Source: Aestuariispira insulae
Lineage (GTDB): Bacteria > Pseudomonadota > Alphaproteobacteria > UBA8366 > Aestuariispiraceae
Direction: 5' to 3'
Length of the DNA: 64,000 bases
Assembly: GCF_003385955.1 (NCBI RefSeq)
Contig: NZ_QRDW01000004.1
Location: forward strand, 124,001 to 188,000
Below, in pieces: positions 1-64,000 of the stretch (its first letter is position 1; the number at the start of each line of letters is the position of its first letter). The notes below the pieces were generated by a model. That model was not told the origin of the DNA and ran no database searches. It was given only the letters and a program-made list of their open reading frames with translations. Made by a program: the position numbers and the translations under genes.

Positions 1-303
1 GTGACTGAGGACAGCCTGGCCGTTGATGCGATCAACGAGGTGGGGCCGGGTGGGCATTTCTTTGGCACGGCCCATACACTGGCGCGCTATGAAACCGCTT
101 TTTATGCACCGATGCTATCTGACTGGAACAATTATGAAAACTGGTCAGAATTGGGCGGACTGACTGCAACCGAACGGGCAAACCGGATCTACAAGAAACT
201 ATTGGTGGATTATGAGCGTCCGCTGATGGATCCGGCCATTGAAGAAGAGTTGGATGCCTATGTTGACCGCCGAGTCGCCGAAGGCGGCGCGCCGCTGACG
301 TAA
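1..303 (+). CDS. MttB-family (trimethylamine/quaternary amine) methyltransferase, C-terminal part
   Basis: Only the last 100 codons are present; the reading frame is open to the left edge, so the gene starts outside the window and the GTG at base 1 need not be a start. The visible tail reads like the end of the MttB superfamily: EVGPGGHFFGTAHTL, then a run resembling the family's Y/W-rich segment and a helix ending in ELDAYVDRRV. Members transfer a methyl group from trimethylamine or glycine-betaine-like amines to a corrinoid protein. The position of a possible pyrrolysine lies upstream and cannot be seen. It is followed after 25 bases by a folate-domain flavoprotein, so one-carbon metabolism of methylated amines is the likely setting. 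Confidence 0.75.
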   Translation: MTEDSLAVDAINEVGPGGHFFGTAHTLARYETAFYAPMLSDWNNYENWSELGGLTATERANRIYKKLLVDYERPLMDPAIEEELDAYVDRRVAEGGAPLT

Positions 304-328
304 TAATGAATTCAAGGGAGTGAGGGTA

Positions 329-2764
329 TTGGCCATTCAAGAAAGGGCACAGGCGGTTGTGATCGGTGGCGGGATCGTCGGCTGCAGCATTTTTTATCAC
401 CTGACAAAGCTGGGCTGGAAGGATGTCCTGCTGTTGGAGAGGTCCGAATTGACCTCCGGGTCCACCTGGCATGCGGCGGCGGCCAACCTGATCCTGCATG
501 ATGTGGCCAATATGCTTAAAATCCAGCATTACACCGTCATGCAATACGAAGCTTTGGAAGCGGAAACCGGACAATCCTGCGGTATTCATCCCTGTGGGGG
601 ACTTTATCTCGCCAATACCCCAGAACGCTGGGACCAGATCCAGATCCTGCATAGCCGTGCCCGCTTGATGGGGCTCGAATCCGAGCTGCTAACGCCCGAG
701 CAATGCAAGGAGAAAATGCCGGTCTTAAACATCGACAAGGTTATCGGCGGCATGTTCGAACCCAAGGAAAGCCACGTGGATCCAAATGGGGTACCCCATG
801 CCTATGCCAAGGGCGGCAAAATGAATGGCGGCAAGGTGCATCGCTTCTGTCCGGTGACCGAAACCAATCAATTGCCCGATGGCCGCTGGGAGGTTGTAAC
901 GGATGAGGGTACGGTCATTGCCGATGTTGTGGTCAATGCGGCGGGCCTGTGGGCAAGGGAAGTGGGCAAGCTGGCCGGATTGGATATCCCGCTGATGCCG
1001 ATGGAACACCAATATATGGTGACCGAGAGCATTCCGGCCATTGAGGCATTGGATTTCGAATTGCCAATCCTTCATGACAGCGACATGGAGTTTTATACCC
1101 GTCAGGAAGGGCAGGGATTGCTGTTTGGGGCCTATGAAAAAGAAGGGCATCATGTCTGGGTGGACGGAACACCTCTGGATTTCGGTCATGAGCTGTTCCC
1201 CGACGCGCTTGACCGTATGGAAGAGAATATCATGCAGGGGATGGAACGTATTCCCTGTATGGCGGACGCCGGTGTACGGCGTGTGGTGAATGGCCCGATG
1301 ATCTGGTCGCCTGATGCGTTGCCGCTGATCGGACCGATGCCGGATGTGGAAAACTATTATATCGCCTCTGGGGTGATGGCGGGTTTCAGCCAGTCGGGCG
1401 GTTTGGGCAAGCTTCTGGCGGAATGGATCGTCGAGGGCGCGCCCAGTCTGGATATATTCTTCCTCGATCCGGCCAGGTTTGGTCGCTTTGCCAATCAGAA
1501 TTATGTGTTGGCGCGCACCGAGGAAAACTACTCGACAAGATTCCGGATCATCTTTCCCAATGATGAACGCCCCGCGGGTCGCCCCAACAGGACAAGGCCG
1601 GTTTATGACCGTCAGAAGGCGCGTGGTGCGGTCTTCGGCGCGTTACTTGGCTGGGAATACCCGCTCTGGTTCGCACCAAAAGGCATGGAGCCAAAAGACC
1701 AGAATAGTTTTCGTCGGGCCAACTGGTTCGATGTGGTCGGCGATGAATGCCGGGCGACCCGCGAAACCGTCGGGCTTCTGGATACATCAATTTATGGCCG
1801 CTATATCATTGAAGGCCCCAAGGCAGAGGCATGGCTGGATCGGTTGGTCACCAATAAAGTGCCAAGCAAGACCGGCCGTGTGGCGCTTTGTCCCATGCTC
1901 AACGAAAAAGGCGGCGTGATCGGCGACTTTACCGTGACCCGGTTGACGGCGGAGCGGTTCCTGCTGATCGGGGCCGGGGTCGCGGAATATTTTCACAAAC
2001 GCTGGTTTGACCGCTTCCTACCGGCTGATGGCGTCCGTTATGAAAGCTGGTCCGACAGTCATGCCGGTTTTTCCATCTCCGGCCCGAATGCCAGGGCTTT
2101 GTTGAGGGATTTAACCGGAGAGGATGTTTCCCATGAGGCATTCCCTTTCCTGACATCGCGCGAGATGAATATCGGGCAGGCACGATGCATTGTCATGCGG
2201 GTCTCTTTTACCGGCGAAGCGGGATATGAGGTCTATATGCCGGCCAGCCAGCAGGTGGCTGTCTATGAAACCATCCTGAAAGCAGGAGAAAAGCACGGTC
2301 TGAGAGAGATCGGTATCCGGGCGCTTAATTCCATGCGCCTGGAAAAGGGATATGGCGGCTGGGGCCGGGAATTCATTTTGGAATATAATCCGTTTGATTG
2401 CGGATTGGGTCGGTTTGTTAAATTCGACAAAGGGGATTTCGTTGGCCGGGAGGCTGTCCTGAAATTCCGGGACCCCGACTATGTGCCGGACTACAAACTC
2501 TGTTTTCTGACGGTGGAAGACGGGCCGAACAATGCTGATCCCATCGGCGGCGAACCGTTGATGAAAGGGGATGAATGCATCGGGGTGATTTCATCTGCCG
2601 CCTATGGCTACACGCTTGGTAAAACGGTGGCCCTGGCAATGGTGAAGACGGACAAGGCCATGCCCGGCAGTGATTATTGGATGAAGATTATTGACGAAGA
2701 ACGGCAGGTGACCCTGCACGAAGAACCGCTGTTTGACCCCAAGGGTCTGAAACTGCGCCAATAA
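329..2764 (+). CDS. Dimethylglycine/sarcosine dehydrogenase-like flavoprotein with GcvT folate domain
   Basis: About 811 residues. An N-terminal DAO-type FAD domain carries the dinucleotide motif VVIGGGIVG, followed by SGSTWHAAA, whose His (about residue 48) matches the covalent FAD attachment site of dimethylglycine dehydrogenase. A linker (about 380-460) leads to GCV_T and GCV_T_C domains (about 460 to the end), which in the family pass the methyl-derived formaldehyde to tetrahydrofolate. Expected reaction: oxidative N-demethylation of a methylated glycine or related amine; the substrate is not readable. Start: an AAGGGAG ribosome site at 314-320 sits 8 bases before TTG 329, whereas GTG 320 overlaps that site, so TTG 329 is preferred. 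It lies between an MttB homologue and a second flavoprotein. Confidence 0.85.
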   Translation: MAIQERAQAVVIGGGIVGCSIFYHLTKLGWKDVLLLERSELTSGSTWHAAAANLILHDVANMLKIQHYTVMQYEALEAETGQSCGIHPCGGLYLANTPERWDQIQILHSRARLMGLESELLTPEQCKEKMPVLNIDKVIGGMFEPKESHVDPNGVPHAYAKGGKMNGGKVHRFCPVTETNQLPDGRWEVVTDEGTVIADVVVNAAGLWAREVGKLAGLDIPLMPMEHQYMVTESIPAIEALDFELPILHDSDMEFYTRQEGQGLLFGAYEKEGHHVWVDGTPLDFGHELFPDALDRMEENIMQGMERIPCMADAGVRRVVNGPMIWSPDALPLIGPMPDVENYYIASGVMAGFSQSGGLGKLLAEWIVEGAPSLDIFFLDPARFGRFANQNYVLARTEENYSTRFRIIFPNDERPAGRPNRTRPVYDRQKARGAVFGALLGWEYPLWFAPKGMEPKDQNSFRRANWFDVVGDECRATRETVGLLDTSIYGRYIIEGPKAEAWLDRLVTNKVPSKTGRVALCPMLNEKGGVIGDFTVTRLTAERFLLIGAGVAEYFHKRWFDRFLPADGVRYESWSDSHAGFSISGPNARALLRDLTGEDVSHEAFPFLTSREMNIGQARCIVMRVSFTGEAGYEVYMPASQQVAVYETILKAGEKHGLREIGIRALNSMRLEKGYGGWGREFILEYNPFDCGLGRFVKFDKGDFVGREAVLKFRDPDYVPDYKLCFLTVEDGPNNADPIGGEPLMKGDECIGVISSAAYGYTLGKTVALAMVKTDKAMPGSDYWMKIIDEERQVTLHEEPLFDPKGLKLRQ

Positions 2765-2787
2765 GAGACAGGAAGGATTAGAGAGAC

Positions 2788-4092
2788 ATGTCGAACAGCT
2801 ATGATGCCATCATCATCGGGGCCGGGATCATTGGAGCCAATATCGCCTTTGAAATGGCCAAACGGGGCAAACGCACTTTGAATGTCGACCGCAACCCGGC
2901 TTCTGGCTACGGCTCAACCGCCAATAGCTGCGCCATTATCCGCACCTATTATTCCACTTTTGAAGGCTGTGCCATGGCCTTTGAGGGCACGCGCTATTGG
3001 GAGCAGTGGAATGATTATCTGGGCATCGAGGATGAGCGGGGCAACGCGATCTATCATGAATGCGGCTGCATTCTTTTGCGAACCCCGGAGAATAACCATC
3101 TAAAAGAAATCCTGGCAACGGCCGACCGATTGAAAATTCCGTATGAAGTGTTGGATAACGCGGGGTTGAAACAACGTTTGCCTGTGCTCGACCTGCAGTC
3201 CTTTTCGCCGGCCAAACGGCCAGATGATCCGGAATTCGGCAAATCCAATGGCGAGATGATCGAAGGGGCCGCCTGGTTCCCGCAAGGAGGCTACATCAGC
3301 GATCCGCAACTGGCGACCCATAACCTGCAGCGGGCGGCCGAAAAACACGGCGCGGCATTCCGCTTTAATGCTTCGGTTGCCGAGATCAGGCAGGAAGACG
3401 GCCGTGTGGCCGGGATCACCCTGGACGATGGCACCCGGCTGGATGCACCGGTGGTGGTGAATGTTGCCGGACCGCATTCTTCCGTGATTAACAGGATGGC
3501 GGGTGTCGAGGCAGGCATGAATATCAAGACTCGGGCGCTTCGCCATGAAGTGGCCCATGTGCCGTCGCCTGTTGGTTTCGATTTCGAGAAGGACGGCACA
3601 ATTTTTTCCGACAATGACACCTGTGCCTATCTGCGCCCGGAAGTGGGCAACCATATCCTGGTTGGCAGCGAAGATCCGGATTGTGATGAACGCGAATGGG
3701 TTGATCCGGATGATTTTAACCGCGCCTTGACCGATCAGACACGCACTCTGGCGCTGCGTGCGGCGCAGCGGGTGACAGGTCTGCCGATCGCGGACAGTGT
3801 AAAGGGGGTGGTCGATCTATATGATGTGACCGACGACTGGATACCGATTTATGACAAATCAGATCTGCCCGGTTTCTATCTGGCCATCGGTACCAGCGGC
3901 AATCAATTCAAAAACGCTCCGGTTGCCGCAGTGATGATGGCGGAACTGATTGAAAAATGCGAGGCGGGTCATGATCATGACGCCGATCCGGTCTCAGTCT
4001 ATCTGGAACAAATCGGTGAGACGGTCAGTATGAAATTCTGCTCGCGCCTGCGCGAGGTGAACCGGAATAGCAGTTTCTCGGTATTAGGTTGA
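2788..4092 (+). CDS. FAD-dependent oxidoreductase, DAO / sarcosine oxidase beta-like family
   Basis: 434 residues of a DAO-fold flavoenzyme. The N-terminus has the Rossmann motif IIIGAGIIGANIAFEMAKRG, and near the C-terminus FYLAIGTSGNQFKNAP resembles the FAD-contacting end of sarcosine oxidase beta-type proteins. There is no folate domain, unlike the gene upstream. It starts at ATG 23 bases after the preceding stop, with AGGAAGG upstream, so the two are probably co-transcribed and may act on the same methylated amine or on successive products. The conserved SGYGSTANSCAIIR segment lacks the covalent-His pattern of its neighbour. The precise substrate is unknown; amino acid dehydrogenase is an alternative reading. 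Confidence 0.75.
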   Translation: MSNSYDAIIIGAGIIGANIAFEMAKRGKRTLNVDRNPASGYGSTANSCAIIRTYYSTFEGCAMAFEGTRYWEQWNDYLGIEDERGNAIYHECGCILLRTPENNHLKEILATADRLKIPYEVLDNAGLKQRLPVLDLQSFSPAKRPDDPEFGKSNGEMIEGAAWFPQGGYISDPQLATHNLQRAAEKHGAAFRFNASVAEIRQEDGRVAGITLDDGTRLDAPVVVNVAGPHSSVINRMAGVEAGMNIKTRALRHEVAHVPSPVGFDFEKDGTIFSDNDTCAYLRPEVGNHILVGSEDPDCDEREWVDPDDFNRALTDQTRTLALRAAQRVTGLPIADSVKGVVDLYDVTDDWIPIYDKSDLPGFYLAIGTSGNQFKNAPVAAVMMAELIEKCEAGHDHDADPVSVYLEQIGETVSMKFCSRLREVNRNSSFSVLG

Positions 4093-4109
4093 TAGGGGAC
4101 AGGGGGCGC

Positions 4110-4751
4110 TCAGGCGACCCCGACGCCTTTCAGGATAACCCGGGTCACTGTTTCCTTGGCGCTCTCGAAAGCTTCGTCATCAAGTGGCTTATCATCATTC
4201 AAAATCTCGATCTGGCGGCCGAAATCGGCAAAATGCTGGGTAATGGCCCAGATCATGAACATCAGTGGTCGCGGTTCAATCGGATCCATCTTGCCTTCTG
4301 CGATCCAGCGTCGGATCACAAGCTCGCGCCCTTCCAGCCATTCGCGCACATGGCCGGCAATATAGTCATGGGTGAATTGCGCACCGCTGATAATCTCATT
4401 GGCCCATACCTTGGAACCATGTGGGCGGGCGCGTGACTGATCCATCTTGGCACTGATATAGCCGGACAATGCCGTGGCCGGGTCGGTCTCCTGGTCAAAT
4501 ACCATGGCGGCCTGCAGCCATTGATCACAGATGTCTTCGATCAATCGCTGATAGAGATCATTCTTGGTGGAAAAATAGTAATGAACATTTGCCTTGGGCA
4601 CGCCCGCTCTTTTGGCTATCCTGTCCATGGTCGCGCCCTTGAGGCCGAACTCGGCGAACAATTCCTCGGCCGCTTGGAGGATGATCGCTTCATTTTCCCG
4701 GCGGATTGCCGCCTTGTGCCGGCCATTACCGTTGGCAGTATCAGTCGCCAT
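4110..4751 (-). CDS. TetR-family repressor, RutR (YcdC)-like
   Basis: 213 residues. The N-terminal TetR helix-turn-helix is clear (FAEFGLKGATMDRIAKRAGV, then PKANVHYYFSTKNDLY). The C-terminal half follows the E. coli RutR ligand domain closely, including LMFMIWAITQHFADF, against LIFMIWASTQHYADF as I recall it for RutR. RutR senses uracil/thymine and represses or activates pyrimidine and purine genes. The gene is convergent with the flavoprotein gene and divergent from the MmgE/PrpD gene. A RutR-type palindrome lies 36-51 bases before its ATG, implying autoregulation. Whether its ligand is a pyrimidine or a metabolite of the adjoining methylated-amine genes cannot be decided from sequence. Confidence 0.8.
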   Translation of the reverse strand: MATDTANGNGRHKAAIRRENEAIILQAAEELFAEFGLKGATMDRIAKRAGVPKANVHYYFSTKNDLYQRLIEDICDQWLQAAMVFDQETDPATALSGYISAKMDQSRARPHGSKVWANEIISGAQFTHDYIAGHVREWLEGRELVIRRWIAEGKMDPIEPRPLMFMIWAITQHFADFGRQIEILNDDKPLDDEAFESAKETVTRVILKGVGVA

Positions 4752-4786
4752 ACCTAACTCACCCGTTCAAATTTGACCTTATTATC

Positions 4787-4802
4787 TTGACCAAACGGTC
4801 AG
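4787..4802. promoter_or_regulatory. RutR-type operator before the TetR gene
   Basis: The bases TTGACCAAACGGTCAG match the RutR consensus TTGACCA-NN-TGGTCAA at 12 of the 14 defined positions. The site lies between the repressor gene and the divergently read MmgE/PrpD gene, so it could control both. A perfect copy of the motif occurs at 45454-45469. Confidence 0.6.
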
Positions 4803-4986
4803 ATTATTTCTGCACTGATTCTGGTCAAAAACCAAGGATTAATCGTTAGGCACAGACGCGGCACCATGGTTTTCATCGAATTGTTCCGGTGTCGTTTGCG
4901 GAACAGAGAATGGCAAAACCGGTTCGGACCGGCGGTTCTGCCAATGGTTCAATGTCATCATGACAGTGCAAGAAAGGCCACCGCAA

Positions 4987-6330
4987 ATGTCACAAATTAG
5001 AGGCTTTCTAACATTCTTGTGTGAGACCAGGTTTGAAGACCTGTCCGGAGACGTGATCCAGCAGGCCAAAATATGCCTGCTAGACCTTATCGGCACAGCG
5101 GCCGGTGGCAGCACTCTGCCGGGGCCCCATATCATCCGATCCCATGCGGCACGGTTTTTCGGCGCTGGTGAGCAAGCGTCCAGAATGCTCTTTGATGGAA
5201 GGCCGGTCTCCGCGCCGGGCGCGGCGCTGGCGGGTGGATCAATGATTGACGGGCTTGATTGCCATGATGGTCATGCCTTGACAAAAGGACATGTGGGCTG
5301 CGCAATTTTGCCGGCGATTCTCGCCTATTATGATGCCTTTGGAAGGGATCGAACAGGACAGGATCTTCTGACCGACCTGGTGATTGGTTATGAGATTGGG
5401 ACGCGTATGGGCATCGCCCTGCATGATACGGCATGCGATTATCATACCTCCGGGGCCTGGAATGCCATCACATGTGCAGCACTTGGCGCGCGTATAATGA
5501 ACTTGGACATGGATGCAGCCCGACACGCTTTGGGGATCGCGGAATATCATGGCCCACGCAGCCAGATGATGCGGGTAATAGACCACCCGACCATGTTGAA
5601 AGACGGGTCCGGTTGGGGGGCGATGGCAGGGGTAAGTGCCGCCTATCTTGCCCAGGATGGTTTTAGCGGTGCGCCCGCTCTCTTGGTCGAAGATCGGAAA
5701 TCAGCACCACTTTGGCAAGAACTTGGAGATAATTGGCGCATCCATGAACAGTATTTCAAACTCTATCCGGTTTGCCGTTGGGCGCAGCCAGCCATAGCGG
5801 CGGCACTCTCACTGAAGGCTAGTCATGACGTTGACGGTGATGAGATCGAAGCCGTCACCATCCATACCTTTCATCAAGGATGCCGCTTGTTCCAGGGGCT
5901 GCCAACCGATACGGAACAGGCACAATATGGCATTAGCTTTCCATTGGCGGTCGCGCTGAAATATGGTGCGATCAACGCGGCACATATCTCGGGTGCGGGG
6001 TTAACCGATCCGGATGTGATCCAGCTTTGTGGACGCATCCGGATTGAAGAGAATGGCAAATTCAATGATCGTTTCCCGGCGGAACGTTGGGCCCGGGCGG
6101 AGATCCTCCTGAAGGATGGGCGGATGCTTGAAAGCCCGGATACTAAAGCCGCGGGCGATCCGGATACCCCAATCGCTGATGGTCGTCTGGCGCTGAAATT
6201 TGATGAGTTGGCAAAACCTGTATTGGGGCAGGCTAGAACAAAGAGGCTGATGGAGAGCATCCTGACATTGGATACGCCTGGCTATTTAATCATCCCCTTG
6301 CTGGATGACTTGCTTAATCCTGTGGACTAG
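4987..6330 (+). CDS. MmgE/PrpD family protein
   Basis: About 447 residues of the MmgE/PrpD fold (2-methylcitrate dehydratase, iminodisuccinate epimerase and cis-aconitate decarboxylase relatives). Family-like stretches include QAKICLLDLIGTAAGGS near the N-terminus, MIDGLDCHDGHALTKGHVG, with the histidine-rich active-site region, and LYPVCRWAQPAIAAAL. Start: ATG 4987 has AGAAAGG nine bases upstream and gives a family-like N-terminus; the in-frame ATG 4960 has no visible ribosome site. It is divergent to the RutR-like repressor and its last four bases overlap the stop of the convergent GlxA-type regulator. The substrate is not predictable; a C4-C7 carboxylic acid is typical. Confidence 0.8.
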   Translation: MSQIRGFLTFLCETRFEDLSGDVIQQAKICLLDLIGTAAGGSTLPGPHIIRSHAARFFGAGEQASRMLFDGRPVSAPGAALAGGSMIDGLDCHDGHALTKGHVGCAILPAILAYYDAFGRDRTGQDLLTDLVIGYEIGTRMGIALHDTACDYHTSGAWNAITCAALGARIMNLDMDAARHALGIAEYHGPRSQMMRVIDHPTMLKDGSGWGAMAGVSAAYLAQDGFSGAPALLVEDRKSAPLWQELGDNWRIHEQYFKLYPVCRWAQPAIAAALSLKASHDVDGDEIEAVTIHTFHQGCRLFQGLPTDTEQAQYGISFPLAVALKYGAINAAHISGAGLTDPDVIQLCGRIRIEENGKFNDRFPAERWARAEILLKDGRMLESPDTKAAGDPDTPIADGRLALKFDELAKPVLGQARTKRLMESILTLDTPGYLIIPLLDDLLNPVD

Positions 6331-7289
6331 AGCTTGCGCCGTCGTTCTTCCATGGGGCTTCGGTTGAAATGCTGGCGATAGCATTTGGCAAAATGGGAAT
6401 GGGAGACAAACCCGCTGGCCACGGCCACTTCGACAATGGGCAATCCCGTCTGCACCAGCAGCAGTCTGGCATGTTCCAACCGTAATTCCATGTAAAAGCG
6501 GGCAGGGGGCTGGCCGATATGCTGTTGGAATAAGCGCTCCATCTGTCGTACGGACAGGCCGACCGTTTCCGCAATCTCTGCAGGGCTGATCGGGGTTTCC
6601 AGATTGCTTTCCATCAGATTGATGGCAGTAAGGAGTTTTTCGGACTTGGTGGCCAGCAACAGTTTTCGGGACATGCGCTGTTGGTCGGCCTGATCCCGGA
6701 TCCGGTCATGCTGGAATTGCATGGATATATCGGAAGCCAGCTCGGATCCATGGTCCCTGGCAATGATATGTAGCATCAGATCCATGGCCGAAGTGCCGCC
6801 GGCGCTGGTGTATCGGTTGCGGTCGATCTCGAACATGCTGCCGGTAAGCTCAATATGGGGATAGGTTTCGCGGAAACCGATGGCATCCTCCCAGTGAATT
6901 GTGCAGCGATATCCCTCCAACAGCCCGGCTTTGGCGGCGATATAAGACGCCGAACTGAACGTTCCGATGGGGGTGCCATGCCGATCCAGACGCCGGAGCC
7001 AGGCAAAGACATGCTGATCATCATAGGTTTCATAATCGATCCCGGCGACAATGAAGACCATGTTGAGATCCGGGGCGTTATCGATACTGCAATTGGGGAC
7101 GATTTCAATCCGGTTACTGGCACTGACGGGGGCGCCGTCGGATGTTATCAGGACCCAGTCATAAAGCTCTTTGCCGGACAGGCGGTTGGCAGCTCGCAGC
7201 GGTTCAATGGCGGAGGCGAATGCCATCATCGAACATTTAGGGGTCATTAGAAAACCGATACGTGCGGTTTGGTCTATTTGCGAGGTCAT
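6327..7289 (-). CDS. GlxA/GbdR-type AraC-family transcriptional regulator
   Basis: 320 residues. The first ~190 form a DJ-1/PfpI-like amidotransferase-fold sensor (GFLMTPKCSMMAFASAIEPL, and a GTFSSASYIAAKAGLL nucleophile-elbow region where the catalytic Cys is replaced by Ser). The last ~100 form an AraC DNA-binding domain with two helix-turn-helix units (PAEIAETVGLSVRQMERLFQ and VEVAVASGFVSHSHFAKCYR). This architecture is that of GbdR, CdhR and related activators of glycine betaine, dimethylglycine and carnitine catabolism, which suits the flavoprotein genes next door. It is transcribed toward the MmgE/PrpD gene. Target sites were not identified. Confidence 0.85.
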   Translation of the reverse strand: MTSQIDQTARIGFLMTPKCSMMAFASAIEPLRAANRLSGKELYDWVLITSDGAPVSASNRIEIVPNCSIDNAPDLNMVFIVAGIDYETYDDQHVFAWLRRLDRHGTPIGTFSSASYIAAKAGLLEGYRCTIHWEDAIGFRETYPHIELTGSMFEIDRNRYTSAGGTSAMDLMLHIIARDHGSELASDISMQFQHDRIRDQADQQRMSRKLLLATKSEKLLTAINLMESNLETPISPAEIAETVGLSVRQMERLFQQHIGQPPARFYMELRLEHARLLLVQTGLPIVEVAVASGFVSHSHFAKCYRQHFNRSPMEERRRKL

Positions 7290-7410
7290 CCTGGGGCCTG
7301 TTTCCCGAACCGTTCAGGGCCGATATGTCGCTATCGAGCCAATCTCAGAGGATACTATTCACTAAATAAATGAATTTACTAGAATAATATTGTTTCCCCT
7401 TGGCGTTCAC

Positions 7411-7443
7411 GAAACAAAAAGGGGCGTCGTTAGACGCCCCTTT
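7411..7443 (-). terminator. Rho-independent terminator of the cta operon
   Basis: An 11-base-pair stem (AAAGGGGCGTC / GACGCCCCTTT) with a GTTA loop lies 26 bases beyond the ctaE stop. Read leftward, the stem is followed by TTTTTG, as expected for a terminator on the minus strand. Confidence 0.85.
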
Positions 7444-7468
7444 CAGATTAGTCAATTATGTCTGTTGG

Positions 7469-8266
7469 TTACTGGTAAACCACATAGACGAAAATAAACA
7501 GGAAGACCCAAACCACGTCGACGAAATGCCAGTACCATTCCGCTGCTTCCAATCCAACATGACCTTCTTCGGTGAAGTGGCCATCCTTGGCCCGGAAGAA
7601 ACAGACCAGCAGGAAAACTGCACCGACAAAGACATGGAAACCATGAAATCCGGTGGCGAGGAAGAAGGTTGAAGGATAGATGGTATCTTCATCGAAGAAA
7701 TCCTCGCCCAGGGCAAAGGCCGCTTCGCTATATTCATAGGCCTGCAAGCCGATGAAGATGAAGCCGAGCAGGGCAGCAAGCCCGATCCCGGTCATCAGCT
7801 GGCCTTTGTTGCCGTTTTTAATGCCTTTGGCACCCCACATCAGGACGACACCGGAGGTGATCAGGATGACGGTGTTGATCAGCGGCAGGCCCCAAGGATT
7901 GAAAGTCTCAATATTCTCCGGCGGCCAGACCTCTGTAACCGGGTTGAGCCCGCCCTGCCAGAAGAAGGCCCAAAAAAAGGCCACGAAGAACATCACTTCC
8001 GAAACAATGAACAGAGCAACACCCAACCGCAATCCCACCCGGACACGTGTGGAATGGGCGTTTTCCTTGTAGGCTTCCATGATGACGTCACGCCACCACA
8101 CAAACATGGTGAAAATGACGCCTGCCAGACCGGCCAGCAGAAGCCATGGTGTTTCATTATGCATGAAATACACGAGGCCGATTGCTGCCACTAAAGCCGA
8201 AATGGAACCGACGAAAGGCCAGGGACTGGGCCGTACAAGATGAAATTCATCCATCGCTTTTGACAT
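7469..8266 (-). CDS. ctaE: Cytochrome c oxidase subunit III
   Basis: 265 residues with the seven hydrophobic segments of aa3-type oxidase subunit III. Family hallmarks are YHLV-like HLVRPSPWPFVGS at the N-terminus, WWRDVIMEA, SEVMFFVAFFWAFF and, near the end, EWYWHFVDVVWVFLFIFVYV. It is an inner-membrane subunit of the terminal oxidase. The ATG at 8266 is preceded by GGGAGAA and gives the conserved MSKAMDEFHLV beginning; a longer frame to 8326 would run through the end of ctaG. It is the last gene of the cta operon, one base after the ctaG stop, and is followed by the terminator. Confidence 0.95.
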   Translation of the reverse strand: MSKAMDEFHLVRPSPWPFVGSISALVAAIGLVYFMHNETPWLLLAGLAGVIFTMFVWWRDVIMEAYKENAHSTRVRVGLRLGVALFIVSEVMFFVAFFWAFFWQGGLNPVTEVWPPENIETFNPWGLPLINTVILITSGVVLMWGAKGIKNGNKGQLMTGIGLAALLGFIFIGLQAYEYSEAAFALGEDFFDEDTIYPSTFFLATGFHGFHVFVGAVFLLVCFFRAKDGHFTEEGHVGLEAAEWYWHFVDVVWVFLFIFVYVVYQ

Positions 8267-8267
8267 A

Positions 8268-8870
8268 TCAATTCTCCCGAATTGCTTGTTCCACCGATTC
8301 TTCCTCAGGGGCTGCGGCAAGGTCATTGCCGTTGCTATCCTCTTTGGCCGGGAAGAAGGTATAGGAAAGGGTGATGGTCCTGACTTCCCGGGTCGTCGGG
8401 TCAGTCAGGATCGCGGGGTCGACATAAAATGTGACAGGCAGGTCTGCGCTTTCTTCCAGCGCCAGGCTCTGGTCACTGAAACAAAAACAGTCAACTTTGA
8501 CGAAATAGGGGGCTGCTTTCAGCGGTGTGACGTTGAAGGTTGCAACGCCCCTGGTCGTTGAATCGTCCAGATTGCGGGCCTTGTAGAATGTCAGGCCTTC
8601 TTCACCGATGGGGATCTGGATCGCTTTTTGATCCGGTTTGAATTCCCATTTCAAGCCTTTGGTGATGTCGGCATTGAACCGAATGGTCATCATGGTGCCG
8701 TCACCGCCCGGGGCCTGTGCCTGTTGGTCCACATTGGGAGTGCCGCCAAAACCGGTAACCTGACAAAAGAGCTGGTAGAGCGGCACGGAAAGATAGGCCA
8801 TGCCGACCATACCGCAGGCAATGCCTGCCAACACCAATGCCAAATTTCGGTTTTTGCGTTTCACATCCAT
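8268..8870 (-). CDS. ctaG: Cytochrome c oxidase assembly protein CtaG/Cox11
   Basis: 200 residues. One N-terminal membrane anchor (LALVLAGIACGMVGMAYLSVPLYQLFCQVTG, read in two parts) precedes a periplasmic beta domain with the copper-binding pair in CFCFSDQSL, the Cox11 signature. Cox11 delivers copper to the CuB site of subunit I. ATG 8870 has AGGA upstream at a suitable distance; a TTG three codons earlier is too close to that site. It is sandwiched between a 29-codon ORF and ctaE. Confidence 0.93.
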   Translation of the reverse strand: MDVKRKNRNLALVLAGIACGMVGMAYLSVPLYQLFCQVTGFGGTPNVDQQAQAPGGDGTMMTIRFNADITKGLKWEFKPDQKAIQIPIGEEGLTFYKARNLDDSTTRGVATFNVTPLKAAPYFVKVDCFCFSDQSLALEESADLPVTFYVDPAILTDPTTREVRTITLSYTFFPAKEDSNGNDLAAAPEEESVEQAIREN

Positions 8871-8875
8871 CTGTT

Positions 8876-8965
8876 TCAATCCTGTCTGTCCCGGCAGGGG
8901 AAAGGGCGAATGTCATCGGTCATGCCCATGAAACAATCCGCAATCCTTGCCCCAAAACCGGTCAT
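8876..8965 (-). CDS. Possible 29-residue small protein between ctaD and ctaG
   Basis: An open frame of 29 codons begins with MTGFGARIADCFMGM and ends in PFPCRDRQD. Its ATG has TAAGGGAG seven bases upstream, a strong ribosome site that overlaps the ctaD stop codon, and its stop lies five bases before the ctaG ATG, so the spacing fits a translated operon member. It has no clear membrane helix, so it does not look like the CoxF-type small protein found in many alphaproteobacterial cox operons. It could simply be a translational coupler for ctaG. Function unknown. Confidence 0.4.
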   Translation of the reverse strand: MTGFGARIADCFMGMTDDIRPFPCRDRQD

Positions 8966-8977
8966 CTGGTCGCTCCC

Positions 8978-11451
<2,474 letters not shown>

Positions 11452-11541
11452 GGCGATCAACTCCCCTTATTTTAGATACCCGGATTATGTCCCGGTCCGG
11501 GCGTACTCTTATCCGTCAGAGGCCGGATCTCCGGCCGGACC

Positions 11542-12402
11542 TCAAAACGGCAGATGAACATCCATGATGACAGCGATGAACAGCGCCATCAGATATTTCA
11601 TGGAAGCGAAGAAATTCTTCATAGCGACGTCTTCTTCCGGTCGCTTCAGAAGTCGGATATTCCAGTAAATCAAATAGATACCGGACAAGACAGCACCGAT
11701 GCCATATATGTGGCCCAACTCCCCGAATGCCCAGGGCAGTAGGGAGGAGCCAACCAACAGAACGGTATTTACAAAAATCCAATAAGCGGTTCGGCGATTG
11801 CCGACCACAACCGGCAGCATTGGCACGCCGGCCTTGGCATATTGATCCTTCAATTTAATCGCCAGCGCCCAGAAATGGGATGGGGTCCAGAAAAACAGCA
11901 CCACCGCCAGCAGCATGGGCAAAAACCATTGGTCCGGATTAACCGCCGCTGCGCCCGCGAGCACGGCAAAGGAGCCGGCCATACCGCCAATGACGATATT
12001 CCAGAGATTGCGCCGTTTCAGCCAGACCGTATAAACGATACCGTAGAAGAAGGCCCCCAGGAACAGGTGGGTTGCCACAACCGGGTTAAACATCCAGATC
12101 GCGATGCCGCATCCGGCAGCCAGACAGCTGGCTGCGATCAACAGCACAAGGTTATGATTGCGGATGGCACGCTGTGCAAAGGGCCGTTTGGCCGTGCGTG
12201 GCATCAACCGGTCAATATCCCGGTCATAAAAGTGATTGAAGATAGAAGAAGAGGCTGAGCCCAGCATCATTGCCAGAACCAGAACCATCAATTCTGAGAA
12301 CTCTATTTTACCTTTTTCCACTGTCGCCAGATAGCCGACGACGGCAGTCATGGCGATCATCACTCCAATACGGAGTTTCGCCAACTGCAGATAGTTGCCC
12401 AT
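11542..12402 (-). CDS. ctaB: Protohaem IX farnesyltransferase (haem O synthase)
   Basis: 286 residues of the UbiA prenyltransferase fold with about nine membrane helices. The first Asp-rich motif is NHFYDRDIDRLMPRTAKRP; a second conserved loop is DQYAKAGVPMLPVVVG. It converts haem B to haem O, precursor of the haem A used by ctaD. Here it is the first gene of the cta operon, whereas many relatives place it after ctaD; the operon promoter should therefore lie in the AT-rich 281 bases upstream, where no gene is seen. Confidence 0.93.
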   Translation of the reverse strand: MGNYLQLAKLRIGVMIAMTAVVGYLATVEKGKIEFSELMVLVLAMMLGSASSSIFNHFYDRDIDRLMPRTAKRPFAQRAIRNHNLVLLIAASCLAAGCGIAIWMFNPVVATHLFLGAFFYGIVYTVWLKRRNLWNIVIGGMAGSFAVLAGAAAVNPDQWFLPMLLAVVLFFWTPSHFWALAIKLKDQYAKAGVPMLPVVVGNRRTAYWIFVNTVLLVGSSLLPWAFGELGHIYGIGAVLSGIYLIYWNIRLLKRPEEDVAMKNFFASMKYLMALFIAVIMDVHLPF

Positions 12403-12630
12403 TTTAACATCCCTGTACGCTTACTAATTTTTTTGTTGAGAACGTACTTTTTGTTTTTTTATTACTTGGAACTATGGCCCGGATAGATTCTGAATACAAC
12501 ATAGAAAATCCGGAAAATTATATTGCTATCAACAAGTAAACTGTGATCAAAAACTTCTGGCAAAGTTATGCATACCGCAGGAACCCGCGGATTCGCAAAA
12601 ATGTGTGAGATCCCTAAATAAGCCAGGGGA

Positions 12631-12653
12631 CGGTGCGACAATATTTCGCACCG
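12631..12653 (-). terminator. Hairpin after the oxidase-like gene
   Basis: An 8-base-pair perfect stem, CGGTGCGA and TCGCACCG, with a 7-base loop lies 30 bases beyond the stop of the divergent oxidase gene. No clear T run follows, so it may be a weak terminator or an mRNA-stabilising hairpin rather than a classical terminator. The remaining spacer to ctaB (12403-12630) is AT-rich and holds no gene. Confidence 0.4.
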
Positions 12654-12683
12654 GCCCGGGCCGTTGTTCCATGTTTTAAGATA

Positions 12684-14060
12684 TTAGGTCACACTTTTTA
12701 CGGGAATCGGCGCATTGGGCGATTTCTTCAGCAGCAATCGAAGTGCCATGATCACAAAGATGGCGCCCGCAAGAATCGCAAGTCCGCCACCCAGGCCAAA
12801 AACACCGGCGGCGATCTTCTTTTCCACACTATCCAGGGCCTGGTCGGCGCCAGATGTTTTCCGCTGGACCCCATGGCCGCCGGCCAAAAACAGGCCGATG
12901 GCATGAATGGTCTGACCGATGCCATACATATAAAACTGCGCCAGAAGCATGCGTTTTCCCCATTTTCCGGTGATCTCAGGGGTGCCCAGTTCGGGCAGGA
13001 TCACCTGGAAATATACCGCCATCAGCACGATCTGGATGCTGCCGATGGCCGCATGGTAATGGGCCGGAACACGGGTGTCGCTGCCATCCAGCAAAAGCCC
13101 GAATACACCACTGAGATTAAACATGAAAAGAGAAGTCAGAAGCGCAACCGAGAGATAATCTCCTAAGCGTAATCCACCCTTTTCGGACAATTTCAGCAAA
13201 ATAGCGAGGCCAACGGCGGTCGGCGGGAGAACCAGGCCATAGCGCAGCATCTCCGTGAAAAAGGTTTTGTGGTCTGTTGAGGTCAATTCCATCAGGAAAT
13301 AGCTCACCGGTCCCGGCAGGGTCGACAGCGCCAGCACCAGCATTAACAGCGCAAAAATACGGGCATTCAATAAATCGCTGTTCCAGATTCGGCGGGCGAT
13401 AATGATCCAGCAGATGATCAGGATTGCGGTGTTAAAAAATTGCAATACATGGCCGCCGCCCCAGAAAATCAGTTCGTTAAAGGCAAGATCATCCAGTCCA
13501 TCCGGGATCTGAAAACGCGCTATTAAAAAACAGCCAAGGGCGACCAGATAAATCAAGGCCAAAGCGCCCAGGGCATAGCCCAGGCTTGAGGCGCGCATAC
13601 TGGCTGATTTGAGGGAAAAAAGGTGGCGCAGGCTGATCAGGGCTAGACTGGAAAACAGCAAGATCAGGCCGCCATAATAAAGTGGATCGTTGAGGATCGG
13701 AACATAATTGTTCAAGGATGGCAGGGCGGAAGGCATGAAGGTCGGGAGAACCAATCCTGCAAATCCAAGCGATGTCAGTGCAATGGCCAGCAGACCGACA
13801 AGATTTCTTCCGTCTTTGATATCCGCCTTGAGACGGGCATAGGCCATCAGTGTGCCCGCTACAGATAAGAACCAGACGACAAAGGAAAAAATCACATGGC
13901 CAACCAGGCCTTTTCGAAAGGTCGGCGGATCAGACCAAAGCGCGAAATCATAAATCACCGGCACGCGGGCTGCCAGCACGGCAATCACGATAACGCCCGA
14001 GAGGGCCAGCGCGATGAGCGAAATCAGTGTCCAGGCTCGCAATTCACCATAAGCTGTCAT
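12684..14060 (-). CDS. Divergent haem-copper oxidase subunit I-like membrane protein
   Basis: 458 residues with about twelve membrane helices in the COX1 layout. Candidate ligands: H55 (GLVGHVIFSF, low-spin haem), H204 (FWGGGHVLQF, CuB), D263-H264 (STDHKTFF, where ordinary oxidases have a His pair) and H335/H337 (VPAHYHAAIGS, the two haem ligands). It most resembles the cbb3/NOR-like branch but is not a standard CcoN: no ccoO or ccoP gene and no CuA subunit is nearby. ATG 14060 has GAGG six bases upstream. It follows a DUF420 gene after seven bases, and ctaB lies downstream. Activity (oxygen, nitric oxide, or a haem-handling role) is not decided by the sequence. Confidence 0.7.
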   Translation of the reverse strand: MTAYGELRAWTLISLIALALSGVIVIAVLAARVPVIYDFALWSDPPTFRKGLVGHVIFSFVVWFLSVAGTLMAYARLKADIKDGRNLVGLLAIALTSLGFAGLVLPTFMPSALPSLNNYVPILNDPLYYGGLILLFSSLALISLRHLFSLKSASMRASSLGYALGALALIYLVALGCFLIARFQIPDGLDDLAFNELIFWGGGHVLQFFNTAILIICWIIIARRIWNSDLLNARIFALLMLVLALSTLPGPVSYFLMELTSTDHKTFFTEMLRYGLVLPPTAVGLAILLKLSEKGGLRLGDYLSVALLTSLFMFNLSGVFGLLLDGSDTRVPAHYHAAIGSIQIVLMAVYFQVILPELGTPEITGKWGKRMLLAQFYMYGIGQTIHAIGLFLAGGHGVQRKTSGADQALDSVEKKIAAGVFGLGGGLAILAGAIFVIMALRLLLKKSPNAPIPVKSVT

Positions 14061-14067
14061 AATGGCC

Positions 14068-14496
14068 TCAAGCGGATGGCGGATAGATATGGAATGCCAT
14101 GGCATAAACTACCAGGCCGCTGACACAAACAAACAGCCATAGCGGCAATGTGTATCGGGCAATGGCCTTATGCCGGTCGAACCGCTTTTTCCAGGCTCGC
14201 AAAATGGTTGTGATGATCATCGGCAGGCAGATGACAGCCGCCAGGATATGAATGATCAGGATGGTGAAATAGACAGGACGGATAAATCCTTCCCCTGAAA
14301 ACGGGGTCTGACCGATATGATAGTGATAGGTCAGGTAGGATGCTAGGAAGATGGCAGATACGGTAATCGCGCCGATCATTGTGCGTTTATGCGCCTCCCG
14401 CCGACCGCTGCGGATAAAGAAATACGCCACTGTCAAAAGCACCAAACTAAGCGCATTACAGAAAGCCTGAAAATGCGCTAAATCCTGAATTTCCAT
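14068..14496 (-). CDS. DUF420 family membrane protein (CtaM-like)
   Basis: 142 residues, four membrane helices. The DUF420 pattern is plain: SYLTYHYHIGQTPFSGEG, IRPVYFTILIIHILAAV and FDRHKAIARYTLPLWLFV. Conserved histidines (H58, H60, H82 region, H108 region) lie at membrane edges. CtaM, a DUF420 protein of Gram-positive bacteria, is needed for aa3 oxidase maturation. ATG 14496 has GGGAAGA upstream. It is the first gene of a pair with the divergent oxidase-like subunit, suggesting a maturation or subunit role for that protein rather than for the aa3 oxidase alone. Confidence 0.8.
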   Translation of the reverse strand: MEIQDLAHFQAFCNALSLVLLTVAYFFIRSGRREAHKRTMIGAITVSAIFLASYLTYHYHIGQTPFSGEGFIRPVYFTILIIHILAAVICLPMIITTILRAWKKRFDRHKAIARYTLPLWLFVCVSGLVVYAMAFHIYPPSA

Positions 14497-14672
14497 ATGT
14501 TCTTCCCACCTGTTCAATAGAGGGGACATTTGCATCCCTTGGCCTTCGACGACCGTTATCATTGGTGGAAACGTTAACGGGTCTTGATTAGCTTGGCAAT
14601 TGCAGCGAGCCTTTTTCAAAGTTGATAGGATGTGCTAGGTCAAAAGGGACAGGCGCGGCCTAACCTATCGAA

Positions 14673-16556
14673 GTGAATTTTTCTTTGGACCAGGAACGAA
14701 CATACCACCCGGAGCCTTTTATTCCGGACAAAAGACACCCGTTTTACCGGCGGCCGCGGTTTCTTTTCGGCCTGTTGATATTCCTCGTTGTGACCGCGCT
14801 GATGCTGTGGCAACTCCACGGGGCCACCAAACGATTTTATCTTCTTGAGCTGGAAGCGGATGGGCAGCGTAAACTGACGCTTTATGTCTCAGCCCTTCGT
14901 GGGGAGTTGCAAAAATACCGGACCTTACCTGCTGTCCTGGCCAAGCACCCGGTCACCCAGAATTTGCTTTCCGATCCGACGTCCAAAGACCGGGTCATGG
15001 CTGCCAATGCCCTTTATTTGGAGATAAGGGATCTGACCGGGGCCGATGAGATTTATCTCCTGCAGCAAGATGCGACTACGCTGGCCGCCAGTAATCACAG
15101 ACAAGCCGATTCATTTGTCGGAAAAAACTTCGCATACCGACCCTACTATCAGGAAGCCGTCAAAGGAAAGCTTGGTCAATATTCAGCCCTGGGCACGACA
15201 TCACGGCGGCGCGGTCATTATTTTGCCAGTCCGGTCAGGGTAAATGACCGCATCATGGGGGTCCTGGTCGTCAAGGTGGACGTGGCCGCCTTGGAAGGGA
15301 TTTTCAACGACAGGGATTTGACCGCCCTGGTCACCGATCTGCATGGTGTCGTTTTCATGTCCAATCGCCGGGATTGGGTTTTTCGGTCGCTGACTGAGCT
15401 TCCCGCCGCCACTTTGGACGAAATCGGTGAAAGCCGACGCTATCAGGATGTTGCCATCAAGCCGCTTCCGGTGCAGGAGAGCGCAGTGACCGAAGACGGT
15501 TTGCGGCTTTTGATATTGCCGGCATCGGGTGAGGGGCCGCCCGTCAATAAAACCTTTTTGCGGTTGACCAAACCGATGCTGGACGTGGATTGGTATCTTT
15601 CCCTATTAACCCCAATCCGGGAAGCGTCGGCGCAAGCCGATATGATTACCGTTCTGGCAGGGATTGTTTCGGCCCTTGTTGCACTGACACTTTATACAAT
15701 GTCAGGCAAACGCAGGGAAATGCGGGATAGACTTAGCGCGCAACAGCATGCGCGTGAACAGTTGGAAAAATTCACCCATGAACTGGAGAGCCGGGTTGAA
15801 AGCCGTACGAAAGAACTGCGTCAAACACAAAATGAACTGGTTCAGGCCGCTAAACTGGCAGCTCTGGGACAGATGTCAGCAGGCCTGAGTCATGAGTTAA
15901 ACCAGCCGCTGACCGCCATCAAGGCCTATGCGGAAAATGCGGTGAAACTGATTGACCGGGATAAACCTGAACAGGCAGGGCGTAATCTGGAAGTGATCTC
16001 GGATCTCATTTCACGGATGGCCGATATCATCCGTCATCTTAAAACATTCGCCCGGGAGAGTTCTGGCACGTTACAACCTGTTGATCTGAATCTCGTGATC
16101 AAGGACAGCCTTCTCTTCATGGGGGCCCGTCTGGAACGGGACGGGATAGATCTGCAATACTCCCCTTCAAGCCAGCCGATCATGATTAATGCGGACGCTC
16201 AGCGACTGCAGCAGGTGTTGGTCAACCTGATTGGCAATGCCATGGATGCGATGCGAGAGGATCGGCAAAAATATCTGACCATCCGCACTATGTCCGAGGG
16301 GGCGCAATGCAGGATTTTCGTGGCCGATAGCGGGCCTGGCATTGCCGTGGAGCCGACTGAACGGATCTTTGATCCCTTTTTTACAACGAAGGAAATCGGT
16401 GAGGGCCTTGGTCTTGGGCTGTCTATTTCTTACAATATTATTAAAGACTTCCATGGTCTTCTTAGTGTGTCGAACAAAGATTCGGGTGGCGCGGAATTCT
16501 GCATTGCCCTGCCGGTTTTGCAAGAAGCCAATAAACATACGGAACAGGTGGCATGA
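14673..16556 (+). CDS. dctB: Sensor histidine kinase DctB (C4-dicarboxylate sensing)
   Basis: 627 residues. Two membrane helices (about 31-50 and 325-345) bracket a periplasmic tandem-PAS sensor typical of DctB (YLEIRDLTGADEIYLL, FAYRPYYQEAVKGKLG, YFASPVRV). A coiled coil (about 350-390) leads to a HisKA box, MSAGLSHELNQPLTAIKAYA, with the phospho-acceptor His, and an ATPase domain with the N box (NLIGNAMDA), DSGPGI and GLGLGLSIS. The start is GTG with no strong ribosome site, so it is uncertain by some codons. It overlaps dctD by four bases and lies upstream of dctPQM, its presumed target. Confidence 0.92.
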   Translation: MNFSLDQERTYHPEPFIPDKRHPFYRRPRFLFGLLIFLVVTALMLWQLHGATKRFYLLELEADGQRKLTLYVSALRGELQKYRTLPAVLAKHPVTQNLLSDPTSKDRVMAANALYLEIRDLTGADEIYLLQQDATTLAASNHRQADSFVGKNFAYRPYYQEAVKGKLGQYSALGTTSRRRGHYFASPVRVNDRIMGVLVVKVDVAALEGIFNDRDLTALVTDLHGVVFMSNRRDWVFRSLTELPAATLDEIGESRRYQDVAIKPLPVQESAVTEDGLRLLILPASGEGPPVNKTFLRLTKPMLDVDWYLSLLTPIREASAQADMITVLAGIVSALVALTLYTMSGKRREMRDRLSAQQHAREQLEKFTHELESRVESRTKELRQTQNELVQAAKLAALGQMSAGLSHELNQPLTAIKAYAENAVKLIDRDKPEQAGRNLEVISDLISRMADIIRHLKTFARESSGTLQPVDLNLVIKDSLLFMGARLERDGIDLQYSPSSQPIMINADAQRLQQVLVNLIGNAMDAMREDRQKYLTIRTMSEGAQCRIFVADSGPGIAVEPTERIFDPFFTTKEIGEGLGLGLSISYNIIKDFHGLLSVSNKDSGGAEFCIALPVLQEANKHTEQVA

Positions 16557-17902
16557 GTGACCCGACAATCCTTTTGGTGGATGATGAAGAGCCGATCCGG
16601 CTCTCCTGCGGCCAGGCTTTCGAGATCGAGGATATGCCCTGCCTTGCCTTTCCATCCACCAGTGGTGTGATGGATCATATCTCCCGATCTTTTCCCGGGG
16701 TTGTTGTTACGGATGTACGCATGCCCAACGAAGACGGGATGGCTTTGCTCTCTAGAATTCAGGCAATAGACCCCGATATTCCGGTCATTCTTGTGACCGG
16801 ACATGGCGATGTGGCGCTGGCTGTGGAAGCCATGCGGGCAGGGGCTTATGATTTCATCGAAAAACCGTTTGAAACGGATAGGCTGATCGATGTGGTCCGG
16901 CGAGGGTTGGAAAAGCGAAGCTTGATCTTGCAGAACCGTAACCTGACCCAACAACTGGAACAGTCTGATGGCCTGTCATCTGTTTTGATCGGCCGTTCAG
17001 ATCCGATGCGCGCTCTGCGACAGGATATCCGTTCAGTTGCCGATACTGCGGCCGATATTTTGGTTCTGGGGGAAACCGGGGCCGGCAAGGAGATTGTCTC
17101 ACGCTGCCTGCATAACCACAGTCCCCGAGCCAAGGGGCGTTTTGTGGCCATCAATTGCGGTGCGATTCCAGATAATATTATTGAAAGCGAATTGTTTGGC
17201 CATGAAGCAGGGGCTTTCACCGGCGCGCAGAAACGACGGATCGGTAAGTTTGAATATGCAACCGGCGGCACGATTTTTCTCGACGAGATCGAGAGCATGC
17301 CGATGGATCTGCAGGTCAAAATGTTGCGCGTCCTGGAAGAGCGGGCGTTAGAGCGGCTGGGGGGGAATGAAATGATTCCCCTGGATGTCCGGGTCATTGC
17401 CGCGACCAAAGTGGATCTGCTTGAAGCCAGTGGCCGGGGAGATTTCCGAGAAGACCTCTATTATCGGTTGAATGTTGTATCGATCAATATTCCTGCATTG
17501 CGGGATCGCAAGCAGGATATTCCCCTGCTTTTCACTTTGTTTGCCGGTCAGGCTGCTAAACGTCATGGCAGGGATAACCCCATGCCGGACCAGAATCTGC
17601 TGCTGGGCCTGATGTCCCATGACTGGCCGGGAAATGTCAGGGAGTTGAAAAACTCGGCAGAACGATTTGTTCTCGGGCTGCCGCCATTATCAGGGAACAT
17701 TCTCCAGGTCCGAAAAGATGTGCAGGGAAGCCCTCTTGTCAATCAGGTCGAAGCATTCGAACGCCATTTGATCGAGCAGGCGCTGGCAGAAGCCAGAGGA
17801 TCAGCCAAACAGGCTTACGAAAGCCTCGGATTGCCACGCAAAACCTTTTACGACAAGCTCAAGAAATATGGGTTGGATCGAAAGGACTTTCTTCGCGAAT
17901 AG
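16553..17902 (+). CDS. dctD: Sigma-54-dependent response regulator DctD
   Basis: 449 residues in three parts: a receiver (ILLVDDEEPIRLS, phospho-Asp in VVTDVRMPNEDG, Lys in IEKPFE), an AAA+ sigma-54 activation domain (GETGAGKEIVSR Walker A, ELFGHEAGAFTGA with the GAFTGA loop, GTIFLDEIESMP Walker B) and a C-terminal Fis-type helix-turn-helix (AKQAYESLGLPRKTFYDKLK). It activates dicarboxylate uptake genes from distant enhancer sites. Two such sites and a sigma-54 promoter lie directly downstream, ahead of dctP. Confidence 0.95.
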   Translation: MSDPTILLVDDEEPIRLSCGQAFEIEDMPCLAFPSTSGVMDHISRSFPGVVVTDVRMPNEDGMALLSRIQAIDPDIPVILVTGHGDVALAVEAMRAGAYDFIEKPFETDRLIDVVRRGLEKRSLILQNRNLTQQLEQSDGLSSVLIGRSDPMRALRQDIRSVADTAADILVLGETGAGKEIVSRCLHNHSPRAKGRFVAINCGAIPDNIIESELFGHEAGAFTGAQKRRIGKFEYATGGTIFLDEIESMPMDLQVKMLRVLEERALERLGGNEMIPLDVRVIAATKVDLLEASGRGDFREDLYYRLNVVSINIPALRDRKQDIPLLFTLFAGQAAKRHGRDNPMPDQNLLLGLMSHDWPGNVRELKNSAERFVLGLPPLSGNILQVRKDVQGSPLVNQVEAFERHLIEQALAEARGSAKQAYESLGLPRKTFYDKLKKYGLDRKDFLRE

Positions 17903-17913
17903 CCGATAAAATT

Positions 17914-17931
17914 TGTGTGAAAATCCGCACA
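17914..17931. promoter_or_regulatory. DctD enhancer site 1
   Basis: TGTGTGAAAATCCGCACA differs at only two or three positions from the rhizobial DctD-binding sequence I recall (TGTGCGGAAATCCGCACA). It begins 11 bases after the dctD stop and about 120 bases upstream of the sigma-54 promoter of dctP, the right range for an enhancer. Confidence 0.75.
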
Positions 17932-17947
17932 ATGTGGATTTTGAAAT

Positions 17948-17965
17948 TGTCCGGAATTGGTGACA
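17948..17965. promoter_or_regulatory. Possible DctD enhancer site 2
   Basis: TGTCCGGAATTGGTGACA lies 34 bases after site 1 and keeps the TGT...ACA ends and the CGGAA core of the DctD motif, matching about 12 of 18 positions. Tandem strong and weak DctD sites are known upstream of rhizobial dctA. Confidence 0.45.
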
Positions 17966-18049
17966 AAATAACGAATCTTACTCAATGCTCCTTCATTAAT
18001 ATCGTTTATTTTCAATTATTTATTGTCTGTTTTGTGCTGGCTGCATGTC

Positions 18050-18065
18050 TGGCATGCAGATTGCT
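18050..18065 (+). promoter_or_regulatory. Sigma-54 promoter of dctPQM
   Basis: TGGCATGCAGATTGCT fits the sigma-54 consensus TGGCACG-N4-TTGCW with one mismatch and the exact GG-to-GC spacing of ten bases. It lies 78 bases before the dctP ATG and downstream of the DctD enhancer sites. Confidence 0.85.
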
Positions 18066-18124
18066 CATATCAGGCATATCGAAATTACCCCTGCAACAGA
18101 CAGGGGGCTTGGAAGTGAACCTGA

Positions 18125-19135
<1,011 letters not shown>

Positions 19136-19166
19136 TCACCACCTTAGTCCGGGAAGGAGATTGGGC

Positions 19167-19766
19167 ATGTCCCAGAAAGAAACTTTCCTGGGTTCCGTGA
19201 TCGATCGGCTGGAGGAGGGCGTTATCGCCCTCCTTTTCGCCGCGATGACCCTGGTGACCTTCACCCAGGTTGTCGCCCGCTACGGATTTAATTCCGGCGC
19301 GGTATGGGCCCTGGAACTCACAACCTACCTGTTTGCCTGGATGGTTCTGTTCGGCATTTCCTATGGCGTCAAGAAAAACGCCCATCTCGGCGTTGATGCC
19401 GTGGTCAATTTGTTCGGTAAAAAGGGGCAAAGGACCTTGGGGATGATCGCGGTTATTGCCTCTATGGTTTATGCTGCCATCCTGTTCTATGGCGGATATG
19501 AATATGTCGCCAAACTGTTCAAGATCGGTATCGAAGCGGAAGATCTGCCGATCCCCCGATGGGTGCCGATGGTAATTCTCCCGGTTGGCATGGCGTTGCT
19601 GTTTTTCCGGTTTTCGCAAGTCGCCTGGCGCATTTTAACTGGTCTTCAGGATGGATTGGTGTTGGGCAACGAGGCAGCGGATGCCATGAAGGAATATCTG
19701 GACCGCGTCGCCGAGGAAGGCGCCGAAGAGCGCCGTAAAAAACAAGATCCGACGGGGAGTGTCTGA
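19167..19766 (+). CDS. dctQ: TRAP transporter small permease DctQ
   Basis: About 199 residues with four membrane helices, DctQ family (VVARYGFNSGAVWALELTTY, LFGISYGVKKNAHLGVD). It pairs with DctM as the membrane part of the sodium-driven TRAP transporter. ATG 19167 is preceded by GGAAGGAGA; the TTG two codons earlier is a poorer choice. A charged tail after the last helix (EEGAEERRKKQD) faces the cytoplasm. Its stop overlaps the dctM start (TGATG). Confidence 0.92.
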   Translation: MSQKETFLGSVIDRLEEGVIALLFAAMTLVTFTQVVARYGFNSGAVWALELTTYLFAWMVLFGISYGVKKNAHLGVDAVVNLFGKKGQRTLGMIAVIASMVYAAILFYGGYEYVAKLFKIGIEAEDLPIPRWVPMVILPVGMALLFFRFSQVAWRILTGLQDGLVLGNEAADAMKEYLDRVAEEGAEERRKKQDPTGSV

Positions 19767-21124
19767 TGGAAATCGCATTTTTGTTTATTGCGTTGTTCAC
19801 GCTGCTGTTGATCGGAACGCCCATTGCCATTTCACTGGGCCTGTCCAGCGTGCTGACCATTTTGTTTTTCTCCAACGATTCCCTGGCATCGGTGGCTTTG
19901 AAGCTGTTCGAAACCATGGAACATTATACGCTATTGGCCATTCCCTTCTTCATCCTGTCGTCGGCTTTCCTGTCGACCGGTGGGGTGGCGCGCCGTTTGA
20001 TCCGGTTCGCCATTGACTGTGTCGGTCATCTGCGTGGCGGTATGGCCATGGCCAGTGTGCTGGCCTGTATGTTCTTTGCCGCCGTTTCCGGGTCTTCACC
20101 GGCCACGGTTGTTGCTATCGGCTCCATTGTGATTGCCGGTATGGTGAAGGCTGGCTATAGCCGTGAATTTGCTGCCGGAGTGATCTGTAATTCCGGTACT
20201 TTGGGCATTCTGATCCCGCCGTCCATCGTCATGGTGGTTTATGCAGCGGCCACGGATGTTTCTGTCGGCAGGCTTTTCATGGCAGGCGTGATCCCGGGTA
20301 TTGTTGCGGGATTGATGCTGATGATCGGCATCTATGTGGCAGCCAGGATCAAAAACATGCCCCGCATGGAGCGTGCTTCCTTTTCAGAGATGTGGGCGGC
20401 TTTCCGAGAAGCCGTCTGGGGCCTGATGTTGGTTGTGATCATCATGGGCGGCATATACGGCGGTATCTTCACCCCGACCGAGGCTGCGGCTGTAGCGGCT
20501 GTTTATGCATTCATCATCGCGGTTTTCGTTTATCGTGACATGGGGCCGCTCAAAGGCATGGAGAAGATTTCTGCTGGCGAGTGGCTGATGGCGTTGCCGC
20601 GGTCGATTTTCCACAAGGATGTGAACCATGTGGTGGTAGAGGCTGCGAAGATCACCATCATGCTGCTGTTCATCGTGGCCAATGCCATGCTGTTTGCCCA
20701 TGTGCTGACCACGGAACGCATTCCCCATGTGATCACGGAAACCATTATCGGGGCGGGTCTGTCGCCCTGGGTATTTCTGATTGTTGTGAATATTCTGCTG
20801 CTGTTGGCGGGCAATTTCATGGAGCCGTCTGCCATTTTGCTGATCATGGCACCGATCCTGTTTCCGATCGCCATGCAGTTGGGCATTGATCCCATTCATC
20901 TGGGGATCATCATGGTGGTCAATATGGAGATCGGCCTGATCACACCGCCGGTCGGGCTCAATCTGTTCGTCACATCGGGCATAACGGGCATGAACATCCT
21001 GCAGGTGGTCAAGGCGGCATTGCCCTGGCTTTGCATCCTGCTGGTGTTCTTGGGACTGGTGACTTACATCCCGTTCCTGTCGACCTTCTTGCCGGATCTG
21101 GCCTTCGGGCCGCAGATTCATTGA
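19766..21124 (+). CDS. dctM: TRAP transporter large permease DctM
   Basis: 452 residues, about twelve membrane segments. DctM hallmarks: FAAVSGSSPATVVAIG, CNSGTLGILIPPSIVMVVY, GGIFTPTEAAAVAAVYA and GLITPPVGLNLFVTSG. It is the transport subunit of the system. Overlap with dctQ indicates translational coupling. The operon ends 27 bases later at a strong hairpin terminator. Confidence 0.94.
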   Translation: MEIAFLFIALFTLLLIGTPIAISLGLSSVLTILFFSNDSLASVALKLFETMEHYTLLAIPFFILSSAFLSTGGVARRLIRFAIDCVGHLRGGMAMASVLACMFFAAVSGSSPATVVAIGSIVIAGMVKAGYSREFAAGVICNSGTLGILIPPSIVMVVYAAATDVSVGRLFMAGVIPGIVAGLMLMIGIYVAARIKNMPRMERASFSEMWAAFREAVWGLMLVVIIMGGIYGGIFTPTEAAAVAAVYAFIIAVFVYRDMGPLKGMEKISAGEWLMALPRSIFHKDVNHVVVEAAKITIMLLFIVANAMLFAHVLTTERIPHVITETIIGAGLSPWVFLIVVNILLLLAGNFMEPSAILLIMAPILFPIAMQLGIDPIHLGIIMVVNMEIGLITPPVGLNLFVTSGITGMNILQVVKAALPWLCILLVFLGLVTYIPFLSTFLPDLAFGPQIH

Positions 21125-21151
21125 GATAGACCCAAGGGATAAAAAAGGAAG

Positions 21152-21183
21152 CGGCCGGCAGGAAACTGCCGGCCGTCTATTTT
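21152..21183 (+). terminator. Terminator of dctPQM
   Basis: A ten-base-pair GC stem (CGGCCGGCAG / CTGCCGGCCG) closed by a GAAA tetraloop is followed by TCTATTTTTG. It lies 27 bases beyond the dctM stop. Confidence 0.85.
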
Positions 21184-21190
21184 TGGGAAA

Positions 21191-21223
21191 CAGCCGCCGC
21201 GTGGATCATCCATGCGGCGGCTG
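21191..21223 (-). terminator. Large palindrome, likely terminator for the convergent TadG-like gene
   Basis: CAGCCGCCGC at one end and GCGGCGGCTG at the other enclose a centre (GTGGATCATCCAT) that is itself nearly self-complementary, giving a 33-base palindrome. It lies 26 bases beyond the TadG-like stop. The T run on the minus strand is weak (TTTCCC), so termination is inferred from position. Confidence 0.5.
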
Positions 21224-21249
21224 CCCGCTGCCCCAACGGGGAGACCCCG

Positions 21250-22725
21250 TTATTTCGTCAACCGCAGCTCGGAGATATGGCTGCCCACTTCCTTGAAAAT
21301 CGTGGACAGAGTATCTGAGTCCGGGGCGTAATTGTAGTAGGGTGCGTTTGGACCGCTCGCGACTGTTTTCATCAATGTCTGAAGGCTGGTGCCGGAATTC
21401 GCAAATTGCACCGTATAGATGATTACGCCATCAGCTTTGATATTAGCGGCGATACTCTCCAGGCGGCTATTCATGTCGGCATTGCCGGTACCGCCATAAC
21501 CAAACACGGTTTTATAGCCGTCACCCGATCCGCCGAAATTCTCACCATCTGTCAGCAGGACAATCGCACGCAGCGGTTCCTTGTCCGGGTCGGCGAGAGC
21601 GGCAGCTTCGGTGAAGGGGGCGCCGGGCATCAAAACACGCCAGGCCCAGCCTAGGCCACCTGGAATATTGGTGGTGCCCGTCGGGTTCTGCAGGTCATCA
21701 ATGGCGCTGTTGATGGTTGTTTTACTGTTTTGGAGGGGGGTTACACCGTGGCTTAGGCATCGGGTGCATTCATTGCCGCCAACAGCCATATCACAATCAT
21801 CGGATCCGCCAATTGGTTCGCCTTCAGGGCCAATCGGTTCCCAGGCAACCCAATCCGTGCCGCCAAAACTGCCCGCACCATAAAAGATATCGGCATCGTT
21901 GGTGTCGTCTATGTCATCGACATACCGGTTGAAAACACAACCTTTCCAATCGGTAGGCGGGGCGCTGAACAAGGGCACCACTGAGTTATTGACCTCATAC
22001 ACAACAGATTGGTTGGAACCGTCCACCGGGCTTGTATAAGCGGACACAGCGGTTGAGGTGGTCAATGCATCGTTAAATACTGTGCCGTCTGTCGTAATAT
22101 TGACTTTGCCGTTCCAGGGAACCAGCCCGATTTTGAGCAGGTTGCTGGTAGTATCAGAGCCAAAAAGAATTTGGACCAGTTCTTTTGCCGCAGTCCTTGC
22201 GGCGGCTATTCGCGTTTGCCCATCTGTCCAATTGCCCATGGATCCAGACATATCGATGGCCAGGACAACGTCAACCGGCGTTTGGCTGCGGGTGATTTCA
22301 GCACTGGAAGCGACATCAAAATTGTCGAGCCCAACAACACTCATAAAAGAGGTCGCAAGCTGCGCGGAGGCTGTGACGGTAATGCTCTCGTTGGCGGTAT
22401 CCACCGCGATTTGGGGGCCGGTCACTTTTGCGCCCATATATCCTTCGGGGAAGTTGGCATCAAAGAACATATTGATGTCATCATCGCGCGTGTCGAGATA
22501 AAAGGCACGGCCTCCCGCCAGGGCGGCCGCATCAAGAGCGGCTGACAATCGGGATTTAACCATATAGCCGCGCGCCACATCGACACTGATCCCCACAATG
22601 GTCACCAGTGGAATGATGGATAGGGCAACCATCACTATAACACCGCCGGATTGGTCCTTCCTGAATTCTTGAAGGGAGCGTGGAAAAGGGGACAGGCACT
22701 TCCGGATCAAACGGGATATTTTCAT
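21250..22725 (-). CDS. TadG-like protein with von Willebrand A domain
   Basis: 491 residues. A TadE/TadG-type N-terminus (FRKDQSGGVIVMVALSIIPL, one membrane helix, then SRLSAALDAAALAGGRA) is followed by a vWA domain from about residue 150 with a complete MIDAS start, D158-x-S160-x-S162 (AIDMSGSMG), and a later TDGENFGG. Several Cys occur in the insert (GGNECTRCLSHG), as expected for an extracytoplasmic domain. TadG-like proteins are minor pilus or adhesion-associated components of Flp/Tad systems. It is divergent from flp across 273 AT-rich bases, so it is probably expressed separately. Confidence 0.85.
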   Translation of the reverse strand: MKISRLIRKCLSPFPRSLQEFRKDQSGGVIVMVALSIIPLVTIVGISVDVARGYMVKSRLSAALDAAALAGGRAFYLDTRDDDINMFFDANFPEGYMGAKVTGPQIAVDTANESITVTASAQLATSFMSVVGLDNFDVASSAEITRSQTPVDVVLAIDMSGSMGNWTDGQTRIAAARTAAKELVQILFGSDTTSNLLKIGLVPWNGKVNITTDGTVFNDALTTSTAVSAYTSPVDGSNQSVVYEVNNSVVPLFSAPPTDWKGCVFNRYVDDIDDTNDADIFYGAGSFGGTDWVAWEPIGPEGEPIGGSDDCDMAVGGNECTRCLSHGVTPLQNSKTTINSAIDDLQNPTGTTNIPGGLGWAWRVLMPGAPFTEAAALADPDKEPLRAIVLLTDGENFGGSGDGYKTVFGYGGTGNADMNSRLESIAANIKADGVIIYTVQFANSGTSLQTLMKTVASGPNAPYYNYAPDSDTLSTIFKEVGSHISELRLTK

Positions 22726-22929
22726 GGGTCAGTCACTCAACCTTATAAGGATACTGGGGTGATTTTACTCCCAGAGCGGATGGTGGCCGATAAATAAATA
22801 AAGATCTCTAATGAATGAAAAACGCGTTCGAATTAACATAAAATTTTAAATAAAAACACAAGCAAAATGAAAAAGTAATACGTCTATATAGATGGCTAAA
22901 TAAATTAAACTAGATTGCTAATTTATATT

Positions 22930-22958
22930 TTGACCGGAGTCGGGATTACTTCAATAAT
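22930..22958 (+). promoter_or_regulatory. Possible promoter of flp
   Basis: TTGACC and AATAAT are separated by 17 bases and lie about 40 bases before the flp ATG. The rest of the 273-base spacer between the TadG-like gene and flp is AT-rich and shows no gene. Confidence 0.4.
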
Positions 22959-22998
22959 CAACTCACGAATTGAATACAGGTTTTCCAAGGAGAGACCC

Positions 22999-23184
22999 AT
23001 GTTTACGAAATTGACTGAATTGATGAAAGACGAGTCCGGTGCCACCGCCATTGAATATGGCCTGATTGCCGGTCTGGTCTCCGTCGCCGCCATTACCGCC
23101 CTGTCTGCCATGGGGGATGACTTGGAGGCCATGTTTAACAAGGTGAGCACCGAGCTGAAATCCGCTACCGGTACGACCCCTTAA
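22999..23184 (+). CDS. flp: Flp/PilA type IVb pilin
   Basis: 61 residues, typical of Flp pilins. A short charged leader ends in DESG, with cleavage expected between G14 and A15; the mature end ATAIEYGLIAG has the Glu at +5 and Tyr at +6 that define type IVb pilins, followed by one long hydrophobic helix. AAGGAGAG lies just upstream of the ATG. It is the major subunit of the adhesive Flp pilus assembled by the genes that follow, and a terminator after it would allow its higher expression. Confidence 0.95.
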   Translation: MFTKLTELMKDESGATAIEYGLIAGLVSVAAITALSAMGDDLEAMFNKVSTELKSATGTTP

Positions 23185-23254
23185 TAGTAGGTTCTTCGCG
23201 GGCCAATTCCCTATCTACGCCACAACTGCCAATCTATGGCTCGCGATGTATTAG

Positions 23255-23286
23255 GCCGGGATCCCTGTGGTTCCCGGCTTTTTTTT
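23255..23286 (+). terminator. Terminator between flp and the tad genes
   Basis: GCCGGGA and TCCCGGC form a hairpin followed by eight T residues, about 70 bases after the flp stop. Read-through would feed cpaA. Confidence 0.85.
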
Positions 23287-23365
23287 CAAGAACCTGATAG
23301 TAATGGTTCCCTGTACTGCCACGCCACAATCGGCGGAATAGGGGACAGAGTTAGGACCCGGACCC

Positions 23366-23869
23366 ATGTTGACCGCCATTACCCTTGTATCACTTGGGCT
23401 GCTGGCACTGCTTGCCTGTTATGCGGCCTATACTGACTTTACCCAATATCGGATCCCGAACCGGGTATCTTTGGCGGTTCTGTTTCTTTTCATTCCCTAT
23501 GTGATTGCCCATCCTGATCCTGCGGACCTTTATCTCAATCTTCTGGTGGCAGCCGGTGTGTTTGCTGTCGGTTTTCTGTTTTTTGTCAAAGGCTGGATGG
23601 CCGGTGGCGATGTAAAGCTGATGACGGTAGTCGCCCTGTGGGCGGGGCCGCAACTGGTCCTGCCTTTTTTGCTGGTGACATCGCTCGCTGGCGGGTTTTT
23701 CGCAATTTTAATGTATGGCCATACGCGATTTGGCCTGTCTTTGGCGGTTGGCCGATTGGGCCTGAACCGTCTTCAGGCGATCTTGTTGAATACAAAGATC
23801 CCCTATGGCATCGCCATCTGCTTCGGAACATTTTTTGTTGTATGGCAGTTGGTTAGTCAAGTTCCCTGA
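23366..23869 (+). CDS. cpaA: Prepilin peptidase CpaA/TadV
   Basis: 167 residues, A24 aspartic protease family with about five membrane helices. The two catalytic aspartates are D24 (AYTDFTQYRIPNR) and D82 (MAGGDVKLM, the GxxD-type motif). It cleaves the Flp leader on the cytoplasmic side. The length is that of the short TadV type without an N-methyltransferase domain. It begins the tad operon, with its stop embedded in the ribosome site of cpaB. Confidence 0.9.
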   Translation: MLTAITLVSLGLLALLACYAAYTDFTQYRIPNRVSLAVLFLFIPYVIAHPDPADLYLNLLVAAGVFAVGFLFFVKGWMAGGDVKLMTVVALWAGPQLVLPFLLVTSLAGGFFAILMYGHTRFGLSLAVGRLGLNRLQAILLNTKIPYGIAICFGTFFVVWQLVSQVP

Positions 23870-23880
23870 GGAGAATGATC

Positions 23881-24846
23881 ATGTCTGCTCGCACTCTTAT
23901 ATTCGCGCTCATCGCCATGATTATGGCAGGCGGTACAGCCTTTTACGCCAGGACTTTGATATTGAAGGAACGCCAGGCGAATATCGTGCAGGCCAATAGC
24001 GAAGATGAGATCGTTCTTGGCAATGCCCTTATGGTGCTTGTAGCGAAAGAACCGTTGCCGGCCGGCAGTTTTGTTCAGGAAGGCAGTCTGGAATGGGTGT
24101 CCTGGCCAGAAGAAAACGTCATGGACAGCTATATCACCGTCTATCGCGATGATCTTGAAAATGATGAGGTTGATCAAGAGCTTCGTCTTGCTCATAACGG
24201 GGCGGTTGCGCGCCAGAAATTGTTGGCCGGCCAGCCGGTCACTGAAAAATACTTTGTGCATCCTGGCGACAGCGGCTTCCTGGCGGCTGTCCTGGCTCCC
24301 GGCAACCGCGCAATCACGGTTCCGATCTCTGAAACCACCGGTATTGCCGGCTTTGCTTTCCCGGGCGACCGGGTGGACCTGATGCTTAGCCTCAAGCTTA
24401 AAGGCGAAGATATGGAGGGCAGCACGGCAACCCGCTATGCCAGTCTGACACTCGTGGAGGATATTCGTGTGCTGGCGATCGGCCAATCCATGATCAATGA
24501 GGATGAAGAGCCGGTGGTCGCGAAAACGGCGACCGTTGAAGTAAGCCAGAAACAAGCGGAGAAAATCGCACTCGGCCTCGCGATGGGGCACCTCTCGCTT
24601 AGTCTCCGGGGGCTTCAGGATCAGGTGGCTTCGGTGAATCAGGTGACCGAAGATGCGTTGACCAGTTTCCTCAATACCGGTTCCCGCGAAGAGGAAGATA
24701 ACCGAAATTTTACTCTTGATGTGGAAGTATTCACGGTCAACGGCGTGGATACGTCTTTGCGCCAGCAACGCACCCGGACCAAACAGGCGACGCCTGAGCC
24801 GAATGTTACTGTCTTGCGAGGCGGCGGTGCCGCCACAAACCAGTAA
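23881..24846 (+). CDS. cpaB: Flp pilus assembly protein CpaB/RcpC
   Basis: About 321 residues. One N-terminal membrane helix (LIFALIAMIMAGGTAFYA) leads to a periplasmic SAF domain (LPAGSFVQEGSLEWVSWPEE) and an RcpC-type region (GNRAITVPISETTGIAGF, PGDRVDLMLSL). It is thought to stabilise or anchor the outer membrane secretin. ATG 23881 has GAGGAGA six bases before it; ATG 23875 abuts the site. The C-terminus carries a basic, Gln-rich tail. Confidence 0.9.
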   Translation: MSARTLIFALIAMIMAGGTAFYARTLILKERQANIVQANSEDEIVLGNALMVLVAKEPLPAGSFVQEGSLEWVSWPEENVMDSYITVYRDDLENDEVDQELRLAHNGAVARQKLLAGQPVTEKYFVHPGDSGFLAAVLAPGNRAITVPISETTGIAGFAFPGDRVDLMLSLKLKGEDMEGSTATRYASLTLVEDIRVLAIGQSMINEDEEPVVAKTATVEVSQKQAEKIALGLAMGHLSLSLRGLQDQVASVNQVTEDALTSFLNTGSREEEDNRNFTLDVEVFTVNGVDTSLRQQRTRTKQATPEPNVTVLRGGGAATNQ

Positions 24847-24874
24847 CGGAAAAGACCAGAGAGGCGATAACGTC

Positions 24875-26248
24875 ATGAAAAAGTTTTCAGTCATAAAAAT
24901 CGCCGCAGCGCTGCTGCTGAGCCAGCCGGTATTTTTACCAGGCGCGCTTGGCCAGGCTGAACTGGAAGTGCTTTCCGGCGCAAACAGGACCTTGCAGGTG
25001 GAGACCAGTCAGGGTCGTTTGATCCGCTTGCCGGGCCGGGCGGAAACCGTGTTTATCGCGGATCCTACTGTTGCCGATATTCAGGTGAAATCGCCAAGTC
25101 TGGTTTATCTTTCGGCGTTAAAACCTGGCGGAACAACCTTATTTGCCGTTGACCGCAACGAACAACTGCTCGCGCAGGTCACGATCAAAGTGACACCGGA
25201 TCTGGTGCAGCTTCGCCATGAGATCCGCACCCTTTATCCCGATTACGATATCGCGGTCAGCGCCGTTGGCAGCAATGTCCTGGTACGTGGAACCGTCGAT
25301 TCCCCACTTGATGCAGAAAATATCCGCAGGTTGGCGGAAAGAACCGCCGGTGCGCCGGAAGTGGTGTTGAACCAATTGAATGTCGCGTCTGCCGGCCAAA
25401 TCAATCTTCGCGTCCGTGTGGCTGAGATCACCCGCGATGTGCAGAAACAGATCGGTTTCAACTGGACCGCCAGCAAGGGCGGGTCTTTTGCACTTTCGAC
25501 CTTCAATACCTTCAATTCCAACATCACCCAAAATACCCTGACCCTGGCAGGAAACTTGGGTGCCTTTTCGCTCAATACGGTGATTGATGCTTTGGAACAG
25601 GAAGGGCTGCTGAAGATTCTGGCGGAGCCCAATCTTACCGCCCTGACCGGTGAAACAGCGAGTTTCCTCGCCGGCGGTGAATTTCCAATCCTGGTGCCAG
25701 ACAGCGATGGCAGTGTCACCATCGAGTTTAAGCAGTTTGGTGTCTCCCTGGCATTCACCCCGACCCTGATCACGGGCGGGCGCATCAATCTTCATGTGCG
25801 ACCGGAGGTGAGCCAGTTGGATAATACGAATGCCGTGGTCTTGGATACATTCCAAGTGCCGGGTTTGACCACAAGGCGTGCGGAAACAACCGTTGAGCTG
25901 GGCAGTGGTGAAAGCTTCGCCATCGCCGGCCTGATCCGGAATGATGTCACCCATGACGTCAATAAATTTCCGGGGCTTGGCGATATCCCGATCCTCGGCG
26001 CGCTGTTCCGGTCCGATGATTTCCAGCGCGATGAATCCGAGCTGGTGATTGTGGTCACCCCCTATGTTGTCAAACCGGTTTCCAGCCGTCGACTTGCCCT
26101 GCCAACCGATGGCTTTGCCCCGACATCGGATGTTGAACGCCTGCTTGGGAAAGGGATGCAGCGCCGTAATAGGGAGGTGGGTGAAGGGGTGATTGTGAAT
26201 GAAATGGGCGAGCGGGTCATCGGCCCCGTTGGATTTGAATTTGAATAG
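24875..26248 (+). CDS. cpaC: Flp pilus secretin CpaC/RcpA
   Basis: 457 residues with a signal peptide (AAALLLSQPVFLPGALGQA). An N-terminal pilus-secretin domain (GRLIRLPGRAETVFIADPTV) and a BON-like stretch precede the secretin core (GLLKILAEPNLTALTGETAS, FLAGGEFPI, ELGSGESFAIAGLI, LGDIPILGALFRS and ELVIVVTPYVV). It forms the outer-membrane pore for the pilus. ATG 24875 is preceded by GAGAGGCG; frames extending upstream run into cpaB and are not needed. Confidence 0.94.
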   Translation: MKKFSVIKIAAALLLSQPVFLPGALGQAELEVLSGANRTLQVETSQGRLIRLPGRAETVFIADPTVADIQVKSPSLVYLSALKPGGTTLFAVDRNEQLLAQVTIKVTPDLVQLRHEIRTLYPDYDIAVSAVGSNVLVRGTVDSPLDAENIRRLAERTAGAPEVVLNQLNVASAGQINLRVRVAEITRDVQKQIGFNWTASKGGSFALSTFNTFNSNITQNTLTLAGNLGAFSLNTVIDALEQEGLLKILAEPNLTALTGETASFLAGGEFPILVPDSDGSVTIEFKQFGVSLAFTPTLITGGRINLHVRPEVSQLDNTNAVVLDTFQVPGLTTRRAETTVELGSGESFAIAGLIRNDVTHDVNKFPGLGDIPILGALFRSDDFQRDESELVIVVTPYVVKPVSSRRLALPTDGFAPTSDVERLLGKGMQRRNREVGEGVIVNEMGERVIGPVGFEFE

Positions 26249-26259
26249 GAGTGCGGGAC

Positions 26260-26949
26260 ATGAACCGTCACATCATTCGAAAATACGCGATCCGCACTGG
26301 TTTTCTGGCCCTGGCGATGATGGCTGCTGGCTGTGAACGCTATGTTGAAAACTGGGAAGAGGTAAACGGTATTCCTGAATTAGAGGTTCATTCCGTGGAT
26401 TATACCCATGCCGTCCATTTTGACCCGGCCAACAACCTTCCGCACAGTCTGGAGATGGATCAGCTTTCCCAGTTCATGACGCGGATCCGGACCCGGCGGG
26501 ATGACCCGATTGAAGTGCGATACGAGAATACGCCTGCCCAGCGGGATCAGGCGGCCATCATGAAGGCAATTCTGGAGGACCAGGGGTTTCAGGTTCGGGC
26601 AAAACGGATCGAAGCAGTTGATGCCGGGGGGAAGGGATCCGAACCGATTGTGGTTGCGGTGACGAAAGCCGTGATCAAATTGCCGGACTGTCCCAACTGG
26701 AATGATGATGTTTTGGACGGGTATAGCAATTTGACTTACCAGAATTTTGGCTGTGCCAATGTCACCAATCTTGGCCTGATGATCGATCGTCCCATGGACC
26801 TTGTCCAAGGGCGAAGTGACGGGGTTTTTGATGGCGATTTGGCCGCTTCTTCGATCCAGCGCTACCGCACACGTGAGACCACGCCGTTGAATATTGATGA
26901 TTTTGGTCTTGTGTCTGAATCCAGCTCCTCGAGCCAGACGGGAGAATGA
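26260..26949 (+). CDS. cpaD: Pilus assembly lipoprotein CpaD
   Basis: About 229 residues. The N-terminus is a lipoprotein signal (FLALAMMAAGCERY), with Cys as the lipidated residue. The CpaD family region includes the Cys-containing LPDCPNWNDD and QNFGCANVTNLGLMID, possibly a disulfide pair. The protein assists the secretin in the outer membrane. AGGAGTG before ATG 26260 favours that start over GTG 26251. The 3' end is Ser-rich. Confidence 0.88.
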   Translation: MNRHIIRKYAIRTGFLALAMMAAGCERYVENWEEVNGIPELEVHSVDYTHAVHFDPANNLPHSLEMDQLSQFMTRIRTRRDDPIEVRYENTPAQRDQAAIMKAILEDQGFQVRAKRIEAVDAGGKGSEPIVVAVTKAVIKLPDCPNWNDDVLDGYSNLTYQNFGCANVTNLGLMIDRPMDLVQGRSDGVFDGDLAASSIQRYRTRETTPLNIDDFGLVSESSSSSQTGE

Positions 26950-26952
26950 CTG

Positions 26953-28179
26953 ATGAGTGCCTTGGCGGAAGACGAAAGACAGGCGCCGGACATGTCTCGT
27001 GAAACCTTCATGGCTTTTCTGGCTGATGAGGAGACCACCGCCGTTGTTGCAGCGGCAGTGAAAAAGGCGGGTCTGCCGGAAAACCGTGTCTATACGGATG
27101 GCATCGACAAAGCGGTCTCTATGCTCTCCGACATGGAAACACCGAATCTCATCCTGGTGGATATCGGTTCAAACAGCAATCCGGAATCCGTGTTGGATCG
27201 GCTTGCGGAAGTCTGTGATCCCGGCACGGAAGTCATTGTGATCGGGCTGGAAAATGACGTGGCACTCTATCGGCGACTGATTCAGATGGGCGTAAGAGAC
27301 TATCTCACCAAACCCCTATCAGAAGAGGATCTGCTGAGTGCGCTGGCGCCCAAAGAGCCTAAAAAAGGTCCCGCGGAAAACAGCGGAAAAGAGGCGGAGA
27401 TTGATATTGTCCTGTCGGCCAAAGGCGGGGCAGGTGCATCAACTCTGGCGGTGAATACTGCCTGGTCCTATGCGCATGATCGCGGCTGGCGCACGATTGT
27501 ATTGGATCTGGATCCTTATTTCGGAACCACAGCGCTGCAGTTGGATCTGGAGCCGGGGCGCGGTTTTCGGGAGGCACTGGAAAATCCCGATCGGGTGGAT
27601 GATTTGTTTCTGGAACGCGCCATGGTTCGTGTTGATGACAAATTCTTTCTGCTCGGCAGTGAGGAGAATCTATCCAATCCGATTGACGCCTCGGAGGAAA
27701 GCATAGGTCGGATCATAGATCTAACTCGCAAGGGCTTTGACCGGATTGTGGTCGACCTGCCGCAAGCCCAACTCCCCTACGCAAAGCCGCTTCTGGAAAT
27801 TGCCTCGTCGCTCACGGTGGTGACGGATATGACCCTGGCGGGATTGCGTGATGTTTTAAGAATAAAAACAGCGGTCAAGGAATTGGGGATCGGTTGTCGT
27901 TTTCTGGTGGTTGCCAATCATGTAGGCCTGTCCAAGGCCGGTGAACTGCCCCAGGCAACATTTGAGAAAAACCTCGGTGCCGAACTGTCGGCGATGATCC
28001 CGCAACAGGCCGATCTGTTCATGAAAAGCGTTGAAGATGGCAAGCCGATCCTGGCGCAAGGCAAAAGTGGCAAGGCGATCGCCGAAACACGCAAGGCGGC
28101 ACAGGCAATGTCTGGCGTCAAAGAAGAAAAATCCGGCGGTATTCTGGCCAGGTTACTCAAAGGCAAGGGAGGCAAATGA
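26953..28179 (+). CDS. cpaE: Pilus localisation ATPase CpaE/TadZ
   Basis: 408 residues. An atypical receiver-like domain (about 15-130, with DYLTKPLSEEDL at its end) is fused to a MinD/ParA-type ATPase with the deviant Walker A KGGAGAST at 157-164 and VVDLPQAQLPYAK further on. TadZ/CpaE positions the secretion machinery at the pole. The start follows the cpaD stop after three bases. Confidence 0.92.
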   Translation: MSALAEDERQAPDMSRETFMAFLADEETTAVVAAAVKKAGLPENRVYTDGIDKAVSMLSDMETPNLILVDIGSNSNPESVLDRLAEVCDPGTEVIVIGLENDVALYRRLIQMGVRDYLTKPLSEEDLLSALAPKEPKKGPAENSGKEAEIDIVLSAKGGAGASTLAVNTAWSYAHDRGWRTIVLDLDPYFGTTALQLDLEPGRGFREALENPDRVDDLFLERAMVRVDDKFFLLGSEENLSNPIDASEESIGRIIDLTRKGFDRIVVDLPQAQLPYAKPLLEIASSLTVVTDMTLAGLRDVLRIKTAVKELGIGCRFLVVANHVGLSKAGELPQATFEKNLGAELSAMIPQQADLFMKSVEDGKPILAQGKSGKAIAETRKAAQAMSGVKEEKSGGILARLLKGKGGK

Positions 28180-29879
28180 TGTTTGGACGCAGAACGCCCC
28201 CACCAAAACCGGCATCAGTGGTCGAAATTGACGATTATCGTGCCAAGGAACAAAAGGAAACCAGTGCAGCTGTCCCCAAAACGGATGAGCGCGCAGTCGC
28301 GCCCAAAGATGCAGAAGGGGTGTTGGACGGTGGGGATCATCACGAGAATCTTGTGAACGCCACAATCACGGAATTTTTCAAACGCAATAAACCTGTCACC
28401 GTCCTGATCATGCCGCGCCAGGAAGCCTCCAACAGCGTGCAATCCACGTTGGAAGAAGTACTGATGAAAGAAGGCGTCGAGGTGGCTCCGCATGATAAAA
28501 GGGACCTGGTGACATCAGCCCTCAATGAAATCCTGTTCGAAGCCCGCAAGCAGGCGCCAGACGGCGAGAGCGACGCGCGCGCGGCCCAGAAAACAAAATC
28601 CACCATCGACCATGCCAAAGAGGCGGTGCAGAACATTCTTCTCGACAGGATTGATATTGCCAAGGTGCTGGAAACACCGCGCGGTGAATTGGCCAGCCAG
28701 GTGAATGAGGTTGTCGAGGAAATCCTCGAAGATGAGCATATCCAGCTTAATACGGTCGAACAGCGCGATCTTGTCACTTTGCTGTTGAATGACATGCTGG
28801 GTCTCGGGCCGCTTGAACCGTTGCTGGCGGACGAGGCCGTCACCGATATCATGGTGAACGGAGCCAAACAGATCTATGTGGAGCGCAAGGGAAAGCTGGA
28901 ACTCACTGACGTGACATTCCGAGATGATGCCCATGTGATGAATATCGCCAGTCGGATTGTGTCCCGGATCGGACGCCGCATTGATGAAACCACCCCCCTG
29001 GTGGATGCGCGTCTGGAAGATGGCAGCCGTGTGAATATCATTATTCCGCCGCTGGCCATTGATGGCCCCAGCATTTCCATCCGTAAATTCTCTGAAAAGA
29101 AAATTACCCTGGATGTGATGGAGCGCCAACGGAATGTCTCGCCAGCCATGGCAAAGGTTTTGAAAATCGCCTCGCGCTGTCGGTTGAATATCCTGATTTC
29201 CGGCGGTACGGGCTCAGGGAAGACCACTATGTTGAATGCACTTTCGCACATGATTGATGTGGGGGAGAGGATCTGCACCATCGAGGATGCGGCGGAATTG
29301 CAGCTTCAGCAGCCTCATGTGGTTCGTCTGGAGACCCGGCCGCCGAACCTGGAGGGGAAGGGCGAGATCACCATGCGTGAATTGCTGAAAAACACCCTTC
29401 GCATGCGGCCAGACCGGATCATTTTGGGTGAGATCAGGGGCTCTGAAGCCCTGGATATGCTGCAGGCCATGAATACCGGTCATGACGGTTCCATGTGTAC
29501 GATCCATGCCAACAACCCGCGCGAGGCTTTGACCCGGCTTGAAAATATGGTGGCAATGGCCGGTGTGAAACTGCCCCATGAGGCAGTGCGGTCACAAATT
29601 GCCAATGCCGTGCATCTGGTGGTGCAGGTATCCAGGATGCGCGACGGGGTACGTCGGGTTTCCAAGGTGACGGAAATTGCCGGGATGGAAGGGGAGATTG
29701 TGACGACCCAGGACCTCTTCACCTATCAATTTACCGGCGAGGATGCCGAGGGTAACTTGACCGGCGAGTTTATCAGCAGCGGTTTGCGTCCGGTTTTCAT
29801 GACCCGGGCTCAATATTACGGACTTGAAAAAGCCCTGATGCAGGCCATGGCGGCGGAGAGCGATCATGCTAACGCTTGA
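28179..29879 (+). CDS. cpaF: Pilus assembly ATPase CpaF/TadA
   Basis: About 566 residues of the type II/IV secretion ATPase family. A long N-terminal domain (about 1-180) precedes the core with [14 protein letters not shown] (Walker A), an Asp box ([12 protein letters not shown]), [15 protein letters not shown] (Walker B) and a His box ([18 protein letters not shown]). It powers pilus extension. Two ATGs, 28176 and 28179, follow AAGGGAGG; the second has better spacing. It overlaps cpaE and, by 14 bases, tadB. Confidence 0.94.
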
Positions 29880-30849
29880 GTTCATGATACTCATCGCCCT
29901 GGCGGGCGGATGCGCCTTTTGCATGGTTCTGATGCTGGCCGGAGGCGGCAAACATAAGAAAATTGTGAAACGCCGCCTGGATGATTTTCAGAAATATCAG
30001 GGCAAACATCATGCATCGGATCAAACCGGGAACGCATCGCTTAAGAAGGCTAAGCAAAGCGAAAAACGCTGGCTAACCTATGTGATCAAGATTTTGCCGC
30101 GTCGCCAACGTCTTGAATATTTGCTGTCACAGACGGGCAAGGACATCACCATTTCCCAGTTTCTGCTTTTTTCCTTCGGCATCGGGGTGATGGTAGCCGC
30201 ACTTGCCTATGTGATTGGTCGACTGCCTCTTCCTTTGACCGCATTAATCGGACTTTCGGCTGGCCCGTTCATCGTTTCGGTTGCCATCAAATATATGATT
30301 TCAAAACGGTGCATGCTGTTTTTGAAGGATTTTCCGGATGCTATCGAATTGCTGGTCCGCGGATTGAAAGCAGGCCTGCCGATCGGTGAATCGATCGCAT
30401 CGGTCAGTCGCGAATTTACCGGCCCGATTTCCGAAGAGTTTGTCAAAATCACTGAAGCCGTCAAAATAGGAACGCCGTTGAATGACGCTTTATGGGCGGC
30501 CTGCAACCGGATGCCGGTCCAGGAATTGAAGTTCTTTGTGATTTCCCTGTCGATCCAGCAGGATACTGGCGGAAACCTTGGGGAGACTCTTGGAAATCTC
30601 GCCCAGATCCTGCGTCGGCGAAAAACCATGAAACTGAAAATCAAGGCGCTGTCTTCTGAAGCGCGCGCCAGTGCCTATATCCTGGGATCGCTGCCCTTTG
30701 TCCTGTTTGGGATCATCATGTTGGTTTCAACCGATTATGCCATGATCCTGATCGAGGATAGCCGCGGACAAAAGGCAGCGGCAGTCGGGATTGGATTGAT
30801 TGTCATTGCCGGTGTGGTCATGGGCAAGATGGTGAGGTTCCGGATATGA
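29866..30849 (+). CDS. tadB: Tad inner membrane protein TadB/CpaG
   Basis: 327 residues with one N-terminal helix, a central pair (LLFSFGIGVMVAALAYVIG and the next) and C-terminal helices around a type II secretion F domain (FPDAIELLVRGLKAGLPIGE, LSIQQDTGGNLGETLGNLA). With TadC it forms the inner membrane platform for pilus assembly. Its first 14 bases lie inside cpaF. Confidence 0.92.
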   Translation: MLTLEFMILIALAGGCAFCMVLMLAGGGKHKKIVKRRLDDFQKYQGKHHASDQTGNASLKKAKQSEKRWLTYVIKILPRRQRLEYLLSQTGKDITISQFLLFSFGIGVMVAALAYVIGRLPLPLTALIGLSAGPFIVSVAIKYMISKRCMLFLKDFPDAIELLVRGLKAGLPIGESIASVSREFTGPISEEFVKITEAVKIGTPLNDALWAACNRMPVQELKFFVISLSIQQDTGGNLGETLGNLAQILRRRKTMKLKIKALSSEARASAYILGSLPFVLFGIIMLVSTDYAMILIEDSRGQKAAAVGIGLIVIAGVVMGKMVRFRI

Positions 30850-31808
30850 ATTTTGGTGAATTCAACGATGTCGACTGGCTGACCTTCCTGGCGGGTTTTT
30901 CTGTCCTGGCTGTATATGGTGCTCTTTGGTTCGTCCTGGCAGAACGCAATCAGGGCATGAAGCGCGATAAGGCGCTCAGGGCCTATGTGCTGAACCAGCA
31001 AGGGCAATTGGTTAAATCAAAGCGCCGCCAAAGCCTGAAAACCAATACCCGCAGCTTCATCAGGGTCATCATCGAAAAGCTGAATTTGATGAAAAGCCAT
31101 CATGCCGATGCGATTGCGCAACGTCTTGTACTGGCGGGATTGCGGTCAAAAGACTCTCTTGTGATCTATCTCTTCTGCAAACTGGTGATGCCGATTGTGC
31201 TGGGCATGATTGCAGGTTTTGTTCTCTTTGTCATAAAACCTGTCGAATTCGGCATGATGGGTAAGGTGTTCGTTGCCATGCTGGCGGTCTTCATCGGCTC
31301 GAAACTGCCCGACATCGTGGTCAAGCAACTGGTCAAAAAGCGCCAGCTTGGCGTGATGCTGGGCGTACCGGATGCCCTGGATCTCATGGTGATCTGTGCC
31401 GAAGCCGGATTGGGATTGGCGGCCTCCTTAAAGCGGGTCTCCGCAGAAATGGCCGCAGCCTCGCCGGAAATTGCAGATGAATTTTCCCTCACGGCAGCGG
31501 AGTTAGGTTTCCTGCCGGAACGTCGGACAGCCCTTGAGAATCTTGCGCGCCGGACAGATATGCAGCAGATCCGAAGTGTTGTGAACACGTTGCTTCAGTC
31601 AGAAAAATACGGAACCCCATTGGCGGACTCGCTGCGCATACTTGCGGATGAATATCGCGATGAAAGGATGCTGAAAGCGGAAGAAAAGGCGGCCAAGCTT
31701 CCGGCGACCCTGACGGTTCCGATGGTCTTGTTCATTTTGCCGTCGCTTTTCATTGTCTTGCTCGCACCGGCAATTTTTCAGACTTTGGATTCGGTTTCGG
31801 GCATGTAA
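30846..31808 (+). CDS. tadC: Tad inner membrane protein TadC/CpaH
   Basis: 320 residues, type II secretion F domain (GVPDALDLMVICAEAGLGLA, ADSLRILADEYRDERMLKAE) with helices at about 12-30, 95-150 and 290-315. Partner of TadB. ATGA overlap with tadB shows coupling. The cluster ends here on this strand, and no tadE or tadF gene follows in the window. Confidence 0.92.
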   Translation: MNFGEFNDVDWLTFLAGFSVLAVYGALWFVLAERNQGMKRDKALRAYVLNQQGQLVKSKRRQSLKTNTRSFIRVIIEKLNLMKSHHADAIAQRLVLAGLRSKDSLVIYLFCKLVMPIVLGMIAGFVLFVIKPVEFGMMGKVFVAMLAVFIGSKLPDIVVKQLVKKRQLGVMLGVPDALDLMVICAEAGLGLAASLKRVSAEMAAASPEIADEFSLTAAELGFLPERRTALENLARRTDMQQIRSVVNTLLQSEKYGTPLADSLRILADEYRDERMLKAEEKAAKLPATLTVPMVLFILPSLFIVLLAPAIFQTLDSVSGM

Positions 31809-31860
31809 AGCAGGACAGATAGAGATTGCACCGGAACCTATGGGTCCGTTCCGGGCATAT

Positions 31861-31900
31861 GAAGGGCCGTGGTTTGTGGCGAATCGCGGCCCTTCGCCTT
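31861..31900. terminator. Bidirectional terminator between tadC and the TadD-like gene
   Basis: GAAGGGCCG and CGGCCCTTC form a nine-base-pair stem with a 17-base loop, followed by GCCTTTTC on the plus strand. A smaller hairpin (CCGGAAC/GTTCCGG) precedes it. Both lie between two convergent stops. Confidence 0.6.
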
Positions 31901-31906
31901 TTCAGG

Positions 31907-32734
31907 TCATTTACTGCCGAGCAATTGGCTGTTGAAGATAAATTGCGCTCGCTGGGCCGGGCTCATTTCCGGCAGCCTTTTGAAAGCAACCAAATTGTTT
32001 TCGAGTAACTCGCCCTGGGAAATCTGGCTTAATTCCGTTCTGGCGCGTGCTTCTTTGCCGTCCATGATCAGCGCCATGCCAAGATTTTGCCGATAGCTGG
32101 CTTTATCCGGGTGCGTTTCTACCAGCTTTTCAAGCCGTGTGACCGCTTCATTAGCCTGGCCGCCGATAATGTAGGACAGGGCAAGATTATTCTGAGTAGC
32201 CGGATTATCGGGTTCGATTTTCAAGGCGCGCTGATAACTGATCCGTGCCCGATCATTGTTCCCAGTCAGTTCCTGGGCAACCCCCAGACCGAGCATAGCG
32301 GGCACGGCATTGATATCGGAATCGATGGCCGCCTGGAAGGCCAGGGCGGCATTGGTGGGGTTGCGCGCCTTTAACCAGGCACGGCCTTCCTGAATGCGGG
32401 TTTGGGAAACGCGGTCAGGGCTGACCAGTTCCGCCAGTCTGCGATAGGAAATGGCGGCATTTCGATGGGCTCCGGTAAGGCTGTAATTGCGTGACAGGGC
32501 TTCGACCGGGCCGATGGCATTTGGAAAGCCCAGATTGGCCTGGCGGTAAAAAGCGATCGCGGCGTCAATATCGTTTCGTGATTCGGCCTTTTGCGCCAAT
32601 TCCATCAGTTTTGTTTCGGAAACGGCATCTGATTCGATTTCTCTTTCCGGAGCCGTATTGCAGGCCACTAGGACCAGCGTCAAACAGAGGGCAGATAACC
32701 GTTTTGCATAAAAAACGCTGAAAATATTCTTCAT
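31907..32734 (-). CDS. tadD: TPR lipoprotein, TadD-like
   Basis: About 275 residues. The N-terminus is a lipoprotein signal with LTLVLVACNTAPE. At least four tetratricopeptide-like repeats follow, e.g. AIAFYRQANLGFPNAIGPVE and ARISYQRALKIEPDNPATQN, then NLALSYIIGGQANEAVTRLE. TadD is the TPR pilotin-like accessory protein of Tad pili. It stands on the opposite strand, convergent with tadC. ATG 32734 with AGGAT upstream is preferred over the longer frame. The final segment (FIFNSQLLGSK) is non-repetitive. Confidence 0.8.
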   Translation of the reverse strand: MKNIFSVFYAKRLSALCLTLVLVACNTAPEREIESDAVSETKLMELAQKAESRNDIDAAIAFYRQANLGFPNAIGPVEALSRNYSLTGAHRNAAISYRRLAELVSPDRVSQTRIQEGRAWLKARNPTNAALAFQAAIDSDINAVPAMLGLGVAQELTGNNDRARISYQRALKIEPDNPATQNNLALSYIIGGQANEAVTRLEKLVETHPDKASYRQNLGMALIMDGKEARARTELSQISQGELLENNLVAFKRLPEMSPAQRAQFIFNSQLLGSK

Positions 32735-32930
32735 CTTGGTTATCCTGCTCTTAAGAAAAGTCATATCATGGTAATCAAAAATAGTATTATGGCGTTGATT
32801 TTGTGTAACATAGCTTCAAAGATAGCATCCAAGTAATTTCTTTACCTTTCTTTTGCTAGTCATTATTTGTTATCCATTAACTCCGTGCTATTTTCGATTT
32901 ATTGTTCAGGATCTTAGGGGCAAATCGGTC

Positions 32931-33389
32931 ATGAATAACGCATATTTTGAGATGATCATCCTTATCGAGCGCTTGCACAGGCGTTTTTTGGATATCGTAA
33001 GGATTGAGCTGAATAACCGCGGTATTCGTGATATCAATGCCCCTCAGGCTTTGGTTCTTGCCAATATTGGTGATTCTGAGATCCTTGTTCGCGACCTGGT
33101 GGAACGGGGATATTACCTCGGTCAGAATGTGAATTATAGCATTCGCAAGCTGGTTGAATATGGCTATTTGAACCAGGAGCGGGACGAGCATGACAAACGC
33201 GCCGTTCGGGTATCCCTGACGGAAAAGGGAAAAGAGCTTATCCCGATGGTGCGCGGGATTGATCATTTGAATCAGGTTTCGGTCATGGACCAACCCATTG
33301 ACGATGCTGAGATCGAAGGCATTTGCTCGACCTTGCGCAAGGTTGAACGCTGCTGGTCTGAATATATCCAATTCCGTCCCTATAACTGA
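32931..33389 (+). CDS. ldtR: MarR-family regulator, LdtR-like
   Basis: About 152 residues with a winged helix. The sequence closely follows the LdtR group of alphaproteobacteria as I recall it: ILIERLHRRFLDIVRIEL, IRDINAPQALVLANIGD, GYYLGQNVNYSIRKLVEYGY and ERDEHDKRAVRVSLTEKG. LdtR controls an L,D-transpeptidase and cell-wall stress functions in relatives. ATG 32931 gives the usual N-terminus (MNNAYFEM); the ribosome site AGGGG is rather far away. It is divergent from the TadD-like gene across about 196 bases in which no gene is seen. Confidence 0.75.
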   Translation: MNNAYFEMIILIERLHRRFLDIVRIELNNRGIRDINAPQALVLANIGDSEILVRDLVERGYYLGQNVNYSIRKLVEYGYLNQERDEHDKRAVRVSLTEKGKELIPMVRGIDHLNQVSVMDQPIDDAEIEGICSTLRKVERCWSEYIQFRPYN

Positions 33390-33417
33390 ACGCCAGACAG
33401 GCGGCTAATAACGCCGC

Positions 33418-34125
33418 TCAGATCAATTCCCGGAGCTCCATCTGATCAATCAGGTCCGGGATTTCACAGATATCAGTCAAACGGGTGAAATTCTGATGTG
33501 TGGGGTCCTTATGGTGGATTTCATGCACAGCGGTCATTTCATATGGGATATGCACTGCATGACCACCCAGTTCCAGAACCGGCACAATGTCAGACGGAAC
33601 GGAATTGCCGATCATCATCACGCTGGCCGGATCAATGGACCATTCCTGGAATAGGGCGGAATAGGTTGCCACATCCTTTTCACTGACAACCTCGACATAG
33701 TCGAAAAGATCTGCGAGGCCGGATTTGTAAACTTTGTTGGTTTGGTCCAGAAGATCACCTTTGGTGATTATCGCCAGAAGATAGCGCTGTTTTAGGGTGC
33801 GCAAGACATCTTCCACGCCGATGAACAATCGCATCGGTGCATCCAGCATTTTTTTACCCATCATGACAATTTCGTGGATTTGCTGGGCCTCGATCCTGCC
33901 ATCAGAAAGGTCAATGGCGGTTTCCACCATGGAAAGGGTGAAGCCCTTGATGCCATAACCAAACAGTTTGATATTTTGCTTTTCGGTTTTGCCCAGCGCC
34001 GCATCCACTTTTTCGCGTGGCGCATATTGTTCTAGAATGTCACCCAATCGTTTTTGGGTATCCTGAAACATGTCTTCCGTATGCCAGAGTGTGTCGTCCG
34101 CATCGAAAGCAATCAGTCGAAGCAT
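33418..34125 (-). CDS. HAD-family hydrolase, possible nucleotidase
   Basis: About 235 residues with the HAD motifs in order: FDADDTLWHTE (nucleophile Asp and general acid), AIITKGD (motif II Thr), a Lys in YVEVVSEKD and MMIGNSVPSDI (motif IV). The cap is of the helical C1 type, as in YjjG-type nucleotidases. It is the last gene of the leftward nucleoside operon, 22 bases after add, so dephosphorylation of a nucleotide or sugar phosphate of this pathway is a fair guess but not shown. The start at 34125 gives the canonical N-terminal motif. Confidence 0.7.
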   Translation of the reverse strand: MLRLIAFDADDTLWHTEDMFQDTQKRLGDILEQYAPREKVDAALGKTEKQNIKLFGYGIKGFTLSMVETAIDLSDGRIEAQQIHEIVMMGKKMLDAPMRLFIGVEDVLRTLKQRYLLAIITKGDLLDQTNKVYKSGLADLFDYVEVVSEKDVATYSALFQEWSIDPASVMMIGNSVPSDIVPVLELGGHAVHIPYEMTAVHEIHHKDPTHQNFTRLTDICEIPDLIDQMELRELI

Positions 34126-34147
34126 GGGCGTCAGATACCTTTCTTGG

Positions 34148-35140
34148 TTATTCTTGTCCTGACAGTCTTTCCAATAGTTTAGCCTTAGTTTGCGAATCTG
34201 CAAAGCTTGCCGTGATGGCATTTTTGGTGAATCCGATCAACTGAGCGCGGGAGAGGCCCCACTGGGCCGCCGCCAGCTCGTATTCACCGCCGATGGTGCA
34301 GCCAAAATGCGGCGGGTCATCGGAATTCAAAGTAACGATACAGCCTGCCTCCAAGAGTTTGGGCAGGGAATGTTCCGCCATTGTTGGGAAAACCTTCAGG
34401 GCGATATTGCTGGTCGGGCAGACCTCAAATGCGATCTTGGCATCAATCGCTCGCTTCAAAACGGCCGGGTCCTCGACGATGCGTACTCCATGACCGATCC
34501 GAGTGATCGGCAGGTTGTCCAGGGCATCGGTAATACTCTCCGGCCCAACCACCTCACCGGCATGCGCGGTACAGGGCAGGCCGGTCGCCGCCACAATGTC
34601 AAAGGCCGGTTTGAAATCCAGGCAACTATGCAGCTTTTCATCGCCCGCCATGCCGAAACCCACCACATAGGGGTGGGGATGGTCGACAGTGGTTTGGGCG
34701 ACAATAACAGCCCGCTCGGGTCCCAGATGGCGGATACAGGTCATGATAATGCGGCAGATGATGCCGAAATCCGCTTCTGCCCGGTCGATTGCCGCGGCGA
34801 GATGGCCGACCATCTCGGGATAATTCAAGCCGGCCTGTTCCCCATGATCCTGGGAACCGAAAAACTCCACATAGATCACACCTTCCGCGGCGCAGCGTCG
34901 AAGATAGTCATAGACAACATCTTCATAATCCAGGCCGGTTCGAATGCAACCGGCAACCAGATCAAAACCATCCAGGAAATGATTGAAATTGTCCCAGTGA
35001 TAGCGATCCGATAGGCCGTTTAACGCCTGGGGCAGCGTTATGCCGTTGCGATCGGCCAGTTTACGGGCCAGCTCAGGCGTGATCGTGCCTTCGATATGGA
35101 CATGCAGCTCAGCTTTGGGCAGGGATTTGATTGTCATCAT
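34148..35140 (-). CDS. add: Adenosine deaminase
   Basis: About 330 residues of the metal-dependent adenosine deaminase fold: KAELHVHIEGT (two metal His), PCTAHAGEVVGPE (metal His and catalytic Glu), TRIGHGVRIVEDP, VCPTSNIALKV and TLNSDDPPHFG (metal Asp). The RIGHGV and SDDPPHF wording suits adenosine rather than adenine deaminase. It produces inosine for the purine nucleoside phosphorylase of the same operon. ATG 35140 overlaps the stop of the dioxygenase gene and has GAGGA six bases upstream. Confidence 0.88.
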   Translation of the reverse strand: MMTIKSLPKAELHVHIEGTITPELARKLADRNGITLPQALNGLSDRYHWDNFNHFLDGFDLVAGCIRTGLDYEDVVYDYLRRCAAEGVIYVEFFGSQDHGEQAGLNYPEMVGHLAAAIDRAEADFGIICRIIMTCIRHLGPERAVIVAQTTVDHPHPYVVGFGMAGDEKLHSCLDFKPAFDIVAATGLPCTAHAGEVVGPESITDALDNLPITRIGHGVRIVEDPAVLKRAIDAKIAFEVCPTSNIALKVFPTMAEHSLPKLLEAGCIVTLNSDDPPHFGCTIGGEYELAAAQWGLSRAQLIGFTKNAITASFADSQTKAKLLERLSGQE

Positions 35141-36012
35141 GCAAATCCTCGAAGCGGCAGGGACGGATCCCGGATCAGCCAATTGTCTTCCGGATAGGCG
35201 CAAGCGCCATCAATGACATGGAGGGTATAGGCATGGCGGGAATAATCGGACCGGTTAGGGCCACTCTTGTGCGGCATCTTACCGTGCAGCAGGATCAGCG
35301 AACCTTTCGGGACCTCCAGGGGGACATCTTCATTTTCCGGCCAGGGACTGTCATCCAACTGTTCCATCACCATTTTCCCGTCCCGGCGCAGGAACCTCTG
35401 GCGCAACGTGCCGGTATGGGCACCAGGTATTCCCCAGAGGCAGCCATTTTCCACTGTGGCATCTTCGAGCGCGAACCAGAAACCGATCACACTCAGTGGT
35501 TCGGTATAAAGGAAAGTGGAATCCTGATGACAATTCACTTCACCGCCGATATGCGGCTGTTTGAAGATATACATCGACTGCAACAACAGCGGATCGGAAA
35601 GGCCGAGATCCTGCGAGAGCCGTGCCAGTTTCCCGGTGCGGGAAAAGGCCTGGAATTCCGGATCCAGATCATGCATGGCATGACCCATTTTGTTGATGGA
35701 AAGAGCTTTTTCCTGTTTCAGATTGCCATTTTCATCAAAGGCTTCTTCTTCAAAGAAGAAATGAATCTTATCCCCGGATTCCTGGAAATAGGCATCCTTG
35801 GCATGGGATCGGGTCTTGGTGGAAAAAACTGTTGAGATCCCGCTGGGATCAAAGGCATCGACTAAAGCATTTGCCTGATCCTTCAAACGGTCGCATGCAT
35901 CGGAGGAGACAAAATCCTCCAGAATCAAAAAGCCATCGCGGTTAAAGGCGGACAGCATTTCCGGCGTCAGGTGGCCATCAACTGTCGCGTGAAAGCGTGG
36001 TGGCATCTGCAT
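35137..36012 (-). CDS. PHYHD1-like Fe(II)/2-oxoglutarate dioxygenase (phytanoyl-CoA dioxygenase family)
   Basis: About 291 residues with a complete oxygenase site: H162-x-D164 (NCHQDSTF), H248 (KMPHKSG) and the 2-oxoglutarate Arg R259 (YSRHAYTLH). The protein resembles animal PHYHD1 much more than generic PhyH proteins, sharing SGDKIHFFFE, SINKMGHAMH, QSMYIFKQPHIGGEV, FLYTEPL and ENGCLW almost word for word with the human protein as I recall it. ATG 36012 has GGGGGA seven bases upstream. It sits between deoB and add, with the add start overlapping its stop, which suggests a nucleoside-like substrate. The reaction is not established by the sequence. Confidence 0.85.
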   Translation of the reverse strand: MQMPPRFHATVDGHLTPEMLSAFNRDGFLILEDFVSSDACDRLKDQANALVDAFDPSGISTVFSTKTRSHAKDAYFQESGDKIHFFFEEEAFDENGNLKQEKALSINKMGHAMHDLDPEFQAFSRTGKLARLSQDLGLSDPLLLQSMYIFKQPHIGGEVNCHQDSTFLYTEPLSVIGFWFALEDATVENGCLWGIPGAHTGTLRQRFLRRDGKMVMEQLDDSPWPENEDVPLEVPKGSLILLHGKMPHKSGPNRSDYSRHAYTLHVIDGACAYPEDNWLIRDPSLPLRGFA

Positions 36013-36042
36013 ATACAATTCCCCCAAAGATTTTTGTTTTTC

Positions 36043-37263
36043 TTAGAAACAGGCCGTGCCATGGGCCAATGGACCAACATCCAGATGGGTCGCAATTGTC
36101 TGACCCATATCGGCAAATGTGCGCCTGCGGCCCAGGTTTTTTGCTTCAATTCCCGGCCCATAAAAAATGACTGGCACATGTTCCCGGGTATGATCACTTC
36201 CGGGCCAGGTCGGGTCACAACCGTGATCTGCGGTGATCAAAACCAGGTCACCCGGTTTCAGGATAGCATCCAGTTCGGGCAGGCGCTGGTCAAACTCTTC
36301 CAATGCATTGGCATAACCCGCCACATCCCGCCGATGGCCGAATGAGCTGTCGAAATCCACAAAATTGGTGAAAACCAGGGAGCCGTCCGGCGCATCACGC
36401 ACGACATCAAGTGTTGCGTCAAACAGAGCCATATTGCCGTTGGCCTTTACTTTGCGGGTGATGCCTTTGCCGGCGAAGATATCGGCAATCTTTCCGATTG
36501 AAATCACTTCGTTGCCCTGGGCGCTGATCAGATCCAGCAGGGTATCTGCATGGGGCAGGGTGGTATAGTCCCGCCGGTTGCCTGTCCGCGCAAAATCATC
36601 GGCATTTTGCCCGATGAAGGGACGGGCGATCACCCGGCCGACTTCTAGCTTTTTGGTCAACCGTTTGGCGATCTCGCAAATCTCATAGAGCCGATCCAGG
36701 CCAAAATGCTCTTCATGGGCGGCAATCTGAAAAACAGAATCCGCGCTCGTATAGCAGATCGGCTTGCCGGTGCGGATATGTTCTTCCCCCAGCTTGGCAA
36801 TGATCTCGGTCCCGGACGCATGGCAATTTCCCAGAATGCCTGGAATATTGGCTTCGCGGATAAATTCCTCGATCAGCTCGTCGGGGAAGCTTGGAACCGT
36901 GTTTGGAAAAAAGCCCCAGTCAAACTCAACCGGCAGGCCAGCAATCTCCCAATGACCGCTGGGTGTGTCCTTGCCTTTGCTGACCTCTGCGGCATGTCCA
37001 TAGGCACCGGCTAGGGTATGGCCATTCAGCTCCAGTCCCGCGGGTTCATGGCCACTGCTGCCTTTTGCGGCAAGGCCGAGGCCCCGTTTCACCAGATTGG
37101 GCAGGGTCAAGGGCCCGTTGCGTAATGCATTATCGGCCTTACCTTCGGCACAATGGCTGGCAATATGGCCCAATGTGTCGGCACCCTGGTCGCCAAAGCT
37201 TGGTGCGTCTTCAGTCGCGCCAAGGCCAAATGAATCCATTACCAGAATGATTGCCCGTGCCAT
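36043..37263 (-). CDS. deoB: Phosphopentomutase
   Basis: About 406 residues of the alkaline-phosphatase-like metalloenzyme family. Clear family marks: [35 protein letters not shown] (with the phosphorylated Thr), [31 protein letters not shown] and [20 protein letters not shown]. It interconverts (deoxy)ribose 1- and 5-phosphates, linking the phosphorylases to DeoC. ATG 37263 with AGGAA upstream gives the usual start. 72 bases separate it from deoA. Confidence 0.94.
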
Positions 37264-37335
37264 CGTCTTATTCCTGAATATCAATTACCGTTTGGACCGG
37301 ATCCGGATGATTCGGTCCTGTTAGGCAAAATGGGT

Positions 37336-38658
37336 TCAATCGCCCCGGCGTTCAATGACCGGCTTGCCGGTTTCCCGTGCGTTGCCGCCAATTTCAATTG
37401 CCTGCAGGATGGCATCCGCCGCTTTTTCAGCTGCTGCTTCACTGCGGGCATGAATGGTGGCCAGCGGGGTCTGGTTGTCCAGTTTGTCGCCAAGACTCGC
37501 AAAATCGGTCAGGCCAACAGCATAGTCGATTTTGTCGCTGGCCACACGGCGGCCGCCGCCAAGCTCAACCACGGCAACCCCGACGGCGCGGGTGTCAATG
37601 GCAGTGACAAAGCCCGGTTCATTCACGAAAAGCTCTTTTCTAACAGGAGCTTCTTCGAGATAGCTGCGGCTTCTCTCGACAAAGTCGACGGGGCCGCCCA
37701 AGGCGGCAACCATTTTGCCGAATACCTCGGTGGCCGCACCGCTATCGAGGGCTGCCTGGGCTTTCTGCTGGCCTTCTTCGAAACTGCCTACCAGGCCGCC
37801 GAGACGCAGCATGTCGGCCGCAAGGGCGATGACAATCTCGTGCAGGCGCGGTTCCCGCTTGGCCGGATTGGTCAGGTAATCAACGGTTTCGCGCATTTCA
37901 ACCGCGTTGCCCACATGCCAGCCCAAGACCTGGTTCATATCGGTGATCAGGGCGGATGTTTTTACGCCTGCGTGATTGGCCACGGCCACGATGCTTTCAG
38001 CCAGTTCCTGCGCCATTTCCAGGCTGTCTGCAAAGGCACCATTGCCGGTTTTTACATCCATCGCCAGACCGTCAAGGCCCGCCGCCAGCTTCTTCGACAG
38101 AATGCTGGCGGTGATCAGCGGCACGGATTCGACCGTCGCGGTCACATCGCGGATGCCGTAAAACCGCTTGTCTGCCGGGGCTAGGTTGCCGGTCTGGCCG
38201 ATGATGGCGCAGCCCACTTCCTTGACCACCTTGCGGAAGGTGGCGTCATCGGGGGAAACGGAATAGCCCGGGATGGAATCAAATTTGTCCAACGTGCCGC
38301 CGGTATGGCCCAGGCCGCGGCCCGAGATCATCGGCACAAAACCGCCGCAGGCGCCGACAATGGGGCCCAGCATCAGGCTCACCTTATCCCCGACACCGCC
38401 GGTGGAATGCTTGTCGAGGACCGGGCCGCCCAGATCGTCATTATCCCATTCCAGCACGGTGCCGGAATGCATCATGCCGCGGGTAAGGGCGATCCGCTCA
38501 TCCATGGTCATGCCGTTGAAAAAGACCGCCATGGCCAGGGCAGCGATCTGTCCTTCACTGACCGAATTTTCGGTGATGCCTTTAACAAAGAAAGCAATCT
38601 CTTCGTTGGAAAGGGCCTTGCCGTCGCGTTTTTTGCGAATAATTTCTTGTGCTAACAT
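37336..38658 (-). CDS. deoA: Thymidine phosphorylase
   Basis: About 440 residues, pyrimidine nucleoside phosphorylase family: [20 protein letters not shown] at the start, [18 protein letters not shown] (phosphate site), [17 protein letters not shown] and [15 protein letters not shown] (substrate Lys). It releases thymine or uracil and deoxyribose 1-phosphate. ATG 38658 is preferred to a TTG four codons earlier, and lies eight bases after the deoC stop. Confidence 0.95.
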
Positions 38659-38666
38659 ATTTCCAC

Positions 38667-39434
38667 TCAATAACCGGAGGAGGCAGGGGCCGGGGCATCA
38701 TCGCCGTCCAGAACTGCAATAAGGCTGGTCAGGACGCCACTTGCGCCAAACCGGAAACGGTCGGGATTGACCCAGCCTTCACCCATGATTTTATCGGCAA
38801 GCGCTAGATAATTACCCGCCGTTGCCACATCCTTGATGCCGCCGGACGGTTTGAAGCCCGCTTCAGAGCCTGTGTCGCGCAGGGTTTCCAGCATTATTTT
38901 TGCCGCTTCCGGTGTCGCGGAAACCGGCACCTTGCCGGTGGAGGTCTTGATAAAATCCGCACCATTGGCAAGAGAGAGCTCGCTGGCCTTCCGGATGCTG
39001 TCCGCGTCGGGCATACAGCCGGTTTCCAGAATGACTTTCAAACGGCCATACTCGCCACAGGCTTTTTTGCAGGCTGCAACCAATTGTGCCGCAGTATCAA
39101 CATCCCCGCGCAGGAAGGCGCGATAGGGGAAGACAACATCCACTTCATCACCGCCGGCCTCAATGATCTGCTGGCTGGTATGGACGGCCTGGTCAATATC
39201 GGACCCACCATCCGGAAAGTTGGAAACGGCAGCGATCTTCACCGGCTTGTCTTTCAATAACTCGGCCGCCAGCGCAACAAAGCGCGGCCAGACACAGACC
39301 GCAGCCACATGGCCATGCGGTGTGACTGCCTTGGCGCAAAGGGCCCGGATTGTCTCTTCGCTATCGGTATCATTCAAGCTGGTCAGGTCCAGCAGGGAGA
39401 GCGCGCGTTTTGCGATATCCTTGTCCGAGGTCAT
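38667..39434 (-). CDS. deoC: Deoxyribose-phosphate aldolase
   Basis: 255 residues. The Schiff-base Lys lies in [18 protein letters not shown], and a second Lys in [10 protein letters not shown]; the [18 protein letters not shown] start is that of the DeoC barrel. It splits deoxyribose 5-phosphate to acetaldehyde and glyceraldehyde 3-phosphate. It overlaps the phosphorylase gene by four bases. Confidence 0.95.
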
Positions 39435-40231
39435 GAAAGCGATCCTTCCAGCAGGGCGGTGATCAATGTCTGCACTTTGGCAGCGCCCTCGGCTGCATTG
39501 TCCATGGTCTGTTCGTGGCTGAGGGCGGTTGTACTCATGCCCGCGGCCATATTGGTCACGATCGACATGGCGGCAACCTTCATGCTGGCTTCGCGGGCCA
39601 GGATCACTTCCGGCACGGTGGACATACCGACCGCATCAGCTCCGAGGGTCTTAGCCATGCGGATTTCCGCCGCCGTCTCAAAATGCGGCCCACAGAACCA
39701 GGCATAAACGCCTTGGTGCAGGGTAATGCCATTATCCTTGGCGATTGTCTCCAGTTTGGTGCGAATTGACGGATCATAGGCATCCACCATATCAACAAAA
39801 CGGCTGTTGCCGGTCTCGTTGAACAGGGGTGAGACACCGGTCAGATTGATATGGTCATTGAGCATGATGACCGCGCCGGGTTGGGCCTCTTCCAACAAAC
39901 TGCCGGCAGCGTTGGTCAGGATCAGGGTCTCGCAGCCAATCGCTTTCAGGGTGCGTACAACCTCTTTCATCGCTGCCGGGTTGCCATGCTCGTAATAATG
40001 GGCGCGGCCCTGGCAGACGGCCACATCGGTCTGGCCAACGCGGCCCAGCACCAGGCGGCTGGCATGGCCATGCACGCCGCTGGGCGGGAAACCGTCCAGT
40101 TCTTCATAGCCAATCACATGGGCATCTTCGACCGCATCGGCAAAACCGCCGAGGCCGGATCCCAACACAATCCCCACTTTGGGAGCAAAGCCGTTGGTCT
40201 TTTTTTTGATGACCTTAGCTGCATCTGTCAT
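39431..40231 (-). CDS. punA: Purine nucleoside phosphorylase (trimeric type)
   Basis: 266 residues of the PNP/MTAP class: VGIVLGSGLGGFAD (phosphate loop), GVHGHASRLVLG, CQGRAHYYEHG, LTNAAGSL, FCGPHFETAAEIRM and GMSTVPEVILARE followed by a VTNMAAGM purine-site motif (Asn of the 6-oxopurine class). It cleaves inosine and guanosine and their deoxy forms, fed by add. It overlaps cdd and deoC by four bases each. Confidence 0.93.
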   Translation of the reverse strand: MTDAAKVIKKKTNGFAPKVGIVLGSGLGGFADAVEDAHVIGYEELDGFPPSGVHGHASRLVLGRVGQTDVAVCQGRAHYYEHGNPAAMKEVVRTLKAIGCETLILTNAAGSLLEEAQPGAVIMLNDHINLTGVSPLFNETGNSRFVDMVDAYDPSIRTKLETIAKDNGITLHQGVYAWFCGPHFETAAEIRMAKTLGADAVGMSTVPEVILAREASMKVAAMSIVTNMAAGMSTTALSHEQTMDNAAEGAAKVQTLITALLEGSLS

Positions 40232-40620
40232 TCGAGATTCTCCGGCCCGAAAGAATCGGGCAACAATTCATTGAGAGTAAACGTTTTTTTCAAACCATCC
40301 GGACCGCAGACATGAATAGGGGTGTCCGGCCTGGAAAATTCGCGGATCTTTTGCCGACAGCCGCCGCAAGGCGTTACCAAACCGTCCCCGCCGCCGATCA
40401 CGGCAATTTCCTCGATTCTGCGGGCGCCATCACGCACCATGGCGGAAATGGCAGAGGCCTCCGCGCAGCATCCTTCCGGATAGGCGGCGTTTTCCACATT
40501 GCACCCGCTATAGAGTTTACCATTTTCCGCCTGCAATGCGGAGCCTACATGGAAATTGGAATAGGGCGCATAAGCCTGTTCCATGGCGGCCTTGGCCAAA
40601 TCAAACAGTTTTTGATCCAT
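40228..40620 (-). CDS. cdd: Cytidine deaminase
   Basis: 130 residues, the small zinc-dependent homotetrameric type. Zinc and catalytic residues lie in GCCAEASAIS (Cys, Glu) and PCGGCRQKI (two Cys); the FHVGSALQAENGKLYSGCNV segment is typical. It converts (deoxy)cytidine to (deoxy)uridine for DeoA. One base separates it from the upstream permease gene. Confidence 0.94.
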   Translation of the reverse strand: MDQKLFDLAKAAMEQAYAPYSNFHVGSALQAENGKLYSGCNVENAAYPEGCCAEASAISAMVRDGARRIEEIAVIGGGDGLVTPCGGCRQKIREFSRPDTPIHVCGPDGLKKTFTLNELLPDSFGPENLE

Positions 40621-40621
40621 A

Positions 40622-41596
40622 TTACCGTTCCTTCACATAGGGAACGCCGATTGCCTTGGGCGCAATCGCTTTGCCGATAAAGCCAGCCAACAGCACCACC
40701 GTCAGGATATAGGGCAGGGCCTGGATAAACTGGACCGGCACTTCTCCGATGCCCGGCAGCACGACGCCCTGAAGGCGGATTGAAACCGCATCGAGGAACC
40801 CGAACATCAGGCAGGCCAGCATGGCCGGCACGGGACGCCATTTGCCGAAAATCATGGCGGCAAGCGCGATATAGCCTTGGCCCGCGGACATTTCCCGGAC
40901 GAAAGACGCATTCTGCGCCACCGACAGATAGGTGCCAGCAATCCCGGTCAAAATTCCGCAGATCATCACCGCACGGTAGCGCAGGAAGGTTACGGAAATA
41001 CCGGCCGTATCGACTGCGTTTGGATTTTCGCCGACGGCCCGCAGGCGCAGGCCAAAGCGGGTCTTGTACACCACCCAGCTGGTGACTGCTACAAGGGCAA
41101 AAGCGAGATAGACCAAAAGGTTATGCCCGCTGATTACTTTGGCATAGAAGGGACCGATGACCGGAATTTCTGAAAGCGTTTCCGCGAGCGGAAAATGGAT
41201 CGGCAGGAAGCGCGCTTCCTGGGGCAGGGTCGGCGTCTGTCCGCCTTGATGGAACCAAACCACGCCCAAAACGACAGTCAGGCCGGAAACCAGGATATTG
41301 ATGGCAACGCCGCTGACCACATGGTTGCCATTGTGGGTGATACAGGCAAACCCATGGAGCAGGCTGAGACCGACGGCAATCAGGATGCCACCGCCAAGCC
41401 CGACCCAGGCGGAGCCGGTGACATAGGCAACACCGGCAGCCACAAAGGCCGCAGCCAACATTTTGCCTTCCAGACTGATATCGATGATGCCCGACCGTTC
41501 CGAGAAAAGGCCCGCCATGGCACAAAGAATCAAAGGCGTGGAGACACGCACCGTCCCGGCGAGGGTGGAGATGGCGATATTAATCAGGTCTTCCAT
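40622..41596 (-). CDS. Nucleoside ABC transporter permease (NupQ/YufQ-like)
   Basis: 324 residues, about nine membrane helices, BPD_transp_2 family. FSERSGIIDISLEGKMLAAA and ITHNGNHVVSGVAINILVSG are the conserved blocks of the BMP-associated permease, with RAVGENPNAVDTAGISV as the coupling loop that contacts the ATPase. It pairs with the next permease upstream; the BMP-type system imports purine and pyrimidine nucleosides in other bacteria. Confidence 0.9.
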   Translation of the reverse strand: MEDLINIAISTLAGTVRVSTPLILCAMAGLFSERSGIIDISLEGKMLAAAFVAAGVAYVTGSAWVGLGGGILIAVGLSLLHGFACITHNGNHVVSGVAINILVSGLTVVLGVVWFHQGGQTPTLPQEARFLPIHFPLAETLSEIPVIGPFYAKVISGHNLLVYLAFALVAVTSWVVYKTRFGLRLRAVGENPNAVDTAGISVTFLRYRAVMICGILTGIAGTYLSVAQNASFVREMSAGQGYIALAAMIFGKWRPVPAMLACLMFGFLDAVSIRLQGVVLPGIGEVPVQFIQALPYILTVVLLAGFIGKAIAPKAIGVPYVKER

Positions 41597-41598
41597 GA

Positions 41599-42729
41599 TT
41601 ATGCCTCCTTCTCAGCGGGTTTGGGGTCGGATTGCAGCATGTAAAACAGGCCCTCGATCCAGGGTTTGCACATATAGGTGAGCGCACCGCAGAAGAGAAT
41701 GATCAGGCCCTGAATGGCGACAACAAATTCCCGGCTGAATGCTGGGATCTCAAAGGCAAGTTCGGCACCGCCCTGATACAGGATGCCAAAAAGCAGACTG
41801 GCCAATACGATGCCCACGGGGTGGTTCCGTCCCATCAGGGAGACAGCAATACCAGTGAAGCCGTAACCGGCAACAAAGTTCAACAGAACCTTATGATGGA
41901 CCCCCATGACTTCATTCATGCCGACAAAGCCTGCCAGCGCGCCGGAAATGCCCAGGGCGACCATGACGATTTTGCGAGAATCGATACCGGCATATTGTGC
42001 CGCGGATTCATTTTGCCCGACGGTTCGCAGCATATAACCCCAACGGGTGCGCCAAATGAATATCCAGACAAAGATGCAGCAAACAACCGCCCAGAACAGG
42101 CTTCCATTGAGAGGCGTAGCCGCGGTTTCAATGCCAAACCAGCCGAGAATCTCATGCATGAAAGGCATATGGGCATTATCTGCAAAAACCCGGCTTTCCG
42201 GGGACATTTGCGCCGGAGCCTTGATCACATCCACCAGCAGGTAGTTCATCAGGAAATAGGCGATGAAGTTGAACATAATCGTAGTGATCACGATATGGCT
42301 GCCGCGATAGGCCTGAAGATAGGCCGGAACCGCGACCCAGGCCGTGCCAAATAGGGCAGCAGCCATGATGGCCAGTGGCAGCAGCATCCAGAAAGGCAGG
42401 ATGCCATCCAGGGCCAGCAGGATCAGCCCGACACCCAGGCCGCCGATATAGGCCTGGCCCTCGCCACCGATATTGAACAGGCTTGCATGGAACGCCACAG
42501 CCACGGCCAAACCGGTGAAGATGAAGTTAGTGGTGTAATACAGAGTATATCCGAGGGATTCTTCATATCCGAAAGCGCCCAGGATCAGGATTTCCAACGC
42601 TTCAAACGGATCTTCCCCGATCGCCAGCACGATAAGTCCGGCCACGAACAGGGCCAGCAGAATATTGATCAGGGGAATAAGCGCGACATCCGCCCAGACG
42701 GGCAGGGGCTTCTTTACCTTGGTGCTCAT
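41599..42729 (-). CDS. Nucleoside ABC transporter permease (NupP/YufP-like)
   Basis: 376 residues, about ten membrane helices, BPD_transp_2 family. The Nup-type features are FNIGGEGQAYIGGLGVGLIL, GSHIVITTIMFNFIAYFLM and the coupling loop RTVGQNESAAQYAGIDS. It overlaps the ATPase gene by four bases and precedes the second permease by two, so the three are co-translated. Confidence 0.9.
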   Translation of the reverse strand: MSTKVKKPLPVWADVALIPLINILLALFVAGLIVLAIGEDPFEALEILILGAFGYEESLGYTLYYTTNFIFTGLAVAVAFHASLFNIGGEGQAYIGGLGVGLILLALDGILPFWMLLPLAIMAAALFGTAWVAVPAYLQAYRGSHIVITTIMFNFIAYFLMNYLLVDVIKAPAQMSPESRVFADNAHMPFMHEILGWFGIETAATPLNGSLFWAVVCCIFVWIFIWRTRWGYMLRTVGQNESAAQYAGIDSRKIVMVALGISGALAGFVGMNEVMGVHHKVLLNFVAGYGFTGIAVSLMGRNHPVGIVLASLLFGILYQGGAELAFEIPAFSREFVVAIQGLIILFCGALTYMCKPWIEGLFYMLQSDPKPAEKEA

Positions 42730-44327
42730 GCCTGACCCTCTTGTTTTTGCTTGTTATTGCGCGGCAAAGCGTTGGCCATCATCAGGCCCAATGTCTTTTC
42801 ATCCGCATCTTTGCCGCTGACTTCGCCGACAATGCGGCCCTCAAACATGACCAGGATCCGGTCGGCGAGGGACATGACCTCGTCCAGTTCAACGGATACC
42901 AGCAGAATCGCGCTGCCCTCATCGCGCATGGCGACAATCTGTTTATGGATGAATTCAATCGCCCCGATATCGACGCCGCGGGTCGGTTGCCCGACCAGAA
43001 GCACAGACGGCTTGTCCTTCATTTCACGCGCCAGGATCAGCTTTTGTTGGTTCCCGCCGGAAAAATTGGCGGACTTCAAAGAAGGATCGCGCGGGCGGAC
43101 GTCAAAACTCTCCATCAAATCGGCGCAATGGTTCCGGATCGCATCCGGCTTGGTCAGGATCCTGCCGTTATAGGCGGGATCAAGATGATAGCCGAGGATG
43201 GAGGATTCAGCGGCATTGAAGGTTTTGACGAGCCCTAAACGCAGGCGGTCTTCCGGGACATGTGCACATCCCAGGTCCCGGATTTCTGCGGCATCCTTGG
43301 GATTGTTCGCATTCACCGTGACGCCGTTCAAGACAAAGGAGCCTTCGGAAACGGGCTGAATGCCAGATAAAGCCTCCAAAAGCTCGCTCTGGCCGTTGCC
43401 GGATACACCGGCAATGCCGACAATCTCTCCGGCTCGGATGCCGAAGGAAACATGATCCAGACGGTCGATCCCCTGGGAATCGGTGACGGTCAGATTATCC
43501 ACGTCCAACAGCATGGCCTGGGGATTTGGATCGTCCTTATCGATCTCAATGCGAACCTTGCGCCCGACCATCAATTCCGCCAGTTCCTCGCGGTTGGTCT
43601 CGGATGTTTTTCGGTCGGCCACAATCTTGCCCTGGCGCATGATGGAGACGTTATTGGTGATTGCCATGATTTCGCGCAGTTTATGCGTGATCAGGATTAC
43701 CGTGACCCCCTGGGAGCGAAGCGAGTCCAGGATTTTGAAAAGCTGGTCGGTCTCCTGCGGGGTCAGAACTCCGGTCGGTTCGTCAAGAATCAGGATTTCC
43801 GCGCCGCGATAAAGCGCCTTGAGGATCTCCACACGCTGCTGCTCGCCAACCGGAAGCTCTTCCGTGATGGCGTCGAGATTGACGAACAGGCCATATTCCC
43901 GTTCAAGCCGCTCCAGCTCCGTGCGGGCGGCCGCGATGCTGCCGGACAGCATGGCGCCCGATTCGGCGCCCAGCATGATATTCTCAAGGACTGTAAAATT
44001 ATCCACCAGCATGAAATGCTGGTGCACCATGCCGATGCCGGCTTTGATAGCATCGGTGGAGTTTTTGATTTTGGTTTTTTTGCCAGAAATATAAATGTCG
44101 CCGCGATCGGCTTCGTAAAATCCATAAAGAATGCTCATAAGCGTGGATTTGCCGGCGCCATTCTCACCCACGATGCCGTGAATGGTGCCTTTCGGCACAG
44201 AGAGATTGACGTCATCATTGGCCTGAACAGGGCCAAATGCCTTGCTAATGCCACGCAGATTGATGGCAGCCGGAGAGCTTTCGCTCTCCGGCTGGACCAT
44301 TTCTACCAACGTTTCCGTGTTAGCCAT
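42726..44327 (-). CDS. Nucleoside ABC transporter ATP-binding protein (NupO/YufO-like)
   Basis: About 533 residues with two ABC domains. The first has a full Walker A (GENGAGKSTLMSILYG) and EILILDEPTGVLTPQE; the second has the usual degenerate P-loop of this class (GVSGNGQSELLEALSG) but keeps FSGGNQQKLILAREM. This double-domain RbsA/NupO type serves carbohydrate and nucleoside importers. ATG 44327 lies 19 bases after the binding-protein stop; its ribosome site is weak, so coupling is likely. Confidence 0.9.
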   Translation of the reverse strand: MANTETLVEMVQPESESSPAAINLRGISKAFGPVQANDDVNLSVPKGTIHGIVGENGAGKSTLMSILYGFYEADRGDIYISGKKTKIKNSTDAIKAGIGMVHQHFMLVDNFTVLENIMLGAESGAMLSGSIAAARTELERLEREYGLFVNLDAITEELPVGEQQRVEILKALYRGAEILILDEPTGVLTPQETDQLFKILDSLRSQGVTVILITHKLREIMAITNNVSIMRQGKIVADRKTSETNREELAELMVGRKVRIEIDKDDPNPQAMLLDVDNLTVTDSQGIDRLDHVSFGIRAGEIVGIAGVSGNGQSELLEALSGIQPVSEGSFVLNGVTVNANNPKDAAEIRDLGCAHVPEDRLRLGLVKTFNAAESSILGYHLDPAYNGRILTKPDAIRNHCADLMESFDVRPRDPSLKSANFSGGNQQKLILAREMKDKPSVLLVGQPTRGVDIGAIEFIHKQIVAMRDEGSAILLVSVELDEVMSLADRILVMFEGRIVGEVSGKDADEKTLGLMMANALPRNNKQKQEGQA

Positions 44328-44346
44328 TGCTGGATAATCCGGCAGA

Positions 44347-45345
44347 TCAGTAGTCACATTTGTTGTCGGACATATAATCCTGAACAACGATTTTGCCTGC
44401 GATAATGTCCGCTTCCGCCTGGTCGACGGCCGCTTTCATCTCAGCAGAGATCAGTTTCTCGTTATGCTCGTCCAGCGCCCAGCCAACACCGCCTTCTGCC
44501 AGACCCAACACATTCATGCCGGGCACGAATTTACCTTCAGAGCTGGATTTGAATACGTTGTAAGCTGCGACATCGACGCGTTTCAGCATGGAAGTCAGCA
44601 TGGTGCCCGGATGCAGGTGGTTCTGGTTGGAATCAACGCCGATGGCATATTTGCCGGCATCAGCTGCCGCCTGATAAACACCGATACCGGTCCCGCCAGC
44701 AGCAGCGAAAACAACGTCCACACCGCGGTCAAACTGACCCTTGGTCAGTTCCGCGCCACGGCCCGGGTCGTTCCAGGCAGAAGGCGTGGAGCCGGTCATG
44801 TTCTGGATGACCTCAACATCGGCATTGGCATGTTTGGCACCCTGGGCAAAACCACAGGCAAATTTACGGATCAGCGGAATATCCATGCCGCCGACAAAGC
44901 CGACCTTGCCGGATTTGGACGCCATAGCCGCCAAAACGCCGACCAGGAAAGAGCCTTCATGCTCTTTGAAGACGATGGACTGGACGTTGGGTTTGTCTAC
45001 GACCATGTCGATGATGGCAAAGTTGGTGTCCGGGAATTCCGTAGCCACTTTTTCGATGGCAGGACCCTGGGCAAATCCAATGCCCAATACGGGATTGCTG
45101 CCGCGCTGAGCCATTTTGCGGATGGCCTGTTCACGCTGGGTCTCGTTGGTGACCTCAAACTCGCGGTATTTGGTGCCGGCTTCGGACTTGAACCGCTCAA
45201 CGCCGTTATAGACACCTTCGTTGAAGGACTTGTCGAATTTGCCGCCCATATCGAAGACGACGGCGGGTTTGAAGTCTCCTGCCTGTGCGCTTGCCACGGC
45301 GAACATGACCGCGGCGGCACCGGCCGCATATTTAATGGCTTTCAT
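44347..45345 (-). CDS. BMP-family nucleoside-binding periplasmic protein
   Basis: 332 residues with a cleavable signal peptide (AAAVMFAVASAQAG) rather than a lipobox. The Bmp/PnrA fold is shown by FDMGGKFDKSFNEGVYNG, IGFAQGPAIEKVA, KEHEGSFLVGVLAAM, GFVGGMDIPLIRKF and AAGGTGIGVYQAA, and IGVDSNQN near the end. PnrA-type proteins bind purine nucleosides. AGGGGAG precedes the ATG. It is the first gene of the twelve-gene nucleoside operon and lies downstream of the RutR-type operator. Confidence 0.92.
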   Translation of the reverse strand: MKAIKYAAGAAAVMFAVASAQAGDFKPAVVFDMGGKFDKSFNEGVYNGVERFKSEAGTKYREFEVTNETQREQAIRKMAQRGSNPVLGIGFAQGPAIEKVATEFPDTNFAIIDMVVDKPNVQSIVFKEHEGSFLVGVLAAMASKSGKVGFVGGMDIPLIRKFACGFAQGAKHANADVEVIQNMTGSTPSAWNDPGRGAELTKGQFDRGVDVVFAAAGGTGIGVYQAAADAGKYAIGVDSNQNHLHPGTMLTSMLKRVDVAAYNVFKSSSEGKFVPGMNVLGLAEGGVGWALDEHNEKLISAEMKAAVDQAEADIIAGKIVVQDYMSDNKCDY

Positions 45346-45441
45346 GGTAAACTCCCCTGATGGATTTGTTCTTGGCCGATTATAATCGTGTCGGGCTGCT
45401 TTACTACCTTTTTCACAGAAGCTTTAGCCCATCAGATTAGC

Positions 45442-45469
45442 CCTATAACAGAATTGACCAAATGGTCAA
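45442..45469 (-). promoter_or_regulatory. Promoter of the nucleoside operon with RutR-type operator
   Basis: On the minus strand TTGACC (-35) and TATAGG (-10) are spaced by 16 bases. The -35 is embedded in the 16-base palindrome TTGACCAAATGGTCAA (45454-45469), a perfect match to the RutR consensus, so a bound repressor would block the promoter. The same site lies 68 bases before the divergent MFS gene. Confidence 0.7.
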
Positions 45470-45536
45470 GTTGTAGACTTGATCCGTGATCAATCGGTTG
45501 CCCTGCTGGCCGGACTTCTGTAACAGTCGCAGGATC

Positions 45537-46718
45537 ATGGCTAGCAAACCCCATCTTCGCGACCAATTCCTCTTCGGCCTTAATTATGCAGCGCTTTTCA
45601 GCGGTGCCGCGATCGTGCTCGCACTCTTTCCGGTCTGGCTGAAAGGGGAAGGGTTCAGCGAAAATGAGGTGGGGCTTATTCTTGGCGCAGCCTTCTGGCT
45701 CAAGGTAATTATTGGACCGCTATTTTCATCACTGGCGGATATCACCGGTCGGAGGAAGCTTTGGCTGGCCGTACTCGCCATCGGTTACTTCTTCGTTGTG
45801 CTCAGCCTGCATCAAGTTACCGGATTCTGGCCTGTGGCTCTGCTATGGGCGCTGGGCGGGGCGATGTTCACCACCCAAATTCCCATATCTGACAGTATCA
45901 GCGTTCTGGCGGTCCGCCAGCGTGCCTTGGATTACGGTTCTGCGAGGCTGTGGGGGTCATTATCCTTCATTGTCGTGTCGTTGTTGGCGGGCTGGTATGT
46001 TCAAGGAGGCGAAAATAGCTTGATCCTGGAATTGCTGACCTGGTGTACAGGCCTGGCAGTTCTCGCGGTCCTGTTCCTGCCGGATCTTCGTTCCAACCGG
46101 TCTAAAGGCTCAAAAGCTTCCTTTTGGGAAGCCTTCAGGATCCCTGAGTTCCGGACATTTGTCTGGATCGCGGCCTCCATCCAGGCCAGCCATGCGGCGC
46201 TTTATGGTTTTGCCTCACTTCATTGGCAGGCGGCGGGTTTGAGCGAATCGCAAATCGCGTTGCTGTGGGCCGAAGGGGTCGTGATCGAAGTCCTGGTCTT
46301 CGCTTTTGGTCGCAGATTATTGATAAAGCTTGATATTATCGGTTTGTTATCTTTGGCGATCCTAGGCGGCACGCTGCGCTGGTTCGTGATGGGGCTCACG
46401 ACTGATCTCGTCTGGTTGATCGCCATTCAAAGCCTGCATGCCTGTACCTATGCCGCCACCCATCTGGCGGTTGTGACCTTCATCACCCGGCGGATCCCCG
46501 ATCATCTGGGGGCATCGGCCCAGGGGCTTTATGATGTCATGGCCATGGGGATCATCTTTGGCGGTGCCATGTGGATCTCCGGAGAGCTTTATGGTGCACT
46601 GCAGGGGAAGACCTTTTGGGTCATGGGGGCTATGACGGTTTTTTCCGGCTTCATGTTGCTGTTGAATATGCGCAAGATCCGGGAAGGCAGCGCCGCCCCG
46701 TCGAGGGCGGCTGACTGA
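45537..46718 (+). CDS. MFS transporter, HcaT / MFS_1-like family
   Basis: About 393 residues, twelve membrane helices. The beginning (FLFGLNYAALFSGAAIVLAL, FPVWLKGEGFSENEVGLIL) and SLADITGRRKLW, the A-type loop of MFS proteins, fit the HcaT/phenylpropionate permease-like group, whose substrates are mostly uncharacterised. A longer frame begins at GTG 45486; ATG 45537 matches the family start better although its ribosome site is short. It is divergent from the nucleoside operon and shares its regulatory region, so a nucleoside or nucleobase substrate is possible. Confidence 0.75.
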   Translation: MASKPHLRDQFLFGLNYAALFSGAAIVLALFPVWLKGEGFSENEVGLILGAAFWLKVIIGPLFSSLADITGRRKLWLAVLAIGYFFVVLSLHQVTGFWPVALLWALGGAMFTTQIPISDSISVLAVRQRALDYGSARLWGSLSFIVVSLLAGWYVQGGENSLILELLTWCTGLAVLAVLFLPDLRSNRSKGSKASFWEAFRIPEFRTFVWIAASIQASHAALYGFASLHWQAAGLSESQIALLWAEGVVIEVLVFAFGRRLLIKLDIIGLLSLAILGGTLRWFVMGLTTDLVWLIAIQSLHACTYAATHLAVVTFITRRIPDHLGASAQGLYDVMAMGIIFGGAMWISGELYGALQGKTFWVMGAMTVFSGFMLLLNMRKIREGSAAPSRAAD

Positions 46719-46738
46719 CCGTTCTTCATTGACCGGGA

Positions 46739-48631
46739 TCAGGCTGTGGCTTCTTCCAACGCTTCGGCCGCTTCCAGCCATGCGGTTTCCGCATCTTCCA
46801 AATCCCGCGTCAAATCCGCCAGTTTCTTGTTCATCGCGATCAGTTTTCCGGTGTCATTGCCATAGGAGTCTGGATCCGCCAATTTGGCGTTTACCAGATC
46901 TATTTCGGATTGCAGCTTTTCAACCTGTTTTTCCGCCTGTTTAGCAGCCTTTCTCAGATGCGCGCTATTGGCGCGGGCGTCGGCGCGGGCTTTGCGGTCC
47001 TGCTTTTTGTTTTGGGCCGGATCTTTCTCGCCTTGTTTTTGCTGCTTTTGCGCACGCCGTTCCTCCCGGCGCTGTTGCAGCAACAGGGATTTATATTCCT
47101 CAAGATCGCCGTCAAAGGACCGGCAGGAGCCATCGGAAACCAGCCACAGGCGATCTGCGCAAGCATTCACCAGATAAGGATCATGGCTGACCAGGATGAC
47201 CGCGCCCTGGTAATCGCCCAACGCCTGGACAAGGGCCTGTCTGGAATCCATATCCAGATGGTTGGTCGGCTCATCCAAAAGCAGGATATGCGGCTTATCC
47301 AAACAGATACAGGCCAACGCCAGGCGGGCTTTTTCCCCGCCGGACAGGCTGGAAACCTTTGTTTCCGCTTTATCCTGCACGAAGCCGAAAGCGCCCAGGT
47401 GGGTTCTGGCTTCCCGGTCGGTCCATTTGGGGCGATGTGCCAGGATCTGGGTGATGGCGGTATGATGGGCTTCCAATTCATCCAGCTGGTTCTGTGCGAA
47501 ATAACCAATGGTCAACTTGTTGGATTTGCGCATTTCACCATCGCGGTTGGCCAAGCGACCTGCCAGCATGCGCAGCAATGTAGTCTTACCATTGCCGTTG
47601 GCGCCGAGCAGGGCAATCCGGTCATCCATGTCAATCCGGAGGTTTAGATCTTTCAGGATGGGCGGATTGTCACCATAGCCCACAGAACATTGGTCCATGG
47701 TTAGAATCGGGGGCGGTAGTTCTTCCGGATCGGGCAGCTGGAAAGTGATCGCCCGCTCAGAAGAGAGCGCCATGATTGGTTCCATGCGCTCCAGCATCTT
47801 CAAACGGCTTTGTGCCTGGCGGGCCTTACTGGCCTTATAGCGGAACCGGTCGACAAATTTCTGGATATGTTCGCGCTGGGCGGCCTGTTTCGCGGCCTGA
47901 GCGGCGGCGAGAGCTTCCGCCTCCCGTTTGGTCTGTTCGAACCGGTCGTAATTGCCGGTATATTGGGTGATCTTGCCATTTTCCAGATGCAGGATCCGGT
48001 TGGGAACTTTGTTGAGCAATTCCCGGTCGTGACTGATCAGGATGATGGTTTTCGGATAGCTTGCAAGATAGCCTTCCAGCCAAAGGGCGGCTTCCAGGTC
48101 CAAATGGTTGGTCGGCTCATCCAGCAGCAAAATGTCGGGCTCGGCAAACAGGATGGCGGCAAGTGCCACGCGCATTTTCCACCCGCCGGAAAAATCGCTG
48201 ATGGGACGCATCTGGGCTGCTTCATCAAAGCCGAGGCCGGCCAGGATGGTGGCCGCCCGCGCCGTCGCGGAATGGGCACCGATATCGGCAAGTCTTGTGT
48301 GAATCTCAGCAATACGCTCAGGATCTGTCGCAGTCTCTGATTCGGCCAGCAGGCTTGCGCGTTCTTTGTCGGCAGCCAGCACGATGTCGATCAAGGCGGT
48401 GTCGCCATCGGGCGCTTCCTGCGCGACGGTACCCATGCTTTCGCGTGTGCCGATGGTGATCTCACCGCCATCCGCATGCAGCCTGCCGGTCAGCAGATTG
48501 AAGAAGGTTGTTTTGCCCGCACCATTGCGTCCGATAAGGCCGACCTTATGGCCATCGGAGATCTGAACGGAGGCATTGTCGATCAATACGCGGCCACCAA
48601 TGCGATATTCAAGATTCGTAACTGTTAACAT
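46739..48631 (-). CDS. ABC-F family ATPase (YheS/Uup-like)
   Basis: About 630 residues, two ABC domains and no membrane part. Walker A motifs GRNGAGKTTFF and GANGNGKTTLL and Walker B/signature blocks LLLDEPTNHLDLEA and LLLDEPTNHLDMDS are intact; a linker coiled coil lies between the domains and a charged coiled-coil tail (about 530-630) follows. ABC-F proteins act on the ribosome. The start at 48631 (MLTVTNLEYRIGG) is the conserved one; upstream codons lack family sequence. Convergent with the MFS gene. Confidence 0.88.
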   Translation of the reverse strand: MLTVTNLEYRIGGRVLIDNASVQISDGHKVGLIGRNGAGKTTFFNLLTGRLHADGGEITIGTRESMGTVAQEAPDGDTALIDIVLAADKERASLLAESETATDPERIAEIHTRLADIGAHSATARAATILAGLGFDEAAQMRPISDFSGGWKMRVALAAILFAEPDILLLDEPTNHLDLEAALWLEGYLASYPKTIILISHDRELLNKVPNRILHLENGKITQYTGNYDRFEQTKREAEALAAAQAAKQAAQREHIQKFVDRFRYKASKARQAQSRLKMLERMEPIMALSSERAITFQLPDPEELPPPILTMDQCSVGYGDNPPILKDLNLRIDMDDRIALLGANGNGKTTLLRMLAGRLANRDGEMRKSNKLTIGYFAQNQLDELEAHHTAITQILAHRPKWTDREARTHLGAFGFVQDKAETKVSSLSGGEKARLALACICLDKPHILLLDEPTNHLDMDSRQALVQALGDYQGAVILVSHDPYLVNACADRLWLVSDGSCRSFDGDLEEYKSLLLQQRREERRAQKQQKQGEKDPAQNKKQDRKARADARANSAHLRKAAKQAEKQVEKLQSEIDLVNAKLADPDSYGNDTGKLIAMNKKLADLTRDLEDAETAWLEAAEALEEATA

Positions 48632-48743
48632 GATCAGCGGTCTATCATGGGTGAGGGGGGCTATCAATTGGCTTGATGACGGTAATTGCTGGCAAAAAAG
48701 CAACAATCTTGATCGCAATGCGGAGAAGGGGTTGTTTGCGGGG

Positions 48744-48772
48744 TTGCCCAGATGCAGGAACACGGGTATAAG
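48744..48772 (+). promoter_or_regulatory. Likely promoter of ndk
   Basis: TTGCCC and TATAAG are separated by exactly 17 bases, ending 59 bases before the ndk ATG. The spacer to the divergent ABC-F gene (about 200 bases) holds no other evident feature. Confidence 0.5.
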
Positions 48773-48831
48773 GCGCGCCCGAACGCCTTGGATTTCCAAT
48801 GGCGACTAGATTTAGATTCAGAGGCTATATT

Positions 48832-49254
48832 ATGGGCATCGAACGTACCTTTTCGATCATCAAGCCGGACGCCACGCGCCGCAACCTGACTGGCAAAATC
48901 AACGCTATGTTTGAAGACGGTGGCCTGCGCATCGTTGCACAGAAGCGTATCCGCATGACCCGCGAACAGGCGGAAACCTTTTACGGTGTGCACAAAGAGC
49001 GCGCTTTCTTCAATGACTTGGTTGAATTCATGACTTCCGGTCCGGTTGTCGTCCAGGTTTTGGAGGGCGAAAACGCCATCCTGCGCAACCGTGAAATCAT
49101 GGGCGCCACCAACCCGGCAAACGCTGACGAAGGCACCGTTCGCGCCACCTATGGCGAGTCCGTTGAAGCCAACTCCGTACATGGTTCCGATGCTCCGGAA
49201 ACCGCTGCGGAAGAAATCGCTTTCTTCTTTGCTGGTTCTGAAATCACCGGTTAA
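48832..49254 (+). CDS. ndk: Nucleoside diphosphate kinase
   Basis: 140 residues, normal length. Family marks: [19 protein letters not shown], the [11 protein letters not shown] strand, [20 protein letters not shown] and the catalytic His in [12 protein letters not shown]. It balances NTP and dNTP pools. ATG 48832 follows GAGG by eight bases; an in-frame ATG at 48799 would add a non-conserved extension. A terminator follows 23 bases after the stop. Confidence 0.96.
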
Positions 49255-49277
49255 TCGAAGAAAATCGATTGCGATTT

Positions 49278-49310
49278 AAAAAAGGCCCGGAAATTTTCCG
49301 GGCCTTTTTT
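49278..49310. terminator. Bidirectional terminator between ndk and purN
   Basis: A long palindrome with the core GGCCCGG / CCGGGCC is flanked by an A run on the left and a T run on the right. It serves ndk on the plus strand and purN on the minus strand. Confidence 0.88.
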
Positions 49311-49334
49311 ATTGTCTAATTGATCTGTGTGAAT

Positions 49335-49973
49335 TCAGTCGATCAAAACCGGTCCGGGATGGCCGTTCACCATTGGGGTCTCGCCCTCAACGGTAATTTC
49401 GCCCAAAGCAATTTTCCGGAGTGCTTCCGGATAAATGAGATGTTCCTTTTCCAAGACGCGGCCAGCCAGGATTTCCGGTGTGTCTCCCTCCAGGACCGGC
49501 ACTCGCGCCTGCAGCAGCAGCGGCCCGGTATCCAAATCAGGGCGCACATAATGCACCGTGCAGCCGTGATATTCTTCGCCAGCTTCAATGGCTCGCTTAT
49601 GGGTGTGCAGACCCTTGTATTTCGGCAGCAGGGACGGGTGGATGTTGATCATCCGGTCCCGCCAGTGATTCACAAACTCGTCGGTCAGCACACGCAGGAA
49701 TCCCGCCAGGCAAACAAGCTCTACGCCGGCTTTTTCAAGTGCGACAGTCAAATCCCGGTCGAAACTTTCGCGATCCGGATAGGTCCGGTGATCAATCACT
49801 TTGGTCGCGATGCCGGCCTTGCGTGCCCGCTCAAGACCATAAGCGCCAGCATTGTTGGAAATGACCAGACCGATTTCGGCAGGCAGATCCGGAGCGGCAG
49901 CGGCATCAATCAGCGCCTGCAGATTGGAGCCGCCACCGGATATAATCACGCCAACCTTAAGCGGGCTGGCCAT
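49335..49973 (-). CDS. purN: Phosphoribosylglycinamide formyltransferase
   Basis: About 212 residues. The PurN fold is shown by KVGVIISGGGSNLQALIDA, the NINPSLLP-like INIHPSLLPKYKG (catalytic Asn is in DRMINIHPS, the His in IHPS) and YHGCTVHYVRPDLDTGP (catalytic His and Asp). It uses 10-formyl-THF in purine synthesis. ATG 49973 overlaps the purM stop as TGATG. Confidence 0.95.
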   Translation of the reverse strand: MASPLKVGVIISGGGSNLQALIDAAAAPDLPAEIGLVISNNAGAYGLERARKAGIATKVIDHRTYPDRESFDRDLTVALEKAGVELVCLAGFLRVLTDEFVNHWRDRMINIHPSLLPKYKGLHTHKRAIEAGEEYHGCTVHYVRPDLDTGPLLLQARVPVLEGDTPEILAGRVLEKEHLIYPEALRKIALGEITVEGETPMVNGHPGPVLID

Positions 49974-51046
49974 CAAAGCCCCCGGATATGGACGGCGGGA
50001 CCGTCCTGACGCTCATGCATTTCACCGATGCGGTAAACGCTTTCACCGGCGTCTTCAAGGGCCGCGGTGATTTCGTCCGCTTTGTCGGCTTCGACAAACA
50101 GCACCATGCCGATGCCGCAGTTAAAGGTCCGGAGCATTTCGGTCGCCGCGATGTTGCCCGCCTGTGCCAGCCAGTCAAACACCGGTAGCGAAGGCCAGCT
50201 GTCGACATCGACACTGCAGGCCAGATCCTCGCCATAAACCCTCGGCAGGTTCTCGTAGAAGCCGCCGCCGGTGATATGGCAGAACCCGTTCACGCCACCG
50301 GTTTTCAGGGCGGCGAGGGATTGTTTCACATAAATCCGGGTCGGTTCCAGCAGGGCTTCTCCCAGAGTTTTCCCCTCGGCAAACGGGGCGGCATCGCCAA
50401 AGCCAAGGTCATTGGTTTCCAGGATCTTGCGGACCAGGCTGAAACCGTTGGAATGAACGCCGCTGGAGGCTAGGCCGAGCAGGACATTACCGGGTTTGAC
50501 CTGGCTGCCATCCAACAGACTGTCACGTTCAACCGCGCCGACGGAAAAGCCGGCGAGGTCATAATCGCCGTCACCATACATGCCCGGCATTTCGGCGGTT
50601 TCCCCACCGATCAGCGCGCAACCGGCCTGGCCGCAGCCGTCGGCGATGCCGGCGACCACATCACGGGCAACCTCTACCGACAGTTTCCCGCAGGCAAAAT
50701 AATCGAGGAAAATGAGTGGTTCTGCGCCCTGAACCACGAGGTCGTTCACACACATGGCAACAAGGTCGATGCCGACCGTGTTATGGATACCTGTTTCCAG
50801 GGCCAGTTTCAGTTTGGTTCCGACACCGTCGGTTGCGGCAACCATCACGGGGTCTTTATAACCGGCGGCTTTCGGGTCAAAAAGACCCCCGAAACCTCCG
50901 AGCGAGCTGTCGGCACCCGGGCGGCGGGTTGCACGGGCCAGCGGCTTGATGGCATTCACCAAATCATTGCCCGCGTCGATATCGACACCGGCGTCGCGAT
51001 AGGTCAGGCCATTTTTTTTCTGGTCAGTAGCTATGGTATCCTCCAC
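49973..51046 (-). CDS. purM: Phosphoribosylformylglycinamidine cyclo-ligase (AIR synthetase)
   Basis: About 353-357 residues. [65 protein letters not shown] and [15 protein letters not shown] are standard PurM blocks. The start is problematic: no in-frame ATG exists before the conserved part. The coordinates use GTG 51046, which has no ribosome site; the best ribosome site, GGAGGAT, precedes an ATA at 51034 that would encode a family-like N-terminus. It is divergent from the DUF2066 gene across only about 53 bases. Confidence 0.93.
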
Positions 51047-51099
51047 GGAAAAGAGGCTATAAACGGCGTCAGAACATACAAATTTCGGAGAGCTTTGCA

Positions 51100-52218
51100 A
51101 TGCCAAGCACCCCCTGTCGCCGCTTTTTTCTGCACTTTTTCTGTGTTTTCACTCTGTTTGCCCTGTTCAATGCGGCGCAGGCAAATGATTCCCTATACGA
51201 GGTTCGGCGTATCTCGGTGGATGAAACCGCCAAAACAGAGGTCGCGGCGAAGGAAAAAGGTCTAGCAGTCGCAAAGCGCCGTGGCTTGCAGCGGCTGCTG
51301 GAGATTCTCACCCTGCGCCAGGACCGCGGAAAATTGCCAAAAATCAGTGATCAGCAACTAGAGCAGATGGTTTACGGCCTGTCCGTTGCGGATGAAAAAA
51401 TGTCCCGCGGGCAGGGGCGTTACCTTGCCAGCATTACCATCAAATATCGGCCGGACCTGATTCGCGCCCTGCTGCAGCAAAACGCCATTCCATTTGTGGA
51501 GACGCAGAGCAAACGGCTGCTCATTCTTCCTGTCATGCGCCATGCTGGAACAGCATTGCTGTGGGAAGAGGGGAATGCCTGGTTCCAGGCCTGGGCCCGC
51601 GAAAGGCTAAAAGGGGATCTTGTTCCGGTGGCTCTTCCCTGGGGTGATCTGGGCGACGTGTCCGTGATTAATGTGCGGGAGGCTTTGGCCGGGGATCAGG
51701 AAAAGCTGATGGCCATTGCCGGGAAGTATAATGCCGACGGTGTGGTTTTGACGGTGGCTTCTCTAGAGAAAGCCCCATTGAGCAGTGATCAGGGGATCCG
51801 GATTGAAACACGCGTCATGGCCCCCGGCTGGGATGGGGTGAATTTCAAATCAGATTATCGCAGCCAAGAAGGCCAGACACTGGAACAAATTCTGGCCGTT
51901 GCCAGCCGCAACACATTGTCGGAACTGGTGGAGAGCTGGAAACGGGGCAATCTGGTGGATCATTCAGCCGGTCGGCGGAATTTGGTGGTCACAGTGAATG
52001 TAAGCGGTTTGCAGGAGTGGGTTTCAATTCGCAAGAAACTTGAACAGCAATCCACCATTGACCGATACAGTCTTGAAAGTTTATCGGTTAAAGAGGCTGT
52101 AGTTTCAATGGATTATATTGGTACTACGGAGCAATTGCGGACCGCGTTGGCACAAAATGACCTGCGTCTGGATTATGATTTAGCCAAGCAGTATTGGGTG
52201 TTAACGGTTAATCGATAG
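51100..52218 (+). CDS. Secreted DUF2066 domain protein
   Basis: 372 residues with a signal peptide ([16 protein letters not shown], cleaved about residue 28). The DUF2066 region covers [33 protein letters not shown] and [19 protein letters not shown] second half (about 300-372) contains a beta-alpha repeat with [20 protein letters not shown]. No catalytic motif is visible; the family is of unknown function and periplasmic. It is followed by a short hairpin and the AI-2E/PerM gene, a neighbourhood common in alphaproteobacteria. Confidence 0.82.
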
Positions 52219-52229
52219 ATCTATATGTT

Positions 52230-52253
52230 CCAAAGGGCGCCTTTGGCATTTTT
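52230..52253 (+). terminator. Hairpin after the DUF2066 gene
   Basis: CCAAAGG and CCTTTGG pair around a three-base loop and are followed by CATTTTT. It lies 12 bases after the DUF2066 stop and about 28 before the next ATG, so it could attenuate rather than end transcription. Confidence 0.5.
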
Positions 52254-52280
52254 AAAGATGATGTGAAGCGGGGGAAGGGC

Positions 52281-53390
52281 ATGACGACAGAGAAAAAGAC
52301 CTATTTTTGGATCGGCGGATTTCTGGTTTTTCTTGTTCTGGTCTATCTGCTTCGTGAGGTGCTGTTGCCCTTTGTAGCGGGAATGGCAATCGCCTATTTC
52401 CTGGATCCGGTCTGTGACTGGCTGGAGAAGCATGGCTGTTCGAGAACCATTGCCACCACGATCGTGACGGTTGTTTTCTTTGTGATCTTCATGTTGGTGC
52501 TGGCCATCATTTTACCTGCGGCTTTTGCGGAAATCCGGGCCTTTACGGAACGTGCGCCCACCTATGCTGCGAATATTCGCGAAAAATTGGCACCGCTCAT
52601 CCTGCTGATCCAGGAACAGCTTGCGGGCCAGGATTTTAACTCGCTGACTGACAAAGCCGCAGGCATTTCCGGCACCATATTCAAAGGGGTTGGGCAGATT
52701 GCCGGACGTTTGATCAGCGGTGTTGGCGCGATTGTGAATGCCATTTCATTAATCGTTCTGACGCCTATCGTGACGTTTTATTTGTTGCGGGATTGGGATC
52801 ATATCGTTGCCAAAATTGATGGCTGGCTGCCGCGTTGTCATCTGGAAACCATTCGGGGCATCGCCCGGCAAATTGATCAGACCTTAAGCGGCTTTGCCCG
52901 TGGTCAGATAATGGTTTGCCTGTTGCTGGGGAGTTTTTATGGTGTGGGACTTGCCATGGTCGGATTGGAATTTGGTCTGATCATAGGCTTTTTTACCGGG
53001 TTGATCTCGTTCGTCCCTTATTTCGGTATGCTGGTCGGATTTGCGTTGGGCATGGGGGTGGCAGTCGCCCAGTTCGATCAGGTACTATATATAGCCCTGG
53101 TCGCGGGCGTTTTCGGGATCGGTCAGATCCTGGAGGGATATGTCCTAACACCGCGTTTGATTGGCGGTCGTGTCGGGCTCCATCCGGTCTGGATCATATT
53201 TTCCCTGATGGCGGGGGGCGCATTATTCGGTTTTCTGGGCGTTTTGCTGGCTGTGCCGGTCACGGCGGTGATTGGAGTGCTTGCGCGTTTCTCACTGAAG
53301 AAATATATGTCCAGCCCGCTGTTCAACCCGGTGATCACAAATCCTGCCGTGTCTGGGCAGGATGATGCCATGAGTGAGGGACGCGACTGA
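52281..53390 (+). CDS. AI-2E/PerM family membrane protein
   Basis: About 369 residues, seven to eight membrane helices. The family pattern is seen in LLPFVAGMAIAYFLDPVCDW, IVLTPIVTFYLLRDWD, GLISFVPYFGMLVGFALGMG and EGYVLTPRLIGGRVGLHPVW. Members export small molecules or act as sodium/proton antiporters; the autoinducer-2 name is historical and the substrate is unknown here. ATG 52281 has GGGGAAGGG upstream; GTG 52263 is a weaker choice. It is followed at four bases by hdaA. Confidence 0.85.
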   Translation: MTTEKKTYFWIGGFLVFLVLVYLLREVLLPFVAGMAIAYFLDPVCDWLEKHGCSRTIATTIVTVVFFVIFMLVLAIILPAAFAEIRAFTERAPTYAANIREKLAPLILLIQEQLAGQDFNSLTDKAAGISGTIFKGVGQIAGRLISGVGAIVNAISLIVLTPIVTFYLLRDWDHIVAKIDGWLPRCHLETIRGIARQIDQTLSGFARGQIMVCLLLGSFYGVGLAMVGLEFGLIIGFFTGLISFVPYFGMLVGFALGMGVAVAQFDQVLYIALVAGVFGIGQILEGYVLTPRLIGGRVGLHPVWIIFSLMAGGALFGFLGVLLAVPVTAVIGVLARFSLKKYMSSPLFNPVITNPAVSGQDDAMSEGRD

Positions 53391-53393
53391 GGC

Positions 53394-54077
53394 ATGAATG
53401 CGGCACGCCAACTGCCCCTGGATCTATCTTTCCGTTCCGCGCTTGGGCGGGAGGATTTTCTTGTTGCGCCCTGCAACGAGGAAGCTGTGGCATGGCTGGA
53501 TAAATGGCCCGTCTGGCCCTCCGTTGCGATGGTGCTGCATGGGCCGCATGGTGCCGGCAAAACACATCTGGTGAATGTCTGGAGGGAACAAGCCCGCGCA
53601 AGTCTGATCGAAGGTTGCGATCTGACGGTGGAGAAGGTGCCTGACCTGTTGAAAGATGTGAGCGCTGTTGCCGTGGAAAATGCTCAAGAGGGTAACCATT
53701 GGGAAGCGCTTTTCCATCTCTACAATCTTTGCAAGGAAACGGGGAAAACCTTGTTGCTCACCGCGCTGGAGCCGCCATCCAGGTGGAATATCGATCTTGC
53801 GGATCTTGATTCCCGGTTGCGAACCGCAGTATCGGCTGCGTTGAAAACGCCAGAAGAGGATTTGATGGCAGCCCTGCTTTTGAAGCAGGCGGCCGATCGG
53901 CGCCTGATCATAGGTCCTGAGGTGTTTTCCTATATCTTGCCCCGATTGGAACGGAATTTTACTGCCGTGCGGGATTTCGTTGCCCGTTTGGATGCGGAAT
54001 CGCTTGCCGCCCAAAGACGCATAACCATTCCTCTGGCCGGGGATGTTCTGGAAGCGTTGCACAGGGAAAAAGAATGA
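53394..54077 (+). CDS. hdaA: DnaA regulatory inactivator homologue HdaA
   Basis: 227 residues resembling only the AAA+ part of DnaA. An N-terminal sliding-clamp-binding motif, QLPLDL, is followed by Walker A (HGPHGAGKTHLVNVW) and a degenerate Walker B (SAVAVENAQEG, lacking the Asp), then LDSRLRTAVSAALKTPEEDL as sensor region and an Arg-containing lid. Clamp-bound HdaA stimulates ATP hydrolysis by DnaA and prevents re-initiation. It is about 20 codons longer than the shortest family members. Convergent with the SixA-like gene. Confidence 0.88.
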   Translation: MNAARQLPLDLSFRSALGREDFLVAPCNEEAVAWLDKWPVWPSVAMVLHGPHGAGKTHLVNVWREQARASLIEGCDLTVEKVPDLLKDVSAVAVENAQEGNHWEALFHLYNLCKETGKTLLLTALEPPSRWNIDLADLDSRLRTAVSAALKTPEEDLMAALLLKQAADRRLIIGPEVFSYILPRLERNFTAVRDFVARLDAESLAAQRRITIPLAGDVLEALHREKE

Positions 54078-54094
54078 GGCTGAGGGCAGTGGAT

Positions 54095-54610
54095 TCAGCC
54101 AAGGCTCCGGGGGGGGACGAAACGACGCAATATCCCGCTGGCCCGCTCTGAAATCCAGTCTGGATCGGGAAATTCGATCTCTGCCAGGCTCCCGGTGGGA
54201 AATTTGTTGTTCATTTGTTGGATGAGGTCGGCAGACCCCTGTTTGGCATATTGACGGGCGAAATCCTCCATGACCGGATTATGACCGATCAGCATTATTT
54301 TCCGGCTTGCTTCCGAATGTTCCAGAAGAATGTCCCGATAGTCGTCCGGATGGCGGGCATGGTAGATCGCATTGGTGATTCGTATTTCAACGTCATGGAT
54401 GAAAAAGGGCAGCAGGCGTGAGAGGGTTTCCCGCGTGCGCGCCGCCGCCGAGCATAAGATAATGTCAGGGATCAGTTTTTCCTGCGCCAGATAGGCTCCC
54501 ATTAACCCTGCGGCTTTTTGTCCTCGGGCGTTCAAGGGGCGGTCGAAATCTTCAAGCTCCGGATTGGCCCAGCTGGATTTCGCGTGCCGGAGAAGGAAAA
54601 GATGGTGCAT
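54095..54610 (-). CDS. SixA-like phosphohistidine phosphatase
   Basis: 171 residues of the histidine phosphatase superfamily. FLLRHAKSSWANPELEDFDR holds the catalytic RH(A/G) His, LCSAAARTRETLSR the substrate Arg region and MLIGHNPVMEDFA the second His. SixA-type enzymes remove phosphate from phosphohistidine (for example in the Npr phosphotransferase pathway); the exact substrate is not shown. It is divergent from ppk across about 190 bases. Confidence 0.85.
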   Translation of the reverse strand: MHHLFLLRHAKSSWANPELEDFDRPLNARGQKAAGLMGAYLAQEKLIPDIILCSAAARTRETLSRLLPFFIHDVEIRITNAIYHARHPDDYRDILLEHSEASRKIMLIGHNPVMEDFARQYAKQGSADLIQQMNNKFPTGSLAEIEFPDPDWISERASGILRRFVPPRSLG

Positions 54611-54644
54611 TCAGATTGCCTTTGGGGCTGGTTGCAGAAAAATT

Positions 54645-54680
54645 GTTACAGATGCAATATACCTGTAACCAAACTATAAT
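54645..54680 (+). promoter_or_regulatory. Inverted repeat and -10 box upstream of ppk
   Basis: GTTACAG and CTGTAAC form a perfect inverted repeat with 11 bases between, and a perfect TATAAT box starts six bases further on. The region where a -35 would lie is poor, so an activator or repressor probably binds the repeat. It lies about 120 bases before the ppk start. Confidence 0.4.
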
Positions 54681-54807
54681 ATGCGAATGCTAGGTCCATC
54701 ATGCGATAGAATGTGCTGCCTATCCAAGGGCTGTTTCAAGACCTGCCTTCTTATACAAGCGCACCCTTTGATCGGCCGCGCCGATATTAACTATTCAGGT
54801 GAAATTC

Positions 54808-56982
54808 GTGAGCATCAACGACAATCTCGCAGAGCTGGAAAAAACTGAACAGATCGAGGCGCCAGAAGGGCAAGACGTGATTGATATCAACACGCCGTCC
54901 CGCTTCATTAACCGAGAACTCTCGTGGCTCGCCTTTAATACCCGGGTGATTGAGGAAGCGAATAATCCAAACCATCCCTTACTGGAACGGCTGAATTTTG
55001 TCTCAATCTCTGCCAGTAATCTGGATGAATTTTACATGGTGCGTGTGGCGGGTCTGACCGGTCAGGTAAAGGCCGGGATCACCAAGCCAAGCCAGGATGG
55101 CAAAACTCCTGCCGAACAGTTGGCCGCCATTCATCAAAAGAGCCTGCAACTCATCACAGAGCAGGAAAAGTCGCTGAAGCAGATTCTGCAGGAAATGCGC
55201 AAGGAGGGGATATATCTCCTTGAAGTGGAAGAGCTTCTTGCCCGAGACAAAGCCTGGCTGGAAAAATGGTTCCAGGAACATATCTACCCGGCGCTGACCC
55301 CGCTGGCCGTTGATCCCGCTCATCCTTTCCCCTTTATTCCCAACAAGGGGTTGGTCATGGCGCTCGAATTGGTGCGTCCGGTGGATGGCAAATTTATGTT
55401 CGGCCTGATTCCGATTCCGCACAATATTGAACGTTTCGTGAAGCTGCCGGGGCGCAAGACCCGTTTCATTGCGTTGGAGCGCGTGGTGAGCCTTTTCATG
55501 GATCACCTTTTTCCCGGCTTCCAGATCCTGGCCAAAGGCATGTTCCGGGTCATTCGCGATTCCGATGTGGAGATTGACGAAGAAGCGGAAGACCTGGTTC
55601 GGACATTCGAAAGCCTGTTGCGCCAGCGCCGCCGCGGCAATGTGATCCGCCTGAAGGTGGACTCACAGATGTCGGACAGTTTGCGTGACTTTGTGATCGA
55701 ACAGATGGACGTGAAGCTGGATGATGTCTTTGTCATGGACGATTATCTCGGCCTGTCCGATATGCGCCGCCTCAGCGATCCGGCGCGCCGGGATCTGATG
55801 TTTGAACCCTATGAGCCGCGTTTTCCGGAACGCATTCTGGACTACGGCGGGGATTGTTTTGCCGCGATCCGGGCCAAGGATTTTGTGATCCACCACCCCT
55901 ATGAAAGTTTTGATGTTGTGGTCCGGTTCCTGAGGCAGGCGGCAACCGATCCGGATGTTGTCGCGATCAAACAGACTCTGTACCGCACATCGAACCGTTC
56001 ACCGATTGTGCGCGCCCTGATCGATGCGGCGGAAGCGGGCAAATCCGTGACCGCGCTGGTGGAATTGAAAGCCCGTTTCGATGAGGCGGCCAACATCCGC
56101 TGGGCCCGGGATCTGGAGCGAGCCGGTGTTCAGGTCGTATACGGTTTCATGGATCTCAAGACCCATGCCAAGGTTTCGCTGGTGGTTCGCCGGGAGGGCA
56201 AGGACCTGAGATCCTATGTCCATCTGGGAACCGGTAACTATCATCCAATCACCGCCAAGATCTATACCGATCTCAGTTTCTTCACCTGCGACAATGATTT
56301 GGCGAGGGATGCCGCGCAACTGTTCAACTTCATGACTGGTTATGCTGAACCGAAAGACATGTCGGAGTTGTCCTATGCGCCGTTTTCCCTGCGTAAATGC
56401 ATCATGGACAATATCGAAGAGGAAATTGCCCATGCGCAGGAAGGGCGGCCTGGCAATATTTGGATGAAAGTGAACAGTCTGGTGGATCCGTCGATCATTG
56501 ACGGCTTGTACCGAGCAAGCCAGGCTGGTGTTCAGGTCGAGGTTATCGCGCGCGGCATCTGCTGCCTGCGTTCCGGGATTCCAGAGCTCTCAGAGAATAT
56601 CCGGGTAAAGAGCCTGGTTGGCCGTTTCCTGGAGCATAGCCGGATTTTCTGTTTTGGTGCCGGTAACCGGCTGCCGTCCGCTGGTGCTAAAGTTTACATT
56701 GCTTCGGCAGACTTGATGCCCCGTAATCTGGATCGCCGGGTGGAAACCATGGTGCCGATCAAGAACGAGACGGTGAAACGACAGATCCTGGAACAGGTGA
56801 TGCACGCCAACCTGACGGATGAGGCCCAGTCATGGATCCAGCAACCGGATGGTGATTTCAAGCGCTGCACTCCGGTTGGGAAAGGGTTCAACGCCCATAC
56901 ATTCTTTATGACCAATCCCAGCCTTTCCGGGCGTGGTAAAGCGATTAAAAAAGGCCGGGTGACAAGGAAACGGCGAAAGTAA
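54808..56982 (+). CDS. ppk: Polyphosphate kinase
   Basis: About 724 residues, Ppk1 type. [19 protein letters not shown] begins the N domain; the catalytic His is in [15 protein letters not shown], the second conserved His in [12 protein letters not shown], and HLGTGNYHP and [17 protein letters not shown] complete the active site. It makes inorganic polyphosphate. GTG 54808 has AGGTGA five bases upstream; GTG 54799 is the other possible start. The basic tail ([15 protein letters not shown]) is unusual but plausible. It is followed by ppx. Confidence 0.95.
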
Positions 56983-57070
56983 ACAGAATACAGTAGAGTG
57001 AAGGGAAATTTCGGCGTGATAAGCTGAAAACCCAGGCAGTTCAAATATACTCGGAAAGTTGCGAGAAAAT

Positions 57071-58552
57071 ATGAAGTCTATTGATAGCACCGAACCGGTC
57101 GCCGTCATCGATATCGGGTCTAACTCGGTCCGCCTTGTTGTATATGAAGGCGCAGTCCGGGCACCGATATCGATCTTCAACGAAAAAATCCTGGCCGGTC
57201 TGGGAATAGACCTGAATGAGACTGGCAGGCTTTTCGAGAGTGGTGTGAACCGCGCTTTGGAAGCTATACCGCGTTACGTCTCGATCGCCCGTTCCATGGG
57301 CGCTGTCAGAATTGACATTGTGGCCACGGCCGCAGTGCGGGACGCGGAGAACGGTCCCGATTTTGTACGGGAGATTGAGAAGCGCTGCGAAATCAAGGTT
57401 AAGGTCCTGACCGGCGAGGAAGAGGCGCATTTTTCCGGCCTGGGTGTTTTGTCCGGCACGCCGGAGGCGGAAGGGTTGATGGGCGACCTTGGCGGCGGCA
57501 GTGTCGAGTTGGTTAGCTTGAAAGATGGCAGCACGGACAAACAGGTTTCCCTTCCGATCGGCCCGCTTCGCCTGGAAGAATGGCAGCATGGTGATGTCAA
57601 GGAGCAAGCCCGTTTCGTCGATGCGCAGCTTTCAAACGTAAAGTGGCTTTCCAGAATGAAAGGCAAGGATTTTTATGTCGTGGGCGGTGCCTGGCGAAGC
57701 CTTGCCAAATTGCATATCACGCACAGCAATTATCCGCTTCACGTGCTGCATCACTATGAGATGTCCCCGGAAGAGGCACTCTACTATACAGATGACCTCT
57801 CGCACATGACGGAAGCAGATCTGGAAGAAGATGGCATCAAAAACCGCCGTCGTGCAGTTTTGCCCTATGCCGCACTTCTGATGAACCGGATCATCAAAAT
57901 TGCCCAGCCGCGCAAAATTATTTTTTCGGCAAATGGGGTGCGCGAGGGCTGTCTCTATGATCAATTGAGCAGTAAGGATCAGAAAGTCGATCCTCTGATC
58001 GATGTTTGCGACCGTATGCCTTGGTCGGTGACCTTCGGCGGCGTGGATGGCTTCAGACTCGCCAAATGGATGGATCAGATCTTTCCTGATAATAAGCCAC
58101 AGCGGGAGCGCCTTCAGGTGGCGGCATGCCTGCTCTCTGAAATTGGCCGTCTGGAGCATCCGGACTATCGTGTTGACCATACATTGGCCCGTGTGATGCG
58201 TTTTCCTTTCGTTGGCATCACCCATGAAGAGCGGGCGTTCGTCGCGCTTGCTGTCGCATCGCGCTATGGCAAATCGATCAGCACCAACCGGTCACGTGCC
58301 ACAGTCAATCAGTTGATGAATATCCGTGAACGCTCACTGGCCAAGGCAACCGGTTATGCCATGCGGCTGGGCTATGCTTTGTCGGGCGGGGTCGCTTCGA
58401 ACCTGGATGCCTTCCGGATCAAGCGAGGGGGCAAGAAACTGACTTTGTTCGTGCAGAAAAGCCATGAACATCTGGTTGGCGAGATTGCGGCAACCCGGCT
58501 AAAAACCCTTGCCGGTGCCCTCAATCTGGAGCCGAAAATCATGATTGAGTGA
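57071..58552 (+). CDS. ppx: Exopolyphosphatase / GppA family
   Basis: About 493 residues of the ASKHA fold. AVIDIGSNSVRLVVYEG and DLGGGSVELV are the two phosphate-binding loops; the C-terminal HD-like part contains the family's DYRVDHTLARVMRF and FVGITHEERAFVALAV. It breaks down polyphosphate, or (p)ppGpp in the GppA case. ATG 57071 is preferred over TTG 57059. It forms a synthesis/degradation pair with ppk, 88 bases upstream, and ends before a bidirectional terminator. Confidence 0.92.
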   Translation: MKSIDSTEPVAVIDIGSNSVRLVVYEGAVRAPISIFNEKILAGLGIDLNETGRLFESGVNRALEAIPRYVSIARSMGAVRIDIVATAAVRDAENGPDFVREIEKRCEIKVKVLTGEEEAHFSGLGVLSGTPEAEGLMGDLGGGSVELVSLKDGSTDKQVSLPIGPLRLEEWQHGDVKEQARFVDAQLSNVKWLSRMKGKDFYVVGGAWRSLAKLHITHSNYPLHVLHHYEMSPEEALYYTDDLSHMTEADLEEDGIKNRRRAVLPYAALLMNRIIKIAQPRKIIFSANGVREGCLYDQLSSKDQKVDPLIDVCDRMPWSVTFGGVDGFRLAKWMDQIFPDNKPQRERLQVAACLLSEIGRLEHPDYRVDHTLARVMRFPFVGITHEERAFVALAVASRYGKSISTNRSRATVNQLMNIRERSLAKATGYAMRLGYALSGGVASNLDAFRIKRGGKKLTLFVQKSHEHLVGEIAATRLKTLAGALNLEPKIMIE

Positions 58553-58571
58553 TTTATCCTGTATGGGGTTC

Positions 58572-58600
58572 AAAAAAGGCGGCCGAAAGGCCGCCTTTTT
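58572..58600. terminator. Bidirectional terminator between ppx and rnd
   Basis: GGCGGCC and GGCCGCC pair around a GAAA loop, with an A run before and a T run after. It serves both convergent genes. Confidence 0.88.
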
Positions 58601-59763
58601 TACTCTTCACCAAGCTCAATGATCTTGATGTTGTTTCCTTTGGCGGCCAGCGCCAGACGCCCGGCCTTCAGATCCTCGGCCTGTCGGCCAAACAGCTCAT
58701 ATCGCCATCCATGCATCGCTGGAACATCAGGTTTCTTTTGTCCCGCAATCAGCTCCAGATCGCTGGCATTGGCGATCAGGCGCGAAGCGACCTGATGTTC
58801 TTCGCTCTGTTTCTTGAGAAGAACCTTTAGTAGGTCTGAAAGGGGGCCAATGCCATCTGGCAGGCGTTCTTTCTTGGGCACGCGCGGCAGCTCGCTTTCC
58901 GGCAGGGCCATGGCTTGGCTGACGGCCGTTAGAAGGCCATTGCCCAGCTTTCCTTCGGCAAAGCCATCAGAGACCCCACGAATTTTGGCAAGCTCCTTGG
59001 CGTTTCTGGGTTTGGAACCCGCAATATCCAGAAGGGCCTCGTCACGCACAATACGGTTTTTGGGAACGTCACGCTGCTGAGCTTCCAATTCACGCCAGGC
59101 GGCAACTTCCCGCAAGACGGCAAGGAACCGGGGTTCGGTGCCGCGAGATTTAATCTTGCGCCAACTTTCTTTTGGATCAATTTCGAAATTGGACAGCTGG
59201 GTGGTACTGACCATTTCCTCCTCGAGCCAGGAATGGCGGTCGGAACGGTCCAATTCAGCTTTAAAAAGCTCATAAATATCACAGAGATGCGTGACATCGC
59301 TTAACGCGTAAGCCAGCTGTTTCTGGCTCAAAGGACGCATTGACCAGTCGGTAAAGCGGGCGCTCTTATCCAGCCTTCTGTTCAGGATGCGATTAACCAG
59401 CGTTTCATAGCCTACCTGGTCACCGTGACCGGTCACCATGGCAGCGACCTGGGTGTCAAAGACAGGTGAGGGGACCTTACCGGTTTTTTGATAAAAGATT
59501 TCCAGATCCTGGCGGCAGGCATGGAAAACCTTTACCAGGTCTTCCTTATTGAGCAGCTCATAAAAGGCGCTCAGATCGATGCCATCGGCGAGAGGATCGA
59601 TGATGGCCTGATTTTCCTGGCCGGCGACCTGGATGAGGCAGAGTTTGGGATAATAGGTCTTCTCACGGAGAAACTCCGTGTCGACAGTGATATAGTCGAG
59701 ATCCGCGACTTTTGCACAAAAAGCCGCCAACTCGGCGGTGTCGGTGATGCATTTGATCGTCAT
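58600..59763 (-). CDS. rnd: Ribonuclease D
   Basis: About 387 residues. The DEDDy exonuclease motifs are DYITVDTEFLREKTYYPKLC (Exo I), VFHACRQDLEIFY (Exo II) and YALSDVTHLCDIYEL (Exo III). An HRDC domain (about 210-285, e.g. RNAKELAKIRGVSDGFAEGK) follows. It trims the 3' end of tRNA precursors. ATG 59763 starts the conserved part; extension to 59880 is unsupported. It is divergent from aspS. Confidence 0.94.
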   Translation of the reverse strand: MTIKCITDTAELAAFCAKVADLDYITVDTEFLREKTYYPKLCLIQVAGQENQAIIDPLADGIDLSAFYELLNKEDLVKVFHACRQDLEIFYQKTGKVPSPVFDTQVAAMVTGHGDQVGYETLVNRILNRRLDKSARFTDWSMRPLSQKQLAYALSDVTHLCDIYELFKAELDRSDRHSWLEEEMVSTTQLSNFEIDPKESWRKIKSRGTEPRFLAVLREVAAWRELEAQQRDVPKNRIVRDEALLDIAGSKPRNAKELAKIRGVSDGFAEGKLGNGLLTAVSQAMALPESELPRVPKKERLPDGIGPLSDLLKVLLKKQSEEHQVASRLIANASDLELIAGQKKPDVPAMHGWRYELFGRQAEDLKAGRLALAAKGNNIKIIELGEE

Positions 59764-59912
59764 GGGCACAACGCATACCTCAGAGTCCGGGATCGGACAA
59801 GCGGAGACATGGGCTGATCCATCAGAATGATTCCCGCTCGCACCTTGACAAACAGGGGCAAACCATGGCCTTTCCCCCATAGCTTAAGAACATTGTTTCC
59901 CTGGAGAGTTTC

Positions 59913-61700
59913 ATGCATCCGTATCGCACCCATACCTGCGGTCAACTGCGCCTGAGCAACAAGGGTGAAGAAGTCCGGATTTCCGGCTGGATTCACCGCA
60001 AGCGCGACCATGGCAATCTGCTGTTTGTGGATCTGCGCGATCATTATGGCATCACCCAGGTGGTGCTGGATACGTCCAGCGAGTTTTTCAACCTGGTTGA
60101 GAAAGCTTCGCTTGAATCGGTGATCCGTGTGAACGGTACCGTGGTTCAGCGTACGGAAGAGACCGTCAACCCGGCCATGGATACCGGCGAGATTGAGGTG
60201 CAGGCTAAGGATGTTGAAATCCTGTCCCGTGCCGATCAGTTGCCCATGCCTGTGAATCAGGATGCAGGCTATCCGGAAGAAATCCGGTTGAAATACCGCT
60301 ATCTGGATCTGCGCCGGGAAGAAATGCATGCCAATATCATGCTGCGTTCCAAGGTGATAGCTTCAATCCGTCAGCATATGATCGATCAGGGTTTCACCGA
60401 GTTCCAGACCCCGATCCTGACGGCATCCAGCCCGGAAGGTGCCCGTGATTTCCTGGTGCCCAGCCGTTTGCATCCGGGACAATTCTATGCATTGCCTCAG
60501 GCCCCGCAGCAATTCAAACAGCTGTTGATGGTGGCGGGCTTTGACCGCTATTTCCAGATCGCCCCTTGTTTCCGTGATGAAGATGCCCGCGCGGACCGTA
60601 GCCCGGGAGAATTCTATCAGCTCGATTTTGAGATGAGCTTTGTCACCCAGCAGGATGTTTTTGACGCGATCGAACCGGTTTTCCATTCGGTGTTCACCGA
60701 ATTTGCCAATGGCCGCGAAGTGTCGCCGATGCCGTTCCGTCAGATTCCGTTTGCGGAATCCATGCTGAAATATGGTTCCGACAAGCCGGATCTGCGTAAC
60801 CCGATCCTGATTTCCGACGTGACCGAGGCATTTGACGGCTCTGATTTCAAAATTTTCGCCAAACTGATTGGCGAAGGCTTCATCGTTCGTGCGATCCCGG
60901 CACCGGGCGCGGCCGCACAGCCGCGCAGCTGGTTCGATAAACTGAACAGTTGGGCGCAGGGAGAAGGCCAGGCCGGTCTCGGCTATATCAACTTTAAGGA
61001 AGACGGTCCTGCTGGCCCGATCGCTAAAAACCTGGATGAGGCACGCATTGCCAAAATCAAGGAACTGGCTGGTGTGGATACCGGTGATGCGGTCTTCTTT
61101 GCCTGCGGGAAACCTGGCAAAATCGAGGAATTTGCTGGTGCGGCCCGGACCCGTATCGGCAATGACCTTGAGCTGATCGACGAAAATAAGTTTGAATTCT
61201 GCTGGATCGTTGATTTCCCGATGTTCGAATTCGACGAAAAAGAAGGCAAGATCGAGTTTTCTCATAACCCGTTCTCCATGCCGCAGGGTGGTATGGAAGC
61301 ACTGGAAAACCAGGATCCGCTGACCATCAATGCTTATCAGTATGATATTGTCTGTAACGGTATCGAACTTTCTTCCGGTGCGATCCGAAACCATCTGCCG
61401 GAAGTGATGTACAAGGCCTTTGATATCGCCGGTTACGGCCCTGAAGTCGTGGAAGAGCGTTTTGGCGGCATGATCAGCGCGCTGAAACTGGGCGCGCCGC
61501 CGCATGGTGGCTGTGCGCCGGGTATTGACCGTATTGTGATGCTGTTGGCAGGAACCGAGAATATCCGTGAGATCACGGCCTTCCCGATGAACCAGATGGC
61601 GCAGGATTTGATGATGGGAGCACCGGCCATGGTGGACGATCATCAGCTGAAAGACGTACATTTGCGCGTTGCGATGCCGCTGGAAACCAAGTCGGAATAA
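59913..61700 (+). CDS. aspS: Aspartyl-tRNA synthetase (probably non-discriminating)
   Basis: 595 residues, bacterial class IIb with an anticodon-binding OB domain, GAD insertion (about 290-410) and catalytic core: [40 protein letters not shown] (motif 2) and [14 protein letters not shown] (motif 3). His at residue 33 in [11 protein letters not shown] is the residue that marks non-discriminating bacterial enzymes, which also charge tRNA-Asn; discriminating enzymes have Leu there. A terminator follows the stop. Confidence 0.95.
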
Positions 61701-61734
61701 CAAGCCGGCTGGCGAACAATCAGCTTTTATGGGG

Positions 61735-61760
61735 AAAGGGCGGTTTTAACCGCCCTTTTT
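61735..61760 (+). terminator. Terminator after aspS
   Basis: AAAGGGCGGTT and AACCGCCCTTT form an eleven-base-pair stem with a two-base centre, followed by more T residues. It lies 35 bases after the aspS stop. The next 147 bases hold no clear feature. Confidence 0.85.
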
Positions 61761-61907
61761 CTTGTCTTTCATGGAATATTGGCCTGTTGTAGGCTGTTCC
61801 TTGGGGGAAATTTCAAGACTGAACTTTTCATTATTGGCTTATGCGCTACTTTTGTCTTGGGGGCAGGGTTGCGCGTCGATTGGTATCGTGACGGAACGGG
61901 AGAAGTT

Positions 61908-64000
61908 ATGGGGATCAGAAGAAAAAGGTTGGCTGCCGCCCTGCTTGCGTCATCGCTGTTGGTCTCCGCCTGTAGTTCTCAGCCGATGGATTCTGCAGGG
62001 CAGGATTTTTATCGGGCGTTCAGTGCCCGCAATTGGCACCAGGCGTCTGAGATCTATAACCTCAATCAGGATTATTTTTCTGATGAGGAAGAAGAATTTG
62101 AAAGCACAATGGATCTGGTTGCCCGTGGCCTGAACCATGAATTTGTTCCAAAGCTGGAACAGTCCAAGAAAAAAATCGCCAAAATACAATGGCCTGAAAC
62201 CAGGGATCGCTGGGGGACCGTTGGGGATAGTCTTGCCCAAGCCCGGGCATTGCTCGCGCAGTATAATGAGCATGAAATATTGAAGATCGAGCGTTACCGC
62301 GCTTACTCTGTCGATCGATTGCAAGAGACGCTTTTTGAAATTGAGTCAAAGATTGCAACTTCGGCACCGGCGCATTTTTCAGCCTTCGACCATTTTGGCA
62401 GCCAGTCCTTTTTTGAGATCTATCCCGTTGCCCTGGATCGCTCCCGTTTCATGACGCGGCATTATCCTGTCCTGCGTGATGAGGTGGAGCGGGCGAACCT
62501 CGTCCAATTGGATCGGTTTTTGAATAATTATCGTGTCGGCCAGGAATTGACCGGCCTGGCAGCGGAACATGCCCAGGGCCGGTATGTGGAGGCACTGACC
62601 CATCGATATACCGGCGGCAGCAATCCGGATCTGCTGGATTCCTGGTCTGTGTTGCAGCAAGCGCAAGCCAAAGGGATCGAGACAAAACAGGAGGCTATGG
62701 GACGTTTCGTTGTTGTTGAGATTCCGAGCAGGCCGCGTCTGGGGGAGCCGGGGATCGCATTTCCGGTAACGTTGGAAGACGACATGGCTTTTGAGATCCG
62801 GCAGGCCAGCCTTGAAAAGGCATTGCAAGATCCGGTTGGTGCACAAGCCGACTATTTGATCCTGGTGGATCTTGCTGCGTCCGCTACGCTTTTGAAGAAA
62901 GGCGGAACCTCCAAAATTCCATCGCGCTATTACAGCCATTCAACCTATTTAACGAATCCAAAATACACTGCTGCCCAGGCTGAATTCCAAGAAGCGCAAC
63001 GGGCTCTGCAGCAGGCGAACGCGAACCGCAGTCGCCGGTCGGGACAAAATGGCGGATTTGGCACGGGGTCGGCGGACGCCTGGGCCGCAGTGATCGGTGA
63101 GATTTTGACAACTGCCGCCGGATCTTCGGAGGTTGCTGCCGCGGAAGAACGGCTGGAGAGGGCTCAGGAGGAGCTGAACCGCATTCCACCTCAGATAGAG
63201 CATAAGCAATACCAAGAATACCATGTGAGCCGTGTGAGCTTCTCTGGCAGCAAGTCCTATCAGTTCAACTATTATGTACTGGATCGGAAAAGCGGGAAAT
63301 ATGTACGCGGTTCGCTCAACCGGACTTTGGAACAGGATTTTGTCCGGCTGGAAGGTCTTAAACCCTCTGATCCCTATGCGGAGAAGTTACAAGAGGGAAC
63401 GGTAGATGAGGACTATCTTCAACGATGGCGTGACAAGGCTGTCACCGTGAAGATGTCGGATATTGTTGAGGATTACAAATTGCGCCGCTCCAGGGCTGGA
63501 CGGTTACCGGTATTAGCAATGGTACAACAGGATCTGTATGACCAGCGGAATATGTCTTTGCGGCAATCCCGGGAAAGAAAAGTTGCAGCGACCAGAAGGC
63601 CGGATGATAAATTCGGGGTTTCTCAGGAAGCTGGCGATAAAGCGCGACCCATTACCGGAGAGATAACAGAAGTTGGTTTTGGGCGTGTGGCAGACTACAA
63701 ATTCCCGGAAGGCCGCACCAATTCCAATGCCTTTGCTATTGTGATCGGGGTGCGGAATTATGATGATCGCGATATTCCGCCGGTGGATTATGCGTTGAAC
63801 GATGCGGATGCGGTTCGCCAGTATTTGATCAAGACGCGCGGCTTTCCCGCGGAAAATATCGTCATGCTGGAAAATCCGACCCAGTCAGCGCTGATGGCTC
63901 AGTTTGGTAGTGAAAACAACCACAAGGGCAAACTCTATGACACGGTACGGGAGGAAGGCATTCGTGAGGTCTTCGTTTTCTTTTCCGGTCATGGCATTCC
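61908..64000 (+). CDS. Lipoprotein with C-terminal caspase-like domain, 3' end missing
   Basis: The frame stays open to the right edge (697 codons seen). The N-terminus is a lipoprotein signal, LLASSLLVSACSS, and GGGAGAAG precedes the ATG. The middle (about 30-600) is not recognised; it has coiled-coil-like stretches (AAEERLERAQEELNRIPP) and a Gly/Ser-rich part around 375. From residue 607 a caspase-fold begins: NAFAIVIGVRNYDDR, VDYALNDADAVRQYLIK and VFVFFSGHGI, with H695 as the expected catalytic His. The catalytic Cys would lie beyond the window. Such p20 proteins include bacterial orthocaspases and prey-processing or signalling proteases; the role here is unknown. Confidence 0.8.
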   Translation, partial: MGIRRKRLAAALLASSLLVSACSSQPMDSAGQDFYRAFSARNWHQASEIYNLNQDYFSDEEEEFESTMDLVARGLNHEFVPKLEQSKKKIAKIQWPETRDRWGTVGDSLAQARALLAQYNEHEILKIERYRAYSVDRLQETLFEIESKIATSAPAHFSAFDHFGSQSFFEIYPVALDRSRFMTRHYPVLRDEVERANLVQLDRFLNNYRVGQELTGLAAEHAQGRYVEALTHRYTGGSNPDLLDSWSVLQQAQAKGIETKQEAMGRFVVVEIPSRPRLGEPGIAFPVTLEDDMAFEIRQASLEKALQDPVGAQADYLILVDLAASATLLKKGGTSKIPSRYYSHSTYLTNPKYTAAQAEFQEAQRALQQANANRSRRSGQNGGFGTGSADAWAAVIGEILTTAAGSSEVAAAEERLERAQEELNRIPPQIEHKQYQEYHVSRVSFSGSKSYQFNYYVLDRKSGKYVRGSLNRTLEQDFVRLEGLKPSDPYAEKLQEGTVDEDYLQRWRDKAVTVKMSDIVEDYKLRRSRAGRLPVLAMVQQDLYDQRNMSLRQSRERKVAATRRPDDKFGVSQEAGDKARPITGEITEVGFGRVADYKFPEGRTNSNAFAIVIGVRNYDDRDIPPVDYALNDADAVRQYLIKTRGFPAENIVMLENPTQSALMAQFGSENNHKGKLYDTVREEGIREVFVFFSGHGI

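Follow-up and report, generated by a model that had tools for sequence, protein, structure and literature searches.

A gene for a protein resembling the human oxygenase PHYHD1 lies in a run of nucleoside import and breakdown genes in Aestuariispira insulae, which raises the question of what such an oxygenase would contribute to the salvage of nucleosides. Human PHYHD1 itself was assigned a function only in December 2025, through work on a clone of metagenomic origin and on knockout zebrafish (PMC12709175, Nucleic Acids Research). We propose, with a probability of about 0.8, that the bacterial protein is a 2'-O-methyl nucleoside demethylase for nucleoside salvage, a prediction that draws on its family, its residues, its neighbourhood and its co-occurrence patterns, and from which we infer the substrate and the flux.

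The nucleoside gene run and its oxygenase

The PHYHD1-type gene is number 10 in a run of twelve genes, all located on the minus strand of the window (the whole stretch of 64,000 nucleotides that was analysed) and reaching from the gene for a BMP-type protein (44347-45345) to that for a HAD-type hydrolase (33418-34221):

44347 to 45345, minus strand: BMP/PnrA-type nucleoside-binding protein (PF02608, E = 9.5e-64)
42726 to 44387, minus strand: ABC importer ATPase, start perhaps further in (open reading frame named from its own sequence; counterpart in the clusters of relatives)
41599 to 42729, minus strand: permease of a nucleoside-type ABC importer (best family ABC_B6_perm_2, under its cut-off; co-occurs with the PHYHD1-type gene)
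40622 to 41596, minus strand: permease of a nucleoside-type ABC importer (best family ABC_B6_perm_1, under its cut-off; same cluster in relatives)
40228 to 40620, minus strand: cdd, cytidine deaminase (TIGR01354, E = 6.3e-44, above cut-off)
39431 to 40231, minus strand: punA, purine-nucleoside phosphorylase (TIGR01698, E = 1.6e-94, above cut-off)
38667 to 39434, minus strand: deoC, deoxyribose-phosphate aldolase (TIGR00126, E = 1.3e-58, above cut-off)
37336 to 38670, minus strand: deoA, thymidine phosphorylase (TIGR02643, E = 7.5e-202, above cut-off)
36043 to 37284, minus strand: deoB, phosphopentomutase (PRK05362, E = 2.8e-167, above cut-off)
35137 to 36012, minus strand: PHYHD1-type Fe(II)/2-oxoglutarate oxygenase of 291 amino acids, predicted 2'-O-methyl nucleoside demethylase (PF05721, E = 2.5e-47; human PHYHD1, E = 3e-72; ribose-contact residues kept; AlphaFold2 pLDDT 92.7, best fold match 2opw)
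34148 to 35140, minus strand: adenosine/adenine deaminase, listed as open reading frame 34148-35203 with the likely start at ATG 35140 (A_deaminase, E = 2e-80; TIGR01430 above cut-off; nearest PDB chain 3ou8)
33418 to 34221, minus strand: HAD-type hydrolase, last of the run, start perhaps further in (PF00702, E = 3.6e-10; beside the cluster in loci L142, L144, L159 and L160)

The initial annotation had described twelve genes for the import and breakdown of nucleosides, a count that is right according to the list of open reading frames and the family searches. With an importer, phosphorylases, a deaminase, a mutase and an aldolase on one strand, the run qualifies by its gene content as a predicted nucleoside catabolic operon. 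The start of the PHYHD1-type gene is separated by 30 nt from the end of deoB, and its stop overlaps the likely start of the deaminase gene at ATG 35140 (..GCATGATGACA..). A G-rich stretch precedes the start of the PHYHD1-type gene and could bind the ribosome.

The gene had been placed between deoB and add with an overlapping start, and deoB, the deaminase gene and the overlap all stand, but the name add needs a qualification in that the product passes TIGR01430 and may nevertheless act on adenine. The nearest PDB chains of the deaminase, 3ou8 and 3rys, were both deposited as adenosine deaminase. We take 3ou8 to be PA0148 from Pseudomonas, an adenine deaminase, and because this is the closest chain, adenine may be the substrate of the enzyme encoded next to the PHYHD1-type gene. 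An adenine deaminase from P. aeruginosa has been used elsewhere (PMC13316717). Across the whole window there were no Rfam matches at gathering scores, and motif scans returned 2 promoter-like sites against 7.5 expected and 19 terminator-like sites against 13.7 +/- 4.3, counts that carry little information.

The open reading frame of the PHYHD1-type gene (35137-36012, minus strand) extends from ATG to TGA and translates into 291 amino acids without internal stops. The protein matches the Pfam family PhyH (PF05721) over positions 1-213 of the 213 in the profile, with an E-value of 2.5e-47 and 162.3 bits against a cut-off of 22. In NCBIfam the best model, methylphosphonate hydroxylase, scored 35 bits where its cut-off is 500. 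Neither Pfam nor NCBIfam gave a match to any PHYHD1-specific model, and automatic annotation therefore hides the PHYHD1 identity of the protein. A search of the PDB retrieved human PHYHD1 (3e-72), followed by EvdO2 (9e-12) and human PHYH (4.5e-11), a lead of 60 orders of magnitude over the next relative. When the genome of the window was searched in reverse with residues 4-285 of human PHYHD1, the window gene came out on top (1.6e-72) and a second PhyH gene followed at 1.8e-9; the genome holds four PhyH family matches among the matches listed.

In the alignment to human PHYHD1, where 125 of the 272 aligned residues are identical, the iron triad and the distal 2-oxoglutarate arginine (H162, D164, H248 and R259) align with H156, D158, H246 and R257. 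The two proteins also share the blocks SGDKIHFFFE (SGDKIRFFFE in human), QSMYIFKQPHIGGEV (QSMYIFKQPHFGGEV in human) and ENGCLW, the last of which is the same in both. A complete Fe(II)/2-oxoglutarate site and blocks nearly identical to those of human PHYHD1 had been claimed for this protein beforehand, and the alignment bears out both claims; the reciprocal search that had been suggested as a check also pairs the two proteins, as far as the PDB and the genome of the window are concerned. Membership in the PHYHD1 subfamily of the PhyH family is thus confirmed at the level of the sequence.

An AlphaFold2 model built from 38 sequences had a pLDDT of 92.7, and a fold search with this model retrieved the human PHYHD1 structures 2opw (TM 0.87, E = 1.6e-32) and 3obz (TM 0.86, E = 2.9e-32), and then PHYH, 2a1x (TM 0.63, E = 3.7e-15). 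The likeness to human PHYHD1 covers length, fold, the residues for Fe and 2-oxoglutarate, K102, H105, Q139 and W277, and the stacking residue F161, whereas the differences are that S154 is replaced by N160, that the extra-helix region close to the cavity (human Q56-L71) is shorter by four residues, and that the bacterial gene is situated in a nucleoside operon. The model places short helices at residues 69-72 and 74-77 of that region, with block pLDDT values of 66 and 81 and hence modest confidence. Identity as a phytanoyl-CoA hydroxylase was rejected on the basis of the E-value gap (3e-72 against 4.5e-11), the ranking in the fold search and the residue test described below: human PHYH shares the fold and the catalytic triad, but differs in its E-value, in its TM score of 0.63 and in being inactive on 2'-O-methyl nucleosides (PMC12709175).

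Published activity and the ribose-contact residues

In the study that reported the function of PHYHD1, a bacterial enzyme of metagenomic origin, FJS, together with human PHYHD1 and several relatives, was described as stripping the methyl group from free 2'-O-methyl nucleosides with 2-oxoglutarate in vitro (PMC12709175). FJS releases the methyl group as formaldehyde, whereas the nucleotides tested and base methyl groups were untouched by these enzymes, and zebrafish phyhd1 knockouts build up free 2'-O-methyl nucleosides (PMC12709175). Enzymes of this kind lose their activity on dialysis (PMC12709175). In the docking presented for human PHYHD1, the ribose is contacted by K102, H105, Q139 and W277, and the base by F161 and S154 (PMC12709175). 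These ribose contacts are docked positions in the human protein and do not come from a substrate complex. Among the literature matches listed for PHYHD1 or PhyH enzymes and nucleosides, this was the only article found to name PHYHD1, and the operon evidence was not met with in what was covered. The single use of "operon" in its main text concerns the pyr genes of the screening strain, and the single use of "gene cluster" a different enzyme.

The window protein resembles FJS and the related bacterial demethylases in being a bacterial PhyH-family enzyme for which the same reaction is proposed (PMC12709175). Compared by description, FJS (GenBank PV755200) differs in having predicted C-terminal helices at 264-271 and 278-284, whereas the model of the window protein has no helix of at least four residues after residue 167. 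Likewise, the bacterial demethylases of that study have Tyr at the F161 position, where the window protein has Phe.

To place the protein among its relatives, two sets of loci were assembled. The class set consists of 38 PHYHD1-type loci (E-value of 1e-30 or better) in 385 genomes of the window's class, from 23 family groups, with ten of the loci ending at contig ends, and the named-genome set (genome_contigs) of the best 80 of 135 confirmed loci. Since the two sets overlap in three genomes (L006/L144, L010/L147, L073/L161) and one locus (L001) is the window's own copy, residues were counted on the 114 distinct sequences obtained from the 80 named-genome loci and 37 class-set loci, with the window's own sequence excluded. 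The controls were 20 PhyH loci of other types, hand-picked rather than random and mostly top among the matches listed, in a search that covered 20 of the 38 genomes. One of them (L197) was dropped because its contig also carries a PHYHD1 gene, at a distance of about 15 kb, leaving 19 loci from 17 genomes. For the residue comparison, we used the 17 of these 19 that match the PHYHD1 profile at 1e-3 (thus not L193 and L198), plus the second PhyH gene in the genome of the window (L002).

The iron ligands and the 2-oxoglutarate arginine are kept in all 114 bacterial orthologues, which span Pseudomonadota, Myxococcota and actinobacteria. The human ribose contacts K102, H105, Q139 and W277, which correspond to K108, H111, Q145 and W278 in the window protein, are kept in 114, 113, 114 and 113 of the 114, respectively. 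The F161 position holds Phe in 61 orthologues, Tyr in 52 and Trp in one, and the window protein keeps Phe (F167), while the position of the purine contact S154 is variable, with Val the commonest residue and Asn in the window protein (N160). Not one of the 18 control proteins has all four ribose residues, although each catalytic residue is found in 17 or 18 of them.

Human PHYHD1 groups with the bacterial set at an SH-aLRT value of 98, apart from the 15 PhyH rows named as outgroup, in a quick maximum-likelihood tree that has 116 rows and was flagged for long branches. For this tree, 120 rows were thinned to 101 by similarity and the controls L183, L192 and L195 were omitted.

Genomic neighbourhoods of the bacterial relatives

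A nucleoside gene was counted if it was located anywhere in a stretch of about 20 kb (about 10 kb on each side), on either strand, with phmmer bit thresholds set by ourselves. At least two such genes were found at 21 of the 38 class-set loci and at none of the 19 control loci (Fisher 1.9e-5), and at least one at 22 of 38 and 1 of 19 (Fisher 1.2e-4), where both values ignore shared ancestry and genome size; the sole positive control locus has a single nucleoside hydrolase gene. Two nucleoside genes or more were also present at 46 of the 80 named-genome loci (best 80 of 135) and for 65 of the 114 distinct sequences, for which some flanks end at contig ends. One locus (L027) was counted via two nucleoside genes situated about 8 kb away on the opposite strand.

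Close linkage, with a nucleoside gene within 250 nt on the same strand, was seen at 21 of 38 class-set loci and 46 of 80 named-genome loci (best 80 of 135). The commonest direct neighbour in the latter set is deoA, which is found at that distance and on the same strand at 40 of the best 80 of 135 loci, and the members of the cluster in the class set include cdd (19 of 38), punA (18), deoB (12) and deoC (7). Pelagibius, Dongia, Curvivirga and Enhydrobacter are examples of alphaproteobacteria with operons that combine a BMP-ABC importer and deo genes. The typical layout in Woeseiaceae and other gammaproteobacteria has the PHYHD1 gene ahead of deoA and genes for a NupC transporter, a nucleoside hydrolase and a ribokinase-like kinase, with a divergent amidohydrolase gene and an outer-membrane receptor gene upstream of it. 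Two actinomycetes have a BMP-ABC importer and a deaminase beside it.

Loci without two nucleoside genes make up 17 of the 38 in the class set and 34 of the 80 in the named-genome set (best 80 of 135), some of them on short contigs. The neighbours are genes such as rmuC, cysS and pirin in Kordiimonas and Marinicaulis, and a dehydrogenase and a BrkB-type protein gene in Niveispirillum, and none of the myxobacterial neighbours matched the nucleoside gene set. Among the best 80 of 135, two nucleoside genes or more were found at 31 of 34 loci in Gammaproteobacteria, 6 of 24 in Alphaproteobacteria, 2 of 2 in Actinomycetes, 0 of 8 in Myxococcia, 0 of 2 in Acidimicrobiia and 7 of 10 without a class name. 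Over the tree, the nucleoside context requires at least 12 changes. Homologues of the gene are thus found inside nucleoside clusters more often than outside (65 of 114, against 0 of 19 control loci), which the initial annotation had set as a test of its reading, with a majority that is modest and uneven, as is evident from the 6 of 24 in Alphaproteobacteria among the best 80 of 135.

The importer permease (E-value of 1e-60 or lower) is encoded in 84 of the 385 genomes, namely in 35 of the 38 with a PHYHD1 gene and 49 of the 347 without one (Fisher 4.7e-23, ignoring shared ancestry and genome size). Of the 17 genomes without two nucleoside genes at the PHYHD1 locus, 15 still carry the permease. 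Two members of the window's family without a PHYHD1 gene (G105, G301) gave no deoA match, an empty search result that is not firm, and therefore cannot show an operon that lacks the enzyme. We also considered mobile elements as a source of the gene. An origin as a phage gene was rejected with no matches in the phage collection at 1e-5, and as a plasmid gene with 21 plasmid records, where, among the matches listed, Azospirillum ramasamyi reached 49% identity and 19 others at most 33%.

A predicted demethylation step and its alternatives

We envisage that RNA broken down outside the cell would release nucleosides, a few of them 2'-O-methylated, and that the BMP-ABC importer would take these up. 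In the window protein, H162, D164 and H248 would bind Fe(II) and R259 would contribute to the binding of 2-oxoglutarate, as in the family, while K108, H111, Q145 and W278 would hold the ribose and F167 would stack on the base, as suggested by the docking of human PHYHD1 (PMC12709175). Hydroxylation of the methyl carbon, at the expense of O2 and 2-oxoglutarate, would yield the plain nucleoside and formaldehyde, along with succinate and CO2, as reported or proposed for FJS (PMC12709175). The plain nucleoside could then be deaminated by Cdd or cleaved by the purine-nucleoside phosphorylase or DeoA, and the pentose 1-phosphate passed on to DeoB and DeoC, a flux that we infer from the families of these enzymes.

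A nucleoside or modified nucleoside had been suggested as the substrate, with oxidative demethylation before phosphorolysis as an example. This suggestion gains support from the genomic context, from the activity published for the family (PMC12709175) and from the four ribose residues, each of which at least 113 of the 114 orthologues retain and which none of the 18 controls has as a full set; the chemistry in PMC12709175 and the conserved ribose contacts also make the 2'-O-methyl the likely group. Counting against the proposal are the replacement of human S154 by N160, the shorter helix region and the many loci without nucleoside context.

The strongest alternative to 2'-O-demethylation is that the substrates are 2'-deoxynucleosides, which the enzyme would turn into ribonucleosides by hydroxylation at C2' (or another carbon), in the manner of a pyrimidine deoxynucleoside 2'-hydroxylase. 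A fungal pyrimidine nucleoside 2'-hydroxylase is known (cited in PMC12709175), unmodified deoxynucleosides are absent from the substrate list in Table 1 of that article, and deoA, the commonest direct neighbour, encodes a deoxynucleoside enzyme. A deoC match is absent in 4 of 21 searched PHYHD1 genomes (three of them from one genus), and these are genomes that would benefit from a way around deoxyribose breakdown. However, deoC is present in the other 17 and in the cluster at 7 of 38 loci, punA, cdd and deoB, which are useful for ribonucleosides, are also neighbours (18, 19 and 12 of 38), and the measured activity of the family is 2'-O-demethylation (PMC12709175), so we regard C2' hydroxylation as unlikely. 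Removal of a methyl group from the base before phosphorolysis, for example from N6-methyladenosine, 1-methyladenosine or 5-methylcytidine, would fit the adjoining deaminase gene and the wider wording of the initial annotation. We consider it very unlikely because FJS and PHYHD1 convert N6,2'-O-dimethyladenosine to N6-methyladenosine and 2'-O-methyl-5-methylcytidine to 5-methylcytidine, with the base methyl groups left in place (PMC12709175, Table 1), and because the conserved contacts are those docked to the ribose.

Yet another explanation is that the protein belongs to a different PhyH branch, acting on phytanoyl-CoA, a small acid or an amino acid, and that it is found in the operon by chance. 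PhyH genes are numerous, with four in this genome among the matches listed, and 17 of the 38 loci are without two nucleoside genes, but the E-value gap, the lack of the full set of ribose residues in all 18 controls, the split in the tree and the difference both in nucleoside neighbours (21 of 38 loci, 0 of 19 control loci) and in the importer (35 of 38 against 49 of 347) make this highly improbable. The least probable of the explanations is detoxification of an ether-linked or modified nucleoside other than 2'-O-methyl, such as a nucleoside natural product. FJS and PHYHD1 do accept 2'-O-allyluridine weakly (PMC12709175, Table 1), and the human S154 position varies widely, but conservation of the ribose residues over 114 sequences from several phyla is easier to reconcile with a common RNA-derived substrate than with a rare product.

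The enzyme activity is already published; the present analysis adds a residue signature and the location of the bacterial gene in an operon, a setting that recurs in several lineages. The conserved neighbourhoods in unrelated bacteria represent independent evidence for the function of PHYHD1, make it one step of an entire salvage pathway that is open to testing by gene deletion and growth experiments, and suggest a natural fate for the 2'-O-methyl nucleosides from RNA turnover. The gene had been expected to offer a bacterial route to the function of an animal enzyme family, a function that PMC12709175 has now assigned. More tentatively, and at somewhat less than even odds, several bacterial phyla may have a dedicated and repeatedly assembled salvage of ribose-methylated RNA, consisting of import, demethylation by PHYHD1 and phosphorolysis or hydrolysis, with the operon as the ancestral setting of the stand-alone PHYHD1 of animals. 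For research on 2'-O-methylated RNA drugs, the orthologues are also a rich source of natural enzyme variants.

Other bacterial routes for 2'-O-methyl nucleosides are represented by the nucleoside hydrolases LbNH, AgNH and RK9NH (cited in PMC12709175). These cut the glycosidic bond, with 2'-O-methylribose as the product of LbNH, whereas the methyl group would be removed oxidatively before cleavage in the pathway proposed here. The gene for RK9NH adjoins a gene for a DERA-like aldolase (cited in PMC12709175).

The deaminase and the 3' surroundings of the operon

The deaminase gene directly downstream of PHYHD1 in the nucleoside operon (window 34148-35140), which was read as add, encodes a protein that is closer to the PDB chains 3ou8 and 3rys than to the mammalian adenosine deaminases, and because of this affinity its predicted product may be an adenine deaminase. 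Two features lie past the 3' end of the operon:

24716-31808, putative Flp/Tad-type pilus secretion locus, with putative genes for a secretin, a CpaE-like protein, a CpaF-like ATPase and TadB/TadC-like proteins
32853-33389, strand opposite to the operon, MarR-type regulator gene

The contents of the pilus locus were read directly from the gene sequences alone. The MarR-type gene has a counterpart at the same position in the nearest relative (locus L142).

The second PhyH gene of the genome

A second relative of the operon's PHYHD1-type protein (P0001) is encoded in the genome (L002:1303-2148; 34% over 121 amino acids). It is a PhyH protein of another type, with a LysR-like regulator gene nearby, and in a residue comparison it lacked the full set of PHYHD1 ribose residues (K102, H105, Q139 and W277 in the human numbering).

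PHYHD1 clusters with deoA

In genomes G066, G280, G358 and G310 (loci L164, L165, L169 and L173), deoA is part of the PHYHD1 nucleoside cluster, and a deoC search of 21 PHYHD1-bearing genomes gave no match in these four.

A PHYHD1 cluster unlike that of the window was observed in Woeseiaceae or gammaproteobacterial loci (L014, L015, L018, L039, L040 and others), with the gene order PHYHD1-deoA-NupC-nucleoside hydrolase, often joined by a ribokinase-like kinase gene. Upstream are a divergent amidohydrolase gene, for which the top NCBIfam model was TRZ/ATZ family hydrolase with a score below the cut-off, and a gene for a TonB-type outer-membrane receptor, the cargo of which might be nucleosides or oligonucleotides.
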